A DNA stretch of 55,628 nucleotides from an uncultured Pelagibacteraceae bacterium (GTDB taxonomy: Bacteria; Pseudomonadota; Alphaproteobacteria; Pelagibacterales; Pelagibacteraceae): assembly GCA_902550805.1 (NCBI GenBank), contig CACDAL010000007.1:1-55628 (forward strand), written 5' to 3'. Position numbers and translations under genes: made by a program. This document shows positions 1-55,628 of the stretch, piece by piece. How positions within the stretch are numbered: the first letter of the stretch is position 1; the number at the start of each line of letters is the position of its first letter. Below the pieces are notes generated by a model. That model saw only the letters and a list, made by a program, of their open reading frames with translations. It was not told the DNA's origin and did not search any database.

Positions 1-912
1 AAAAATATATATACCACTAGATACTATTATTAATATTCCTATAACTGTACTTAATGTTGGTATCTCATTAAAATATAACCATCCTATTAGTGGCGACCAT
101 AATAATATTGAATATTCAAAAGGTGAAACTACAGATGGAGATGCTATGCTGTAAGCTGTAAATAAAAAAAGAAAAGCAACAGTAGCAGTAACTCCTGTTG
201 CTACCATCAATAGGATGCTAGACTCTAAATCAACAAACCACTTCCTAAATATAAATTGAGAAGCCGAATGGTCTGAGGTGTTGTATTGACCATCTCCAAT
301 TATAAAATAAAAAATTATACTTAAAATTATTGCACCAATATAAAATGTAAATGTTTGAGTATAAACGCTATCTTTATCAGATGTAATTTTTATGATTATC
401 ATTGATAATGAATAACAAAATGCACATAAAATAGGCAACAAACTTAAATAATTAAAATCACTAAAATCAGGATTTAATGTTATATAAACGCCAACAAATC
501 CTACAGCTACAGCAGACCATCTTCTTATTCCTATTTCTTCTTTCAAAAAGAAATGAGCAAATATTGTAATTAAAAAAGGAGTAACAAAAAATAAAGCTGT
601 AGCAGTACCCAGGGGTAATACGGTTAAAGAAATATAAAAAGAACTAAAACCAAAGAAAAAAAGTATTACACGACAAAAAGTTAAAAGTGGATATTGACTT
701 TTAAATACTATTGGTTTTTTTGTAAGTATTAACAATAATAAAATAAGCACAAAACTTACTACGGTCCTTATTAAGTAAATTTCATAAAGTGATACAAAGT
801 TATAAACATGTTTCATAATCCCGTCTTGCACTGAAAAAACCATCATAGCTAATAATACGAAAAGTATTCCCTTAGGATTATTATTTTGTCTAGGCATTCG
901 CCCATATAACAT
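1..912 (-). CDS. DMT-superfamily (EamA) transporter, 3' end cut by window edge
   Basis: Reading the minus strand from an ATG at 910-912 gives an uninterrupted frame of about 304 codons to the left edge, so the C-terminus lies outside. The protein is a chain of hydrophobic segments typical of a ten-helix drug/metabolite transporter built from two EamA repeats. Helix 1 follows the start (FVLLAMMVFSVQDGIMK), a long pair surrounds LPLGTATALFFVTPFLI, and the second repeat ends in SPFEYSILLWSPLIGWLYF, the usual EamA closing pattern. A second possible start is the ATG at 895-897. Members export or import small metabolites across the inner membrane; the substrate cannot be read from sequence. It is divergent from the ureohydrolase gene, with only about 47 bases between them. 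Confidence 0.85.
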   Translation of the reverse strand, partial: MLYGRMPRQNNNPKGILFVLLAMMVFSVQDGIMKHVYNFVSLYEIYLIRTVVSFVLILLLLILTKKPIVFKSQYPLLTFCRVILFFFGFSSFYISLTVLPLGTATALFFVTPFLITIFAHFFLKEEIGIRRWSAVAVGFVGVYITLNPDFSDFNYLSLLPILCAFCYSLSMIIIKITSDKDSVYTQTFTFYIGAIILSIIFYFIIGDGQYNTSDHSASQFIFRKWFVDLESSILLMVATGVTATVAFLFLFTAYSIASPSVVSPFEYSILLWSPLIGWLYFNEIPTLSTVIGILIIVSSGIYIF

Positions 913-959
913 AGAATTTTTCTTCTTTATATTTTTATTAATTGTGTAATATTGAAATT

Positions 960-1946
960 ATGATTTCAGAAGAAGATCAAATAATGATGGAGACCCTTTA
1001 CTGGTGGGGGATACCAACCTTATTTAGATGTAAAAATGATCCTGATCCAAAAAACTGTGATATTGCTTTAGTAGGTGTTCCACATAGTACTGGTAATGGC
1101 ACAACAGAAAGGGATCAACACTTAGGACCAAGAGCAGTAAGAAATATATCTGCAATGCTTAGAAGATCTCATTTTGATTATAAAATTGACCCGTGGAAAG
1201 ATAATAAAATCCATGATTTAGGAGACGTTCCTTTTCCAGAAGCAAATGATAATGAAAAATGTATTGAAAGAATTTCAAGTTTTTATGATCACATTGAAAA
1301 AACAGAAAAACCAGTTGTATCTATAGGTGGAGACCATTCAATAACAGGAGGAATAATTCAAAGTTTAGCAAAAAAAAATTCTAAGTTAACAAAAGGAAAA
1401 AAAATAACATTAGTACATTTTGATGCTCATACTGATTGCTATGAAAAATTAGATCATTTTTTAGGTGCAAAAAAATCAGCGGCACATTGGGCATCTTATC
1501 TTGTTAAGCAGGGAAATGTTGATCCTCATACAAGTACACAAATAGGTATAAGAGGAAATCCAAGAACTTTAGATTGGTTGCAAGCAAGTTACGATATTGG
1601 TTACCAAGTAATAACCATGGATGAGTATAAAGAGATGGGACATGAAAAATGTTCTAAAATGATTTTAGATAGACTAGGAGACAATCCTATTTATGTAACA
1701 TTTGATTTGGATTGTTTAGATTCAACAGTTGCACCTGGCACCGCAAATATTGAGCCTGCATTTAGAGGATTTAATATGGATGAAGCAAGAAAATTAATAC
1801 AAAGTCTAAAAGGCAAGAATGTTATTGGCGGAGACGTTGCTTGTTTAATGCCAACTAAAGACAATCCAAATAACATAACATCAATGGTTGCAGCATCTAT
1901 AATGTTTGAAATAATTTGTTTGATAAGTCTTAATTTAAATAAATAA
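960..1946 (+). CDS. Ureohydrolase of the agmatinase/arginase family
   Basis: This is a dinuclear manganese ureohydrolase of about 328 residues, which hydrolyses a guanidino group to urea plus an amine in the cytoplasm. The metal-binding motifs are present in order: GGDHS (near base 1328), DAHTD (near 1423) and the D-x-D of FDLDCLDSTVAPGT (near 1705). Agmatinase, guanidinobutyrase, guanidinopropionase and guanidine hydrolase share this fold, and the loop after D-L-D (C-L-D-S-T rather than the usual G-L-D-P) gives no clear choice, so I assign the family only. A TTG at 942 would add six residues; I prefer the first ATG at 960, and ATGs at 984 and 987 are also possible. No clear Shine-Dalgarno sequence is visible. 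It stands alone on the plus strand. Confidence 0.85.
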   Translation: MISEEDQIMMETLYWWGIPTLFRCKNDPDPKNCDIALVGVPHSTGNGTTERDQHLGPRAVRNISAMLRRSHFDYKIDPWKDNKIHDLGDVPFPEANDNEKCIERISSFYDHIEKTEKPVVSIGGDHSITGGIIQSLAKKNSKLTKGKKITLVHFDAHTDCYEKLDHFLGAKKSAAHWASYLVKQGNVDPHTSTQIGIRGNPRTLDWLQASYDIGYQVITMDEYKEMGHEKCSKMILDRLGDNPIYVTFDLDCLDSTVAPGTANIEPAFRGFNMDEARKLIQSLKGKNVIGGDVACLMPTKDNPNNITSMVAASIMFEIICLISLNLNK

Positions 1947-2010
1947 ATCCCAATAAAAGAACAAGGAATCAATGTTTTTTATGAAAAAAAGAGTATAATA
2001 ATTCTATTAG

Positions 2011-2193
2011 ATGTCAGAACTTAAAGATTTAACAAAAAAACATAAAAAAGTAGAAGTTCAAATTAAAAAAATTACTGAAGATAGATTAAGAGATAGATCA
2101 TCAAAGTCTTGGGCAGAATTAAGAAAACTAAAAAAAATTAAATTAAAGTTAAAAGAAAAAATTAATAAACAAAAAAAATTAAATATTATTTAA
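2011..2193 (+). CDS. Small DUF465/YdcH-like coiled-coil protein
   Basis: A 60-residue, highly charged, lysine-rich protein predicted to be helical throughout. The pattern of an N-terminal helix (LTKKHKKVEVQIKKI) and a second helix KLKKIKLKLKEKI resembles the short YdcH/DUF465 family, whose members carry a conserved L-K-K-x-K-L-x-L-K-D-E-I segment. Function is unknown in the family. The last 15 bases overlap the 3' end of the convergent GMC dehydrogenase gene. The call rests on a short motif and on composition, in a genome where lysine-rich peptides arise easily, so the family assignment is tentative. Confidence 0.5.
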   Translation: MSELKDLTKKHKKVEVQIKKITEDRLRDRSSKSWAELRKLKKIKLKLKEKINKQKKLNII

Positions 2194-3765
2194 TATAAAA
2201 TCAGCAGCTTTTTCAGCTATCATTAGTGTGGGAGCGTTTAAATTTCCACTTGTAATTTCTGGCATGACCGAAGCATCAACTACTCTAATATTTTGCAATC
2301 CATGAATTTTTAATTTTTCATCTACCACTGCCATTTCATCTACTCCCATCTTTAAGGTACACGAAGGATGGTAAGCTGTTTCTGCTTTTGATCTGATATA
2401 TTCTTCATACAATTCGTTTGTTTGAACATCATTCCCTGGACCAATTTCTTTCCCAGCATATGGTTTTAAAGATTGTTGGCCAAGTATTTTTCTTGCAACA
2501 TGAATACATTCAATTGTTTGTTTAAGATCATCTTCATGTTCTAAATAATTAAATTGTATCTTAGGATAATCATACGGATTAGAACTATTTAAAGTAATAT
2601 GACCTCTGCTTTTTGGATGATTAGGACTTGCGTGAAGTTGATATCCATGTCTGTCTGGATCAACCAAGCCATGATCAATTACGAATGCTGGAAAGAAGTG
2701 AAACTGAATATTTGGATATTCTCTTTCAGGAGAAGATTTACAAAAACCACCAGCTTCTAAAAATGAAGTAGAACAAGGGCCACTTTTATTTAAAAACCAT
2801 TGAATTCCAACTCTTAACATATTTAGTTTATTTATATAAGAATATAAAGTGTCCGATGTTTTGCATTCTTGTTGAACATAAGTTTCCAAATGATCTTGTA
2901 GATTTTTTCCAACACCTTCTAGAGCGTGCACAATTTCTATTCCTTTTTCTTTTAAATGTACTGCTGGTCCAACACCCGAAAGCATAAGTAATTGTGGTGA
3001 ATTAATTGAACCACCACTTAATATTACCTCTTTATTTGCATAAATTTTTTCTACTTTATTTTTAATTTTAACTTCAATTCCAATAGCTTTTTTTCCATCA
3101 AAAATTATTCTTTCCACATAAGACTCGCTGAAAACTTTTAAATTTTTTCTTTTTTTTGCTGGATTTAAATAATATCTAGAAACACTTGCTCTTTCTCCTT
3201 TATGAATAGTTACATCATACATTCCAAATCCTTCTTGTTCTTTACCATTCATGTCATTATTAATTTTGTATCCAGCTTCTCCAGCTGAATCTATGAAAGC
3301 TTTAAATAAAGGATTTTTATTTTTTGATTGGTTAACTGGAAGTATTCCATTACCACCTCTATATTCATTCTCACCTTCAGACCAAGTTTCTATCTTTTTA
3401 AAATAAGGTAAAACTTTTTCATAAGACCAATCTTTTAAACCAAAAGAAGCCCATCTTTCATAATCATTGGGATTACCTCTTACAAATACCATTCCATTAT
3501 GAGCTGAACATCCACCAATCATTTTGCCTCTTGGACAGAATAGTTTTCTGTTGTGCAAATGAGGTTCTGGTTCAGAATAATATTTATAATTATATTTTGG
3601 ATCATGCATAGTATACAAAATTGCAAGTGGCATTCTCACTTTCCATATATCGCTTGGTTTACCAGCTTCAAAAATTGCTACATTATTTTGAACATTTTCA
3701 GTTAATCTATTAGCAAGAACACAGCCAGCAGTACCAGCTCCAATAATTAGGTAGTCAAATTTCAT
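2179..3765 (-). CDS. GMC-family FAD oxidoreductase, choline-dehydrogenase-like
   Basis: A 528-residue glucose-methanol-choline oxidoreductase. Visible features are the N-terminal FAD dinucleotide fold (YLIIGAGTAGCVLANRL, residues 5-21), the GMC signature (GKMIGGCSAHNGMVFVRG, about 80-97), the second GMC signature (GGSINSPQLLMLSGVGP), and the C-terminal active-site region with the catalytic His of AYHPSCTLKMG and the Asn of GNLNAPTLMI. Such enzymes oxidise primary alcohols to aldehydes; choline to betaine aldehyde is the best-known case and fits this osmolyte-rich region, but related alcohol dehydrogenases look the same. Its start overlaps the end of the HD-oxygenase gene by four bases (3762-3765), so the two are translationally coupled. 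This suggests the alcohol it oxidises belongs to the same pathway. Confidence 0.85.
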   Translation of the reverse strand: MKFDYLIIGAGTAGCVLANRLTENVQNNVAIFEAGKPSDIWKVRMPLAILYTMHDPKYNYKYYSEPEPHLHNRKLFCPRGKMIGGCSAHNGMVFVRGNPNDYERWASFGLKDWSYEKVLPYFKKIETWSEGENEYRGGNGILPVNQSKNKNPLFKAFIDSAGEAGYKINNDMNGKEQEGFGMYDVTIHKGERASVSRYYLNPAKKRKNLKVFSESYVERIIFDGKKAIGIEVKIKNKVEKIYANKEVILSGGSINSPQLLMLSGVGPAVHLKEKGIEIVHALEGVGKNLQDHLETYVQQECKTSDTLYSYINKLNMLRVGIQWFLNKSGPCSTSFLEAGGFCKSSPEREYPNIQFHFFPAFVIDHGLVDPDRHGYQLHASPNHPKSRGHITLNSSNPYDYPKIQFNYLEHEDDLKQTIECIHVARKILGQQSLKPYAGKEIGPGNDVQTNELYEEYIRSKAETAYHPSCTLKMGVDEMAVVDEKLKIHGLQNIRVVDASVMPEITSGNLNAPTLMIAEKAADFILNNI

Positions 3766-4298
3766 ATCAATTTTGAATTTAATAAAGATTTATAGTCATC
3801 TATAGATTTCATTTTTATATCTGTTTTTTTTGCCGCCTCATCAAATTTTCTAACTAAAACAGAATTTTTAAAATATTCTTTTTTTTCAAAATCTTTACTT
3901 TCATTTTCATCTAAAACACCACCTTGAAGTTTTAAGCTTGTTATTGAAGCTTCAGATAAAAAGTTAAAATATTTTTTATCTCTAGCCAAGTATCTTTTTG
4001 CAAGAACATGATATTTTATAGGTTCAACAATTTCTTTTTTAAAAAATTTTTTAAGATACTCATATCCTATACTTTCATGTTCACCATCTTTTTCATTTTT
4101 TACTAACTTATCAGGATCTTCAATAATAAAATGACCATAATCATGAAGTAAGCACGAACAAACAATATCATCATTTGATTTTGCTTTTTCAGCCAACATT
4201 GCAGATTGGATCATGTGCTCTGATATCGTAATTTTTTCACCAATATAGAGAGATTTATTGTTTTTAAAATTAGAAATAATTTTATCTAATATGTGCAT
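3762..4298 (-). CDS. HD-domain mixed-valent diiron oxygenase, PhnZ/TmpB-like
   Basis: A 178-residue HD-domain protein whose key residues track PhnZ, the oxygenase that cleaves 2-amino-1-hydroxyethylphosphonate to glycine and phosphate. All six metal ligands I recall for PhnZ (H34, H58, D59, H80, H104, D161) have counterparts here: H28, H52, D53, H74, H97, D153. The lid pair Y24/E27 of PhnZ matches Y18/E21 in YIGE, and H62, K108 and R158 match H56, K101 and R150. This goes well beyond a generic HD phosphohydrolase. TmpB, which releases glycine betaine from a hydroxylated trimethylaminoethylphosphonate, belongs to the same group, as does the more distant inositol oxygenase. It sits three bases downstream of a TauD dioxygenase, the type of partner expected to make its hydroxylated substrate. 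The exact substrate is not known. Confidence 0.8.
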   Translation of the reverse strand: MHILDKIISNFKNNKSLYIGEKITISEHMIQSAMLAEKAKSNDDIVCSCLLHDYGHFIIEDPDKLVKNEKDGEHESIGYEYLKKFFKKEIVEPIKYHVLAKRYLARDKKYFNFLSEASITSLKLQGGVLDENESKDFEKKEYFKNSVLVRKFDEAAKKTDIKMKSIDDYKSLLNSKLI

Positions 4299-4301
4299 TA
4301 T

Positions 4302-5141
4302 TTATTGTGGATGGTCTCCCTCAATAGCTATTCTATCCATTATTCTTTCATAACCCAGACCTTTTCCTGGATAAAAATCTGCTATTGCAAAATGAATGAC
4401 ACTTCTATTATCCCATATACAAACAGTATTTTCTGTCCAAGAAAATCTACAGGTTAATTCTAGCCTTGCCTGATGTTCAAATATTTTTTTTAATATTTCA
4501 TCACTTTCTTTTTGATCTAGTCCAATTATTTTTTTGGTGTAAGTCCAATTTACAAATAGTATTTTTTTACCTGTTTCAGGATGGATTCTGACCATTGGAT
4601 GTTCATTGGAATATTCATCATAGTTTTTTTTTTTATTTCCTTCCATTTTCTTGTAATTTTCTATGAAAAATTCAGCACCTAAAGAACTATGTTCTGCTTT
4701 TTTATCTTTTATTTTATCTTTTATTTCTTCATCTAAAGTTTCCCAAGCAAGTTCCATATTAGAAAAACAAGTATCTCCACCCACTGGTGGAATTTTTATT
4801 GACTTTAATATTACAGCTTTGGTTGGTTTAAAATTGTAACTTACATCACTGTGCCAGTTTTCACCCCATTGATTTTTTTCATCTTCAGCTTTTATAATTC
4901 TTACGATTTCAGGATATTTTTCTAAACCTTTTACATATGCGTGAGTTTCCAAAGGGCCAAATTTTTCTGCAAGAGCAATATGTTGTTCTGCTGTTAATGG
5001 ATGATCTCTAAAAAAAATAACTTTATGCTCTAATAGCAAATCATTAATTCTTTTAAAGTTTTCATCAGAAGTATCAGTAAGATCTATTCCTTTTATTTCA
5101 GCTCCGAGAGCACCTGATAGTAGCTTTGTTTCAATTTGCAT
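4302..5141 (-). CDS. TauD/TfdA-family Fe(II)/2-oxoglutarate dioxygenase
   Basis: A 279-residue TauD-type dioxygenase. The facial triad is visible: H97 and D99 in NWHSD, and H250 in DNRSVIHFA; R266 in GYERIMDR is placed to bind the 2-oxoglutarate carboxylate, with R270 nearby. The N-terminal half has the usual TauD layout (GAEIKGIDL near residue 13, FFRDHPLT near 43, FGPLETH near 61). Family members hydroxylate the carbon next to a sulfonate, sulfate ester, phosphonate or ether. Here the gene is three bases upstream of a PhnZ/TmpB-like oxygenase, so alpha-hydroxylation of a phosphonate is an attractive role. Taurine or another sulfonate remains possible. It is transcribed from the ParA side with the thioesterase just upstream. 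Confidence 0.8.
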   Translation of the reverse strand: MQIETKLLSGALGAEIKGIDLTDTSDENFKRINDLLLEHKVIFFRDHPLTAEQHIALAEKFGPLETHAYVKGLEKYPEIVRIIKAEDEKNQWGENWHSDVSYNFKPTKAVILKSIKIPPVGGDTCFSNMELAWETLDEEIKDKIKDKKAEHSSLGAEFFIENYKKMEGNKKKNYDEYSNEHPMVRIHPETGKKILFVNWTYTKKIIGLDQKESDEILKKIFEHQARLELTCRFSWTENTVCIWDNRSVIHFAIADFYPGKGLGYERIMDRIAIEGDHPQ

Positions 5142-5153
5142 TTAATTTTTTGA

Positions 5154-5621
5154 TTATTTTTTAAGTTTATTTGAAAATTGCAAGTTATCAAATTTAAATT
5201 TTGATTTATTTTCTTCGATAAATTGTTCCATTATCTTTACTTTTTCATTTTCAAATTCAGAAACTTTCCTAATATTTAAGTCAATATACAAAGACAAAAC
5301 TTCAGTTGTGGCAGACAAGATATTTTTACTTTTTTCATACATTTCCAATTTGTAATGTATTCTTTTTTTATCATGATCAAAATATGATAAATGAACATCT
5401 ACTTCTTCGTTTTCCTTTACTTCATTATTGTATGTTGTGTGACTTTCTACAGCCATTGTGCTTTTTTTAGTTGTTTTTGCCGATTGTTCTCCCATCTTAA
5501 ATTTAGATAAAATTTTTTCTGCACCTTTATCAAAAACTAAAATATAAAATGCTAAATTCATATGACCATTATAATCAGTCCAATCATTAATTATTTTAGT
5601 AGTTGTTAGAAGAAGAGACAT
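5154..5621 (-). CDS. Hot-dog thioesterase, betainyl-CoA thioesterase-like
   Basis: A 155-residue single hot-dog-fold acyl-CoA thioesterase. The active-site helix reads W-T-D-Y-N-G-H-M-N near residues 14-22, followed by Y-I-L-V-F-D. This W-x-D-Y-N-G-H-M pattern is the one I associate with betainyl-CoA thioesterase and with the thioesterase half of fused L-carnitine dehydrogenases. The proposed reaction is betainyl-CoA to glycine betaine plus CoA. The matching dehydrogenase (37968-38906) and dehydrocarnitine-cleavage enzyme (32176-33060) lie elsewhere in the window, which supports the idea. Locally, its start overlaps the ParA stop by one base (TAATG arrangement), and it is followed by the TauD gene after 12 bases. 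General 4-hydroxybenzoyl-CoA-type thioesterases are the alternative. Confidence 0.7.
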   Translation of the reverse strand: MSLLLTTTKIINDWTDYNGHMNLAFYILVFDKGAEKILSKFKMGEQSAKTTKKSTMAVESHTTYNNEVKENEEVDVHLSYFDHDKKRIHYKLEMYEKSKNILSATTEVLSLYIDLNIRKVSEFENEKVKIMEQFIEENKSKFKFDNLQFSNKLKK

Positions 5622-6262
5622 TATTGATTTAATTCTAATAAGATTTGTTCTGAAAGTTTTTTAATTTCATCTACAGCACTACCTTTTCTTTGTTTCTCAA
5701 TTGCTGTTTTTCCTTCTCCCATAGAAGAGGCATATATCTGTCTATTACCAATTATCGTGTCTACAGAAGGAACATTTAAACTTTTAATATAATCATTTGT
5801 TTTAATAATTTGTTTTGATCTTTGATTTGCTCTATTTATTTGTATCATAATTTTTTTATTTGCTTTTTTAGCAATATCTATAATTGCTTCTGTTGCCCAA
5901 AAATCTACATGTGATGGTGTCATTGGAATTAAAACTAAATCAGATGCTTCTATAGACGGTCGTGCATCAGACTCTATTTTTGGTGGCGTATCAATTATAA
6001 CTATGTCATTATCTTTTTTTAATGTTTTAGATTCATATTGGGCTCCCCACAAACTTGCGGTTTTAAAACTTAAATTATCATTTGTTATTTTTTTTTCTGA
6101 TCGGATCATAAACCATTGTCCAAGACTTCCTTGAGGGTCGGTGTCAACTACAGCAACTTTAAGGTTATGATATTTAATAAAGCCCATTGCCAAGTGAACG
6201 GCTAAAGTTGTTTTTCCGGTACCACCTTTTTGTTGTGAAATAGTTATAACTTTTGAGAGCAT
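5621..6262 (-). CDS. ParA/MinD-type ATPase without a ParB partner
   Basis: A 213-residue deviant Walker-A ATPase. The P-loop is KGGTGKTT (residues 11-18), switch I contains VVDTDPQGSLGQW, and the Walker B-like strand reads VIIDTPPKIES. This length and the absence of an N-terminal DNA-binding domain match small ParA/Soj-like proteins that position plasmids, chromosomes or large protein assemblies by walking on nucleoid DNA. No parB, parS or other partition gene is adjacent; instead it heads a run of metabolic genes and overlaps the next start by one base. It may be an orphan that positions another cargo, or it may simply be a neighbour by chance. Its own promoter must lie in the AT-rich gap at 6263-6440. 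Confidence 0.85.
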   Translation of the reverse strand: MLSKVITISQQKGGTGKTTLAVHLAMGFIKYHNLKVAVVDTDPQGSLGQWFMIRSEKKITNDNLSFKTASLWGAQYESKTLKKDNDIVIIDTPPKIESDARPSIEASDLVLIPMTPSHVDFWATEAIIDIAKKANKKIMIQINRANQRSKQIIKTNDYIKSLNVPSVDTIIGNRQIYASSMGEGKTAIEKQRKGSAVDEIKKLSEQILLELNQ

Positions 6263-6441
6263 GTATTATGATAATATATTTATTAAACTCATCTCGAAAT
6301 AAAATTTTACTTTCTACTTAAACGCTAAAAGTTTTTTTCTACTATAAATTGTATATTGAAGTTTTATTTTTAATTTTTCGCAATAGTAATAAGTTATTAA
6401 CTTCTAAATTATATATATAAAAAAAATAAAATATTTTTAAT

Positions 6442-6469
6442 TTGATATGTGAGAAAGTCTCTATTTAAT
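6442..6469 (+). promoter_or_regulatory. Predicted sigma70-type promoter for the rhodopsin gene
   Basis: TTGATA at 6442-6447 and TTTAAT at 6464-6469 are separated by 16 bases and resemble a -35/-10 pair. Transcription would begin near 6476 and leave a leader of about 28 bases before the rhodopsin ATG at 6504. The surrounding gap is extremely AT-rich, so chance matches are common. Confidence 0.45.
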
Positions 6470-6503
6470 TAGGTATTTGTAAAATTAAATATGATGCGGA
6501 TAT

Positions 6504-7202
6504 ATGAATAAGCTATTGTTACCACAGGATATCGTTGGCGGGTCATTCTGGCTGATTTCTGTTGCAATGATAGGAGCGGCAATTTTTTTCTTTTTAGAGA
6601 GAGGAAGATTATCCAGTAGATGGGGCACAGCAATGAATCTTGTTGGGGTAATTGCTCTTATGTCATCCATTCATTATTTTTATGCAAAAAATTTATGGGT
6701 ACTAAATGGACAGGCACCTACAGCATTAAGATACATTGATTGGCTTTTAACTTTTCCACTAACAATTTTAACTTTTTACGTAATGCTGAAATCAGTAACT
6801 GACATTAAAAGAGGAATGTTTTGGCGTTTGCTTGTTGGAACTTTAGTTTGGGTAATCGCTCAACTTTTAGGAGCTTACGGATATATGAGTGTAACTCTAG
6901 GTTTCTTAGTTGGTATAGTTGGTTGGCTTTACATTATCGGTGAACTTTACATGGGTGATACCGGAAGAAAAAATGCATCATGCGGTAACGAAAATGTCCA
7001 AATGGCTTTTTTTGCTAACAGGTTGATTATAACAATAGGTTTTTCAATTTATCATATTGGATACTTTATAGAACACTTAGCAGGAGGAGCAAATATTAAC
7101 AGTTTAAATGTAATTTATAATTTGGCTGACTTTTTAAATAAAATAATTTTTGGAATGATTATTTATAGTGCAGCTTTAGCAGATACAAAGAAAGGATCTT
7201 GA
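6504..7202 (+). CDS. Microbial rhodopsin, proteorhodopsin relative with atypical DTT motif
   Basis: A 232-residue seven-helix retinal protein. Helix C carries RYIDWLLT with counter-ion D79 and T83. Helix G carries D209 and the retinal Schiff-base lysine K213 in ADFLNKIIFG. H57 in helix B matches the proteorhodopsin histidine that pairs with the counter-ion. The position 11 residues after D79, where pumps have a Glu or Asp proton donor, is T90, giving a D-T-T motif. The spectral tuning position (Leu or Gln in green or blue types) is T87. In helix F the usual W-x-x-Y-P is F180-S-I-Y183-H184. No signal peptide is present. The lysine shows it can bind retinal; the changes suggest slow photocycling or a non-pump role. 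A promoter lies just upstream and a flotillin gene follows 18 bases downstream. Confidence 0.9.
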   Translation: MNKLLLPQDIVGGSFWLISVAMIGAAIFFFLERGRLSSRWGTAMNLVGVIALMSSIHYFYAKNLWVLNGQAPTALRYIDWLLTFPLTILTFYVMLKSVTDIKRGMFWRLLVGTLVWVIAQLLGAYGYMSVTLGFLVGIVGWLYIIGELYMGDTGRKNASCGNENVQMAFFANRLIITIGFSIYHIGYFIEHLAGGANINSLNVIYNLADFLNKIIFGMIIYSAALADTKKGS

Positions 7203-7220
7203 ATTAGGGAGGAATAATTT

Positions 7221-9215
7221 ATGACTAGAGGAGCGGATATAATAGCAGCAATAATTTTATTAGCACTTGCAATAGCAATTATAGTTTATTTGTTGCATTG
7301 GCTATACAGAAGATCTTCAAAAGAAGTTTCTTTTGTAAGAACAGGAATGCTTGGTGAGAAAGTTGTTATATCGGGAGGAGCATTTGTCCTACCTATAATT
7401 CATAATATTACTCAAGTTGGAATGAGAACATTAAGCTTGACAATAAAAAGAGGCGGAGACAAATCATTAATTACCAAAGACAGAATGAGAGCAGAATTAG
7501 TTACAGAATTTTTTACTAAAGTTCCACCGGATCCAAAAGCAGTTTCAACGGCAGCTCAAACTTTAGGAAATAGAACTCTTGATCCTGAGCATTTAAGAGA
7601 AGTAGTCCAAGGTCGTTTTGCGGATGCTTTAGGGGAAGTTGCTGCAAAAATGACTTTAGATGAAATACAAGAAAACAGAGGTCAATTTGTAAAAGAAGTT
7701 ACAAAGATTGCCGATGAATCAATTGGTCATACAGGATTAGCATTAGAAACAGTTTCAATTATATCTTTAGACCAAGCACCGATTGAACAATTTAATCCAG
7801 CAAATACTTTTGACTCTCAAGGTTTAACACAATTGACTGAGCAAATAGAAGCAAGAAAGAAAAAAAGAAATGATATTACTCAAGATACTAAAATATCAAT
7901 TGAAAATAAAAACTTAGAAACTGTTCAAAAAGAATTGGAAATTAAAAAGAATGAAGAGTTTTCTAGATACCAACAAGAGAGAGAAGTTTCTATTCAAAAG
8001 GCAAACGAGAGAACTGAAACAATTAAGCAGAAAGCCGAAAAAGAAAGACAAGCTGAAGAAGCTGAAATAAAAAGTCAGGAAGCAATCGAGGTTGCAAAAA
8101 TTTCTCAAAATCAAGTTATTGAAGTTGAAAGAAAACTTACCGAAACTAGATTAATTGAGGAAATTGAAAAAAGAAGAAAAGAACAAAACCAACTGGAGAA
8201 AGATGCGGCTTTAGATATTAGGCAAAAAGACCTAGAAACAGAAGTCAAAATATTAAATCTAGATAAAGAGAGCGAATATGCAAGACTAGAAAAACAACGA
8301 TTAGTTGACACCAAAAGAGCTAAAGAAAAAGCTGAAATAATTAAAGAACAGTCAGACAAACAAAGAGAAGCAGAAGAAGCTCAAATTATTGCAGATCAAC
8401 AAGTTAAAAATGCTAAAATTGCTCAACAGAAAAATATTGATGCTCATAGAATAGAGTCTGAAAAAGAAGTTAGAACTCTAGATATAGAAAAAGCTAAGAG
8501 AATTCAGATAGAAGAACATCAAAAGGAGCTTGAAATAATAGAAAAATCTAAAGAAGTTCTTATATCAAAAGCAGAAGAACAAAATACTAGAGCTAAAGCA
8601 GTAGAAGCTGAAGAGAAAGCTAACTCAACAAGATATATTGAAAAAGCTGAAGGAATTAAGCAAGTTGATGTTATTGAAGCAGCTTCAAAAGCTGAACAAG
8701 ATAAGCACGCAACTATGGCAGCTAAATTAAGATATGAAATAGATGCTGCTGGTAGAGAAGCTTTAAATCTTGCAGAAAATGTAAGAAGTGATGCAAATAG
8801 AAGAAGCTCATTAAGAATTAAACTTGCTGAAAAAATTGAATCAATTATCAGAGAAAGTGTTAAACCTATGGCAAACATTGGTGATATTAAAATCGTTGAT
8901 GTTAGTGGTCTTCCAGGATTTAGTGGAACGAGTGGACCCGCACCTTCAGGTGGCGGCGGAGGAAAAGAGGGTTCTGGCGGTGGAAAGAGCGGAGGAAATT
9001 TAGCAGACAATGTTGTTAGTTCAGCATTAAGATATAGAGCTCACCAACCTTTTTTAGATAGCCTTCTTAAAGAAATTGGAATGAATCCTGGCGAAATAAG
9101 TAACATCCGAAATATCCTTGGAGATTATGGGAATCCAAAAAAAGATTATCATATGAATTTTGGTGAAGATGTTTCAAAAAATTTAAAAGGAGCCAATAGT
9201 CCAAAAAATAAATAA
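7221..9215 (+). CDS. Flotillin-like SPFH/band-7 membrane scaffold protein (YqiK type)
   Basis: A 664-residue flotillin-like protein. One N-terminal membrane helix (about residues 8-28) is followed by an SPFH domain (about 35-200). Next comes a very long charged coiled coil with many EAE and KAE repeats (about 210-520), then a conserved C-terminal stretch, a Gly/Ser-rich spacer (about 575-595) and a final 65-residue segment. This order matches YqiK/FloT proteins, which organise membrane microdomains; YqiK itself is shorter, about 550 residues. A strong Shine-Dalgarno GGGAGGAA sits just upstream of the ATG. It lies 18 bases after the rhodopsin stop, so both are almost surely on one transcript, suggesting the rhodopsin is its client or sits in its domain. 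Confidence 0.88.
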   Translation: MTRGADIIAAIILLALAIAIIVYLLHWLYRRSSKEVSFVRTGMLGEKVVISGGAFVLPIIHNITQVGMRTLSLTIKRGGDKSLITKDRMRAELVTEFFTKVPPDPKAVSTAAQTLGNRTLDPEHLREVVQGRFADALGEVAAKMTLDEIQENRGQFVKEVTKIADESIGHTGLALETVSIISLDQAPIEQFNPANTFDSQGLTQLTEQIEARKKKRNDITQDTKISIENKNLETVQKELEIKKNEEFSRYQQEREVSIQKANERTETIKQKAEKERQAEEAEIKSQEAIEVAKISQNQVIEVERKLTETRLIEEIEKRRKEQNQLEKDAALDIRQKDLETEVKILNLDKESEYARLEKQRLVDTKRAKEKAEIIKEQSDKQREAEEAQIIADQQVKNAKIAQQKNIDAHRIESEKEVRTLDIEKAKRIQIEEHQKELEIIEKSKEVLISKAEEQNTRAKAVEAEEKANSTRYIEKAEGIKQVDVIEAASKAEQDKHATMAAKLRYEIDAAGREALNLAENVRSDANRRSSLRIKLAEKIESIIRESVKPMANIGDIKIVDVSGLPGFSGTSGPAPSGGGGGKEGSGGGKSGGNLADNVVSSALRYRAHQPFLDSLLKEIGMNPGEISNIRNILGDYGNPKKDYHMNFGEDVSKNLKGANSPKNK

Positions 9216-9233
9216 TTTAATTAAAATATTATT

Positions 9234-9623
9234 ATGAGCACAGAAGTAGAAAATTGGGCAAAGAAATATGAAGATCTTACTAATGGTGATGAAACCATTA
9301 AAGCTATGGCTAAATATTATACTTGCTCTTTTATGTTTGATATGGAAAAGGCTAAAGTCATAATTGAAATGCATGATGGTAAAGTAAAAAATATAAATAC
9401 AAATCCATCTCCTCTGGATCCATATGATTTTGCATTAAGAGCTTCTGCAATCACCTGGAGAGAATTTGGGCAACCTATGCCTAAGCCAATGTATCATGGA
9501 ATATGGTCTGCAAGTTTTTTAAAAGATTTAAAAATTGAAGGTAATCATTTAATTTTAATGAAAAATTTAAGAAATTTTACAGTGCAGTTTGAATTGTTAA
9601 GAAAAACAGGAGTACCAGTTTAA
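9234..9623 (+). CDS. Small cytoplasmic protein, possibly SCP2-like
   Basis: A 129-residue soluble protein without signal peptide or membrane segment. Its middle and end (FALRASAITWREFG near residue 62, then LKIEGNHLILMKNLRNFTVQFELLRKTG) alternate strands and a helix in a way that recalls sterol-carrier-protein-2-like lipid-binding domains, but no diagnostic motif is certain. It follows the flotillin gene by 18 bases and precedes an alpha/beta hydrolase by 31, so it belongs to the same plus-strand run. A lipid- or ligand-binding helper of the amidase operon downstream, or of the flotillin upstream, are both open. I do not assign a function. Confidence 0.7.
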   Translation: MSTEVENWAKKYEDLTNGDETIKAMAKYYTCSFMFDMEKAKVIIEMHDGKVKNINTNPSPLDPYDFALRASAITWREFGQPMPKPMYHGIWSASFLKDLKIEGNHLILMKNLRNFTVQFELLRKTGVPV

Positions 9624-9654
9624 TGATTTATAATAATATAAAAGGAGCAATCAA

Positions 9655-10509
9655 ATGGTAAAACACCATGATGTTGTAGGACGTTATGTAACTATAGAAG
9701 TTGATGATTGTGAGTATAAGGTCTTTTATTTACAAAATGGAAAAGGAATTCCATTAATTTGCCAGCATACCGCAGGATGTCATAACCATCAATGGAGAGG
9801 ACTTCTTGAAGATGAAGAAATTACAAAAAATTATAATGTTATTGCTTATGATCTACCAAGACATGGAAAATCTGATCCACCACATAATAAAGAATGGTGG
9901 AAAGAAGAATACAAGTTAACTGCAGAACATTATTGTAATTTCATTGTAAAATTATGCGATGCTTTGGGCTTACAAAATCCAATATTTATGGGATCATCAT
10001 TTGGTGGAAATGTGGCGCTACAATTAGCTTTACGACATCCTAATAAATTTCGAGCTGTTATACCTGTAGAGGCAGCAGATTATGCGCCAGGATTTTACCT
10101 AGACTGGTGGCGACATCCACATGCAAATGCAGCTCAGGTTTGTGCTAGTGGAACTTGGGACCTTATGGCTCCTCAATCACCAGAAAAAGATAGATGGTTA
10201 ACTTGGCATTACTACACGCAAGGTTCAGAGGCGTTCAAAGGTGATTTATATTTTTATTCTGTCGATCATGACTTGAGAAATGAATTAAAAAATATCGACG
10301 GACACAAGTGTCCAGTAATTATGTTAACAGGAACTTATGATTATTTAACTCCACCAGAAGCAACAGAAAATACCGCAAGACAAATTAAGGGTGGAGTTTA
10401 TATAGAAATGACAGATATAGGACATTTCCCAATGAGTGAAAATCATGAAGTATTTAGAGTTTATTTAATTGAAGCTTTAAAGATAATTCAAGAAAGGACT
10501 AATAAGTAA
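9655..10509 (+). CDS. Alpha/beta-fold hydrolase
   Basis: A 284-residue alpha/beta hydrolase. The nucleophile elbow is G-S-S-F-G-G (about residue 118), the acid is probably the Asp of GTYDYLTPP, and the base is the His of DIGHFPMSE. The oxyanion region reads CQHTAGCHNHQW rather than the common HG motif, and W-R-G-L-L follows. Length and layout suit a carbon-ester, carbon-carbon or lactone hydrolase. The gene has a good ribosome site (AAGGAG at about 9641) and is three bases from the DmfA1-like gene, so it is likely to act on the same substrate or product as the dimethylformamidase-like enzyme. The precise substrate is unknown. Confidence 0.85.
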   Translation: MVKHHDVVGRYVTIEVDDCEYKVFYLQNGKGIPLICQHTAGCHNHQWRGLLEDEEITKNYNVIAYDLPRHGKSDPPHNKEWWKEEYKLTAEHYCNFIVKLCDALGLQNPIFMGSSFGGNVALQLALRHPNKFRAVIPVEAADYAPGFYLDWWRHPHANAAQVCASGTWDLMAPQSPEKDRWLTWHYYTQGSEAFKGDLYFYSVDHDLRNELKNIDGHKCPVIMLTGTYDYLTPPEATENTARQIKGGVYIEMTDIGHFPMSENHEVFRVYLIEALKIIQERTNK

Positions 10510-10512
10510 TTT

Positions 10513-10932
10513 ATGACAAAAGATAAAACAGGAGTTCAATTAGACCAAGGTCATACAAGTACTGATGATTTTTTAACAAGAAAATATGTGTTGCCATTAC
10601 TAAAAGATGAAAAAATGAGAAATAAATTAATTGAGGAACATAGAGCTTGTCCAGTAGGTAAAGCAGCTCAACCACACAAAGGTCAGCCAATGGTTGAACA
10701 CAGCAAGGAACTTCAAACTGTATTAGATAAACTTAGAAGACAACCAATGCACATAAAAAAATATGTAACAGTATGCAAAAAAGATTTTGAAGATTACAGA
10801 ATAGGAATTGTAACTGGAGTAAGAGGTGAACCAGTTAAAATCTTAGATGAGTCTTTTTCTTCAGAAGAAGCTTGTGAGCATGCTATTTTTTTAAAAAGAA
10901 TTGTAGAACTTTTAGAAAGGTACGCAGAATGA
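10513..10932 (+). CDS. Dimethylformamidase small-subunit-like protein
   Basis: A 139-residue protein that resembles the small (alpha) subunit of N,N-dimethylformamidase. Shared features from memory of that subunit are an EEHRACPVG-type stretch (about residue 36), a central R-R-Q-P-M-H-x-x-K-Y segment, then DYRIGIVTGVRGEP, a DESFSSEEACEHAIFLKRI block and a helical end. It stands immediately before the large subunit gene, the same order as dmfA1-dmfA2. The large subunit alone forms the metal site in known enzymes and the small one supports the assembly. The assignment depends on this gene order plus the pattern match, so it is good but not certain. Confidence 0.7.
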   Translation: MTKDKTGVQLDQGHTSTDDFLTRKYVLPLLKDEKMRNKLIEEHRACPVGKAAQPHKGQPMVEHSKELQTVLDKLRRQPMHIKKYVTVCKKDFEDYRIGIVTGVRGEPVKILDESFSSEEACEHAIFLKRIVELLERYAE

Positions 10933-10954
10933 TTTATTTTTATGAGAGTTTAGA

Positions 10955-13312
10955 ATGTTAAGGATTACAGGATATAGCGATAAATATTCAGCTTTCCCAG
11001 GAGAGAAAGTTAAATTTTATGTTAATGCAGAAAAAAATGAAAACTACGATGTTCAAATTGTAAGATTAATTCATGGTGACACCAATCCCGAGGGCCCAGG
11101 ATATAAAGAAGAAGAAATCGGAGCGCAGTGTAACAAAACATATCAAGGAAGAAACCAAAGAATTCATGGTGGATCTTACGTAGTTATTCCTCAAGACGAC
11201 AGATTAAACACAACAAGCTTTACATTGCAGGCTTATATATTTCCAACTACTCCAGAAAAAGGAAGACAAGGTATTTTAACAAAATGGAACGATAAAACTA
11301 AAAGTGGTTATGGTCTTTTCGTAGATGAAAACGAATGTCTTTCAGTAATGATAGGTGATGGAGCTGGACAAGTAATGAACTTATCTAGTGAAAAAAAATT
11401 AATGAGAAAAGTTTGGTATTTAGTTGCCGCAAGTTACGATGCTGAAACAGGTAAAGTAAAACTATATCAAGAACCATGCGTAACACCAACTAACGGTGGT
11501 TTGGGTATGTCACTGCTTCATCCTGCTGATGAAACAACTTCATTTGTTGAAGCGACAAATAATTTAAAACCAAGAGCTAACGATGCACCTTTTTTAATAG
11601 CAGCATGTACTCTTAATGATCGTTCTGGAAGACATATACAAGGAGCTCATTATAAAGAAGCTATAGAACCAGTAGAATTGCCTGAGCAAACTTTAACCTA
11701 CAACGGTAAGATTGATAGACCAAGACTAAGTAAAAAAGCTTTATCTAAGGCAGAAATAGAATCTTTGGCTAGGGGTTATGGAGGATGCCCATCAGAATTA
11801 AGATCAGAGGTAATTGGGGCATGGGATTTTCACGCAAATATAACCACCAATATTGCATCGACTTATATTATTGATACTACTTCAAACCACTTAAATGGCT
11901 TTATAATTAATTTACCTTGCAGAGGTATGACAGGTTACAATTGGACTGCTGATGAAATGGTTTTTCATCACAAACCTGAAGAGTATGGAGCGATACATTT
12001 TCATGATGATGATATTGATGACGCAAGATGGGAAGTTGATTTTACCTATGAAATTCCTGATTTAATAAAAAGTGGAGTTTATGCTGCTAGACTAAGAATT
12101 AATGGGGAAGATTCTTCTGAGACTGAAGATTTTATTCCCTTTGTTATTAAGCCTCCAAAAGGAAAAACAACTTCAAAACTTTTATTTGTATTACCTTCAA
12201 ATAGCTATATGGCTTACTCAAATGACAATCTAGGAACTAATTCTGTAGTAGCTCAATTATTAGCTGGAAAAGTTCCAGTTATGTCAGCATCAGATTTATA
12301 TTTAAATGAGCACAGAGAATATGGATTATCAACTTATTCTAAACATTCGGATGGGAGTGGTGTTGCTATTTCATCAAGGTTAAGACCAATTCTTAATATG
12401 AGACCAAAATATAGACACTGGTTATCACCTTCGTTATGGCAACTAAATGCAGACCTTCATTTAACTGATTGGTTGGAAGAAAAAAATTTAGATTTTGATG
12501 TTGTGACTGATGAAGATTTACATATTGAGGGTGTTGATATGTTAAATCGTTATAGATGCGTTTTAACTGGATCGCATCCAGAATATAGTTCAGAGAAAAT
12601 GTTGGCAGCGTACGAGTCTTACCAATTAAATGGGGGAAGATGGATATACCTAGGTTCAGACGGTTTTTATTGGATTAGTGAATACCATCCAGATAATCCA
12701 AATATTATTGAAGTTAGAAAAGGTGAAGCAGGAACAAGAGCTTGGACTGCAAACCCAGGAGAATACAATAATGCTTTTGATGGTAAATACGGTGGAATGT
12801 GGAGAGCAAGAGGAAGAATTCCATCTAAAGTTTGTGGTCTAACTTTTACAGCATATGGATTTGATGTTTCTTCATATTATAAACGAGAACCTGATAGTAA
12901 AAGACCTGAATGTTCATGGATCTTTGATGGTGTTGGAGACGATGAAGTGATAGGAGATTTTGGTTTAGTTGGCGGAGGTGCAGCTGGACTTGAACTTGAT
13001 AGATATGATTTAGAATTTGGAACACCACATAATGCATATTTATTAGCAAGATCAGAAAATCATACAAACTTGATGTTACAAGTTAATGAAGAAATTCATT
13101 TTTCAGTCAGAGGTTTTTATGGTGGGGGAACAGAAAACCCAATGGTTAGAGCTGATATGATTTATTATAAAACACCAAATGATGGTGCTTTGTTTGCCCC
13201 AGGATCACTTTCATGGTGCGGAAGTTTATCTTACAATAATTATAATAATAATGTCTCTAAGATTTTAGAAAACGCTATTAGAGGATTTTTAAAAGAAGGA
13301 CCATTACCATAA
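10955..13312 (+). CDS. N,N-dimethylformamidase large-subunit-like amidase
   Basis: A 785-residue protein matching the large subunit of N,N-dimethylformamidase (about 760 residues). It has an N-terminal beta domain (YSAFPGEKVKFYV), a LamG/concanavalin-like domain (about 90-180, FTLQAYIFPTTPEKGRQGILTKW then a jelly-roll pattern), and the family C-terminal domain with LLFVLPSNSYMAY (about 408-420) and VTDEDLHIEG. The known enzyme uses a mononuclear iron held by two tyrosines and a glutamate; the Tyr cluster at 417-420 and the Glu near VTDEDLHIEG are plausible equivalents but I cannot align them with certainty. The usual reaction hydrolyses a dialkyl formamide to formate and a secondary amine. 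DMF itself is an unlikely staple in seawater, so the natural substrate may be another small N-substituted amide. The gene ends one base into the next start. Confidence 0.85.
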   Translation: MLRITGYSDKYSAFPGEKVKFYVNAEKNENYDVQIVRLIHGDTNPEGPGYKEEEIGAQCNKTYQGRNQRIHGGSYVVIPQDDRLNTTSFTLQAYIFPTTPEKGRQGILTKWNDKTKSGYGLFVDENECLSVMIGDGAGQVMNLSSEKKLMRKVWYLVAASYDAETGKVKLYQEPCVTPTNGGLGMSLLHPADETTSFVEATNNLKPRANDAPFLIAACTLNDRSGRHIQGAHYKEAIEPVELPEQTLTYNGKIDRPRLSKKALSKAEIESLARGYGGCPSELRSEVIGAWDFHANITTNIASTYIIDTTSNHLNGFIINLPCRGMTGYNWTADEMVFHHKPEEYGAIHFHDDDIDDARWEVDFTYEIPDLIKSGVYAARLRINGEDSSETEDFIPFVIKPPKGKTTSKLLFVLPSNSYMAYSNDNLGTNSVVAQLLAGKVPVMSASDLYLNEHREYGLSTYSKHSDGSGVAISSRLRPILNMRPKYRHWLSPSLWQLNADLHLTDWLEEKNLDFDVVTDEDLHIEGVDMLNRYRCVLTGSHPEYSSEKMLAAYESYQLNGGRWIYLGSDGFYWISEYHPDNPNIIEVRKGEAGTRAWTANPGEYNNAFDGKYGGMWRARGRIPSKVCGLTFTAYGFDVSSYYKREPDSKRPECSWIFDGVGDDEVIGDFGLVGGGAAGLELDRYDLEFGTPHNAYLLARSENHTNLMLQVNEEIHFSVRGFYGGGTENPMVRADMIYYKTPNDGALFAPGSLSWCGSLSYNNYNNNVSKILENAIRGFLKEGPLP

Positions 13313-13680
13313 TGAATAAACCTGAATTTGGTAGACCTGTTGGAACAGATGGAAAAGGTATTTTAGGATCAGATAATACCACACCTTTAAATCAACTTGA
13401 AAAAAATGCTTTAGGAAATTTAGACGAAGACAAGCTAAATGAATTGGCCAAAAGTCTTTTTACTCTAAATAATAGAAAATACGGGCCTATACCAGGAGCT
13501 TACATGGTAATGTGTACCAAACCCAACAAAGAGTGGTGTGTTGCTCAACTTAATGCTGATAGAGCTAAACCATTTATTATATTTGAGGATAAAATTTTTC
13601 CTTCTATTGGAGAAGCTCAAAAAGAAGCTGAAAGAATGAAAAAAGAGCGAGGTGAGTCAGCGCCAATGCGTTGCACATAA
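13312..13680 (+). CDS. Uncharacterised small protein of the amidase operon
   Basis: A 122-residue soluble protein, start overlapping the stop of the amidase large subunit by one base (TAATG), so it is translationally coupled. It has no signal peptide. The N-terminal third is Gly/Asn-rich and probably flexible (FGRPVGTDGKGILGSDN); the C-terminal part is ordered, with KYGPIPGAYMVMC, EWCVAQLNADRAKPFIIFEDKIFPSIGEAQKEAERMKKE and a final MRCT. The D-K-I-F-x-S-I-G-E-A-Q-K-E-A segment is arranged like the end of the small amidase subunit, where a similar E-E-A helix follows a strand. It could therefore be a second accessory subunit. I do not recognise a family. Confidence 0.8.
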   Translation: MNKPEFGRPVGTDGKGILGSDNTTPLNQLEKNALGNLDEDKLNELAKSLFTLNNRKYGPIPGAYMVMCTKPNKEWCVAQLNADRAKPFIIFEDKIFPSIGEAQKEAERMKKERGESAPMRCT

Positions 13681-13696
13681 GATTTGAAAGGATTAA

Positions 13697-15763
13697 ATGT
13701 CCGAAAAATCTCTTTGGTTATTTATTTTTGTATTATTATATGCTTCATATTGTTTTTTTTGGGGTGTAAGAGGTTCAAAGTATAATTCTGATAATCCCGA
13801 AAGATATTATTTAGCTAATAGAAATATTTCATCATGGGTTTTTTTCTTTGCAGCAACAGCAGCTACATTTGCTGGTTTAACAGTTATATCACAAGCAAGC
13901 CTTACTTTTCATGATGGCTTTCAATATGTTGGTACAGCATTTATTGCAATTACAGTTCCTCTTGGAAGTATATTTTTTTTTAAAAGACAATGGATGTTGA
14001 GTAGAAAATTTGGATATATTACTCCAGGCGAAATGTATTTTGATTATTATAAAAGTGATACAATCAGAGTAATTACAGTATTGGTAACTTTTTTTATAGC
14101 AATACCTCTTTTGGCAGTTTTTTTTGGTGCAACTGGTTATTTAGTAAACATATTAACAGAAGGATATGTTTCTAGAGAATTGGGAATGTGGGTAATTTCT
14201 ACAATTGTTCTCTTTTATGTAACGAGAGGAGGTTTTAAATCTATTGTTAGTGTAGGTGTAGTTCAATCTTGGCTTTATTTTATAACTATAATTATTTTAG
14301 GACTAATTATTTATTCTTTTGTTGGAAATTTTGAATTATTTGGAAAAGCTTTATCAAAAATAGCATCTACCAAAATTAGTTCTTGGGGAAATACCAATGG
14401 TTATGGTGGAGGAGATTATAATGGTTATTTTGCATTACCTGGAGTTATTCAATGGGTAGCCGGTTTAGGAAAAAATGAAGCATCAGGAGGACCGTGGACA
14501 GCAATGATGATTTTTACTTTTACGATTTCATTTATGGGGATAGTTTTATCTCCTTCTTTTTCTATGTGGAGTTATTCTGCAAAAAACCCAAAAGTTTTTT
14601 CTTATTATCAAATTTGGGGATCAGCAGTTGTAGTAGGTTTACTTTTATTTGTCTTTGCAACTTACCAAGGTATTGGTGCTAGTTTGCTAGGAGCAAATGC
14701 AGATATAAATAATAATGGCCTAGCCATAAATACTTTGTTGCCAGAAGTTTCAAAAAATGAACATTCGTTAATAATTTACCATATTATAAATTTAATGGAC
14801 AAACACGCTCTTTGGTTAACCGGTTTATTAGCAGTTGGATTAATTGCGGCTCTTCAATCTACAGCTGCAGCTTTATTAATGACTTCTGGAAGTATAGTTA
14901 CTAGAGACCTATACAAAGCATACGTAAATAAGAATATAAATTGGCAAAAAGAACTTGCTGCTGCTAGAATTATTATGCTGCTAATTTTTTTAGCATCACT
15001 TTATTTGGCTACATTTGCTAAACCAGCAATGATTATTTTTAGCGGAATTGCAATTTCAATAGCTTTTCAGTTTATTATTGTTTTGTTAGGATTGATCTGG
15101 TTTCCATGGATTACAAGAGGAGCTGCAATTTCTGGCTTAATTATTGGTATTATAATCGTAATTTTAACAGAAACAATTGGTCAACAGATTACCGGAAATA
15201 GATTGCCATGGGGAAGGTGGCCACTAACAATACATTCTGGTGTATGGGGGTTATTATTTAATGTATTTGTTTGCTTTTCTATTTCGGCTTTTTCAAGCCT
15301 TACAAAGATAGATACTTACCGTTCTCACAGGGAAAAGTTTCATAATTTTTTAAATGAGCATATGGGTCTGCATCCTAGCAGAACAAAACTAAGATCTTTT
15401 GCTTATGTAATAGCTTTGATTTGGCTTTTTTTTGGAGTTGGCCCTGGACAAGTGTTAGGAAATAATTTTTTTGGAGATCCGGGCGCAGGTTATGATGCAT
15501 GGGTTTTAAAAATACCATCTATCTGGGGTTATCAATTAATATGGTGGTTTTTTGGAATTGGATTAATCTGGTTTTTATCGAGCAAAATGGATTTATCAAC
15601 TTTGCCAAATAAACCTATTAGAGCAAACGATCTTTATAAAAAACCAGACGATGTTCAAGGAGAAGTTAATTATATAGATAAAATTGGCACAGGATATGGA
15701 TGGATTTTAATTCTTATAGGAATGGCAATATTTTCAATAGTGTTTTATGTTTACTTTGTATAA
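13697..15763 (+). CDS. Sodium:solute symporter (SSS family)
   Basis: A 688-residue polytopic membrane protein with about 14 hydrophobic segments. The N-terminal block ERYYLANRNISSWVFFFAATAATFAGLT and the later GLLAVGLIAALQSTAAALLMTSGSI carry the SSS family character: a conserved A-T-x-x-x-A-G-L near helix 1 and the sodium-site region of helix 8. It is longer than the 480-550 residues usual for the family, with an extended C-terminus. The gene lies 16 bases after the small operon protein and six before the alcohol dehydrogenase, so it is the likely importer, with sodium, of the compound broken down by this operon. Confidence 0.85.
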   Translation: MSEKSLWLFIFVLLYASYCFFWGVRGSKYNSDNPERYYLANRNISSWVFFFAATAATFAGLTVISQASLTFHDGFQYVGTAFIAITVPLGSIFFFKRQWMLSRKFGYITPGEMYFDYYKSDTIRVITVLVTFFIAIPLLAVFFGATGYLVNILTEGYVSRELGMWVISTIVLFYVTRGGFKSIVSVGVVQSWLYFITIIILGLIIYSFVGNFELFGKALSKIASTKISSWGNTNGYGGGDYNGYFALPGVIQWVAGLGKNEASGGPWTAMMIFTFTISFMGIVLSPSFSMWSYSAKNPKVFSYYQIWGSAVVVGLLLFVFATYQGIGASLLGANADINNNGLAINTLLPEVSKNEHSLIIYHIINLMDKHALWLTGLLAVGLIAALQSTAAALLMTSGSIVTRDLYKAYVNKNINWQKELAAARIIMLLIFLASLYLATFAKPAMIIFSGIAISIAFQFIIVLLGLIWFPWITRGAAISGLIIGIIIVILTETIGQQITGNRLPWGRWPLTIHSGVWGLLFNVFVCFSISAFSSLTKIDTYRSHREKFHNFLNEHMGLHPSRTKLRSFAYVIALIWLFFGVGPGQVLGNNFFGDPGAGYDAWVLKIPSIWGYQLIWWFFGIGLIWFLSSKMDLSTLPNKPIRANDLYKKPDDVQGEVNYIDKIGTGYGWILILIGMAIFSIVFYVYFV

Positions 15764-15769
15764 TAAATT

Positions 15770-16939
15770 ATGACCTTGAATTCTTTTCAATTTAACACTA
15801 CCCCTGGTCTTCGATTTGGAAGTGGCCAAGCCAAAAATTCATGTAAAGAAATATCAGATAAACTTGGAGAAAAGATACTTTTTATTACTGACAAAGGTTT
15901 AATGTCGTTAGGCTTAACTGAACCAACTATAAAAGAATTACAAAAAAATGGATCTGTAGAAGTTTTTGACGATGTTGAATCTGATCCTTCTCAAAAAACT
16001 CTTTTAAATGCAATTGAGATAGGAAAAAAAATTAAAGCAACAGGAGTTATTGGATTTGGTGGAGGATCTTCAATGGATGTTGCCAAGTTATCCGCACTAA
16101 TACTTGGTTCTAATGAAAATTTGGAGGAAGCCTGGGGTGTTGCAAATGCAAAAGGACCTCGTTTACCGCTTGTTCTAATACCAACTACAGCTGGAACAGG
16201 TTCTGAAGTAACACCAATATCAATTATTACAGTAGGAGAAGAAGAAAAAAAAGGAGTTTCATCATCTTTAATATTACCTGATTTAGCAATCTTAGATCCT
16301 GAATTAACTCTCGGTCTTCCCGCAAGCACTACAGCAGCAACAGGAATTGATGCCATGGTTCATGCGATTGAAGGATTTGCATCATCAAACAAAAATAACA
16401 ATCCAATTTCAAAAATGTTAGCAATTGAAGCTTTAAAATTACTTGGAAGTTCAATTGAACAAGCTGTTTTAGATGGTTCAAATGTTGAAGCTAGAGGAAA
16501 AATGTTAATAGGAGCTATGTTAGCAGGTAAAGCTTTTGCTAATTCTCCAGTAGCAGCAGTTCATGCACTTGCTTATCCAATTGGAGGAACTTTTCATATT
16601 TCTCATGGTCTTTCTAATTCATTAGTTTTACCTTATGTGCTTAGATTTAATACAGTAGACACTAAAGCTTCAAAAGATTATGCTGAACTTGCCCCATATG
16701 TTTTTCCGAATATTGACATAAACAAAGGGGCACAATCAGTTTCTGCCGAATTTATTGACAAATTAGAGGATTTATCGAAGAAACTAGGTTTACCTCAAAA
16801 ATTAAGAGAAGTTGATATACCCAAAGAAGCATGTGAAAAAATGGCTCGAGATGCAATGAAACAGACTAGATTGCTTGTTAACAATCCAAGAGAGGTAACA
16901 GAAAAAGATGCTCTTAACATTTATCAATCGGCTTGGTAG
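15770..16939 (+). CDS. Iron-containing alcohol dehydrogenase
   Basis: A 389-residue group III (Fe) alcohol dehydrogenase. NAD binding is shown by GFGGGSSMDVAK (about 94-105) and the TTAGTGSEVTPIS block (about 141-153). The metal ligands fit the Asp and His of GIDAMVHAIEG and the two His of VHALAYPIGGTFHISHG. The length equals the family norm. Members reduce or oxidise small alcohols and aldehydes, including gamma-hydroxybutyrate, lactaldehyde and 1,3-propanediol. The next gene is a lactonase-like metallo-beta-lactamase, and the pair recalls the blcB-blcC (attL-attM) genes for gamma-butyrolactone use in Agrobacterium. So oxidation of a hydroxy-acid produced by ring opening is a reasonable guess. 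Confidence 0.88.
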   Translation: MTLNSFQFNTTPGLRFGSGQAKNSCKEISDKLGEKILFITDKGLMSLGLTEPTIKELQKNGSVEVFDDVESDPSQKTLLNAIEIGKKIKATGVIGFGGGSSMDVAKLSALILGSNENLEEAWGVANAKGPRLPLVLIPTTAGTGSEVTPISIITVGEEEKKGVSSSLILPDLAILDPELTLGLPASTTAATGIDAMVHAIEGFASSNKNNNPISKMLAIEALKLLGSSIEQAVLDGSNVEARGKMLIGAMLAGKAFANSPVAAVHALAYPIGGTFHISHGLSNSLVLPYVLRFNTVDTKASKDYAELAPYVFPNIDINKGAQSVSAEFIDKLEDLSKKLGLPQKLREVDIPKEACEKMARDAMKQTRLLVNNPREVTEKDALNIYQSAW

Positions 16940-16948
16940 GAAAGTATT

Positions 16949-17785
16949 ATGAAAGAAAAAGAGATAGATATTTTTGAACAAACAAAAAAATTTAATACAG
17001 GTATTAGACTGTATATGTTTCAAACAGGTTCAATTAAGACGAAACTAAAGTTTATTAAAATGAATCAAAGTGATGAACCATATGAAATACCAATTCCTTG
17101 GTTTTTAATTAAACATCCTGAAGGTGATGTTGTTATAGATGGAGGAATGCCAATAGAAGTGGCGCTAGACAAACATAAACATTGGGGCTCTGTGGTGGAA
17201 GCATATGATCCTGTTATGAAAGCATCTGAATGGTGCAAAGATGTTGTTAAAACAGTAAATACAAAACCGGAAGATGTTAAATATGTCATACAAACTCATT
17301 TACATTTAGATCACTCAGGAGCTATTGGACATTTTCCTAATGCAACACATATTACGCAAAAATTAGAATATGATTATGCATTCAATCCTGATTGGTTTTC
17401 ACAACCAGCTTATATAAGGGCTGACTTTGATAAACCAAATATACGTTGGAAATTTCTTCAGGGTAGAAAAACTGATTTTTACGATGTGTACGGTGATGGA
17501 GTTATAAAAGTAATTTTTACACCAGGACATACACCGGGACATCAATCTGTATTGGTTAATCTTCCAAAGACTGGCCACATGTTATTCACAGGTGATGCCT
17601 GCTATACAGGAGATCATTGGTGTGACAAATGTTTGCCAGGACTCGTAGCATCTTCGTCTGATGCCGCAGAGTCTGTAAAAAAATTAAGAAGAGTCGCAAA
17701 AGAATATAATGCAAAAGTTGTATGGGGTCACGACCCAGTTTCTTGGCTTGATTGGAAAAAAGCTCCAATGTTTTATTACGATTAG
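16949..17785 (+). CDS. Metallo-beta-lactamase-fold hydrolase, AttM/lactonase-like
   Basis: A 278-residue zinc hydrolase. The metal motifs are HLHLDHSG (about residue 114), the His of TPGHTPGHQS, the Asp of LFTGDACYTGDHW and the His of VVWGHDPVSW. The segment after the first motif (AIGHFPNATHITQKLEYDYA) and the double TPGH-TPGH pattern are typical of the AHL-lactonase/AttM branch, which opens lactone rings. It is nine bases after the Fe-alcohol dehydrogenase and is the last gene of the operon. The next gene converges from the other strand four bases away. A role as quorum-quenching lactonase is possible but operon context favours a catabolic lactone. Confidence 0.85.
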   Translation: MKEKEIDIFEQTKKFNTGIRLYMFQTGSIKTKLKFIKMNQSDEPYEIPIPWFLIKHPEGDVVIDGGMPIEVALDKHKHWGSVVEAYDPVMKASEWCKDVVKTVNTKPEDVKYVIQTHLHLDHSGAIGHFPNATHITQKLEYDYAFNPDWFSQPAYIRADFDKPNIRWKFLQGRKTDFYDVYGDGVIKVIFTPGHTPGHQSVLVNLPKTGHMLFTGDACYTGDHWCDKCLPGLVASSSDAAESVKKLRRVAKEYNAKVVWGHDPVSWLDWKKAPMFYYD

Positions 17786-17788
17786 TTT

Positions 17789-18388
17789 TTAGCTTTGTTG
17801 AGGAATTGTTGATTTCATAAAATCTTTTTCAGTGAATTCACTAAACCATTTATTAAGTTTTTTATTTTCTGTTTTCCAGTTCTCATTAAATCTAAAGATT
17901 GTATAATCTAAAGCGCATCCCACTGCTATTTGATCCATAGTTAAATAATTTTCATTATAATTGTTCCAATTGTTTTCTAGCCAGTTAATAGTTCTTTTAA
18001 TTCTTGTTTCTTGTTTATTAATAAAGTTATTACTTTTTTCATTTTCTGGTCTTATTGTTTCCATTCTTCTTTCTAATACAGATTCCATAAGTCCATTAGC
18101 AATTGAAGCAATATTCATTATTTCCCAATAATTTTTTTTTGGAAATAAAGTTTGTTTTTTTGATACCGAATCAAGATAAAAGCAAATATTATCACTATCA
18201 GTAATTGATAATTGATTAACTGTTAGAGTTGGAATTTTTCTTAGAGGATTGTATTTATCTAAAAAATCAGCCTTATATACATCAATAATTTTTTCTTCTA
18301 TTTTAACTTCTTGCACTATGGCAGTTACTTTAGTTTTTCTTCCAAAGGGTGAGTTGGGACCGTTGTATAAAATTATTTGGCCATCCAT
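17789..18388 (-). CDS. Glutathione S-transferase family protein
   Basis: A 199-residue protein with an N-terminal thioredoxin-like GST domain (LYNGPNSPFGRKTKVTAIVQE, residues 7-27), a middle PLRKIPTL segment with the cis-proline that contacts glutathione, and a TDSDNICFYLD stretch that equals the usual E-S-x-x-I motif, here with Asp-Ser-Asp. A helical C-terminal domain follows. The expected active-site Ser or Cys is in S-P-F. It is the last gene of the long minus-strand operon that includes the biotin enzyme and ABC importer, five bases after a 66-residue gene. Its role there may be protective or detoxifying; the sequence gives no substrate. Confidence 0.8.
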   Translation of the reverse strand: MDGQIILYNGPNSPFGRKTKVTAIVQEVKIEEKIIDVYKADFLDKYNPLRKIPTLTVNQLSITDSDNICFYLDSVSKKQTLFPKKNYWEIMNIASIANGLMESVLERRMETIRPENEKSNNFINKQETRIKRTINWLENNWNNYNENYLTMDQIAVGCALDYTIFRFNENWKTENKKLNKWFSEFTEKDFMKSTIPQQS

Positions 18389-18393
18389 AATGA

Positions 18394-18594
18394 TTACAAT
18401 TTACAAATTAAGAAAAAAATATTGATCACTAAAAAAGTTGTTATTTCATCTTTTAATTGTTGATAATCAACATATCTAAGATCACTCGATGATATGGCGA
18501 TATCAACTAAACTCTTTGATTCTTCTCTTGATATACCAATATCTTCAGAGAGATCGTTAATTATATTTAAATATTTAGTTTTTTTATCTATCAT
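18394..18594 (-). CDS. Uncharacterised 66-residue protein
   Basis: A short frame whose ATG overlaps the stop of the biotin carrier gene (18591-18594), a typical coupled start. Residues 1-48 are helical and acidic (NIINDLSEDIGISREESKSLVDIAISSSDL), and the last dozen residues are hydrophobic (TFLVINIFFLICKL), so it could be tail-anchored in the inner membrane. No family is recognised. Its position between the carrier protein and a GST in one operon, plus tight spacing, argues that it is real, though a short frame of this size in AT-rich DNA could be fortuitous. Confidence 0.5.
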   Translation of the reverse strand: MIDKKTKYLNIINDLSEDIGISREESKSLVDIAISSSDLRYVDYQQLKDEITTFLVINIFFLICKL

Positions 18595-18809
18595 TCAATT
18601 ATTATAGCTACTGTACCAGGGTCAATTCCTTCTTGATCATTTACAACATTAACTTTAATCACTGTTCCATCAACAGGAGAATCATGATGAACTTCTGTTT
18701 TCATAACTTCCATTATAAACAAATTGTCTCCTTTTTTTACCGTATCTCCTTCTTTCACTAGGACTTTCCACATGTTTCCAGGTACAGTAGTTTTAACTTC
18801 AGTTGCCAT
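18591..18809 (-). CDS. Free-standing biotin carboxyl carrier protein
   Basis: A 72-residue biotinyl domain. The biotin-accepting lysine is K37 in E-V-M-K-T-E; the family norm is E-A-M-K-M or E-S-M-K-M, so two flanking residues differ. The rest follows the fold: VPGNMWKVLVKEGDTVKKGDNLFIMEVMK, then SPVDGTVIKVNV and DPGTVAIII, with the glycines of the turns kept. It lacks the proline-rich N-terminal region of acetyl-CoA carboxylase AccB. Lying between the KipA-like gene and a small gene in the operon, it is the evident carrier for the biotin carboxylase fusion at 19962-22412. Together they form a split urea-carboxylase-like enzyme. Confidence 0.88.
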   Translation of the reverse strand: MATEVKTTVPGNMWKVLVKEGDTVKKGDNLFIMEVMKTEVHHDSPVDGTVIKVNVVNDQEGIDPGTVAIIIE

Positions 18810-18828
18810 AAAATTCTTTTAAATTTTT

Positions 18829-19956
18829 TTAATCAAAAAATCTAACTTTTATATTTTTCATTCCTTTTTTTTCCATTAATTTGCTTCTTATTTTTTCATT
18901 CATTTTTTCTTTATCAAAATCAATAATTTTAATTTTGTCGATTTTTATACTTGGTCTTTTTTCTTTAAGAATATTTTCTTTTTTTGAAGACAACAAGCTT
19001 GCTTCACTACAAATAGCTGATTGTTCTGTTCGTAAATCTTGGGCTTTTTCAACTGATATTTCAATAAAATTGAAACTGTCTCCCGGTTTAGCTTGTCCAA
19101 GTTTCCAAAAAGAAGCTGATGGAACTGTATAAGGAACAATAAACCCTCCCATACTCGGCCCATCATTGACCAATATGATTGGAGTTTGACCAGCTAAATT
19201 AATTGCACCAGCCGGATAACCTTGATCAATAATATTTGAAGGAAATGTTCCATGCTCCAAACCTTTGTTAGTTGCTTTTTCAGCAAAAGACCATTTTGGC
19301 CCATCTAATCTATAACCGGTACGATCACTTTTAGATTGAAGTTTCCAATCAGCATTTAAAAACATTTTATGTCCTTTTTCATCAATCCAATCATCATTAG
19401 GTCCTTTTACAACTTCTATTGACCATTTTTTATTTACAGACATTACTGGTATGGAATCTTTTTTTATTTTTCTACCAGCTACTGATTTTGATTTATTCAA
19501 TGGAATTATTTGACCTTCTTGAATGGCTTTACCATCAACACCTCCGACGCCAGCTTTATGAAAAGTTGATCTAGAACCCAACCATGGAGTTGTATTTATT
19601 CCTCCAGCAAAAGCAATATAAGATCTTGCTCCTATAGTTGCAAAAGCCATCTCTAGAATTTGATCTTTTTTAACTTCTAAACTTTCCCACAAAGGAACGG
19701 CTTTTCCATCTATTTTTGGAGACATGTCAGCACCTGTTATTGCAATAATTCTATCACTTTTAAATTTTAGAGTAGGGCCCATGAATTGACATTCCAAAGC
19801 TGCTGTACCAGGATCATTTTCTACAAGAACATTTGCAAGTCTAAACGACCAACTGTCCATTGGACCTGAGGAAGGAAATCCTTGATTTAAAGTTCCAATT
19901 CTTCCAGGATAATCTTGTACAGAAGTTTCCAAACCTTTTTTAATTACTTGAACCAT
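18829..19956 (-). CDS. pxpC: KipA/PxpC-like carboxyltransferase subunit (AHS2 domain) with extra tail
   Basis: A 375-residue protein of the AHS2/KipA family. These proteins form 5-oxoprolinase with PxpA and PxpB, and are also half of the carboxyltransferase domain of urea carboxylase. The domain starts with IKKGLETSVQDYPGRIGTLNQGFPSSGPMD-type sequence (residues 4-32) and contains ALECQFMGPTL, GADMSP, and the late GQTPIILVNDGPSMGGF and AKPGD motifs. The start at the ATG 19954-19956 fits this better than the longer frame from 19998, which would overlap the preceding gene by 37 bases. After the domain ends (about residue 295) comes a lysine-rich extension whose last 40 residues match the tail of two other operon proteins. 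Spacing to the preceding gene is five bases. Confidence 0.85.
   Translation of the reverse strand: MVQVIKKGLETSVQDYPGRIGTLNQGFPSSGPMDSWSFRLANVLVENDPGTAALECQFMGPTLKFKSDRIIAITGADMSPKIDGKAVPLWESLEVKKDQILEMAFATIGARSYIAFAGGINTTPWLGSRSTFHKAGVGGVDGKAIQEGQIIPLNKSKSVAGRKIKKDSIPVMSVNKKWSIEVVKGPNDDWIDEKGHKMFLNADWKLQSKSDRTGYRLDGPKWSFAEKATNKGLEHGTFPSNIIDQGYPAGAINLAGQTPIILVNDGPSMGGFIVPYTVPSASFWKLGQAKPGDSFNFIEISVEKAQDLRTEQSAICSEASLLSSKKENILKEKRPSIKIDKIKIIDFDKEKMNEKIRSKLMEKKGMKNIKVRFFD
18832..18951 (-). other. Shared C-terminal tail module, copy in KipA/PxpC
   Basis: The last 40 residues contain K-I-K-I-I-D-F-D-K-E-K, a 19-residue charged spacer, and K-V-R-F-F-D at the end. The same layout closes the 173-residue protein (26891-26989) and, in shorter form, the ABC ATPase (27412-27501). 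Ordinary KipA proteins are not known to me to carry it. Confidence 0.75.
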
Positions 19957-19961
19957 AATTA

Positions 19962-22412
19962 TTAAAATCTTTTCGTGTGATCTATTGTTGTTAACCAATT
20001 TTTATAATTTTTTACCGAAAATTTTTGATATTCAATAATATTATAATTGTAAGTACCTTCTTTTATTTTTTTTGATACATGATCAAATTCTTCATAACTA
20101 GTTGGTACAAATTTTACTCTATCTCCAGGCTGAAAGAGACAAATGTTATTTTCAAACACTGAAAAGCTTTTTTTTGTGTCCCAAATTGGAACTGGAATAA
20201 TTCCAAAAATTTGGTAACCACCAGGCAGTCTGTCAGGGTATATGCATGTTGAAGCGCCACCCATTCCCACAGATCCTTTTGGAGTCCAAGTTCTAGGAGG
20301 GTTATATTTGGGAACTGTCAGTTTACATCTTGGATCAAGAGCCATCATAAAAGGAAGCCCAGGCCAAAACCCTATAGCTGCCACCCAATATTCAGTACTT
20401 GAATGAACTCTTACAAATTGGTCTATATTATCTAGATTATTTAATTCTGTAATAAGTTCTGGATCAGGTTTCTTTTTAGAAATTTTGTTAGAATAATCTT
20501 CAATACATTCTTTAGTCCATTTATCAAGATAAACAGTAGGAAAAGAAAAAATTCTACTATTTATTTCTATCTCATCTGAAGGTCCTAAAGATTTTATTAA
20601 AGATTTTAATTCATTTTTTAAATCATTAAATTTAATTTCATCTGGTTCGTAATGAACTATCATTGAAGCGAAACAAGGAGATGTTTCATAAACTCCCTTA
20701 ACATTATGATCCTTTATTGCTTTTGCAAGGTTTTGGGCGGTAAAGTTTAATTCTAAATTCATAACATTACCGAATTCAATAAGCATATACTTATCACCAG
20801 CGGGTAAAAATTTTGGTTTATCATAAATTTTACCTGGGATATTTTTAACTTCAGTCTTTATTTCAGATTTTATTTTGTTTTTTGAAGAGACGATGTTTTC
20901 AAACGCTTTTAAATCTTTAGCTGTGTAGCCTTGGTCATTTTTCATTTTAGGAGTTTTTGAAATAATTTTTTCAAAAGCTTTTAAATCTTTATCGCTATAT
21001 TCCTGTTTAGCTTTGACATCTTCTTTTTTTAATTGCAAAATATCCTCTTTTTTCTTAACGATTGATGTCAAATTATTTTCAATAAATTTTGTGTTAAAAT
21101 TTGCATCTTCAAAATTTTTGTTTTGGAGTACAGATATTAAAAAAGATTTGTTGGTATTAATTCCATGAATTTCAAATTCTTTAAGATATTTTATCATATT
21201 GTTAATACTTTCATTTCTATTAGAGCCTTTGGAAATAATTTTTGCTATCATTGGATCGTAATAAAAAGATATTTCGTCTCCTTCATCAACACCGATATCT
21301 AATCTGATATTATTAGAATTAGTACTTGGAGTTTTAAGTTTTGAGATTTTTCCAGGAGATGGAAGAAAGTTTTTTGAAGGATCTTCAGCGTACAATCTAC
21401 ATTCTAAAGCATGTCCAGACCTATTAATTTTACTTTGCTCTGTTAAATCTAGATCAACATTTAATGCAAACTTAATTTGCATTTCAACCAAGTCTGAATT
21501 TGTAATTGTTTCCGTAACTGGATGTTCCACTTGAATTCTTGTATTCATTTCTAAAAAATAAAATTTCTTTTCATCCACATCGTAAATAAATTCTATTGTT
21601 CCAGCACCTTCATATTTTTGATTAGTAGCAAAATTAACTGCGCTTTCGGCCATTTTATTTATAATTTCAGTATCAATTTTTGGAGCAGGACTTTCTTCTA
21701 TAATTTTTTGAAACCTTCTTTGTATTGAACAATCTCTTTCGTAAAAATGAACGGCTTTCTTTTCTCCGAAACCAAATACCTGTATTTCAATATGTCTTGC
21801 ATTTTTTATAAATTTTTCCAAAAAAACATCGCTATTACCAAAAGCTTTTTTTGCTAAATTTTTTGTTTTTTCCACAGATTTAACTAATTCGTTGTAATCG
21901 TTTACAATTTGCATCCCTATTCCACCACCTCCGGCGCTAGCTTTTATTAAAATAGGAAATCCAATTTCATTACATTTTTTTTCTAAATCATCATTTTCTA
22001 AATCTTTATTATTTAAGCCAGGACATATAGGAAGATCACTTTTTAACGCTAAATCTCTAGCTATATCTTTATTGCCCATAGATACAATTGTATTGGGTTT
22101 TGGCCCTATCCAAACAATACCCGCATCAATCACTTCTTGAGCAAATTTATCATTTTCTGCCAAAAAACCATATCCCGGGTGTATAGCATCGGCTTTTACT
22201 TTTTTTGCTGCTTCAATTATTTTTGATGAAGATAAATAGCTGTCCTGGGCTTTTGAACCACCTATGTGAATTGATTCATTAGCTTTTCTTACATGTTTGC
22301 TATTTTTATCCACATCAGAATAAACTGCAATTGAATGAAATTTTAATTTTTTACAGCTGTCAATAATTCTACAGGCAATTTCCCCACGGTTTGCGATTAG
22401 AATCTTTTTCAT
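19962..22412 (-). CDS. Biotin carboxylase fused to KipI/PxpB (AHS1) domain
   Basis: An 816-residue fusion. Residues 1-450 are a biotin carboxylase: ILIANRGEIACRII at the start, the ATP-grasp loop KASAGGGGIGMQIV (about 151-164), HIEIQVFG and EMNTRIQVEHPVTE, all intact. A lysine-rich linker (about 455-540) holds two copies of a Y-[ST]-x-x-D-L-K-A-F-E motif. Residues 545-816 are a KipI/AHS1 domain (YMLIEFGN, VRVHSSTEYWVAAIGFWPGLPFMMALDP, then the PPRTWTPKGSVGMGG and PGGYQIFG motifs). Urea carboxylase has the same parts in one chain with KipA and the carrier domain; here they are three genes. The expected activity is ATP- and biotin-dependent carboxylation of an amide- or urea-like nitrogen. PxpA lies immediately before it in the operon (five bases). 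Confidence 0.87.
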   Translation of the reverse strand: MKKILIANRGEIACRIIDSCKKLKFHSIAVYSDVDKNSKHVRKANESIHIGGSKAQDSYLSSSKIIEAAKKVKADAIHPGYGFLAENDKFAQEVIDAGIVWIGPKPNTIVSMGNKDIARDLALKSDLPICPGLNNKDLENDDLEKKCNEIGFPILIKASAGGGGIGMQIVNDYNELVKSVEKTKNLAKKAFGNSDVFLEKFIKNARHIEIQVFGFGEKKAVHFYERDCSIQRRFQKIIEESPAPKIDTEIINKMAESAVNFATNQKYEGAGTIEFIYDVDEKKFYFLEMNTRIQVEHPVTETITNSDLVEMQIKFALNVDLDLTEQSKINRSGHALECRLYAEDPSKNFLPSPGKISKLKTPSTNSNNIRLDIGVDEGDEISFYYDPMIAKIISKGSNRNESINNMIKYLKEFEIHGINTNKSFLISVLQNKNFEDANFNTKFIENNLTSIVKKKEDILQLKKEDVKAKQEYSDKDLKAFEKIISKTPKMKNDQGYTAKDLKAFENIVSSKNKIKSEIKTEVKNIPGKIYDKPKFLPAGDKYMLIEFGNVMNLELNFTAQNLAKAIKDHNVKGVYETSPCFASMIVHYEPDEIKFNDLKNELKSLIKSLGPSDEIEINSRIFSFPTVYLDKWTKECIEDYSNKISKKKPDPELITELNNLDNIDQFVRVHSSTEYWVAAIGFWPGLPFMMALDPRCKLTVPKYNPPRTWTPKGSVGMGGASTCIYPDRLPGGYQIFGIIPVPIWDTKKSFSVFENNICLFQPGDRVKFVPTSYEEFDHVSKKIKEGTYNYNIIEYQKFSVKNYKNWLTTIDHTKRF
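20886..21001 (-). other. Two linker copies of the Y-[ST]-x-x-D-x-x-x-F repeat in the biotin carboxylase fusion
   Basis: The copies read Y-S-D-K-D-L-K-A-F-E-K-I and Y-T-A-K-D-L-K-A-F-E-N-I, with 24 residues from one tyrosine to the next. They fit the pattern of four repeats in the 173-residue protein of the same operon. They lie between two folded domains where a flexible docking element would be accessible. Confidence 0.75.
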
Positions 22413-22417
22413 TTAAT

Positions 22418-23137
22418 TTATTTTTTTAGAGCTTTTTTTAAACTTTTTATTATTTCAACTGCATTTGGAGTATCTGAATGAACGCAAATTATATCACATC
22501 CGACATCGGTGTCAGTGCCAATAGTATTTTTAACTTTTTTTTCTGAAATGGCTCGTAAACAACGCTTTACAGCAAGTTTACTGTTATATTTTGCATTCTT
22601 ACCTTTTGCTATTACGAGCTTACCTTCTTTATCGTAATCTAGATCTGCATAGAACTCAGCAATAAAATCTAATTTTCTTTCTTGTTTGTAAACTTTTTCA
22701 TGAGCGGTATTTGCCATTCCAAAAATACTTACATCAAAAGCTTCAACTGCATCAGCTATTGCTCTAGCAATTTCTTCATCTTTTGAAGCCATAACATATA
22801 GTGATCCATGAGGTTTAATATGATTTAAAGGCATATTTAATTCATCTAAAAATGCTTTTAGAGCACCAACTTGATACATTATCATATTTTTTAATTCTAA
22901 TTTTGGCATCTTCATTTCTCTTCTTCCAAATCCTTGTAAATCAGGAAAAGAAGGATGGGCACCCACTTTAACTTTATGTTTTTTTGCCAGCTCTACAGTT
23001 TTTCTCATATGATTTGGATCTGAAGCATGAAAGCCACAAGCTACATTAGCAACATCTATTAAAGGCATTATTTCTTCATCGTTACCGGCGTTATAAATTC
23101 CAAAACTTTCGCCCATATCACAATTTATTTTTGTCAT
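22418..23137 (-). CDS. pxpA: LamB/YcsF family protein, 5-oxoprolinase subunit A
   Basis: A 239-residue PxpA. The opening is INCDMGESFGIYNAGNDEEIMPLIDVANVACGFHASDP-type (residues 4-41), with the family D-M-G-E-S-F and A-N-V-A-C-G-F-H-A-S-D motifs. The middle has HPSFPDLQGFGRREM and IKPHGSLY, and the end carries ICVHSDTPNAVEI. The length equals the family norm. PxpA with PxpB and PxpC hydrolyses 5-oxoproline to glutamate using ATP. In this operon PxpB is fused to a biotin carboxylase, so the substrate may be another cyclic amide. A clear Shine-Dalgarno (AAGGAGAT) precedes the ATG. Confidence 0.9.
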   Translation of the reverse strand: MTKINCDMGESFGIYNAGNDEEIMPLIDVANVACGFHASDPNHMRKTVELAKKHKVKVGAHPSFPDLQGFGRREMKMPKLELKNMIMYQVGALKAFLDELNMPLNHIKPHGSLYVMASKDEEIARAIADAVEAFDVSIFGMANTAHEKVYKQERKLDFIAEFYADLDYDKEGKLVIAKGKNAKYNSKLAVKRCLRAISEKKVKNTIGTDTDVGCDIICVHSDTPNAVEIIKSLKKALKK

Positions 23138-23154
23138 TTTGGTATCTCCTTTAT

Positions 23155-24552
23155 TTAAATTTGCGACCTAATATGCGGAGATCTAGCGTATAAAGCAACC
23201 ATAGGTATAATTAATAAACCTAATATAAACTGTTGAGCTTCCCATTTTAGACCCCAACCAACTAATACAGTTGTAATTATTTGTAAAATTAAAACCCCTA
23301 TCACACTTAATCCATATCCACCGTAACCTCCTAATAAAGAAGTTCCTCCAACAACAACAGCAGCGATAGTTAAAAATAAATATGTGTCACCAACTCCTAT
23401 AAAACCTCCTCCGCTCCAACCAAGAAGCAGAGCACCAGTTAGTGATGCAAAAAAACCACTAATTACATAAGCTCCAATCCAATAACCTCTTTCAGAAATA
23501 GATAATCTTGAAGATGATAAACGACTTCCTCCAAGCGCGTAAAGATTTCTTCCCCATTTAGTTAAGCGAAGAGCAACAATTATAATTATGGAAGCGACAA
23601 TCCAAACTAAAATTATGGGGGGAATAGGTAACCCAATGGTTTTACCATTCATAGAAGCAATATTTCTCATCCAATCAGGCACAACACCAAAAACTGTACC
23701 TGCAGAAAAAGTACCCATTGCCACTAGAATTTGAACGCCTCCCTTAACGAAAAAACCAACGCCCAAAGTTAGTATTAATGCTTGACCTTGCAGCCTAAAA
23801 CTTAAGATGCCATTTATTAATCCTATTATTAGACCTAATATTAACACAGCAATCAAACCTAACCAAGGAGGAACACCTTTAGAAATTAAAGACATTAGAG
23901 CAACATTGGAAGCTCCTATTAAAAAAGGAATTGATAAATCGAGACCTCCCAATAATGCTACAAAAGTTTGTCCCACAGTTGCCAAACCTAAGAATGCGGC
24001 AAATACCAACATTGCTTTCATGTTAAGAAGCGAAAGAAATCCATTTATGGTAAGAGCTCCTATTATGAATAATGCAATTAAGACAGAAATACCAATGAAT
24101 ACACTTTTTTGGGCAGTGATGTATTGACCAACAACACCCATTAAAATAATAAATCCTAAGAATATTAAAAAAGAAACTAAAGTACGGCCAGAAAAGAAAC
24201 CTTCAGCAATAAATGAAACAAAAATAAAAATAAGTATTAATAAAATAAAAGCTATCGTCTTCCATTTGTTATCTCTAACAGTTTTAAAGAAGAAGTTTTC
24301 TTCATCTTCTTCATCTAACTTTTCTTCTTTTGGAAATTTAGAAAATATATTTTGTTTTAAATCGCTATTAATCCATCTAACAGAAAAATGATACCAACCC
24401 CATAATATTAATCCAGTTACTGCTATGGAGTAAGTTACGATATTCATCCAGTCAGCACTATCGTACCAACCCAATACTGCGGTACCTATACCACACAATA
24501 TTGCAAATAATAATCCTAAACCTTTAAAGAAAAGAAATGCAGATCTTTTCAT
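23155..24552 (-). CDS. RbsC-like sugar-type ABC permease with N-terminal extension
   Basis: A 465-residue membrane protein. The C-terminal 320 residues match the BPD_transp_2 family (RbsC/XylH): VGQTFVALLGGLDLSIPFLIGASNV, GLIIGLINGILSFRLQGQALILTLG, GRNLYALGGSRLSSSRLS and VVVGGTSLLGGYGGYGLS. An N-terminal segment of about 130 residues adds two or three membrane helices (residues 7-55) and a charged loop before the usual first helices. It starts two bases after the larger permease gene ends, so the two form a heteromeric channel for the importer. The 17 bases after it lead directly to PxpA, tying import to the cytoplasmic enzymes. Confidence 0.87.
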   Translation of the reverse strand: MKRSAFLFFKGLGLLFAILCGIGTAVLGWYDSADWMNIVTYSIAVTGLILWGWYHFSVRWINSDLKQNIFSKFPKEEKLDEEDEENFFFKTVRDNKWKTIAFILLILIFIFVSFIAEGFFSGRTLVSFLIFLGFIILMGVVGQYITAQKSVFIGISVLIALFIIGALTINGFLSLLNMKAMLVFAAFLGLATVGQTFVALLGGLDLSIPFLIGASNVALMSLISKGVPPWLGLIAVLILGLIIGLINGILSFRLQGQALILTLGVGFFVKGGVQILVAMGTFSAGTVFGVVPDWMRNIASMNGKTIGLPIPPIILVWIVASIIIIVALRLTKWGRNLYALGGSRLSSSRLSISERGYWIGAYVISGFFASLTGALLLGWSGGGFIGVGDTYLFLTIAAVVVGGTSLLGGYGGYGLSVIGVLILQIITTVLVGWGLKWEAQQFILGLLIIPMVALYARSPHIRSQI

Positions 24553-24553
24553 G

Positions 24554-26884
24554 TTATTTTACCTCTTCCCATTGGCTTAGTTGATTATCTCGAGCAATTT
24601 TTTCTCTATATACCCTCATGAATTGCCACACCAAAGGAGTAAGTGGTATTCCAATTACAAATACAGCTATAATTTTGTACAGTGGATACCCAACAGAATA
24701 AAATATTGCAGACCACAAAATGCCAGCGAAAATAACAATGTACATATAAGGAGCAAATCGTTTGTAGCTAGCTTTATGACCCATATTTAAAAATAAAAAA
24801 TATTGTAATAAAAAAACCGCAAGTATACTAAAGGCAAATTGTGAATATCCTGACCTTATAGTCTCATAAAATAATCTTTTTGGTTCTCCATAATTTACCT
24901 GTGAAAGATCACCTATATTTAACTCGCTTATTATTTTCGACTGATAAAGCGAAGGATCATTAGGAATAAAGATGTTTCCTCCTATAAAATAAGTAGCAAG
25001 TATAGCCAATACACCAAACCCAAATATATAAACATTTGTTAAATTTTTTATTCTAGAATGAACAAAAGGGGCTGTAATAACAAAAAGCAATAATATTACC
25101 AATATAACACCGTAACCTTGAATACCGAAAATACTATTAATATTATTTTCTATTAGATTGTTATAAGAGATACCTTTTAAAACCACTAAACTTAAAGCAG
25201 CAAGAAATAGCATCATAGCGGTTGATTTCATGCGGTTACTAAATTGAGGTAACATTGCTATGACAATTAATGATGCTAATAAAACTACTCCAGCAATGTA
25301 GATAATACTATATGTAGTTCCAGAAAGAATGCCAACATTTGAAATATCAGAAATATAATCAATTTTTTCAAGACTAAAATATTTAGGTGAAGAAGATTCA
25401 ATGCTGCTAACCTGATTTGATTGTAGTCCTATTTGCTCAGTATTTTTAAGCAAATCTTTTTCTTTATCCTCAGGATCAAATATTAATCCAGCAACTATGA
25501 TGGCAATAATAACTACAAAAGATATTGTAGAGGCATTTCTGTGTACCGAAAGAAGATAAAGCAGAAGTGCAAGTCCTGCTAGACCTAAAATCACATACAG
25601 GACAAGAGTTCCGGGAGTTTCAGAAAACTGAACAACAGAGTGTCCCGCTAAAGATCCTCCTTGCTTAGTTCCTGTACCAGTAGTTGTTCCTGATTCTCCT
25701 TCTTCAACAATAATATTTCCTGTTGCGTCCAATTTACGAACTTTGGTTCCTCTTTTGTATGATTTAGAAGCTTCATCTGTGTCCCCAACAACTTGTTCAA
25801 CAACAATAGGTTGATCATACACTTGATGAATTACTACAAATAAACCTGCAAAAGACATAAGAATAAAAAAAACCATAACAGATAAACCTTTTGTAATTCT
25901 TGTCACGTATGGAAGGATAAGGCTTACAAGTAAAGCAATTACCAATACTGCACCATAAGATAAATCAGAGACAAAGCTTTGCAATCTTTCAAATCTAAAT
26001 GTAACTAAAATATAATTTATTAAATAAAGGTTTCCTGCACCTAAAATTGCTCCAAAGGCACCACCACGACCACCTACAAGACTGGCTCCACCAAGAACCA
26101 GTGCAGTTACTCCTAAAAGTGTATACTTAGTTCCTTGTATAGGATCTCCAGAACCAACCAGGGCAGTAAAACATATTGCGGATAACGCAGCAAAAACTCC
26201 TGCTATTAAGTGAGCAACTATTCTTACCCAGTTAATTTTAACACCACTTGTAAAAGCTGCACGCTCATCTGCACCCATCATTTTTAAATGGCCCCAAAAA
26301 GCAGTGTGTGTGATGATATAAAATAAAATTGTTGCTAAAATCATCAGAAGAAACACTTCATTAAATATTGTAAAACCTTCTCCCCAAGGTATTAACCAAT
26401 CTGGCGCAATACCTCCTGGACGAGAAAGAATAACAAGATTAATTCCAGTGAATGCTAAATAGCCCGCTAGTGCGACTATAATAGGTGAAACTCTTACATA
26501 TACTACAATCAAAGCATAAAACAGTTGCCAAAGTAAACCTACAACAATGGCGTAAATAAACCATCCAATAGATGTTTGTAAATATCCATGCGCATATAAC
26601 TGGATACTGCTGACATTTATAAAACCCATAAAAGGACCTATAGATAAGTCAACACCACCTCGACCAGCCATAACAATAAATGTTAAAGCATAAGTAGTTA
26701 ATATAAGTGGAGCACTTAGAATTATTGCACTACCAATACCAGATTGTGAGATAATAATTGGACTTCTTATCATTGCAAAAATCAACAGTGAAAAGAAAAT
26801 AAAAATTGGCACCATAAGATACTTATTCGAAGAAGTATCTACACTTGACCTAAAAACTTTTTTAATTTTGTCTGTTATTTCCAT
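24554..26884 (-). CDS. RbsC-like ABC permease fused to a second multi-helix domain
   Basis: A 776-residue protein, more than twice the family length of about 320. Residues 1-335 form the permease (FIVMAGRGGVDLSIGPFMGFINVSS, GADERAAFTSGVKINWVRI, LGVTALVLGGASLVGGRGGAFGA). Residues 336-776 hold about ten further membrane helices with two soluble loops: one of roughly 70 residues after residue 350 rich in Gly/Thr/Ser, and one of about 55 residues around 468-525. The added half has no motif that I recognise. Start ATG lies four bases after the 173-residue protein gene. The whole operon suggests it pairs with the 465-residue permease. No frameshift or stop interrupts the join, so the fusion appears genuine. 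Confidence 0.85.
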   Translation of the reverse strand: MEITDKIKKVFRSSVDTSSNKYLMVPIFIFFSLLIFAMIRSPIIISQSGIGSAIILSAPLILTTYALTFIVMAGRGGVDLSIGPFMGFINVSSIQLYAHGYLQTSIGWFIYAIVVGLLWQLFYALIVVYVRVSPIIVALAGYLAFTGINLVILSRPGGIAPDWLIPWGEGFTIFNEVFLLMILATILFYIITHTAFWGHLKMMGADERAAFTSGVKINWVRIVAHLIAGVFAALSAICFTALVGSGDPIQGTKYTLLGVTALVLGGASLVGGRGGAFGAILGAGNLYLINYILVTFRFERLQSFVSDLSYGAVLVIALLVSLILPYVTRITKGLSVMVFFILMSFAGLFVVIHQVYDQPIVVEQVVGDTDEASKSYKRGTKVRKLDATGNIIVEEGESGTTTGTGTKQGGSLAGHSVVQFSETPGTLVLYVILGLAGLALLLYLLSVHRNASTISFVVIIAIIVAGLIFDPEDKEKDLLKNTEQIGLQSNQVSSIESSSPKYFSLEKIDYISDISNVGILSGTTYSIIYIAGVVLLASLIVIAMLPQFSNRMKSTAMMLFLAALSLVVLKGISYNNLIENNINSIFGIQGYGVILVILLLFVITAPFVHSRIKNLTNVYIFGFGVLAILATYFIGGNIFIPNDPSLYQSKIISELNIGDLSQVNYGEPKRLFYETIRSGYSQFAFSILAVFLLQYFLFLNMGHKASYKRFAPYMYIVIFAGILWSAIFYSVGYPLYKIIAVFVIGIPLTPLVWQFMRVYREKIARDNQLSQWEEVK

Positions 26885-26887
26885 AAA

Positions 26888-27409
26888 TCAATCAAAATAA
26901 ACTATCTTAATTTTATCAATACCCAATTTGTTTTTAATATTTTTTTCATTTTCCTTTAGTTTGTTAAAATCAATTATTTTAATTTTCCTACTATTTATAT
27001 CTTTATTATTAGTGTTTTCATTTTTTGTTTTGATGATTTTATTAAATTTGTTAACATCATCAGAAGTATAGCTAGTGATAGTTTTTGAATTTTCTTTTTT
27101 TGTTTCTACGTCTTCAGTAATATTAAAATTTATTAATTCTTTAAGTTTATTCAATTTTTGAAAATCAGAAGAATTATAATAATTATTTCCTTTTGATTTT
27201 TGAGTCTCTTTAGAAGAAGAAGTTTCATTATTATTAATATTCATAATTTTATTAAAATTATTATTATCTGAAGCTGAATATTTGAAAAGATGTTTGGTTG
27301 TTTGGTTATTGTTTGGATTATAATTTTTAATTTTACTAAAATTATTTAATTTTTTAAAATTAATTAAATCTTCTTCTGAGTAATAATTATTTATAGATTC
27401 TTTTTTCAT
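26888..27409 (-). CDS. Repeat protein with four Y-x-x-x-D-x-x-x-F motifs and the shared tail
   Basis: A 173-residue Asn/Lys-rich protein without signal peptide or membrane helix. Four repeats start at Y10, Y44, Y78 and Y114, spaced 34, 34 and 36 residues. Each has Tyr at 0, Ser/Thr/Asn at +1, Asp at +4, Phe or Leu at +8, Lys at +10 and Ile/Leu at +11. The rest of each unit is low complexity. The end (141-173) contains K-I-K-I-I-D-F-N-K and closes with K-I-K-I-V-Y-F-D. The same repeat occurs twice in the biotin carboxylase fusion and the tail in two other operon proteins. The start overlaps the preceding stop by one base. I read it as a linker or scaffold between importer and enzyme; no known family is recognised. 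Confidence 0.75.
   Translation of the reverse strand: MKKESINNYYSEEDLINFKKLNNFSKIKNYNPNNNQTTKHLFKYSASDNNNFNKIMNINNNETSSSKETQKSKGNNYYNSSDFQKLNKLKELINFNITEDVETKKENSKTITSYTSDDVNKFNKIIKTKNENTNNKDINSRKIKIIDFNKLKENEKNIKNKLGIDKIKIVYFD
26891..26989 (-). other. Shared C-terminal tail module, copy in the 173-residue repeat protein
   Basis: The last 33 residues hold K-I-K-I-I-D-F-N-K-L-K, a charged spacer, and K-I-K-I-V-Y-F-D at the terminus. The two conserved blocks match the KipA/PxpC end residue by residue at most positions. The spacer is six residues shorter. Confidence 0.75.
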
Positions 27410-28563
27410 TAAAATGTTTTTATTTTTATTTTCTTATTTGAACTATCTTCATTAGATTTTTTTTCTTTATCAAAATCTACAACTTTTATAATTTTTTTAT
27501 CTATAGGAGTTGAATTTTTTTGGTGAATATTTTTTTCAGGTTTTATTTTTGAATCAATGGAACTAGTTGAACTGCTAAGACTAGTAGAGCCTATTCCTGC
27601 AGTTTGACCAAACATCCCTTCAAGCAAAGTATCTGCATTAACTTTTTCATTTTCAAAAATATCAAATATTGTTCCATGTCTAAAGACAATAACTTTTGGA
27701 CAAAGTCCGATAAACTCTTCTAGTTCACTAGATAGAAAAATTACTGTATTTCCTTCTTCTACAAATTTTCTAAGATGAACATATAAATCTCTTTTTGTAC
27801 TAACATCGATACCTCTGGCCGGATCGTTTAGAATAAGAATTTTTGGATGCTGCGCAAAAGATCTAGCTATCATAACTTTTTGCTGATTTCCTCCGCTTAG
27901 TGAACCTATAAGATTATCTTTTGGACCAGTTTTAATACTTAGTCTTTCAACTTCCCATTCATATATACCGTTTAGCTCAAGCCAGTTAACAAAACCCAAC
28001 CATCCTGCTTTACTTGTTGTCCGATAAAGTGGAACTACTAAATTCTCGTAAATACTTAAGTTGGGAAGTATACCTTCTTTTTTTCTATCTCCAGAAACAA
28101 AAGAAACTCCATTATTTTTTGCTTCCATTAAAGAATTAAATTTTACAAATTTATCATTACTATCTAAAACTTCGGTAGTACCCCCATGAGATTCTTGTAC
28201 ACCTGCTAAAATTTTTACAAAGTCATCCTGTCCATTACCATCTAATCCTGTAACACCTACTATCTCACCTCTACGTACTTCAAAATTTATCGGTGTACTT
28301 TCAGGCCAAACAACTAGATTTTCAGCTCTCATTACCACCTTGTCAGTTTGTGTTTTTACCGCAACAGATGTAGATTTTTTTCCAGACTCCGCTCTCCCTG
28401 TCATTAAGCTCAATAAGTTTTTTTCGTTAAGATCTTTTTTCTCTAAAACCCCAACATCTTTACCATCCCTCATAACTGTTGCTTTATCACTTATACGTAT
28501 CAATTCAGCTATTCGGTGGGTAACAATAAAAACAGCAACACCATTATCTCTTAATTCTCTCAT
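27409..28563 (-). CDS. Sugar-type ABC ATPase, second part (NBD1 end plus NBD2) with extra tail
   Basis: A 384-residue frame that continues an RbsA-type double ATPase. The first 50 residues (MRELRDNGVAVFIVTHRIAELIRISDKATVMRDGK) complete nucleotide-binding domain 1, including its switch His. Domain 2 (about 75-320) has the usual degenerate Walker A GLDGNGQDD, an intact LSGGNQQKV signature and ILNDPARGID as Walker B. After residue 325 a Ser-rich stretch leads to a tail with K-V-V-D-F-D-K-E-K and K-I-K-I at the end. The ATG overlaps the stop of the upstream half in an ATGA arrangement at a run of six A. Restoring one base would give a normal single chain. Either coupled translation or slippage could make the product. 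Confidence 0.85.
   Translation of the reverse strand: MRELRDNGVAVFIVTHRIAELIRISDKATVMRDGKDVGVLEKKDLNEKNLLSLMTGRAESGKKSTSVAVKTQTDKVVMRAENLVVWPESTPINFEVRRGEIVGVTGLDGNGQDDFVKILAGVQESHGGTTEVLDSNDKFVKFNSLMEAKNNGVSFVSGDRKKEGILPNLSIYENLVVPLYRTTSKAGWLGFVNWLELNGIYEWEVERLSIKTGPKDNLIGSLSGGNQQKVMIARSFAQHPKILILNDPARGIDVSTKRDLYVHLRKFVEEGNTVIFLSSELEEFIGLCPKVIVFRHGTIFDIFENEKVNADTLLEGMFGQTAGIGSTSLSSSTSSIDSKIKPEKNIHQKNSTPIDKKIIKVVDFDKEKKSNEDSSNKKIKIKTF
27412..27501 (-). other. Shared C-terminal tail module, copy in the ABC ATPase
   Basis: The last 30 residues contain I-I-K-V-V-D-F-D-K-E-K, a nine-residue spacer, and K-K-I-K-I-K-T-F. The first block is nearly identical to that of KipA/PxpC; the second block lacks the terminal Phe-Asp pair but keeps the alternating Lys/Ile pattern. 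Confidence 0.7.
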
Positions 28564-29177
28564 TTTTTAAATAATCTCTCTGTTGAATCGAAATCGAGTG
28601 CAGCTGAAGATTCATCCAAAATTAATACTTTCGTGTTTTCACGCAAAAATGCTCTTCCAATTGTAATCCATGCTTTAATTGGCAATGATAGGTTAAATAC
28701 TTGAGTGTATGGATCTATATATTCGCCCGCTAGATCTTCCATAAGTTCTTGAGCTTTTAAAACTTTTTCTCTTTGTGTTAAATTTTTGTACCAAAAGCTA
28801 TCTGAACCAACAAATAAGTTGTCTACAACAGAAGCTTCTTCAGCGATCATAACTTCTTGGAAAACGGTAGCTATTCCCATTTCTCTTGCCATAACAGGAG
28901 AAGTAGGAGTATGACCCAATACTGAAACTTTCCCTTTATCTATTGGCAAAACTCCAGACATTACTTTTGCTAATGTACTTTTTCCACAACCGTTACCTCC
29001 AACGATTGCATGAATTTCTCCAAAATTTGCATTAAAATTCACTCCGTTAAGGGCTTTAGTTACACCAAAATATTTATGAACATCTTGGACGTAAACATCG
29101 CCTGTAACAGTTTCGGATTTCTTAGACAACACCTCTTTATTAGAGGTGTTGTCTTTTAAGTTTTGTTCTGCACTCAT
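28560..29177 (-). CDS. Sugar-type ABC ATPase, first part (most of NBD1)
   Basis: A 205-residue frame with an intact Walker A (GGNGCGKST, about 66-74), a Q-loop (TVFQEVMIAEEASV) and Walker B (VLILDESSAALDFDSTERLF). The signature is weak: S-L-P-I-K-A-W stands where L-S-x-G-x-x-Q is expected, while the following IGRAFLR is normal. The frame stops right after T-E-R-L-F-K-K; the next residues expected in the RbsA family (E-L-R-x-x-G-V-A-V) are found in the overlapping -1 frame starting at 28563. The first 25 residues are an extra charged N-terminus that also encodes a perfect RNA hairpin. It follows the binding-protein gene by 17 bases. Confidence 0.83.
   Translation of the reverse strand: MSAEQNLKDNTSNKEVLSKKSETVTGDVYVQDVHKYFGVTKALNGVNFNANFGEIHAIVGGNGCGKSTLAKVMSGVLPIDKGKVSVLGHTPTSPVMAREMGIATVFQEVMIAEEASVVDNLFVGSDSFWYKNLTQREKVLKAQELMEDLAGEYIDPYTQVFNLSLPIKAWITIGRAFLRENTKVLILDESSAALDFDSTERLFKK
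29124..29154 (-). repeat. Perfect 13-bp stem hairpin inside the ATPase coding start
   Basis: Arms 29124-29136 and 29142-29154 are exact reverse complements around a five-base loop. On the operon strand it lies about 24 bases into the coding region and about 40 bases after the binding-protein stop codon, with no U-run behind it. That makes an intrinsic terminator unlikely but a 3'-end stabiliser for the upstream binding-protein message plausible. Confidence 0.8.
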
Positions 29178-29194
29178 ACTTTAAACTTAAAGTA

Positions 29195-30397
29195 TTAGTG
29201 AGAGCTTATATCGTATTTCTCAGGATCTGCCGGATTATCAAAGAATGTTTCAACATAAGCTCTAGGAGCCCAGTTTTCTATTCCTGGATTATCCCAACCA
29301 GTAGAGTTTCTATCGCAATCTTCACCTAAGACTGCTGCGATATCATCAAAACTCTTTGTTGCAGGACCAACTAATATAGATTGGATTCTTGGACCTTGAC
29401 CTTGTAAAGTTCTGATCATAACTTCCATACCCAACTCTATTTCGTCTCCTGGAGGCCAAGCATATATCGCTTCATCAATATAACCTGGGTTTTGTCTCCA
29501 ATAACATAGAGCACCTAGCTCACCACCTAGTGCGATTGGTGGAATAGGATCACGTCCAGACTGAAGTAATGCTTGTAAAGTTCCAGTTTCTCCAGAAGAT
29601 TGAACAGCAATACCATGTATCTCTATAGGGTTACTTGATAACCATTGAGATAATTCTTTCTGTGCAACTTGTGAAGTCCAGTTGTGTGCTAACTGAGCAA
29701 CAACTTTTATTCCATCATATTGTCCTAGACCTTCTAGCATTCCATCACTTTGTTGGTCAGAAGCAGAATAGCCAGGAATTCCATCCATAACTATTACATT
29801 TCCTTTTTCACCAATAAGTTCAGCCATCCAAGCACCAATATAATAACCAACTAGTCTGTAGTTAACTGACGTATTGATTGAATATGGTGAAGTTGTAAAA
29901 CCTGTGAAAGAAAGTGTTGGAACACCTTTTTCCCAACCATATTTAATTGTTTGGTTAAGTGCAGTTAAGTTTGAACAGCAAATAATAATAGCATCAACTT
30001 TTCCGCCATCAATCATCTGTCTCATTTGTTGAATTTGCAATGTATCATCCAAGTTTGATTGAGTTATAACGATTTCATCTACCATCCCTAATGATTTCCA
30101 TTTTGGATAGACAACTTCCATCAATCTTTCCATTGCACCTTTACGCCATGTATTACCGGCATAAGTACTAGCGTAACCTATTGTCCAAGGTGGTTTTCTA
30201 GGACTTTTCCAGTTTTTCATGACAGTTGGACCTAAAGGTTGGTCCTTATCCATAAAATCCATGTTGTATACATAATCTCTCATGTCAGCAGGAACTTTGC
30301 TTAAACATTCTGTACACAATTCTTGCGCAGATGCAGTATTAAAAATTCCTAAAAACCAAGAGAAAAGAACAACACTAAGTAATTTACTTATTTTCAT
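29195..30397 (-). CDS. Periplasmic sugar-type ABC substrate-binding protein
   Basis: A 400-residue Peripla_BP_4-type binding protein. A signal peptide is clear (MKISKLLSVVLFSWFLGIF, cleaved after A-S-A). A CTEC pair follows at the mature N-terminus. The body has IGYASTYAGNTWRKGAMERL, QMIDGGKVDAIIICCSN, GVPTLSFTG and VIVMDGIPGYSASDQQSDGML, the usual layout of ribose/xylose-type binding proteins. I choose the ATG at 30395-30397 because a strong AGGAGAG site lies four bases before it and the signal peptide begins there; an upstream ATG would add nine charged residues. It is the first gene of the operon. The ligand cannot be inferred from the fold alone; the enzymes downstream suggest a lactam or urea-like compound. 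Confidence 0.88.
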   Translation of the reverse strand: MKISKLLSVVLFSWFLGIFNTASAQELCTECLSKVPADMRDYVYNMDFMDKDQPLGPTVMKNWKSPRKPPWTIGYASTYAGNTWRKGAMERLMEVVYPKWKSLGMVDEIVITQSNLDDTLQIQQMRQMIDGGKVDAIIICCSNLTALNQTIKYGWEKGVPTLSFTGFTTSPYSINTSVNYRLVGYYIGAWMAELIGEKGNVIVMDGIPGYSASDQQSDGMLEGLGQYDGIKVVAQLAHNWTSQVAQKELSQWLSSNPIEIHGIAVQSSGETGTLQALLQSGRDPIPPIALGGELGALCYWRQNPGYIDEAIYAWPPGDEIELGMEVMIRTLQGQGPRIQSILVGPATKSFDDIAAVLGEDCDRNSTGWDNPGIENWAPRAYVETFFDNPADPEKYDISSH

Positions 30398-30441
30398 ATT
30401 CTCTCCTTTGTGTTTTTTATTCATGAATAACTGATTATTTC

Positions 30442-30467
30442 ATGTATGGATTTAATTTTCCATACAT
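30442..30467. promoter_or_regulatory. Inverted repeat upstream of the ABC/biotin operon, possible operator
   Basis: ATGTATGG (30442-30449) and CCATACAT (30460-30467) are perfect inverted arms separated by ten AT bases. The element begins 45 bases upstream of the binding-protein start, where a repressor would act. No regulator gene is nearby in the window. Confidence 0.45.
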
Positions 30468-30611
30468 AATGAATTTCTGTTTTATATATATAATTAATAG
30501 AGGTAAAATTTTTGTTTGTTTTTAATGTTAAAAATATACAAAGTTGATACAAATAATTGTTGAAAAAATATTCTAATAGGGGTTGAATATATTTTTTTTG
30601 TTAATTTTTTT

Positions 30612-30938
30612 ATGAAGAAATTTTTTTTAATAATTACATTTTTTTTATTTTTGCCAACAAGTTTGTTTGCAGAATATCGCTTAGAGCCTGTTAACTGTAC
30701 TATAAAAAAAAAAGATAACTGTGGAGCATATCTTTACAATAGTAGAACAGGTTCCACTTACTTTTGTAATTCAACAGAGTGTAAAGAAATATTAGAAGCA
30801 TTAGAAGAAGTTGGTGGAGAAGAAGTAACAGGAACAACTGGAACTAAAAAAAAATCATCAAAATCTAAAATTCCGAAATTTAAAAAAAAGAAAAAAAAGA
30901 AATCTAAAATTCCTAAGTTTAAGAAAAAATCAAACTAA
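30612..30938 (+). CDS. Small exported protein with lysine-rich repeat tail
   Basis: A 108-residue protein with a typical signal peptide (FFLIITFFLFLPTSLFA, cleavage near residue 20). The mature part has four cysteines (C29, C37, C52, C57) that could form two disulfides in the periplasm. From residue 78 it is a Lys/Ser tail with the unit S-K-I-P-K-F-K-K-K twice, separated by more lysines. The tail would be strongly basic and could bind nucleic acid, lipopolysaccharide or peptidoglycan. No family is recognised. It is divergent from the ABC operon and converges on the next gene with a single base between. Confidence 0.75.
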   Translation: MKKFFLIITFFLFLPTSLFAEYRLEPVNCTIKKKDNCGAYLYNSRTGSTYFCNSTECKEILEALEEVGGEEVTGTTGTKKKSSKSKIPKFKKKKKKKSKIPKFKKKSN

Positions 30939-30939
30939 T

Positions 30940-31401
30940 TTAATTTGTTTTTTTTGTTTCAGAAATAGTTGTTTCTATTGCGGCTCTTATCTCATTACAA
31001 TAATTTAAATCATCACCAATAAAAGTTCCTTTAAAGAAACTTTTGTTGATCACACCATTTGTTCTCATAAAAGCCATATAATCTCTTGTAAGATTATCTA
31101 CATCATTAAAAAATTCTTTTTCGGCGGCTATATTATCTATGTTTTTTATTTTTTTTAAAACAAGAATTCCAAATGGATATAAATAATTTGCTGATTTAAA
31201 AAATTCTTTTGCTAAATCTTGATGTTCTTCTTTAATTAGTTCAGTTACAGCTGAATTTAAAGACACACAACTTTTGATTATTTTATATGTTAACTTATCG
31301 TCTTCAAGAAGCTCTTGCAAATTGTACCAACTTAGTTGTTCTATTTTTTCAGCCTGTACAGGATTAGTAATAAATAATAAAATAATTATTAATCTTTTCA
31401 T
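30940..31401 (-). CDS. Small periplasmic protein of unknown function
   Basis: A 153-residue protein with a signal peptide (RLIIILLFITNPVQA, cleavage near residue 17). The mature part is helical, with two cysteines (in IKSCVSLN and LNYCNEIR) placed to form a disulfide. The spacing of helices resembles small exported helical bundle proteins common in marine alphaproteobacteria, but no named family is evident. It lies 11 bases after the class II aldolase gene on the same strand, so they may share a transcript, though a periplasmic location makes a direct link to that enzyme unlikely. Confidence 0.75.
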   Translation of the reverse strand: MKRLIIILLFITNPVQAEKIEQLSWYNLQELLEDDKLTYKIIKSCVSLNSAVTELIKEEHQDLAKEFFKSANYLYPFGILVLKKIKNIDNIAAEKEFFNDVDNLTRDYMAFMRTNGVINKSFFKGTFIGDDLNYCNEIRAAIETTISETKKTN

Positions 31402-31412
31402 AAAATTTTTAT

Positions 31413-32141
31413 TTATTGTTTATAGTCAGGATTTTCAGAATCTAAGATTGATCTTACCGCTTTTAAGTGAAGTTCTGCCATATCTGTAGAATAATTTTCC
31501 CAGTCTTGAGCAGTTTTTTCTGCAACTTCTGGACTTGCTATATTTAATTCTTTTCCAGTAGATAATGCTGTTATGTACGTTTCGCAGGCTTTTTCAAAAT
31601 AAAATAAATCATCAAATGCCTGAGCAATTGTTGGCCCGGCTGTTAAAATTCCATGATTGGCTAGTAAAAGAATATTATGATTCCCAATACTGTTAGCCAT
31701 TTTTTCTGATTCTTCTTCAAAACCCAATCCTCCAAAATCTCCATAAACTCCTACACGATTATAGAATCTCATAGTGTTCTGATCTATAGGAGGAAGAGTT
31801 GGATCTTTTAAACATGATAATGCTGTTGCATATTTAGAGTGTACATGAAGTATACATTTTGCATTTGGAACCTTTTTATGAATAGCTCCATGAATGTTTA
31901 TTGCTGTAGGATCGACGATTTCGGGTTTTTTTTTCATTTCTTCGAAATTTTTACTTTCAATCAACACCAAATCGCTAGCTTTAATATTGCTAAAATGCAT
32001 ACCGGTACCATTTACATAAAAACTTCCATCGCTATCTGGCAGACATACGCTGAAATGGTTAGCTATTCCTTCATGCATATTTAATTTAGCTGTCCATCTA
32101 AAAACAGCTGCTAAATCATTTAATATTTCTGATCTTTCCAT
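31413..32141 (-). CDS. Class II aldolase/adducin family protein
   Basis: A 242-residue class II aldolase-fold protein. Motifs are HEGIANHFSV (about residue 22), ILHVHSKYATALSC with the two zinc-binding histidines (about 98-100), and LLLANHGILTAG with the third histidine (about 158). Family members include fuculose-phosphate aldolase, ribulose-phosphate epimerases and decarboxylases such as hydroxy-acid decarboxylases. The substrate is not readable. It is divergent from the BKACE gene with 34 bases between the starts, so the two probably share a regulatory region and might be co-expressed. Confidence 0.87.
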   Translation of the reverse strand: MERSEILNDLAAVFRWTAKLNMHEGIANHFSVCLPDSDGSFYVNGTGMHFSNIKASDLVLIESKNFEEMKKKPEIVDPTAINIHGAIHKKVPNAKCILHVHSKYATALSCLKDPTLPPIDQNTMRFYNRVGVYGDFGGLGFEEESEKMANSIGNHNILLLANHGILTAGPTIAQAFDDLFYFEKACETYITALSTGKELNIASPEVAEKTAQDWENYSTDMAELHLKAVRSILDSENPDYKQ

Positions 32142-32175
32142 ATTTATTATGATAATATACTTTATTTAAAAATAA

Positions 32176-33060
32176 ATGAGCAAAGTTTTTATATCGTGTG
32201 CAGTTACTGGATCGGGTGATACAGCAGGAAAGCATCCAGATTTACCTAAAACGCCAGAACAAATTGCAACAGCAGCTATAGAAGCGGCTAAAGCAGGAGC
32301 GGCAATAGCCCATATTCATGTTAGAGAAGAAGACGGAACACCCAGTAGAAGACTTGAGTTATACAAGGAGGTTGTAGATAGAGTTAGATCTAGAGAAACA
32401 GATATAATTTTAAATCTAACAACAGGGATGGGAGGAGATTTAGATATTGGGCAAGGAAAGAATCCACTTGAATTTGGTCCTATGACCGACATGGCAAATG
32501 TAATGGAAAGAATTGCAAATGCAGAGCAATTTTTACCTGAGATTTGCACACTCGATTGTGGAACTTTAAACTTTGGTGACAGTTCTGTAATTACAGTAAA
32601 TACTCCAAATGATTTAAGAAAAGCTGCAAAAAGATTACAAGAAATTAAAGTTAAACCAGAAATAGAAGCATTTGATTTAGGTAATATGTGGTTTGGTGCA
32701 CAATTATATAAAGAAGGATTACTTGATGATCCACCAATGTTTCAAATGTGTTTAGGAATACCTTGGGGCGCACCTGCAACTCCTTTAGCAATGCAAGCAA
32801 TGAAAGACATAATGCCAAAAGAAGGAGTGTGGTCAGGATTTGCTATTTCAAGAAATGAAATGCCTTTTGTGGCTCAAACAGTAATCATGGGAGGAAACCC
32901 TAGAGTAGGGCTAGAAGATAATTTATATTTATCAAAAGGTAAACTTGCAACTAATGCACAATTAGTTGAAAAGGCAATAAGGATAGTTAATGACCTTGGT
33001 GTTTCAACAATGACACCAGCCGAAACAAGAGAAAAACTTAAGCTTGTTAAACACAAGTAA
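32176..33060 (+). CDS. cdhC: BKACE (DUF849) enzyme, probable 3-dehydrocarnitine:acetyl-CoA trimethylamine transferase
   Basis: A 294-residue beta-keto acid cleavage enzyme. The zinc site is in AIAHIHVREEDG (about 41-52), and the pattern FISCAVTGSGDTAGKHPDLPKTPEQIA at the start, LNLTTGMGGDL, PEICTLDCGTLNFGD, FDLGNMWFGAQL and LGIPWGAPATP closely follow the branch I associate with the dehydrocarnitine-cleaving members. The reaction would be 3-dehydrocarnitine plus acetyl-CoA giving betainyl-CoA and acetoacetate. L-carnitine dehydrogenase (37968-38906) and a betainyl-CoA-type thioesterase (5154-5621) in the same window support this. Other BKACE substrates are possible. It leads a plus-strand group with a luciferase-like enzyme (55 bases on) and an alpha/beta hydrolase. 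Confidence 0.82.
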   Translation: MSKVFISCAVTGSGDTAGKHPDLPKTPEQIATAAIEAAKAGAAIAHIHVREEDGTPSRRLELYKEVVDRVRSRETDIILNLTTGMGGDLDIGQGKNPLEFGPMTDMANVMERIANAEQFLPEICTLDCGTLNFGDSSVITVNTPNDLRKAAKRLQEIKVKPEIEAFDLGNMWFGAQLYKEGLLDDPPMFQMCLGIPWGAPATPLAMQAMKDIMPKEGVWSGFAISRNEMPFVAQTVIMGGNPRVGLEDNLYLSKGKLATNAQLVEKAIRIVNDLGVSTMTPAETREKLKLVKHK

Positions 33061-33115
33061 TGACAAACATTAAAGCTAATAATAAAATAAAAATCTCAAA
33101 TATTAAAAATGGAAT

Positions 33116-34150
33116 ATGGATTTTAATCATTTTTTAACCAGTTATATGCCTGATCCTAAAATTGGATCAAAAACACATTTTGAAAATATGCTAGAGCAGG
33201 CAGTATTTGCTGAGAAACTTGGATACACAACTATTTCAATACCCGAACATCATTTAGTAAATATCTTGATGATGCCATCACCATTGCAAATGGCAGTTAA
33301 AATAGCTTCATTAACAAAAGAAATAAAAATTACCACAGGGATCGCAGTACTTCCTTTGCATGATATGAGAACTTACGCGGGTGAAGTTGCAACAGCCGAT
33401 ATTTTAACTGAGGGCAGATTAATTTTAGGAGTTGGTAGAGGAGCTTTCGCTTGGGAAATGAAAAGTTTAGGAACCCCTATAGAAATATCAAAAGAAAAAT
33501 TTGTAGAGTCCTTAGAAGTTTTGCAATTATTATTAAAAGACAAAGAAGTATCTTATAAAGGAAAGTTTTATAACTTTGAGCCTATTACTATAATGCCAAG
33601 ACCAATTAGTAATCCTATTCAAATGATGATTGCAGCGATGGATTTAAATAGCATAAAGGATGCTGCCTCTAGAGGATTTCACGTACAATCCACAGTCTTA
33701 TCCGGAACAAAAGAACTTTTAATACAAAGAGTAAATGCATTTAAGGAAGGTTGTGAAATTTTAGGAGAACAAGGAAAGTTGCTTAAACTATCCATGCAGA
33801 GAATGGCTTACTTAGCAAAAAATGAAAAAGATGCAGAAGAAAAAAATAGATTGGCATACGAATATTACAAAAGATTTGACAATATGTTTACTGGTCCTGG
33901 AAAAGTTAAAAATGGTGAAGTTGATCCTTTACCGAGAAGTCAGACTTATGAAGAAATGAAAAAAAATTTATTAATATGTCCTTTAAATGAAATGATAGAT
34001 AGATTAAGTGTTTATGCAGAAGCAGGTGTTGATGAAATAATTGTTAGTTCTAGTTTTGGTCAAAATCAAAAAGATTTAATTGATTCTATGCATAGGATAA
34101 GCGAAGAAATAATACCTTACTTTAAAAAAACCAACGTACAAGTCGCTTAA
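33116..34150 (+). CDS. Luciferase-like (LLM) flavin-dependent oxidoreductase
   Basis: A 344-residue TIM-barrel flavin enzyme of the bacterial luciferase family. The N-terminal part has AEKLGYTTISIPEHHLVN (about 31-48), then ITTGIAVLPLHDMRTYAGEVATADILTEGRLILGVGRG (about 83-120), the region that binds FMN. The end has LSVYAEAGVDEIIVSSSFG. Members are reduced-flavin monooxygenases or F420-type oxidoreductases; flavin is more likely here. A separate flavin reductase is not in the window. It lies between BKACE and an alpha/beta hydrolase (two bases to the next gene), hinting at oxygenation of a compound related to the BKACE pathway. The substrate is unknown. Confidence 0.85.
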   Translation: MDFNHFLTSYMPDPKIGSKTHFENMLEQAVFAEKLGYTTISIPEHHLVNILMMPSPLQMAVKIASLTKEIKITTGIAVLPLHDMRTYAGEVATADILTEGRLILGVGRGAFAWEMKSLGTPIEISKEKFVESLEVLQLLLKDKEVSYKGKFYNFEPITIMPRPISNPIQMMIAAMDLNSIKDAASRGFHVQSTVLSGTKELLIQRVNAFKEGCEILGEQGKLLKLSMQRMAYLAKNEKDAEEKNRLAYEYYKRFDNMFTGPGKVKNGEVDPLPRSQTYEEMKKNLLICPLNEMIDRLSVYAEAGVDEIIVSSSFGQNQKDLIDSMHRISEEIIPYFKKTNVQVA

Positions 34151-34152
34151 AA

Positions 34153-34932
34153 ATGTCAATCGAAGCAGTAGATTGTCATTATTCAATTACTGGATCAGGA
34201 CCTGCAATTTTTTTAACACATGGCATAGGTGCAGCAGAAGATGCTTGGAGATTTATAACTCCAAAACTATCAGAAAACTTTACAGTAATAACATATGATT
34301 TGCGTGGACATGGTAGATCGCCAGTTACTCACAAAAATTTTGGTTTAGAAGAGTTAATTTTAGATTTGGAGAGAGTAAGGGAAAAAACAAATATTGATAA
34401 AGGACATTTTTTTGGACACTCTCTAGGAGGAATGATTGCACCAGCTTATGCAAAGAAATATCCGAATAAAGTTTTGTCTGTCGGCATGTTATCAACTGTA
34501 GCAGGCAGATCTGAAGATGACTCAAAAAAAGTTTGGGGTGTAATTAAAGAAATGGAAGAAAATGGTGTAGAAAAAACTTTAGAAAAATTAACAAACAGAT
34601 GGTTTACAGATGAATTTATTGTAAACAATTCTAAATTAGTAGCGAGAAGATTAAAACAAGTAGTTGATACTGATCCAGATGTTTTTTTAAATGTATTTAG
34701 AATTTACGCAAAAACAGAAATGATTTCTTGGCTAAAAGAATTAACAAAACCTTGTCTATTAATGACAGGTGAAAATGATGGTGGATGCACTCCTAAGCAT
34801 AATGAAAAAATGGCCAATGAAATTAAAAATTCAGAGCTTGTAATATTGCCAAAACTTAAGCATTCTTTCTTAATAGAGGGACCCGATCAAATTATAGACA
34901 ATATAATTAAATTTATTACCAAATTTGATTAA
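34153..34932 (+). CDS. Alpha/beta-fold hydrolase
   Basis: A 259-residue alpha/beta hydrolase. The oxyanion motif is LTHGIGAAEDAW (about 21-32), DLRGHGRSP follows, the nucleophile is in FGHSLGGM (about 93-100), the acid is probably in TGENDGGCTP and the base in LKHSFLIEGP. It resembles 3-oxoadipate enol-lactonase-like and related carbon-carbon or ester hydrolases, which is not enough to assign a substrate. It starts two bases after the luciferase-like gene, so both are co-translated. Its last 17 bases overlap the convergent C69-like gene. Confidence 0.85.
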   Translation: MSIEAVDCHYSITGSGPAIFLTHGIGAAEDAWRFITPKLSENFTVITYDLRGHGRSPVTHKNFGLEELILDLERVREKTNIDKGHFFGHSLGGMIAPAYAKKYPNKVLSVGMLSTVAGRSEDDSKKVWGVIKEMEENGVEKTLEKLTNRWFTDEFIVNNSKLVARRLKQVVDTDPDVFLNVFRIYAKTEMISWLKELTKPCLLMTGENDGGCTPKHNEKMANEIKNSELVILPKLKHSFLIEGPDQIIDNIIKFITKFD

Positions 34933-36316
34933 AAGATTTTGGTCTAATATTTTTTGAAAATCTTTTAGTATTTCTAATATGTTTCTCTATACTTTTTGAG
35001 AGATTTTGAACTAATTTTAAGCCTTGTCTTAATTCATGTAAGCTAAAATTGTTTAATTTATTTTTAGTTAAGTTTTTATTTGTTTTGATAATTTTGGATG
35101 TTTTATTAATTAATTTTTTTTCTCTTTTTTCAAAAGCATTAATTATATTTGAATGAAATTTTTTTTTATTTTGTAAAATTAAGTAAAATAGTCTTTTGCA
35201 TTCATATACAGCTGAAACTGTTGATTCTATTCCTTGATTGACCAAAGAAAGAGTATCTATATTTTCTTTTTTTCTTTCATCTGAAAATCTATGAGACTCT
35301 CCTACCGTAAGATATCTATGCATCATAAACTCTTCGGGAATTTTAGTTTGTCCAATGAAAACTGGAGAAAAAGGAGAGGCCACAGCTCCGATTGGTGAAT
35401 GCCACAACATTCTTAAATTATTATGAGAAGGATCAATTAAAGGAACAACCTGGCCATATCCTGCGGTATCTCCTGTTAATTTTGGAGTCCTTATTGCCCA
35501 CATAACATCTTTTAAATTAATTTTTCCTGACTTTTTTGATAATTTTTTCATTTTATTTTCTATCCACTTTACTCCTTTCCATTTACCTTTTTTGTCGCCT
35601 AAGATTTTATTTACATTAAAAGGACCTTTTGAGTACCAACCTTTATTTCTGCAGAACTTAATAAGATTTTTAGAGTAAAGAAAATTAGGATTATTTATTT
35701 CATTAATTGGAATTTGTTCAATATAACCTGGACGTGATGCACGTACAGTATTTGGACCTAGACGTTCAGCGACCCACAAACCTTTGCCTCCAGCAAACTG
35801 TATCATTACCCAGGCTTCTTTAGAGTCAGCAAACATATGTGAGTTTCCTCCATAAGTACTTTCTCCATATTTTTTTATTAATTTGCTCGCTATTGTTACG
35901 GCTTCTCGAGCTGATTTAGCACGTTCTAAAACTATTCTTGCTATATCACTATAATTTAGACCTTTTTGATTTTTTGGAGTCATTTTAATTAATTCTTTTC
36001 GCGAAGGAGACCAAATATCTCTAACCGCAACCCCATGCTCATTTAGTCCACCATTAGTAATTGGCGCAGGAACACCCAAATAATAAGAATAACTTACTCT
36101 AATGTGTTTATGTGTTTTTGAAACTTGAGGAATTTTTATTAATTTGCCTGGCATGTCAGATTTTTCCGTAACACCAACAATTATTTTTTTACCTTTTTTG
36201 TGTTTTATTTTTGGAATAATTTCAAGCCAATGACTTGATGGTTCATCACCATATCCAGCCAACCATGCATGGCCATCGGATGTTAAATTTTTTCCAATAT
36301 AAAGGCCATAACTCAT
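34916..36316 (-). CDS. C69-family Ntn hydrolase (dipeptidase-like) with Ser in place of Cys
   Basis: A 466-residue protein similar to the C69/PepD dipeptidases, Ntn hydrolases with an N-terminal nucleophile. In the family the nucleophile Cys sits six residues before the Gly of L-x-V-G-K-x-A-S-x-D-G; here the matching stretch is S2-Y-G-L-Y-I-G-K-N-L-T-S-D-G, so the position is Ser. Removal of Met1 would expose it. Later blocks (NGGLNEHGVAVRD, ERAKSAREAV, FADSKEAWVMIQFAGGKGLWVAERL) agree with the family. C69 members are often made with a propeptide, absent here. The enzyme probably cleaves dipeptides or related amides. The 3' end overlaps the hydrolase gene opposite it; the last 100 residues are Lys/Asn-rich and weakly conserved. 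Confidence 0.8.
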   Translation of the reverse strand: MSYGLYIGKNLTSDGHAWLAGYGDEPSSHWLEIIPKIKHKKGKKIIVGVTEKSDMPGKLIKIPQVSKTHKHIRVSYSYYLGVPAPITNGGLNEHGVAVRDIWSPSRKELIKMTPKNQKGLNYSDIARIVLERAKSAREAVTIASKLIKKYGESTYGGNSHMFADSKEAWVMIQFAGGKGLWVAERLGPNTVRASRPGYIEQIPINEINNPNFLYSKNLIKFCRNKGWYSKGPFNVNKILGDKKGKWKGVKWIENKMKKLSKKSGKINLKDVMWAIRTPKLTGDTAGYGQVVPLIDPSHNNLRMLWHSPIGAVASPFSPVFIGQTKIPEEFMMHRYLTVGESHRFSDERKKENIDTLSLVNQGIESTVSAVYECKRLFYLILQNKKKFHSNIINAFEKREKKLINKTSKIIKTNKNLTKNKLNNFSLHELRQGLKLVQNLSKSIEKHIRNTKRFSKNIRPKSFNQIW

Positions 36317-36335
36317 AAATTAAGATTACTTCAGG

Positions 36336-37121
36336 TCAGTGCATTCTAATTGTGTTTCCATCAATACCAATAATTTGACCTGATATTCTTGCACCATCAT
36401 TCGAAATTAAAAAACTACACATTTTTCCAATATCTTCTTCGTATATCCAATTACCTAAAGAAGCCATTGATAAAAATTCTTTTTCTATTGTTTTCTTTGA
36501 AATTTTTAAGAACTTTGCTTTATCTCTAATGACTCTAACCATTCTGTCACCCTTAATTGTTCCTGGGCATATAGCATTGACACGAATTTTAAACTTACCT
36601 AATTCAAGAGCCAAAGTTTTTGTTACTCCAACTACAGCCCATTTACTTGCAGCATATGGTGACCTTAATGGAAATCCTAATATGCCTGCGCTTGATGATA
36701 AATTTATTATAGAGCCACCCTTATTTTTTTTAAGCATAGGAATTGCAAGTTTTGAGTAATAAAAATGACTAATTACATTTACTTTTAATGTTTTTTCCCA
36801 ATCTTTTGATTTAAGTTTTTCAATTGTACCCGTAGGACCTGCGATACCAACGTTATTAATTAATGCGTCTATTTTTTTGGTTTTTTTTGATATTTGTTTA
36901 AATAAATTTTTTACATCATTTTCATTTGAAGCGTCACACTCATAGGAAAAAAGTCTTTTATTATTTAATGGATTCTTCTTTACTTTATTTAGGAATTTTT
37001 TTTCTATATCACTAATAAAAACAGTTGCTCCCTTAGAAAGACATACTTTAGCTGTAGCCCAACCGATACCCGACGCTCCTGCAGAAATAATAATTTTTTT
37101 ATTTTTTAAAATGTTAGACAT
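36336..37121 (-). CDS. Short-chain dehydrogenase/reductase
   Basis: A 261-residue SDR. The nucleotide-binding loop is ISAGASGIGWATAK (about 12-25), a variant of T-G-x-x-x-G-x-G with Ser-Ala-Gly in front. The motif NNVGIAGPTG follows (about 89), then the catalytic Ser in NLSSSAGI and Tyr-Lys in YAASKWAVVG (about 155-159), and CPGTIKGD. The length is usual. SDRs act on many alcohols; here it is the last gene of the minus-strand block that contains carnitine dehydrogenase and two 2OG oxygenases, so it may oxidise a hydroxylated product of those. There is a 33-base gap to the upstream oxygenase gene. Confidence 0.88.
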   Translation of the reverse strand: MSNILKNKKIIISAGASGIGWATAKVCLSKGATVFISDIEKKFLNKVKKNPLNNKRLFSYECDASNENDVKNLFKQISKKTKKIDALINNVGIAGPTGTIEKLKSKDWEKTLKVNVISHFYYSKLAIPMLKKNKGGSIINLSSSAGILGFPLRSPYAASKWAVVGVTKTLALELGKFKIRVNAICPGTIKGDRMVRVIRDKAKFLKISKKTIEKEFLSMASLGNWIYEEDIGKMCSFLISNDGARISGQIIGIDGNTIRMH

Positions 37122-37154
37122 ATAAATTTTTTAACAAGATACTCATTAAATAAA

Positions 37155-37964
37155 TTAGTTTCTAGAAGAAACTATTGATTTGTACTTTTCCTGTAGCTTT
37201 TTTTGTTTTGCAATAGTGGCTGAGTTTAAATCATCAGAATCCGCAGGCATATCAATGCCAAAATTATTATAATTATCGACACCTCTTACACATATTGCGG
37301 TATCCGTATTATTTTTCAATTGCTTAACATGAGTTGCTAAATACTGAATATTAAAGCCTATTCTTCGATCATTACTTTTATTTGGCATAGAAGAATGAAT
37401 TGTCCATCCATGGTGAAACGATGCTTCTCCAGCTTTAAGAGAACATAGAGTTTTTTTACTTTCATCAAATTCTTGCACCCACTGGCTTTGAAAAAGCACA
37501 TTGTTTTCGTCTTCAATTGTCTTATGTTCTTTTTTTCCTTCTAAATGACTTCCTGGTATCATATACATAGCACCACTAATTTCATCTGCACTTGACAGTG
37601 CCAACCATACTGAAATCTGATCATCGTGACTAAATCCCCAATAAGTTAAATCTTGATGCCAGCTTACAAATGTTGGTGATTGAGGTTCTTTTATTATGTA
37701 AGTAGTATTATGAAGTAAAATATTAGGACCAATTACTTTCTCTACCATATCTAAAATATTTTTATTTGTAGCAAGTTCATAAGCTGACTTTAAAATAGTA
37801 TGTATTTTTGATTGGTAATGCATATTACCTAAAACTTTTTCAGTATTTTCTAATGTTGCTCTATGTTTTTTTGTTTCTTCAGATGAAATTATTCTTATAG
37901 GAGAAACGAAACCATTTTCATCATATTTTTTTTTATATTTATCTAGATTATTTATTTGGGTCAC
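37155..37964 (-). CDS. Phytanoyl-CoA-dioxygenase-family Fe(II)/2OG oxygenase
   Basis: A 269-residue PhyH-family oxygenase. The iron ligands fit H and D of WHQDLTYWG (about 119-127) and the His of WTIHSSMPNKSNDRR (about 188-202), with the last Arg placed for 2-oxoglutarate. LHNTTYIIK, WLALSSADEISGAMYMIPGSH and KAGEASFHHG are the usual PhyH blocks. The family includes phytanoyl-CoA and ectoine hydroxylases and PhnY. It lies three bases after the carnitine dehydrogenase gene, so it probably hydroxylates a compound in that pathway or a related quaternary amine. The substrate is unknown. Confidence 0.85.
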   Translation of the reverse strand: MTQINNLDKYKKKYDENGFVSPIRIISSEETKKHRATLENTEKVLGNMHYQSKIHTILKSAYELATNKNILDMVEKVIGPNILLHNTTYIIKEPQSPTFVSWHQDLTYWGFSHDDQISVWLALSSADEISGAMYMIPGSHLEGKKEHKTIEDENNVLFQSQWVQEFDESKKTLCSLKAGEASFHHGWTIHSSMPNKSNDRRIGFNIQYLATHVKQLKNNTDTAICVRGVDNYNNFGIDMPADSDDLNSATIAKQKKLQEKYKSIVSSRN

Positions 37965-37967
37965 TTG

Positions 37968-38906
37968 CTATTTTCTTAATTTATTTTCGTATTTTTTTCT
38001 TAGTTTCTGAAGCTTAACTAAATATTCATCTCTTATAGCAGATATCTTTTTAACTGATTTGCCTTTTGCTTGTTTCTTAGTTCCATCTATAATTCTTGAT
38101 GATAATTTTTTAGAAAGTTTAGGAGCTTTTAATTTTGTCCATGGTAATTTAAGAGCAGGTCCAAATTGCTTTAACATATGTTTCATTCCATCTTTACCTC
38201 CAGCTAAATGAAATGTTAAAAAAGTTCCCATTAATGACCATCTTAGTCCTGGTCCGTCTTCTATTGCTCTATCTAAATCTTTAGTAGTGGCATAACCTTC
38301 GTTAATTATATGCAGGGCTTCTCTCCATAATGCTTCTTGCAATCTATCAGCCAAATATCCAGGAAGTTCTTTTTTAACCATAATTGGATTCATTGAGATT
38401 GATTTATAAAATTTGTTAGCTTTATTGAGAAATTTTTTATGAGATTTTTTGCCAGGGACAATTTCTACTCCTGGACACAAATAAACAGGATTAAAAGGAT
38501 GTCCAATCATTGTTCGACCTTGAAATTTGCATTTAGAATATATTTTTGTTGGAAGCAAACCAGATGAACTTGATGAAATAATAGCGTTAGGTTTTGAATA
38601 TTTTCCAATTGTTTTCATCAATTGAGTTTTTATTTTATAATTTTCTAAAGCATTTTCTTGAATAAAATCTGCTGATTTAACCGCTTCTTTTATTGATGTG
38701 ACGTATTCAAAGTTATTTAGATTAATTTTTTTTTTATTAAATAGTTTTTTAATATGTGGAAAAGAATTTTTTATTTCTCTTATTATTTTTTTTTTTAATT
38801 TTAAATTTTTGTCGTAAGCTATTACTTTCTTATTGTGTGCCAAAAATCTGATGATCCAACCAACTCCAATAACCCCCGTTCCTATTACAGCAATTTTTTT
38901 AATCAT
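37968..38906 (-). CDS. cdhA: L-carnitine dehydrogenase
   Basis: A 312-residue NAD-dependent dehydrogenase of the 3-hydroxyacyl-CoA dehydrogenase fold. The nucleotide site is AVIGTGVIGVGW (about 6-17). Features that point to carnitine dehydrogenase rather than the CoA enzymes are ADFIQENALE, the S-S-S-S-G-L-L-P motif, GHPFNPVYLCPGVEIVPG, LADRLQEALWREALHIINEGYATT and GLRWSLMGTFL plus QFGPALKLPWT. It catalyses L-carnitine plus NAD to 3-dehydrocarnitine. Some homologues are fused to a thioesterase; this one is not, and a matching thioesterase is at 5154-5621. It is one base from the upstream 2OG oxygenase gene and three from the PhyH gene downstream, and the betaine transporter is upstream. Confidence 0.88.
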   Translation of the reverse strand: MIKKIAVIGTGVIGVGWIIRFLAHNKKVIAYDKNLKLKKKIIREIKNSFPHIKKLFNKKKINLNNFEYVTSIKEAVKSADFIQENALENYKIKTQLMKTIGKYSKPNAIISSSSSGLLPTKIYSKCKFQGRTMIGHPFNPVYLCPGVEIVPGKKSHKKFLNKANKFYKSISMNPIMVKKELPGYLADRLQEALWREALHIINEGYATTKDLDRAIEDGPGLRWSLMGTFLTFHLAGGKDGMKHMLKQFGPALKLPWTKLKAPKLSKKLSSRIIDGTKKQAKGKSVKKISAIRDEYLVKLQKLRKKYENKLRK

Positions 38907-39758
38907 TTAATCAGCTAAACCATCTGATCTAGCTTTATTTCTCTCTATATGAATTGGTAAAACTTTTCCATAAATAGCCTTTGAATGTTCTGGAGTATTA
39001 ACCCTCCAAGGATCCAAAACATACGCGGGAATACAAAGATATCTTGAGCAGTTTCCTTCTATTTTAGTTACACGATGAAGTGTAAAACGCCCTTTAAATA
39101 TTTGTAAATCACCTGGTTCTAATTTTAATTGTCGAACTTTAGTTCGGTCACCATCGAGTACTTTTTTAACTTCTTCAAAGTTTTCATTTCCTGGACCTCT
39201 AATATTTGGACAATATTCAAATATTCCTCCTTTATCTGGTTTTTGTATCATTAAACTTAAAGTAAATTCACAGCTATCGAAATGCCAAGGAAGTACACCT
39301 TCGGGTTTCATAACATTGTAAGCATGACATGCTAAAGGATCAGCCCATCTATAGATTGGAGATATTCCTAAACAAGCTGAAACAAAATTTAACAGCTCTT
39401 CTGTCTCATATAAAAATTTCATCTCAGAGTCTTTGGGAAAACAATCTGAATTTAAATAACCATTGTAACGTTTCATAAACAATCTTTTGGGATGATCTTT
39501 TGGAAGGGTGGGGTCATCTTTAGAGTACAAATATGCATTTATACTTTCTTTTGACATGTAAACATCATCAAGTTGTTTTTCTAATTCTTCTCTCATGATT
39601 TTTAATGATTTTGGTAGAATGAAATTGGGAATAGTAGAACAGCTATATTGATCTAAATCTTCTTTGCATTTTTTTATTAGATTTTTTATTTTTGGAGAGT
39701 TTAAATCGTTAATAGGGTATTTTTCAATATCTACAATATTGTGTAAATTTTTTTCCAT
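38907..39758 (-). CDS. Fe(II)/2-oxoglutarate oxygenase-like protein
   Basis: A 283-residue protein with the marks of a 2OG-Fe oxygenase: H and D in LPWHFDSCEFTLSLM (about 174-188) and a second His in GRFTLHRVTKIEG (about 225), followed by S-R-Y-L for 2-oxoglutarate. LEPGDLQIFKGR is the strand before the second His. It is only loosely like PhyH, and differs clearly from its neighbour at 37155-37964. This type is often found with amino-acid or amine hydroxylation, but I do not assign a substrate. It is 15 bases after the ATPase gene of the betaine transporter and one base before carnitine dehydrogenase, so it forms part of that operon. Confidence 0.75.
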   Translation of the reverse strand: MEKNLHNIVDIEKYPINDLNSPKIKNLIKKCKEDLDQYSCSTIPNFILPKSLKIMREELEKQLDDVYMSKESINAYLYSKDDPTLPKDHPKRLFMKRYNGYLNSDCFPKDSEMKFLYETEELLNFVSACLGISPIYRWADPLACHAYNVMKPEGVLPWHFDSCEFTLSLMIQKPDKGGIFEYCPNIRGPGNENFEEVKKVLDGDRTKVRQLKLEPGDLQIFKGRFTLHRVTKIEGNCSRYLCIPAYVLDPWRVNTPEHSKAIYGKVLPIHIERNKARSDGLAD

Positions 39759-39773
39759 AATTATTGGATGTAA

Positions 39774-40799
39774 TTATGATTTTGATAAAGATTTTTGCAA
39801 TTCTTTATTTGTTATATATCCTTTTGTATTACCTTCTTTGTCAACCACTTCACAATTTGCATTTGTACAAACTACTTGTGGTAAAAATTCTTCAATAAAT
39901 TGATCTTCATTAACTTTAATTAAATTACTTTTATCAATCCCATTAGCTTCGTTTGTAGAACTCATAATTACTTTAGCTTTAAGTACTTTTGCTCTATTTA
40001 CATCTTTAACAAATGCTTTCACATAATCATCTGCTGGATTCATTATAATTTCAACTGGAGTTCCAACTTGCACCAATCTTCCCCCATTTAATATTCCAAT
40101 ATGGTCACCTAATCTCAAAGATTCATCAAGATCATGTGTAATGAATACGATTGTTTTTTTTAATTCACTTTGTAAATCTATTAATTGTTTTTGCATATCA
40201 CTTCTAATTAAAGGGTCTAAAGCTGAAAAAGCTTCATCCATTAACATTACATTTGTATTTGTTGCTAACGCTCTTGCAAGTCCAACTCTTTGTTGCATTC
40301 CACCTGATAATTGATTTGGATATTGGTGCTCAAAACCATTTAGGCCTACAGATTCAATTTTTTCCATTGCAATCTTATTTCTTTCCTCAGGTGTTTTTCC
40401 TTGCACTTCTAAACCATAGCCCACATTTTCAATGACAGTTTTATGTGGGAATAAACCAAATCTTTGAAACACCATGCTCATCTTATGTCTTCTAAATTCA
40501 ATTAAGTTTTTTTGATCTAAGTCCATTACATTAGTACCTTCAACTAATACTTCTCCAGATGTTGGATCGATTAGACGATTAATGTGTCGAATTAAAGTAG
40601 ATTTTCCTGAACCTGATAAACCCATACATACAAAAGTTTCACCCTCTTCAATAGATAAAGAAACATTGTCAAGACCAACGGTATGTCCTGTTTTTTCTAA
40701 AACCTCTTCTTTAGTTGCACCGTCTTGAACCATAGGAAGAACTTTGGAAGGACTGTCTCCAAATATTTTATAAACGTTTCTTATTTCAATTTTGCTCAT
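39774..40799 (-). CDS. proV: Glycine betaine/carnitine-type ABC transporter ATPase
   Basis: A 341-residue ProV/OpuAA ATPase. It has the ProV-specific N-terminus (YKIFGDSPSKVLPMVQDGATKEEVLEKTGHTVGLDNVS), Walker A GLSGSGKST (about 60), signature LSGGMQQRV, Walker B VMLMDEAFSAL, switch FITHDLDESLRLGD. After residue 280 a shortened CBS-like region ends in GYITNKELQKSL, whereas E. coli ProV has two full CBS domains and is about 400 residues. That could alter ionic-strength sensing. It is four bases after ProW. The neighbours, carnitine dehydrogenase and 2OG oxygenases, suggest the transporter brings in carnitine, butyrobetaine or betaine. Confidence 0.92.
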   Translation of the reverse strand: MSKIEIRNVYKIFGDSPSKVLPMVQDGATKEEVLEKTGHTVGLDNVSLSIEEGETFVCMGLSGSGKSTLIRHINRLIDPTSGEVLVEGTNVMDLDQKNLIEFRRHKMSMVFQRFGLFPHKTVIENVGYGLEVQGKTPEERNKIAMEKIESVGLNGFEHQYPNQLSGGMQQRVGLARALATNTNVMLMDEAFSALDPLIRSDMQKQLIDLQSELKKTIVFITHDLDESLRLGDHIGILNGGRLVQVGTPVEIIMNPADDYVKAFVKDVNRAKVLKAKVIMSSTNEANGIDKSNLIKVNEDQFIEEFLPQVVCTNANCEVVDKEGNTKGYITNKELQKSLSKS

Positions 40800-40803
40800 A
40801 ATT

Positions 40804-41829
40804 TCAAAATTTTATTTCCTTCTTTGGTTGAGTTCTTTCTTGAATTTTTTCACCATAAGATTGTGTAATTCGATCGAATATAATTGCTAGTAAAACAATT
40901 GCAATACCTGCTTCTGTAGCCATCCCTACGTTTAATTGTTGTAATCCAAGTAATACCTCGTCGCCAATTCCTCTGGTACCAATCATTGATGCAATAACAA
41001 CCATGGCCAATGACATCATGGTACACTGGTTAATTCCTTGCATTATATTTGGTAAAGCTAAAGGAATTTGAACACCCAAAAGCGTTTGCCTTTTGTTTGC
41101 GCCAAAAGCTTCTGAAGCTTCAATTACCTCTTTATCAACTAGTCTTATACCAAGATCAGTCAATCTAATTAGTGGAGGAACGGCATAAACAAAAATTGCA
41201 ATAATTGCTGGCACAGCACCTAAACCAAACAAAAGAATACCCGGGATTAAATAACAAAAACTTGGAATTGTTTGCATCAAGTCAAGTATTGGCAATAATG
41301 CATTTCTTATTTTTTTGTTTCTAGCCATGGCAATTCCAATTGGGATACCTACAACTATACAAAGCAACATACCGATAAGTACGATGCAAGTCGTCATAAT
41401 ACATTTATCCCAATATCTTGGACTTAAAAAACCTAGAAAAAAAGTACAGAAAGCTACCATTACAGTGGTGTTAGTTTTTCTTCCACTTGCAAAATAAGTT
41501 ATAAAAATAACTATTGCTATAACAATTGGCCAAGGCAAACCGACTAAAGAATTTTTCATTGTTGTATAGAGCCCAAGCAAAAAATTATTTATTCCTTCAA
41601 AAAATAATCCATACTTTACAATTAACCAATCAAAACCACTATTAAGTGGTTGCATTAAAGGAAAGTCAAGCCACTTTGGCCAATTTCCTAACCAAGAAAA
41701 GTCATTAAATATATCTGTAAAATGTTCAGGCTTGTATCTTGGTTTCGCCGAACGATAACTAATTATAATGAAAAATATAAATGTTAATGAATAGATAAGT
41801 GGTTTTAAAAATTTTTTATACTTTTTCAT
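40804..41829 (-). CDS. proW: Glycine betaine/carnitine-type ABC permease
   Basis: A 341-residue inner-membrane permease. N-terminal helices (about 10-27 and 90-120) precede the conserved domain, which has GMLLCIVVGIPIGIAMARN, LDLMQTIPSFCYLIPGILLFGLGAVPAIIAIFVYAVPPLIRLTDLGIR, and the EAA loop EASEAFGANKRQTLLGVQIPLALPNIMQGI. Such an arrangement is diagnostic of ProW/OpuAB. The start has a good site (GGGAGAAT) seven bases upstream. A terminator-like hairpin lies between ProX and this gene, so only a fraction of ProX transcripts would extend into it. Confidence 0.92.
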   Translation of the reverse strand: MKKYKKFLKPLIYSLTFIFFIIISYRSAKPRYKPEHFTDIFNDFSWLGNWPKWLDFPLMQPLNSGFDWLIVKYGLFFEGINNFLLGLYTTMKNSLVGLPWPIVIAIVIFITYFASGRKTNTTVMVAFCTFFLGFLSPRYWDKCIMTTCIVLIGMLLCIVVGIPIGIAMARNKKIRNALLPILDLMQTIPSFCYLIPGILLFGLGAVPAIIAIFVYAVPPLIRLTDLGIRLVDKEVIEASEAFGANKRQTLLGVQIPLALPNIMQGINQCTMMSLAMVVIASMIGTRGIGDEVLLGLQQLNVGMATEAGIAIVLLAIIFDRITQSYGEKIQERTQPKKEIKF

Positions 41830-41846
41830 TATTCTCCCAAAAAAAA

Positions 41847-41871
41847 TAAGAGCCCTTTTTCAGGGCTCTTA
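41847..41871 (-). terminator. Intrinsic terminator/attenuator after ProX
   Basis: Arms 41847-41855 and 41863-41871 pair perfectly (nine bp, GC-rich) around a seven-base loop; on the minus strand a run of U (complement of 41840-41846) follows. It lies after the ProX stop and before the ProW start, so it would lower transcription of ProWV relative to ProX, which is needed in larger amount. Confidence 0.85.
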
Positions 41872-41894
41872 ATTATTTAATTTATTATTACAAA

Positions 41895-42917
41895 TTAAAG
41901 CGAAGCTTTAACTTTACTTGCAACATCGCTAGGTACCCAGCTCTCCCACATACTATTGCTAGATAAGAAGTTTTTAGCTGTTGCTTCCATATCTCCACCA
42001 GATTCATCCATATAGAAGGCTAGAGATTTGTTTACATCTGCTGTCGGTATAGAATAGTTTTTGATGAAGTCTATAATAGGCTTATTTGCAGCATTATTTG
42101 CAAATTTAGTTGAAGCAGCCTTAGTTAAAGACATATTAACATATTCGCATGCACAAGTGTCTTTATATACATCTGGACCATTTGCTTTAATATCTTCAAC
42201 AACTTTAGTCATTTCATCCCAGCAAGCTTGGTCATATTTAGGTTCTTCTAATTTAACCAAATCTACTTTGCCCATCAAACCTGTAGGTGTCCAATAGTAT
42301 GAAAATACTGGTTTTCCTTTTTTAAATCCACCAGCGATCGCCGCATCTAATGCTCCACCTGAACCTGGGTCAAAGTTAGTATAGTATTTATCTAGACCAT
42401 AAACTTTGTGCTTCACTAAATTAATAGTGTAACAAGTCCATCCAGAAATACAGCTTGTCATTCTACCTTTTCCAGGAGCTTCTGGATCAGCAAATAATTT
42501 TGCTATTTCTGGGCTCTTCATGTCATCAACAGATTTTAAACCATACTTGTCAGCAGTTGGTTTATCCACATAGAATCCTTGAGTAGATGAAGGAGTGTTA
42601 ACTCCAAGCTCAACAATAGTTCCTTTAGCTAGATTATCCTCAATTAATTGAACAAGGTTGTCTCTCCAAACTTCGGTAATGATATCTATTTGCTGATCGA
42701 AAAGAGCTGCCATTATTGGAGTAGTACTTCCTTTAGTTGATTCCACTTCACAGCCATATCCTTTTTCAATAATATAACCTGCGATCGCAGTATGAATGTT
42801 AGCACTATCCCAGTCAAAATCTCCCAAATGAACTTTACATGCAGCATTGGCACTTGTAGTCATAGACATTGCTCCAGCAAATACAAAAGAAAGAATTAAG
42901 TTTCTTAGAAATTTCAT
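41895..42917 (-). CDS. proX: Glycine betaine/carnitine-type periplasmic binding protein
   Basis: A 340-residue OpuAC-family binding protein. Signal peptide: KFLRNLILSFVFAGAMSM, cleaved after A-N-A near residue 25. The mature part starts with CKVHLGDFDWDSANIHTAIAGYIIEKGYG and has STTPIMAALFDQQIDIITEVW, then PTGLMGKVDLVKLEEP and the terminal MEATAKNFLSSN. The aromatic residues of DFDWDS and TEVW are in line with a cage for a quaternary ammonium group, but I cannot tell betaine from carnitine or choline by eye. The GGAGGG site precedes the ATG by eight bases. The gene is first of the operon and divergent from the BBOX-like gene at 43097. Confidence 0.92.
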   Translation of the reverse strand: MKFLRNLILSFVFAGAMSMTTSANAACKVHLGDFDWDSANIHTAIAGYIIEKGYGCEVESTKGSTTPIMAALFDQQIDIITEVWRDNLVQLIEDNLAKGTIVELGVNTPSSTQGFYVDKPTADKYGLKSVDDMKSPEIAKLFADPEAPGKGRMTSCISGWTCYTINLVKHKVYGLDKYYTNFDPGSGGALDAAIAGGFKKGKPVFSYYWTPTGLMGKVDLVKLEEPKYDQACWDEMTKVVEDIKANGPDVYKDTCACEYVNMSLTKAASTKFANNAANKPIIDFIKNYSIPTADVNKSLAFYMDESGGDMEATAKNFLSSNSMWESWVPSDVASKVKASL

Positions 42918-43096
42918 TAAATTTCCCTCCGTTATTTTTAGTTTAAACTGAGCGCATTAAAACTTGATACGAAACAAAAAACAACCTTTATTAAGATTTA
43001 TCTAGATCAATAAAATCAAGTAAAAATCAAGTAAATTATTTAAATTCAATTATAAATTGAATTGAAAATTAAATTAAATAAAATAACAATTGTTTT

Positions 43097-44224
43097 ATGG
43101 CAATAACGATTTCTAAAGTTTCAAAAAATGGTTCGGCATTAAATGTTGAATGGAGTGATGGTGAAGTTAGTAATTTTAATTATATGTGGTTAAGAGATAA
43201 CTGTCCAACCGCGCATGACAAAGATTCTAGACATAGAATGTTTAATATTTTGGAATCTTCTCAAGAAATTAATCCTAAAAAATATAATGTTAACGAAGAC
43301 GGCAAATTAGAAATTGAATGGAGCGAAGGTGATCATACAAGTTATTACGATCCCAAATGGTTGAGAGAAAATTGTTACACAATAAAAAATAAAACAAAAT
43401 ATATTTCACCTTATCATCTTTGGGATAATTCTTTGCAAAATGATATTAAGTCAATCTATATAGATCATGATGAAATTATTTCTTCAGATGAAGGATTGAT
43501 AAAATGGTTAGATCTTTTGCATAACAAAGGAATTGCAATAGTAAAAAATGCACCTATAGAGAAAAACTCTGCATTTCCAGTATTAAATAGAATAAGCCAT
43601 ACTAGAGAAACTTTTTTTAAAACTCCTTTTGAAGTTATAAATATACCAAAACCAAATAATTCTGCTTATACTGCGCATGGTCTAAGAAACCACATGGATT
43701 TACCTTGGTTTGAATTACCACCTGGATATCAATTTCTTCATTGTTTAATTAATGCCGCAAAAGGAGGAGACTCTTCCGCGGTAGATGGATTTGCAGTAGC
43801 TGATTATTTAAAAAATAATGAAAAAGAAATTTTTGAAACTTTAGTAAACATACCTCTTAAATTTAGAGACAAAGATTATACTCAAGAATCTCACAGAAGT
43901 TTTCATGCTCCGGCAATTACTTTAACTAAAGATGGAGATTATAATGACATAAGATTTAGCGTTGCTACGATGGATACATTGGATTGTCATCCAGATATTA
44001 TGGAAAAAGTTTATAAAGCACACCACAGATTTGGAAATCTTTTACACGAATATAAATTTGTAGTTAAATTTCGATTAGAACCAGGAGATATATTTTCATT
44101 TAATAACAGAAGAATCCTACATGGAAGAACCGCATTTGACCCAAATTCAGGTCATAGACATTTACAAGGCTATTATATGGATAGAGACGAAATTTTAGGA
44201 AGAATAAATTATTTAAAAAAATAA
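43097..44224 (+). CDS. Gamma-butyrobetaine-hydroxylase-like Fe(II)/2OG dioxygenase
   Basis: A 375-residue enzyme with the two-domain layout of BBOX: an N-terminal DUF971-like domain (residues 1-95) and a TauD-type catalytic domain. Iron ligands are H199 and D201 (NHMDLPWF) and H342 (RRILHGR); R354 (HRHLQGYY) fits 2-oxoglutarate. Of the zinc ligands in human BBOX (C38, C40, C43, H82) only C36 and H80 have counterparts; the middle two are Thr and Asp. The residue after the HxD aspartate, Tyr in human BBOX, is Leu. So it could be a gamma-butyrobetaine, trimethyllysine or (TmpA-like) trimethylaminoethylphosphonate hydroxylase. It is divergent from ProX, which supports a quaternary amine substrate. 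Confidence 0.8.
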   Translation: MAITISKVSKNGSALNVEWSDGEVSNFNYMWLRDNCPTAHDKDSRHRMFNILESSQEINPKKYNVNEDGKLEIEWSEGDHTSYYDPKWLRENCYTIKNKTKYISPYHLWDNSLQNDIKSIYIDHDEIISSDEGLIKWLDLLHNKGIAIVKNAPIEKNSAFPVLNRISHTRETFFKTPFEVINIPKPNNSAYTAHGLRNHMDLPWFELPPGYQFLHCLINAAKGGDSSAVDGFAVADYLKNNEKEIFETLVNIPLKFRDKDYTQESHRSFHAPAITLTKDGDYNDIRFSVATMDTLDCHPDIMEKVYKAHHRFGNLLHEYKFVVKFRLEPGDIFSFNNRRILHGRTAFDPNSGHRHLQGYYMDRDEILGRINYLKK

Positions 44225-44226
44225 TT

Positions 44227-44874
44227 TTATAAATTCTCAAATATCAAATTATTATTCTTTCTGTGTTTAGTAAATTCTGATTTTTTTTTGATTGTGTAAT
44301 AATATTTTTTAATCTTTAAATCTTGAATTTTTTTATTTTTTAAAAAAAATTTATCCAAAACTAGATAATTGATTTTTTTATTATTTGATTTTTTAATAAT
44401 AGTTTTAACACTCGTACTAGATGAAAAAGATAACCCTACTTTTGTATTACTTTTCATTTTTAACAAATTATAAATATTTTCATGTTTAAAAGAAATAAAT
44501 ACACATTTTGAAAATTTTAATGTTTCTTGCAATAATTTTTGTAAAAGTTTTTTCGAGAAAGTTGGTTTTATTTCAATAAATAAAGGGTGCTTATTTCTTG
44601 AGGTTTTTAGCAAATCTTTTAATAATGGAATTGGTTTTTTATTTTGAGCGCTTATTTCTTTAAGCTGAGAGTATTTCATATTCTTCACACTTCCCTTTTT
44701 TTTAAAAATTCTATTTAAGGTAAAATCATGAAAGCAAATAAATTCATGGTCTTTTGTGGCATGAATATCAGTTTCAATTCCATATCCTTTTTTAAATGAC
44801 TGTTTAAATGATTTAAGAAGGTTCTCTTTACATTGTTTATTTAAAATCCCTCTATGGATTAATAAATGCCCCAT
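44227..44874 (-). CDS. Glycerophosphodiester phosphodiesterase family protein
   Basis: A 215-residue GDPD-fold phosphodiesterase. The active-site residues are in LIHRGILNKQCKENLLKSF (His-Arg, about 6-7, and Glu), GIETDIHATKD (about 33-43), and ICFHDFTLNR (about 47-56); IEIKP comes later (about 102). These match GlpQ/UgpQ proteins, which release glycerol-3-phosphate from diesters such as glycerophosphocholine, leaving choline that could feed the quaternary amine pathways. The last 100 residues are Lys/Asn-rich and less conserved. No signal peptide, so it is cytoplasmic like UgpQ. The gene sits nine bases after the ALDH gene on the minus strand and two bases from the convergent BBOX-like gene. 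Confidence 0.82.
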   Translation of the reverse strand: MGHLLIHRGILNKQCKENLLKSFKQSFKKGYGIETDIHATKDHEFICFHDFTLNRIFKKKGSVKNMKYSQLKEISAQNKKPIPLLKDLLKTSRNKHPLFIEIKPTFSKKLLQKLLQETLKFSKCVFISFKHENIYNLLKMKSNTKVGLSFSSSTSVKTIIKKSNNKKINYLVLDKFFLKNKKIQDLKIKKYYYTIKKKSEFTKHRKNNNLIFENL

Positions 44875-44883
44875 TCAATGTTA

Positions 44884-46314
44884 TTATTTCCAACCTGTAA
44901 TAGTTTTAACTTCTAGAAACTCTTCTAAACCCCAAACACCACCCTCACGGCCATTTCCAGATTGTCTGTATCCACCAAAAGGAGTTCCGGAGTCAGTTCC
45001 ATTTCCATTAATATAAACAGTTCCAGATCTTAATTTTTTTGCAACTCTTTGTGCTTTTTCTTTATCTTCTGTTTGCAAATAGTTTCCAAGTCCATATTCA
45101 GTTTCATTAGTTATTTTTACAGCCTCTTCTTCTGATTCAAATGGAATTATAGAAAGAACAGGTCCAAAAATTTCTTTTTTTGCGATTTCCATATCATTAG
45201 TAACGTTTGCGAATATTGTTGGTTTAATAAAATAGCCTTTTTCTAGATTATCTGGAAGATCAGGTCCTCCAGCCGCTAATGTCGCGCCCTCATCAATTCC
45301 ACTCTTAATTAAATTTATAATTTTATCATATTGAACTTTTGAAACTACTGGTCCTATATGTTCTCCTTTTTTTGAAGCAAGATCTACTTTGATATTGTTA
45401 GCTTCATCAGCCGCTTCTTTAATAGCCCTTTCATAAATAGATTTTTCTACAAGCATTCTTGTTGGAGCATCACACGATTGTCCAGAATTACTCATTACAT
45501 TTCTAATTCCATCTCTAACTGCATTTGGGTATGAGTCTGCAAACACAATATTTCCTCCCTTTCCTCCTAACTCTAAACAAACTCTTTTTATAGTTTCTGC
45601 AGCATTTTTTAAAATTAATTTTCCTGCTCTTGTCGAGCCTGTGAATGAAACCATATCAATATCAGGGTGGCCTGAAATTTGATTTCCAACAACATCTCCA
45701 CTTCCATTAACCAAATTAAAAACTCCTTTTGGAAAACCCGCCTCATCAATCATTTCAGCAAATATTACTCCCGAAATAGGAGCTATCTCTGACGGCTTAA
45801 GTATCATTGTACAACCGGTTGCAAAAGCTGGCACTACTTTTAATGCAATTTGGTTAATGGGCCAGTTCCATGGAGTGATAAGCCCACATACACCTATTGG
45901 TTCATAACGAATTTGATTATTTGATTTTGGATCAAATTGTTTTTCGAAATTGAATTCTTTTAATCTTAAAATAAAATCTTCTATATGAGATTGCCCTGTA
46001 GCTGTTTGAACATTAGTAGACCAATCCATTGGAGCTCCCATTTCCATAGATATGGCATTAGCCATTTCATCAAATCTTTTTTTGTAAACAGTAAGTAATT
46101 TTTCTAAAAGTGATAATCTTTCTTTTATTGAAGTTTCTTTCCATGTTTCAAATGCATTTTTTGCAGCATTTACAGCTGCATCAATATCTTCTTTTGAACC
46201 AAGAGATATAGTTGCGAAAGCTTCTTCGTTTGATGGGTTGATAACTTCAAAATCATTAGCCTTAGATGGAGATACCCATTTACCATTTATATAAAATTTT
46301 TTTTTCTCTAACAT
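44884..46314 (-). CDS. Aldehyde dehydrogenase (NAD(P)+-dependent)
   Basis: A 476-residue aldehyde dehydrogenase. The general base Glu is in VCLELGGKGGN (about 249), the nucleophile Cys in NSGQSCDAPTR (about 283), and the cofactor region has LITPWNWPINQ (about 146-156) and SFTGSTRAGK (about 225-234). EIFGPVLSI and the C-terminal PFGGYRQSGNGREGG complete the pattern. Betaine aldehyde and trimethylaminobutyraldehyde dehydrogenases are the best fit by neighbourhood, but the family is wide. It precedes the GDPD gene (nine bases) and follows the hydroxyacid dehydrogenase by 24 bases, forming a short operon. Confidence 0.9.
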   Translation of the reverse strand: MLEKKKFYINGKWVSPSKANDFEVINPSNEEAFATISLGSKEDIDAAVNAAKNAFETWKETSIKERLSLLEKLLTVYKKRFDEMANAISMEMGAPMDWSTNVQTATGQSHIEDFILRLKEFNFEKQFDPKSNNQIRYEPIGVCGLITPWNWPINQIALKVVPAFATGCTMILKPSEIAPISGVIFAEMIDEAGFPKGVFNLVNGSGDVVGNQISGHPDIDMVSFTGSTRAGKLILKNAAETIKRVCLELGGKGGNIVFADSYPNAVRDGIRNVMSNSGQSCDAPTRMLVEKSIYERAIKEAADEANNIKVDLASKKGEHIGPVVSKVQYDKIINLIKSGIDEGATLAAGGPDLPDNLEKGYFIKPTIFANVTNDMEIAKKEIFGPVLSIIPFESEEEAVKITNETEYGLGNYLQTEDKEKAQRVAKKLRSGTVYINGNGTDSGTPFGGYRQSGNGREGGVWGLEEFLEVKTITGWK

Positions 46315-46338
46315 TTGATATTTATTTTATCACAACAA

Positions 46339-47280
46339 TTAAATTTCATATCCTTTTTCTTCAGGCTCATTGTCTATTAGTTCTTCTGGAAATCCGGAAG
46401 CTCTAAAATCAATTTTGTTTAAATCTTCCATTCTTTTTACAATCATCGAAGACCATGCTCGAGAACCATATTTTTTTTGTCCGTCTTTAAATATATCAAC
46501 AATTAATGGGGATATTTCTAAAGGAGCATTTAATTTTTTTGCCAAATCATCAAATAGACCTGTATCTTTCAGAACCAAATCCATTGTAAAGTTAATATTA
46601 TAAGAGCCATTTAATATAACTTGGCTTTCTGTTTCGTGAACAAATGAATTACCTGAAGAAACAGCTATTCCTTTGTAGGTTTTAGATAAATTTAAATTAG
46701 ATTTTTTTGCCACAGTCCAAGCTTCTCCAAGAGCAGCCAAATGAACAGAAGCTAAGTAATTAGTGATTACTTTTAATACTGATGCGGTACCTAATTCACC
46801 AGTATGCAGTATTTTTCTACCCATAACTGTCAAGGCTGGTAAAATTTTTTCAAAAGCGCTTCTTTCTCCGCCAACAAAAATTGCTATATTTCCAGTTGCC
46901 GCTCTATGACACCCACCACTTACAGGACCATCTAAGGGAATGGCTTTTTTAGCAATTACTTTTGCACCAATTCTCTTAACTTCGGATTCATCTGTTGTAC
47001 TCATTTCCAGCCAAATTTTATTTTCCGAAAGTCCATTTAAAATTCCATCTTCTCCCTCCATTACTTCAGAACAAATTTGAGGAGAAGGAAGACATGTTAT
47101 TATTAAATCAACTTGTTCAGCTAATTCTTTTGCAGAATTTGAAACTTTGGCACCTAAATCAACAAAAAGTTTTGTTAAATTTTGATCTAAGTCTCTAACT
47201 GTTAAATCAAATTTATTTCTCAACAAACTTCCTGCAAGTTTACCTCCAACATTTCCTAAACCAATAAAACCTATTTTCAT
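46339..47280 (-). CDS. NAD(P)-dependent beta-hydroxyacid dehydrogenase (3-hydroxyisobutyrate type)
   Basis: A 313-residue protein with the N-terminal Rossmann motif IGFIGLGNVGGKLA (about 3-16), the substrate motif DGPVSGGCHRAATG (about 117-130) and the catalytic Lys in KVITNYLASVHLAALGEA (about 169). Such enzymes oxidise 3-hydroxyisobutyrate, tartronate semialdehyde or other beta-hydroxyacids. The C-terminal tail ends in EPEEKGYEI, an acidic extension. Its stop lies upstream of an aldehyde dehydrogenase, and its start overlaps the DMT transporter stop by four bases (47277-47280), so the transporter, dehydrogenase and ALDH are likely co-transcribed. A joint role with ALDH on a semialdehyde is plausible; the substrate is unknown. 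Confidence 0.88.
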   Translation of the reverse strand: MKIGFIGLGNVGGKLAGSLLRNKFDLTVRDLDQNLTKLFVDLGAKVSNSAKELAEQVDLIITCLPSPQICSEVMEGEDGILNGLSENKIWLEMSTTDESEVKRIGAKVIAKKAIPLDGPVSGGCHRAATGNIAIFVGGERSAFEKILPALTVMGRKILHTGELGTASVLKVITNYLASVHLAALGEAWTVAKKSNLNLSKTYKGIAVSSGNSFVHETESQVILNGSYNINFTMDLVLKDTGLFDDLAKKLNAPLEISPLIVDIFKDGQKKYGSRAWSSMIVKRMEDLNKIDFRASGFPEELIDNEPEEKGYEI

Positions 47281-48149
47281 TTCGTAGCCTCTTCTTTTTT
47301 AGTTTTTGTAAATACTATCATGATCACTCCTACAATTATAATAGCTCCTCCAATAAATAATTCAGAAGTTGGTTTTTCTCCTAAAAGAAATATTGCTGCT
47401 AGTAAGCCTGTAGGAGGAATTCCCATTGTAACTATGGGGAGCACTTTATATAAAGGGTTATTTTTTAAGACATAATAAAAACATCCATAGGTGATTGGCT
47501 GCATTATGAACCCAATATAGATTGCAATAATCCAATGATCAAAACTTGCTTTTGTTAAATAATTTATTGTGTTTCCATCTATTACAGCAGATAAGCAAAT
47601 TAATATTGGTCCAGAAAAAAATGCTAACCATGCAACAAGCGCTAATGGATTGATTTCTTTGCTTAATGGTTTAACAATAACTTGTCCAAGCGCCCAAATA
47701 GCCGAACCTAAGATGGTTAAAGATATACCAAAAAACTTTCCTTCTAAGTTAGGAGATCCGGTTAAAATATAAACTCCAAGAAAGGCAACACCAATTCCTA
47801 TTAACGCTCTTAATGTTGGTTTTTCTTTAAGCATGAAATAAGCAAAAATAACTCCAAACGGAACTTCTGTTTGTACAAGTAATACTGCTGCTGAAGCATC
47901 TATATAGTTTAAGCCTGTATAAGTAATACTGTACTGCAAGGTATTTGCTATTAACGAGGCAATAAATATTTTTTTTAAATATCCTCTAGGTATTGGAAAC
48001 CACCAAATTAAAATAGATGCTGCAAAAGTAAATCTTATGCCCATTAAAAGAATAGGAGGGAAAGAGTCAAAAGCAGGTTTTGCAATAACAAAACCAAAAC
48101 CTAAAAAAATTGGAACTAAGGAGGCTACTAAGATGTCTTTTATATTCAT
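47277..48149 (-). CDS. DMT-superfamily (EamA) transporter
   Basis: A 290-residue inner-membrane protein with ten hydrophobic helices in two EamA repeats: the first starts with ILVASLVPIFLGFGFVIAKPAF, and the second with GISLTILGSAIWALGQVIVKPLSKEI. Conserved features include the end-of-repeat LKEKPTLRALIGIGVAFLGVYIL and LLGEKPTSELFIGGAIIIVGV. It probably exports a metabolite or amino acid; direction and substrate are not readable. It is first in its operon, divergent from the EutA-like gene by 60 bases, and overlaps the following dehydrogenase by four bases. Confidence 0.88.
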   Translation of the reverse strand: MNIKDILVASLVPIFLGFGFVIAKPAFDSFPPILLMGIRFTFAASILIWWFPIPRGYLKKIFIASLIANTLQYSITYTGLNYIDASAAVLLVQTEVPFGVIFAYFMLKEKPTLRALIGIGVAFLGVYILTGSPNLEGKFFGISLTILGSAIWALGQVIVKPLSKEINPLALVAWLAFFSGPILICLSAVIDGNTINYLTKASFDHWIIAIYIGFIMQPITYGCFYYVLKNNPLYKVLPIVTMGIPPTGLLAAIFLLGEKPTSELFIGGAIIIVGVIMIVFTKTKKEEATK

Positions 48150-48209
48150 GTGGTTGTTTTTAATATTAATGATTATTAAAGAACTTCTGATATATTCACT
48201 TTTTAAAAT

Positions 48210-48956
48210 ATGAATTCAACAAAAATAGAGCCTAAATATATTAGCAAATCAAATCCTAGAGTGGGCCTCATAGCTCTAGCAAGTGACTTCATGATAGAAA
48301 AAGACTTTATAAATGTCATTAAAGACAGAGATATAGATCTTTTTGTTAATAGAATTGAGTGCTACAACCCACTAACAACTGAGAATCTAATCAAGATGTC
48401 AGAAAAAGTTACAGAAGTTGCCAATGATATATTACCAGATCAAAAAATAGATTGTGTTGTTTATGGTTGTACTTCGGGCACAATTGCTGCTGGTTATGAT
48501 TCAATTGAAAAAAAAGTTAAGTTAGCTAAACCAGAAGCAAAAGTTACAACGCCTAGTACCGCAGCTATCAAAGCTTTAAAAAAACTTAATATAAAAAATC
48601 TTTCAATATTTACACCTTACAGTAAAAAATTAAATGATGAGGTCGTTGAGTATTTTAAGAAAGAAGGATTTAATATAACTTCAAATTCTTATTTCGATAT
48701 AGAATCTGATTATGATATTGGTAAAGTAGATCAAAATCATTTGTTCGATGTTTTATCTAAAATTGATTTAAAGGATGCCGATGGACTTTTTGTGTCTTGT
48801 ACGGCGTTACCTGTTTTACCTATTATTGATAAATTAGAAAAAAAATTGAACAAAATTGTTTTATCTAGCAATCAAGCTTTAATATGGGATACATTGGAAC
48901 GTATTGGAAAAAATGAATCTGTAGAAGGGTTTGGAAAATTATTTAAATCAAATTAG
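48210..48956 (+). CDS. Asp/Glu-racemase-superfamily protein, EutA-like
   Basis: A 248-residue protein of the aspartate/glutamate racemase/maleate isomerase fold. The two active-site cysteines are in VVYGCTSGTIAAG (about 90) and GLFVSCTALPVLP (about 197). The start PRVGLIALASDFMIEKDF and FVNRIECYNPLTTENL match the ectoine-utilisation protein EutA, which is often beside ectoine hydrolase. That is the case here, with the DoeA-like gene two bases downstream. EutA is proposed to act on hydroxyectoine stereochemistry. Arylmalonate decarboxylase or maleate isomerase are alternatives from the fold. Confidence 0.78.
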   Translation: MNSTKIEPKYISKSNPRVGLIALASDFMIEKDFINVIKDRDIDLFVNRIECYNPLTTENLIKMSEKVTEVANDILPDQKIDCVVYGCTSGTIAAGYDSIEKKVKLAKPEAKVTTPSTAAIKALKKLNIKNLSIFTPYSKKLNDEVVEYFKKEGFNITSNSYFDIESDYDIGKVDQNHLFDVLSKIDLKDADGLFVSCTALPVLPIIDKLEKKLNKIVLSSNQALIWDTLERIGKNESVEGFGKLFKSN

Positions 48957-48958
48957 TT

Positions 48959-50128
48959 ATGCTTTTCACTAAAGAAGAATACAAACAAAGACTTAAAAAA
49001 GTAAAAGTTATGATGCAAGAAAAAGGTATCGAGCTACTAATTTCTCACGACACAAACAACATGAATTATTTGACAGGATATGATGCTTGGTCTTTCTATT
49101 ATGCGCAATGCGCAATAGTTCACGTTAATGAGGATGAGCCCCTTTGTTTTGTTAGAGCACAAGATGCGGGTGGGGCTTATATAAAAACATATTTAAAGAA
49201 TGAGAATGTCATTATTTATGATGAAAATTATATTCATACATGGCCGAAACATCCTTATGATTATTTAGTTGAAATAATTAAAGAAAGAAAATGGGATAAA
49301 TCAACCATTGGTCTTGAAATGGATGCTCATTATTTTACAGCATTTTGTTATGAAAAAATAAAACAAGGTTTACCTAATGCAAAAATTAAAGATTCCGAAA
49401 GATTGGTTAATTGGACACGTTTAGTTAAATCAGATGCAGAAATAGGATTTATGAAATCTGCAGCCATAATTTCCGAGGCAGGAATGAAAACTGCCATGAA
49501 AGTTATAAATCCAGGAGTAAGACAGTGTGATGCGGTAGGTGAAATTCAAAAAACTTTGTTTTATGGAACTCCAGAGTTTGGAGGAGAATATGCAAGTATA
49601 GCAACATTACTTCCGACAGGGAAAGGAACTTCAGCCTCTCATTTGACGGCAACTCAAGATAAATTTGTAACAGGAGAAGCAACAATTATTGAACTTTCTG
49701 GTGTTTATAAAAGATACCATGCACCAATGGCACGAACAGTTTTGTTAGGAAAACCTGATCAAAAAAAGATCGATACAATGAATAAAACAATTGAGGCACT
49801 GCAAGCAGGAATAAATGCTACTAAACCAGGAAATACAGCAGATGACGTTGCTCAAGCATTTTGGAAAATATTAGATAAATACGGAATAGAGAAAAAATCT
49901 AGAACAGGATACTCAATTGGAATTGGTTATCCTCCTGATTGGGGCGAGCATACTTTAAATATTTACAAAGGAGATATGACACTCCTAGAAAAAAATGTAT
50001 GTTTTCACATGATAGCGGTGATGCAATTTGGTGATTGGGGCGTTGAAGCATCAGAAGCCATAAGAGTCACAGATAATGGCTCCGAATTATTCTGTAATTT
50101 TCCAAAAGAACTGCATATTAAAAGCTAA
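48959..50128 (+). CDS. M24 'pita-bread' enzyme, ectoine-hydrolase-like (DoeA/EutD)
   Basis: A 389-residue creatinase/aminopeptidase-P fold protein. The first metal-ligand pair of true M24 peptidases (D-x-G then D) is replaced by IELSGVYKRYHAPMARTVLLGKP (about 242-264), as in non-peptidase members such as ectoine hydrolase. The sequence GYSIGIGYPPDWGEHTLNIYKGD (about 318-340) is the block I associate with DoeA, followed by KNVCFHMIAVMQFGDWGVEASEAIRVT. DoeA opens the ring of ectoine. The EutA-like gene before it and the ABC importer after it support an osmolyte-degradation role. DoeB, DoeC and DoeD homologues are not in the window. Creatinase is the main alternative. Confidence 0.8.
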   Translation: MLFTKEEYKQRLKKVKVMMQEKGIELLISHDTNNMNYLTGYDAWSFYYAQCAIVHVNEDEPLCFVRAQDAGGAYIKTYLKNENVIIYDENYIHTWPKHPYDYLVEIIKERKWDKSTIGLEMDAHYFTAFCYEKIKQGLPNAKIKDSERLVNWTRLVKSDAEIGFMKSAAIISEAGMKTAMKVINPGVRQCDAVGEIQKTLFYGTPEFGGEYASIATLLPTGKGTSASHLTATQDKFVTGEATIIELSGVYKRYHAPMARTVLLGKPDQKKIDTMNKTIEALQAGINATKPGNTADDVAQAFWKILDKYGIEKKSRTGYSIGIGYPPDWGEHTLNIYKGDMTLLEKNVCFHMIAVMQFGDWGVEASEAIRVTDNGSELFCNFPKELHIKS

Positions 50129-50173
50129 TTAACTATTGCAAAAATTTTAAACAAATGTTTTATAAATAATTCT

Positions 50174-51259
50174 ATGTCAAAAAATAACGCTTTCGTAAGA
50201 TTTGATAAAGTTGATAAAAGTTACGACGGAAAACTTTTAGTAGTTAAAGATCTTAATTTAGATATTGCTGAAGGCGAATTTATAACTATGTTGGGACCTT
50301 CTGGATCAGGTAAGACCACTTGTTTGATGATGTTAGCAGGTTTTGAAACTCCAACAAATGGAGAAATATATTTAGATTCAAATCCAATTTCAAACATACC
50401 TCCTCATAAAAGAGGAATTGGAATGGTATTTCAAAACTATGCTTTGTTTCCACATATGACTGTTTTTGAAAATTTAGCATTTCCTTTAAAAGTAAGAAAG
50501 ATGACAAAAGATGATATTGATAAAAAAGTTGATAAAGCTTTATCCATGGTTTCTTTATCAGGTTTTGAAAATAGAATGCCAGGACAATTATCAGGAGGAC
50601 AACAACAAAGGGTAGCAGTAGCAAGAGCATTAGTTTTTGACCCTTCGGTAGTTTTAATGGATGAGCCTCTTGGAGCATTAGATAAAAATTTAAGAGAAAG
50701 CATGCAATATGAAATTAAACATATTCATGAAAGCATTGGTGTCACAGTAGTTTATGTAACTCACGACCAAAGTGAAGCACTAACAATGTCAAACCGTATT
50801 GCAGTATTTAACGACGGAAAAGTTCAACAACTTTCTAGCCCAGATAAATTATATGAAGAACCGGTAAATTCATTTGTTGCAGAATTTATTGGTGAAAATA
50901 ATAGATTTGATGGTGAAGTGCTAGAAGTATCTAATGGAGTATGTAAAGTTAAAATAGGACAGGGAGAAATGCTAGCAAATCCAATTTCAGTTAAATCTAA
51001 AGGAGAAAAAACAACGGTTTCAATTAGACCAGAAAGAGCTTTGATAAACCCAAAAAATAAAATGGATAATAACCAAAAAGGAAGAATTGAAGAAGTAATT
51101 TATCACGGCGATCATACAAGAGTTAGGATTAATTTACTTGGCAATTCAGATTTTATTTTAAAAGTTCCTAATAGTTCTCAAAATTTAGATATAAAACTAG
51201 GAAATGAAATTAATATTGGCTGGAATAGCCAAGATGCTAGAGCTTTAGACCCAAAATAA
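50174..51259 (+). CDS. PotA-type ABC transporter ATPase
   Basis: A 361-residue ATPase of the polyamine/iron/sugar group. Walker A: GPSGSGKTT (about 40), Q-loop VFQNYALFPHMTVFEN, signature LSGGQQQRVAVARAL (about 137), Walker B VVLMDEPLGALDKNLRE, switch YVTHDQSEALTMS. A TOBE domain fills residues 240-361 (ISVKSKGEKTTVSIRPERALINP). It belongs with the binding protein and two permeases that follow. The gene lies 45 bases after DoeA-like, so it could be co-transcribed with that operon or have its own promoter. The ligand may be an ectoine-like or polyamine compound. Confidence 0.92.
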   Translation: MSKNNAFVRFDKVDKSYDGKLLVVKDLNLDIAEGEFITMLGPSGSGKTTCLMMLAGFETPTNGEIYLDSNPISNIPPHKRGIGMVFQNYALFPHMTVFENLAFPLKVRKMTKDDIDKKVDKALSMVSLSGFENRMPGQLSGGQQQRVAVARALVFDPSVVLMDEPLGALDKNLRESMQYEIKHIHESIGVTVVYVTHDQSEALTMSNRIAVFNDGKVQQLSSPDKLYEEPVNSFVAEFIGENNRFDGEVLEVSNGVCKVKIGQGEMLANPISVKSKGEKTTVSIRPERALINPKNKMDNNQKGRIEEVIYHGDHTRVRINLLGNSDFILKVPNSSQNLDIKLGNEINIGWNSQDARALDPK

Positions 51260-51304
51260 TCAATATATAATTTATAATCATTTTAGATTGACCTAAATGT
51301 GCTG

Positions 51305-51333
51305 TTGACTTTATTTACTTAACTTGTTGTAAT
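51305..51333 (+). promoter_or_regulatory. Predicted sigma70 promoter for the binding-protein gene
   Basis: TTGACT (51305-51310) and TGTAAT (51328-51333) lie 17 bases apart, a near-ideal promoter. It would drive the binding protein from its own start. A GGAGG ribosome site at 51360-51364 precedes the ATG by four bases. Confidence 0.7.
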
Positions 51334-51368
51334 CCGCGCGTACAAAAAAACGTTTAAACGGAGGATAA

Positions 51369-52484
51369 ATGAGAAAATTAAGTAAATTATTACTTGCATT
51401 AACTTTTGCTCTTTCAATAACTTCTTCTTCATATGCGGTTACTGTTGCATCTTGGGGTGGAGCTTACACTGAATCGCAAAAGTTAGGTTATGGTGATCCT
51501 ACTGCCAAAGCTTTAGGCATTGACATTAACTGGGTAGATTACTCAGGTGGATTATCAGAAATTAAAGCACAAAAAGAAGCGGGTGCTATCAACTGGGATA
51601 TCATGGATGTATTTGCATCAGATACTATAGTTGGATGTGATGAAGGTTTATTTGTTGAATTTGATTTCGACAAAGACTTTCCAGCAGCTCCAGATGGAAC
51701 TCCTGCTAGCGAAGACTTCTTTACTAGCATGCCTTCTAAATGTGCTGTAGGAAACATTTTATATTCTTGGAACTATGCTTACAATAGTGAAGCTTGGAAC
51801 AAAAAACCAAAGACTATAAAAGATTTCTTTAACACTAAAAGATTTCCTGGAAAAAGAGCAATCTATAAAAGTGCTTTAACTAATATAGAAATCGCTTTAG
51901 CAGCTGACGGTGTAAAAATGGGTCAAGGTGGAGAATTAATCTACAGAAAACTAGAAGCTGACGGAGGAGTCGACAGAGCAATTGCTAAAATCAAATCACT
52001 TTGCACAGACCCTAAAGGTGGATGTGTATTTTGGTCTGCAGGCGCTCAACCACCAGAACTATTAATGAGTGGTGAAGTTGTAATGGCTACTGGTTGGAAC
52101 GGAAGATTCTTTAACGCGACAATCGGTGAAGGTGCTCCAATAGTACAAGTTTGGGACGGACAAGGACTTGACTATGAATATTTTGCACTTGTTAAAGGTG
52201 GTCCAGATGAAGCTAATGCTAAAAAAGCACTTGCTATGATGACTAACACAGAAATGTTAGCTGGTAGTGCCAAGTATATAGCATACGCTCCTTGGAGAAA
52301 ATCTTCAATTGCAGTTATGGAAGCAGGAGAGCCATGGTATAAAGATGGTAAGACTAACATGGTACCTCATATGCCAACTGCTCCAGCTAACTTAAAAAAA
52401 TACTTCCTAGTGAATGCTGAGTTCTGGGCTGATAATGGTACAGAGATTGGTGAAAAATGGGAAGCTATGAAAGCAGGACTATAA
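51369..52484 (+). CDS. PotD/PotF-type periplasmic substrate-binding protein
   Basis: A 371-residue binding protein with a signal peptide (KLSKLLLALTFALSITSSSYA, cleavage near residue 23). The mature protein begins VTVASWGGAYTESQKLGYGDP, the beginning typical for SBP_bac_2/8 spermidine/putrescine-type proteins. Further blocks are INWDIMDVFASD, KPKTIKDFFNTKRFPGKRAIYKSA and MSGEVVMATGWNGRFFNA. Four cysteines suggest disulfides. The ligand is uncertain: spermidine-type residues are not evident, and the operon neighbours suggest an ectoine-like solute. It has its own promoter at 51305-51333 and a strong terminator hairpin right after it. Confidence 0.9.
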   Translation: MRKLSKLLLALTFALSITSSSYAVTVASWGGAYTESQKLGYGDPTAKALGIDINWVDYSGGLSEIKAQKEAGAINWDIMDVFASDTIVGCDEGLFVEFDFDKDFPAAPDGTPASEDFFTSMPSKCAVGNILYSWNYAYNSEAWNKKPKTIKDFFNTKRFPGKRAIYKSALTNIEIALAADGVKMGQGGELIYRKLEADGGVDRAIAKIKSLCTDPKGGCVFWSAGAQPPELLMSGEVVMATGWNGRFFNATIGEGAPIVQVWDGQGLDYEYFALVKGGPDEANAKKALAMMTNTEMLAGSAKYIAYAPWRKSSIAVMEAGEPWYKDGKTNMVPHMPTAPANLKKYFLVNAEFWADNGTEIGEKWEAMKAGL

Positions 52485-52520
52485 TTTAAGTTTTAAAGAC
52501 TAAAATTATATATTATATTT

Positions 52521-52549
52521 AGGGCGGTTATTTTATAACCGCCCTTTTT
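52521..52549 (+). terminator. Intrinsic terminator/attenuator after the PotD-type gene
   Basis: Ten-bp perfect stem (52521-52530 with 52536-52545), five-base loop, and a T-run 52545-52549. It ends two bases before the next ATG, so it would set the binding protein to permease ratio by partial termination, like the hairpin after ProX. Confidence 0.9.
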
Positions 52550-52553
52550 ATTT

Positions 52554-53807
52554 ATGAGCAAAGAAACACAAAAAATTTTAACAACCGACGGTATTCCTTT
52601 AGAGGAAAGCCTTAAAAAAGCTGAAAAAAAAAATAAGATAAAAGCTTTTTTACTTGTAGCACCTTTATTACTTTATTTACTTATTACCTATATTTTTCCA
52701 ATTGGAGATATGTTTTTAAGAAGCGTAGATGACAAAATGGTTACCAGAATGCTTCCTAAAACATTTATAGCAATGGAAAAATGGGATGGAAGAGAACTTC
52801 CACCAGAAGAAGTTTTTGAAGCATTTTACTTAGATTACAAAATATTAGTAAAAGAAAAAAGTTTTGGAAAACTGGCAACCCAGCTTAATTATGAAAAAAA
52901 TGGTTTTAAAAGTATTTTAAAAAAATTGGCCAGAAAGCAAAAAAAATTTAAAGAGGGTAATTACAAAGAACAAATCATGAAAGTCCACAAAAGGTGGGCT
53001 AATGTTGAATATTGGAGAGCTATTAAAAGAAGAGCGCCAAATTATACATATTCTAAATATTTAAAAGGTATTGATATGTATGAAAACGAAGATGGAAAAA
53101 TAGTTCAAGTTGACGAAACAAGAAGAGTTCACAAAAAATTATGGTTAAGAACATTAGAAATTGCTTTTTTCGTAACGTTATTCTGTTTTCTTATGGCTTA
53201 TCCAATAGCGCATTTGCTAGCAACTTTACCAATGAAATATAGCAATTTGCTTATGATTTGTGTTCTCCTTCCTTTTTGGACTTCTTTATTAGTAAGAACA
53301 GCTAGTTGGATGATACTTTTACAACAACAAGGAATTGTAAATGACTTTTTTGTTTGGATAGGTTTATTTGCTGACGATAACAGGCCAGAAATGATGTATA
53401 ATAAAACTGGCACATATGTTGCTATGACTCAAATTCTTTTACCTTTTATGGTGCTGCCACTTTATAGTGTCATGAAAACAATATCTCCAAGCTTAATGAG
53501 AGCAGGTAAATCGCTTGGCGGAACACCATTTGTTGCTTTTTGGAAAGTATACTTCCCACTAACTATACCTGGAATAGGAGCGGGATGTTTATTGGTATTT
53601 ATACTTGCTATTGGTTATTACATAACACCAGCATTAGTTGGAGGTGCGTCTGGTACTTTGATTAGTAATCAAATTGCATATCATATGAAAAGTTCATTAG
53701 ATTGGAGTTTTGCTTCAGCAATGGGATTAATGCTTTTAGCGGGAGTGCTTGCAATCTATTGGGTTTATAACAAACTTGTTGGAGTAGATAATATTAAATT
53801 AGGATAA
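52554..53807 (+). CDS. PotB-type ABC permease with a long loop after helix 1
   Basis: A 417-residue permease. Helix 1 is at about 32-50 (FLLVAPLLLYLLITYIFPI), then a charged, mostly non-membrane loop of about 145 residues (52-200) before the next helices start at TLEIAFFVTLFCFLMAYPIAHLLA. The EAA motif region reads SPSLMRAGKSLGGTPFVAFWKVYFPLTIPG. PotB proteins have about 275-300 residues, so the loop is a marked extension, though similar loops are seen in related putative polyamine/opine permeases. The start codon is four bases after the terminator T-run. It is followed by the PotC-type gene with two bases between. Confidence 0.88.
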   Translation: MSKETQKILTTDGIPLEESLKKAEKKNKIKAFLLVAPLLLYLLITYIFPIGDMFLRSVDDKMVTRMLPKTFIAMEKWDGRELPPEEVFEAFYLDYKILVKEKSFGKLATQLNYEKNGFKSILKKLARKQKKFKEGNYKEQIMKVHKRWANVEYWRAIKRRAPNYTYSKYLKGIDMYENEDGKIVQVDETRRVHKKLWLRTLEIAFFVTLFCFLMAYPIAHLLATLPMKYSNLLMICVLLPFWTSLLVRTASWMILLQQQGIVNDFFVWIGLFADDNRPEMMYNKTGTYVAMTQILLPFMVLPLYSVMKTISPSLMRAGKSLGGTPFVAFWKVYFPLTIPGIGAGCLLVFILAIGYYITPALVGGASGTLISNQIAYHMKSSLDWSFASAMGLMLLAGVLAIYWVYNKLVGVDNIKLG

Positions 53808-53809
53808 GT

Positions 53810-54667
53810 ATGGCTTTACCAAAATATACAGAACCACATTATAGAATTTGGCATTATTTTTATTTATTTATTTGTGGCTGTGTATTTATATTTTTGATAG
53901 CACCTTTATTTGTAATTTTTCCACTATCATTTAATGCAGAAGAATTTTTAGTTTTTTCAGATGGAATGAAAAGACTTGATCCTGATGCGTTTTCTTTAAG
54001 ATGGTACCATGATATGATTTACGGTACAAAAAACCCTTGGGGACTTGCAGCAAAAAATAGTTTCATAATTGCACTTTTTGCAACTATAGGATCAATAATA
54101 CTTGGTACTGTCGCTGCGTTAGGATTAAGCAGTAGACATATGCCATACAAAGGTTTGATTATGGCAATTTTAATTTCACCAATGATTGTTCCACTTATTA
54201 TTTCAGGTGTTGCAATATTCTTTTTTATGGCCAAAGTTGGTTTGGCTGCTACTCATGCTGGAATTATTTTGGCTCATATAATTTTAGGAACTCCATTTGT
54301 GGTAATAACAGTAACCGCAACTCTTTCTGGTTTTGATCATAGCGTTACAAGAGCTGCATCAAGTTTAGGAAGCGATCCGGTGAACACGTTTATGAAAATA
54401 ACTCTACCTTTAATATTGCCTGGGGTAATATCAGGAGGATTATTTGCATTTGTAACATCTTTTGATGAAGTTGTTGTTGTATTATTTTTAGCTGGGTTAG
54501 AAAACACAACAATTCCAATACAAATGTGGACAGGATTAAGAGAACAATTAAGCCCAACTATTTTAGCTGTAGCAACTTGTTTGATAGTACTTTCAATATT
54601 AATACTTGTAACAGCTGAACTTTTAAGAAGAAGATCGGAAAGACTTAGAGGAATTAATAGATATTAA
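53810..54667 (+). CDS. PotC-type ABC permease
   Basis: A 285-residue membrane protein with six helices, the first at about 16-38 (FYLFICGCVFIFLIAPLFVIFP). The EAA loop is RAASSLGSDPVNTFMKITLPLILPGVISG (about 180-208), the site of ATPase contact, and TSFDEVVVVLFLAG lies after it. The length fits PotC/PotI. It is the last gene of the transporter group; the 3' end overlaps the convergent thiolase stop by four bases (54664-54667). Confidence 0.9.
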   Translation: MALPKYTEPHYRIWHYFYLFICGCVFIFLIAPLFVIFPLSFNAEEFLVFSDGMKRLDPDAFSLRWYHDMIYGTKNPWGLAAKNSFIIALFATIGSIILGTVAALGLSSRHMPYKGLIMAILISPMIVPLIISGVAIFFFMAKVGLAATHAGIILAHIILGTPFVVITVTATLSGFDHSVTRAASSLGSDPVNTFMKITLPLILPGVISGGLFAFVTSFDEVVVVLFLAGLENTTIPIQMWTGLREQLSPTILAVATCLIVLSILILVTAELLRRRSERLRGINRY

Positions 54668-55628
54668 TTTACGGACTCGATAATTGTAGCAATACCCATT
54701 CCCAAACCAATACATTGAGTTGATAAAGCGTATTTCTTATTTTCTCTTTTTAACAATTCTGCAGCTTTACCAGTAATCCTGGCTCCAGTTGCTCCAAGTG
54801 GATGTCCTAAAGCCAAAGCTCCACCGTCTAAATTAACTTTTTTTTGATCGATACCTAAATCTTTAATACAAGCCAATGATTGAGAAGCAAATGCCTCATT
54901 TAATTCTATGATATCTATATCTTTAATTGACAATTTAGATCTTTCTAAAGCTTTTTTTGAAGCTCCGATTGGACCCAAACCCATAAAATCAGGAGAACAT
55001 CCTTCAACTCCAGTAGAAACGATTCTAGCTAAAATTTCTAAATTATTATCTTTTGCGTATTGTTCTTCACAAATTAAAGTTGCAGCGGCACCGTCAGTTA
55101 ACGGTGAAGATGTTGCGGCAGTAACTGTACCATTTTTGTCAAATGCAAGCTTTAAACCATCTAAAGTTTCTTGATTACTATTTGGTCTAATATTTCCATC
55201 TTTAGAACAGTTGCCTATTGAAGTAATTTCATTATCAAAATTCCCTTTTAACTGTGCTTCAGAAGCTTTTTGATGACTAGATATAGCGAACTCTTGTTGT
55301 TCTTTTCTTGTTATATTATATTTTTTTGCAACATTTTCTGCAGTTATACCCATTGAAAAATAAACATTAGGATTTTCTGTTTCTGAATAAGGATAAGGTA
55401 TTGGATCAAATCCAGTATTAACACGAGTCATACTTTCAACTCCACCACAAATAAACGCTTTACCTGACCCCATGGCAATTTTTCCAGCAGCAACATGAAT
55501 TGCTTCCATTGAAGATCCACACCATCTATCAACTGTCATACCAGAAGTTTTAATATCCATTCCAGATAAAAAAGTTACCAATTTTCCAATATTAAAACAT
55601 TGTTCGCCAACTTGAAAAGCGCATCCTA
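54664..55628 (-). CDS. Thiolase (acetyl-CoA C-acyltransferase), N-terminus beyond the window edge
   Basis: The frame is open to the right edge, so the first 60 to 70 residues are missing; about 320 codons are visible. It begins G-C-A-F-Q-V-G-E-Q-C-F-N-I-G-K and includes the nucleophile Cys in TVDRWCGSS, then GGVESMTR, the NEAFA motif, GGALALGHPLGATGARI with the catalytic His and CIGLGMG with the second Cys. All four parts are intact, which supports a working thiolase: acetyl-CoA acetyltransferase or a beta-ketoadipyl/3-ketoacyl-CoA thiolase. It could consume acetoacetyl-CoA derived from acetoacetate released by BKACE, though no CoA transferase is in the window. The 3' end overlaps the PotC-type gene by four bases. 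Confidence 0.92.
   Translation of the reverse strand, partial: GCAFQVGEQCFNIGKLVTFLSGMDIKTSGMTVDRWCGSSMEAIHVAAGKIAMGSGKAFICGGVESMTRVNTGFDPIPYPYSETENPNVYFSMGITAENVAKKYNITRKEQQEFAISSHQKASEAQLKGNFDNEITSIGNCSKDGNIRPNSNQETLDGLKLAFDKNGTVTAATSSPLTDGAAATLICEEQYAKDNNLEILARIVSTGVEGCSPDFMGLGPIGASKKALERSKLSIKDIDIIELNEAFASQSLACIKDLGIDQKKVNLDGGALALGHPLGATGARITGKAAELLKRENKKYALSTQCIGLGMGIATIIESVN

Follow-up and report, generated by a model that had tools for sequence, protein, structure and literature searches.

Two short peptide modules in the FArhodopsin cluster of SAR11 bacteria as a candidate docking code between an ABC importer and a biotin-dependent enzyme

The window (the whole stretch of 55,628 nucleotides analysed here, from an uncultured Pelagibacteraceae bacterium) encodes a rhodopsin followed directly, on the same strand, by a flotillin (Table 1). 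This arrangement is the hallmark of the published flotillin-associated rhodopsin (FArhodopsin, FAR) cluster, and the locus is a FAR cluster as described in the accessible part of that source (PMC10308929). The gene set of the window fits this assignment: rhodopsin and flotillin are accompanied by genes for a dimethylformamidase-like protein, a symporter, PxpA, and the carboxylase and carboxyltransferase proteins found in the Pelagibacterales and HIMB59 versions of the cluster. FAR clusters of Pseudothioglobus reportedly have no biotin enzymes (PMC10308929).

Homologues of all three subunits of PxpABC 5-oxoprolinase are encoded in the window: PxpA (LamB_YcsF), PxpB (CT_C_D) and PxpC (CT_A_B). 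Plain PxpABC is not known to need a biotin carboxylase (BC) or a biotin carrier protein (BCCP). Since both are encoded here besides the PxpABC homologues, the enzyme's substrate may differ from 5-oxoproline. Gene order suggests that the enzyme works on the substrate of the importer. The ABC ATPase ORF of the window is broken at a run of six A, which is seven A long in 7/7 relatives examined.

Table 1. Genes and module sites at the locus, in window coordinates (T, tail module; R, repeat module)
Feature	Position	Strand	Details
Rhodopsin	6504-7202	+	Bac_rhodopsin
Flotillin	7221-9215	+	Flot
BCCP (biotin carrier)	18591..18809	-	Pfam Biotin_lipoyl
PxpC / KipA	18829..19956	-	Pfam CT_A_B 5.7e-87; start is an ATG chosen in the analysis; T at C-terminus
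T of PxpC (CT_A_B protein)	18832..18951	-	KIKIIDFDKEK...IKVRFFD
BC-PxpB fusion	19962..22412	-	Pfam Biotin_carb_N/C, CPSase_L_D2, CT_C_D; linker with two R
R motif 2, BC linker (Y496)	20889..20927	-	helix 498-512 in poor model
R motif 1, BC linker (Y472)	20961..20999	-	helix 474-484 in poor model
PxpA (LamB/YcsF family, Pfam LamB_YcsF)	22418..23137	-	
Importer permease 2	23155..24552	-	Pfam BPD_transp_2
Importer permease 1	24554..26884	-	776 aa; Pfam BPD_transp_2
p173 (173-aa protein)	26888..27409	-	putative disordered adaptor with four R and T
T of p173	26891..26989	-	KIKIIDFNKLK...KIKIVYFD
R4 of p173 (Y114)	27032..27070	-	
R3 of p173 (Y78)	27140..27178	-	
R2 of p173 (Y44)	27242..27280	-	
R1 of p173 (Y10)	27344..27382	-	
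ABC ATPase	27409..29177	-	two ORFs: 28560-29177 and 27409-28563
T of ABC ATPase	27412..27501	-	IIKVVDFDKEK...KIKIKTF
Importer periplasmic binding protein	29195..30424	-	Pfam Peripla_BP_4

PxpC, p173 and the ABC ATPase share a C-terminal module of about 23-37 residues (T) with the consensus I-K-[IV]-[IV]-D-F ... K-[IV]-x-x-F. The original prediction of this shared tail was confirmed in letters and coordinates at all three sites. Its proposed opening, K-I-x-[IV]-[IV]-D-F, stood in the common core I-K-[IV]-[IV]-D-F, but the first K is I in the ATPase. A tail test was also applied to shuffled versions of the C-terminal 45 residues; of 200,000 shuffles each, 5 passed for p173, 2 for PxpC and 0 for the ATPase. 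Tail HMMs were compared at a threshold of i-E<1 on the ORFs of the window plus 47 relatives. The PxpC-tail HMM matched 27/40 ABC and 14/40 p173 ORFs, the ABC-tail HMM matched 15/35 PxpC and 0/40 p173 ORFs, and the p173-tail HMM matched 24/35 PxpC and 1/40 ABC ORFs. Among 474 'other' ORFs, the p173-, PxpC- and ABC-tail HMMs matched 1, 4 and 0. The ABC tail is thus the weakest member of T and is joined to it via PxpC. That p173-tail profiles fail to recognise ABC tails was counted against the docking model considered below.

The second module (R) is a 13-residue capped helix with the consensus Y-[STNK]-x-x-D-x-x-x-F-x-x-[IL]. All four predicted copies in p173, spaced 34, 34 and 36 residues apart, match the originally proposed pattern; in the BC linker Y472 matches it as well, but Y496 has N in place of K. 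The four motifs of p173 compare with a maximum of one in 200,000 shuffles (91 shuffles with one), and the two motifs of the BC linker, with K left free, were never reached in 200,000 shuffles (69 with one). Across the window and 47 relatives, Y[STNADK]..[DE]...[FLIM]..[ILMV] occurs 158 times in 40 p173 ORFs, 73 times in 39 BC ORFs (36/39 with at least two copies) and three times in the 474 control ORFs.

Both modules are under purifying selection. In p173, dN/dS is 0.02 at the R core, 0.40 at other R positions, 0.24 in T and 0.71 in the spacers, and the Y, D and F positions are invariant across 37 sequences with identities down to 24%. T and R are kept in the relatives read (45/47 labelled SAR11), and p173 orthologues from another family retain four R-like helical motifs and T. 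The AlphaFold model of p173 is disordered apart from one capped helix per repeat, and the four repeats are the only places with helices of at least four residues. The pTM of 0.17 gives no confidence in the tertiary structure, and the model therefore lends no support to an R-T contact. For the BC-PxpB fusion, AlphaFold reached a mean pLDDT of only 41, and this model is too poor to reveal a docking site of R.

In the genomes scanned, this cluster is the only place where T and R rise above background. A profile built on SAR11 R sequences, run on 19 genomes, scored 4.9e-7 to 0.01 in the seven cluster genomes and 0.018 at best elsewhere; the corresponding T profile scored 1.8e-9 or better in the same seven and 0.03 at best elsewhere. 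None of 397 further genomes from the phylum had a T match at E<=0.01. On the original question whether the modules occur only in this operon type, no other carrier in these scans was clear of background. We also sought operons with importer and enzymes that lack the motifs. In SAR11 and two other families, the groups sampled, every operon read that has both and whose chain ends are in reach bears T on the ATPase as well as on one or more further proteins. The GC-rich relatives of BC include L191-L194 and L196; the three of them read, L191-L193, carry neither T nor R by pattern, in a check made without annotation of the neighbouring genes. Counting against the docking model, profile A7 also matches an unassigned 20-aa frame in G943 (0.0012) and an 891-aa ORF in G931 (0.0096).

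We read ten loci of a second lineage, probably HIMB59, in which the p173 gene is missing and the modules lie on a different set of proteins. Read by eye, T is present on the ABC ATPase in 9/9 complete cases, on BC in all ten loci and on PxpC in none of six complete cases, and R is found at the N-terminus of PxpB in 9/9 cases. R also stands at the N-terminus of an MBL-fold metallo-hydrolase in 11/11 distinct HIMB59-type sequences, 0/29 from SAR11 and 0/2 from family f142. An R profile built only from SAR11 placed p173, MBL or PxpB in its top 22 matches (9.3e-6 to 0.066) among 359 ORFs of other lineages; six weaker PxpB matches (0.11-1.2) rank below the first unrelated match (0.081). In a set of 201 ORFs, the SAR11 ABC-tail profile put all 11 ABC ORFs whose ends can be read ahead of every other ORF (1e-6 to 0.0045). 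For T on HIMB59-type BC, the SAR11 profile gave a good score in one locus only (5.7e-5), with the others at 1.5-7, within noise; profile A8 scores these tails near 1e-11, but itself includes such rows.

Carriers of T and R thus differ between lineages, which implies that the tags moved between enzymes of one cluster and favours a role in docking. Where BC and PxpB are two proteins, T forms the end of BC and R the start of PxpB; in the fused form BC lacks T, and R is kept at the joint in SAR11 (the one f142 fusion read has a linker without R). By this Rosetta-stone argument, our guess is that T pairs with R.

On balance we favour a model in which T and R form a two-module docking code of a single dedicated system, joining the importer ATPase, the biotin-dependent enzyme and, in HIMB59-type bacteria, the hydrolase. 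T and R would bind and thereby bring the ABC importer ATPase to the PxpABC/urea-carboxylase-like enzyme, giving an assembly at the importer; the MBL-fold hydrolase would join it in HIMB59-type bacteria. Disordered p173, with four R and one T, would act as the adaptor in SAR11, and in the HIMB59 type the enzymes themselves would bear the modules. The original prediction that these parts are held together at the membrane is partly supported, in that T and R, in the genomes scanned, are clear of background in the cluster alone and shift between its enzymes; that the modules bind, what they bind and the membrane location are still things that we infer. More tentatively, the code could be a transferable one that couples the ATPase to the substrate-processing enzyme and hydrolase, with the four-repeat adaptor perhaps condensing the assembly at a flotillin microdomain as an uptake-degradation metabolon in SAR11.

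Other readings of the modules were weighed. All R might bind one site of a folded cluster subunit and all T another, with no T-R binding, and the outcome would still be an importer-enzyme assembly. A motif shared by scaffold and enzymes would then resemble CsoS2/CsoSCA and EPYC1, as presented in the part of the source available (PMC10614612), and the conservation of R is restricted to few residues. We consider this common hub rather unlikely, as it does not explain why T and R sit where they do around the BC/PxpB joint. Alternatively, the flotillin encoded in the cluster, or the microdomain that it forms, might be what T, R or both bind, co-localising the proteins without mutual docking. Microdomains are proposed in the accessible part of the FAR paper (PMC10308929), and flotillin and permease nearly always occur together (42 and 41 of 162 genomes of the order, 39 shared). 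The three flotillin-only genomes are G919, whose contig ends in permease 2, G946, whose contig ends in flotillin, and G912, with only a 44% identical stretch; in the two permease-only genomes (G913, G943) the permease lies close to a contig end. However, a single island predicts this co-occurrence anyway, and the symporter, dimethylformamidase-like protein and alcohol dehydrogenase of the cluster had no T or R match in genome scans, which makes flotillin recruitment improbable.

That the modules are disordered and either terminal or in a linker would also suit tags that control how active each subunit is, how fast it turns over or how its assembly is coupled to translation, without any joining. 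Such tags explain neither a protein with four R and T nor the way in which carriers are exchanged inside a single cluster, and we give them very little credence. The genomes are all AT-rich and the spacers N/K-rich, as expected if chance or composition had made the motifs, but the shuffles, the 474 control ORFs, the whole-genome scans and dN/dS agree with the original view that AT-driven bias is not enough, and we regard this explanation as refuted.

A literature search found the T and R modules nowhere mentioned, and the tails, the repeats and the 173-aa protein are absent from the accessible text of the FAR description (PMC10308929). Analogous systems are known. The repeats of the alpha-carboxysome protein CsoS2 and of pyrenoid EPYC1 bind Rubisco. 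CsoS2 has four repeats per protein, and the motif also occurs on other clients, according to the portion of the source available (PMC10614612). p173 is likewise disordered with a repeated, conserved short helical motif, but it has a C-terminal tail in common with a transporter ATPase, and no shell or Rubisco is involved; we saw no sequence relation. Docking domains of NRPS/PKS systems (SLiM-beta-hairpin pairs and others) pair pathway subunits through short chain-end tails, with motifs on different enzymes, in the part of the review available (PMC9113145). In HIMB59-type loci T stands at the BC C-terminus and R at the PxpB N-terminus, where the two might pair in a comparable way. The modules are carried here by the ATPase of an ABC importer and by a biotin-dependent enzyme. 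A Pfam search of the window proteins found no folded receptor domain of the NRPS/PKS docking type. In dockerin-cohesin systems, a C-terminal module is carried by enzymes and scaffold. T is similarly C-terminal and present on both enzymes and the putative scaffold; no cohesin-like domain was among the Pfam matches of the window proteins.

SAR11 are among the most abundant ocean bacteria. If the docking model is correct, these streamlined bacteria tie nutrient uptake to catabolic enzymes through transferable peptide tags, offering a testable instance of channelling from importer to enzyme and perhaps explaining why the cluster includes a flotillin. Because T and R are short and wired differently by lineage, peptides would be enough for first tests.

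p173 was also considered as a MerR regulator. Its Pfam MerR_1 score is 25.2 bits (cut-off 21.6), yet no stretch passes alone, and the match covers only profile positions 29-62 of 69 (residues 104-138), leaving the N-terminal winged HTH incomplete. Pfam gives nothing at E<=0.001 for the orthologue from f142, and we take the score to reflect the look of one capped helix. Among PDB sequences, the sole match to the p173 profile at E<=1 is a fucolectin-related protein (0.022).

Three proteins of the operon, PxpC, the ABC ATPase and a 173-aa protein (p173), had been noted to end in the same module, here called the tail T (core I-K-[IV]-[IV]-D-F ... K-[IV]-x-x-F), and p173 to carry four copies of a repeat, here R (Y-[STNK]-x-x-D-x-x-x-F-x-x-[IL]), of which the linker of the biotin carboxylase fusion has two. 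The letters, positions and spacings read from the window are correct save for two small corrections, and lie far above shuffled expectation. Tail HMMs join PxpC to p173 and PxpC to the ABC ATPase, but the ABC ATPase and p173 hardly or not at all. Per 1000 residues, p173 has 22 matches to R, vs 0.02 in 474 other ORFs of the window and 47 related loci.

Genes of the operon and the flotillin-associated rhodopsin (FAR) cluster in the window
Feature	Position	Strand	Remark
FAR cluster, left half	6504-17785		rhodopsin, flotillin, dimethylformamidase-like, symporter, Fe-ADH and metallo-hydrolase fold (MBL) genes
Rhodopsin	6504-7202	+	left of operon
Flotillin	7221-9215	+	left of operon
Dimethylformamidase-like protein, sodium:solute symporter, MBL-fold hydrolase		+	left of operon
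PBP (importer)	29195-30424	-	periplasmic binding protein
ABC ATPase	27409-29177	-	split by frameshift
p173	26888-27409	-	173 aa
Permease 1	24554-26884	-	776 aa
Permease 2		-	same operon; 465 aa
PxpA/LamB-YcsF, biotin carboxylase (BC)-PxpB fusion, PxpC, BCCP		-	downstream of permeases, in that order
66-aa protein	18394-18594	-	after BCCP; no Pfam match; kept in operon, 70-85 aa in other lineages
GST-like protein		-	after 66-aa protein

The locus is the FAR cluster described from Pelagibacterales, HIMB59 and Pseudothioglobus (excerpted text of PMC10308929). Among these three groups, the excerpts place biotin-dependent carboxylase genes only in the Pelagibacterales and HIMB59 clusters, and they make no mention of the tails or p173. 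A search with the 776-aa permease identified ten operon-bearing genomes among 397 from the order (source genome counted); in named genomes it led to 47 loci. The titles of 45 read Pelagibacteraceae, Pelagibacterales or Pelagibacter; the remaining two are 'Alpha proteobacterium SCGC AAA288-N07' and a 'Flavobacteriales' MAG, whose locus carries a SAR11-type operon and is probably mis-binned.

In p173, conservation follows the modules. In 494 of 595 SAR11 pairs (saturated or near-identical pairs left out), dN/dS is 0.02 at the 16 core R residues, 0.40 in the rest of R, 0.24 in the tail and 0.71 in the spacers. An alignment of 37 sequences, built without use of any motif, is invariant after M1 at Y10, D14, F24, Y44, D48, F52, D82, Y114, F122, I125, I146, D147, I167, K168, F172 and D173. 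The AlphaFold model (pLDDT 60, pTM 0.17) has helices of at least four residues at 12-29, 46-55, 80-92 and 116-125. All four begin two residues past the motif Tyr, so in this model the [STN] of R caps the helix and Asp is its third residue, an arrangement called a capping box. In the poor model of the BC fusion (pLDDT 41), linker helices 474-484 and 498-512 coincide with the two R copies.

A BC-fusion search of the class, in which 10 of 385 genomes reached E<=1e-135 (source genome counted), pointed to family f32/g43, here called HIMB59-type on the strength of HIMB59 being named in the excerpts of PMC10308929. The importer is present in 41 of 162 genomes of its order. Ten loci, from among the 39 permease-bearing f32 genomes, were counted by eye. 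Here BC and PxpB are encoded separately, and the modules sit in part on other carriers. T ends BC (...RIKIVETDKLK...GGIKVVYFD; 10/10) and the ATPase (...VKVVDF...KIKVKYF; 9/9 complete), and R begins PxpB (EYKNTDLDLFDKI; 9/9), with a second, looser copy. PxpC lacks the tail (0/6 complete), and p173 was not found in these ten loci. R also begins the MBL hydrolase (SYKKSDLDQFDKII): of distinct sequences from the HIMB59 type, 11 of 11 have it there, as against 0 of 29 from SAR11 and 0 of 2 from a third family, f142. An R profile from SAR11 only, holding none of these HIMB59-type rows, ranked p173, MBL and PxpB as its top 22 matches among 359 ORFs; the first unrelated match scored 0.081, and six further PxpB matches were weaker (0.11-1.2). 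A SAR11 ABC-tail profile placed the 11 readable ABC ends at the top of 201 ORFs, and the SAR11 p173/PxpC tail profile detects the BC tail well in one locus only. HIMB59-type PxpA (L188:10814-11596, L228-L233, L236, L237) has an extra C-terminal tail of its own, ending near K-MPYI-[VIE] and absent in SAR11.

Both f142 loci, L234 and L235, encode p173 orthologues (207 and 199 aa; identity 34 and 24%) that retain T and four R-like motifs, one with F replacing Y. The ABC tail is present in both. The PxpC tail is present in L234, where the BC-PxpB linker lacks R; PxpC lies beyond the bounds of L235.

As far as scanned, R and T are confined to the cluster. With R profile A2 (19 genomes), operon matches ran from 4.9e-7 to 0.01 in seven cluster genomes, and the best elsewhere was 0.018; ten of the other 12 genomes lack the permease, and G037 and G038 lack p173 and the full-length fusion. 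T profile A3, built from p173 and PxpC rows, gave operon matches <=1.8e-9 and 0.03 at best elsewhere, and did not detect ABC tails at E<=1. Alignments are shallow, genomes mostly incomplete, and the two remaining profiles, A8 and A7, hold rows of the same kinds as their matches. T profile A8 takes in ABC and BC rows; its matches <0.01 in 26 genomes all lie on ORFs sized like ABC, PxpC, p173 or BC. Among them are a 134-aa ORF of G336, on a contig of its own, and a 382-aa ORF in G918. The profile had no match <0.09 in eight importer-less genomes, and a search of the phylum for T, over 397 further genomes, found none at E<=0.01. R profile A7 (23 genomes of the second order) matched PxpB, MBL and p173 at <0.01, as well as an unassigned 20-aa frame in G943 (0.0012) and an 891-aa ORF in G931 (0.0096); seven genomes without the importer had no match <0.08. 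G918 (L228, L252) also encodes two flotillins of the FAR type, which share 64 and 82% identity with that of the window; either a mixed assembly or two clusters would account for these and the extra T.

The change of carrier within one cluster, the position at chain ends or in linkers, the fixed cores and the drifting spacers make T and R look like docking motifs. We consider this reading somewhat more probable than not; two R matches outside the cluster and the mixed rank of PxpB weigh slightly against it. By analogy with the CsoS2 and EPYC1 scaffolds described below, the R copies might share a single binding surface and the T copies a second one; alternatively, T might bind R. Our guess favours T:R pairing, because the T of BC and the R of PxpB occupy two ends that are fused in other lineages. 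A folded hub or the flotillin might instead be the partner. In the consulted parts of PMC10614612, CsoS2, the scaffold of the alpha-carboxysome, binds Rubisco through four repeats, its motif also occurs on some Prochlorococcus carbonic anhydrases, and the EPYC1 motif is common to other pyrenoid proteins; the likeness is one motif on a scaffold and on further proteins, as with R and T here. In NRPS/PKS docking, short C-terminal motifs pair with N-terminal elements (PMC9113145, in part); Pfam gives no sequence relation of T or R to these. In mostly open-access literature, largely at title and abstract level, we found no such modules for SAR11 or HIMB59, nor any case in which peptides dock an ABC importer to a catabolic enzyme.

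The genome of the window has a second PxpB-PxpC pair and a PxpA homologue (L001), without tail and without R. In permease 1, BPD_transp_2 spans just residues 54-317 of 776, the remainder having no Pfam match at E<=0.01. The ABC ATPase frame is broken at 28560-28570 by a 6-A run, vs 7 A and a single ORF in 7/7 relatives examined, reflecting either a local indel or an assembly error.
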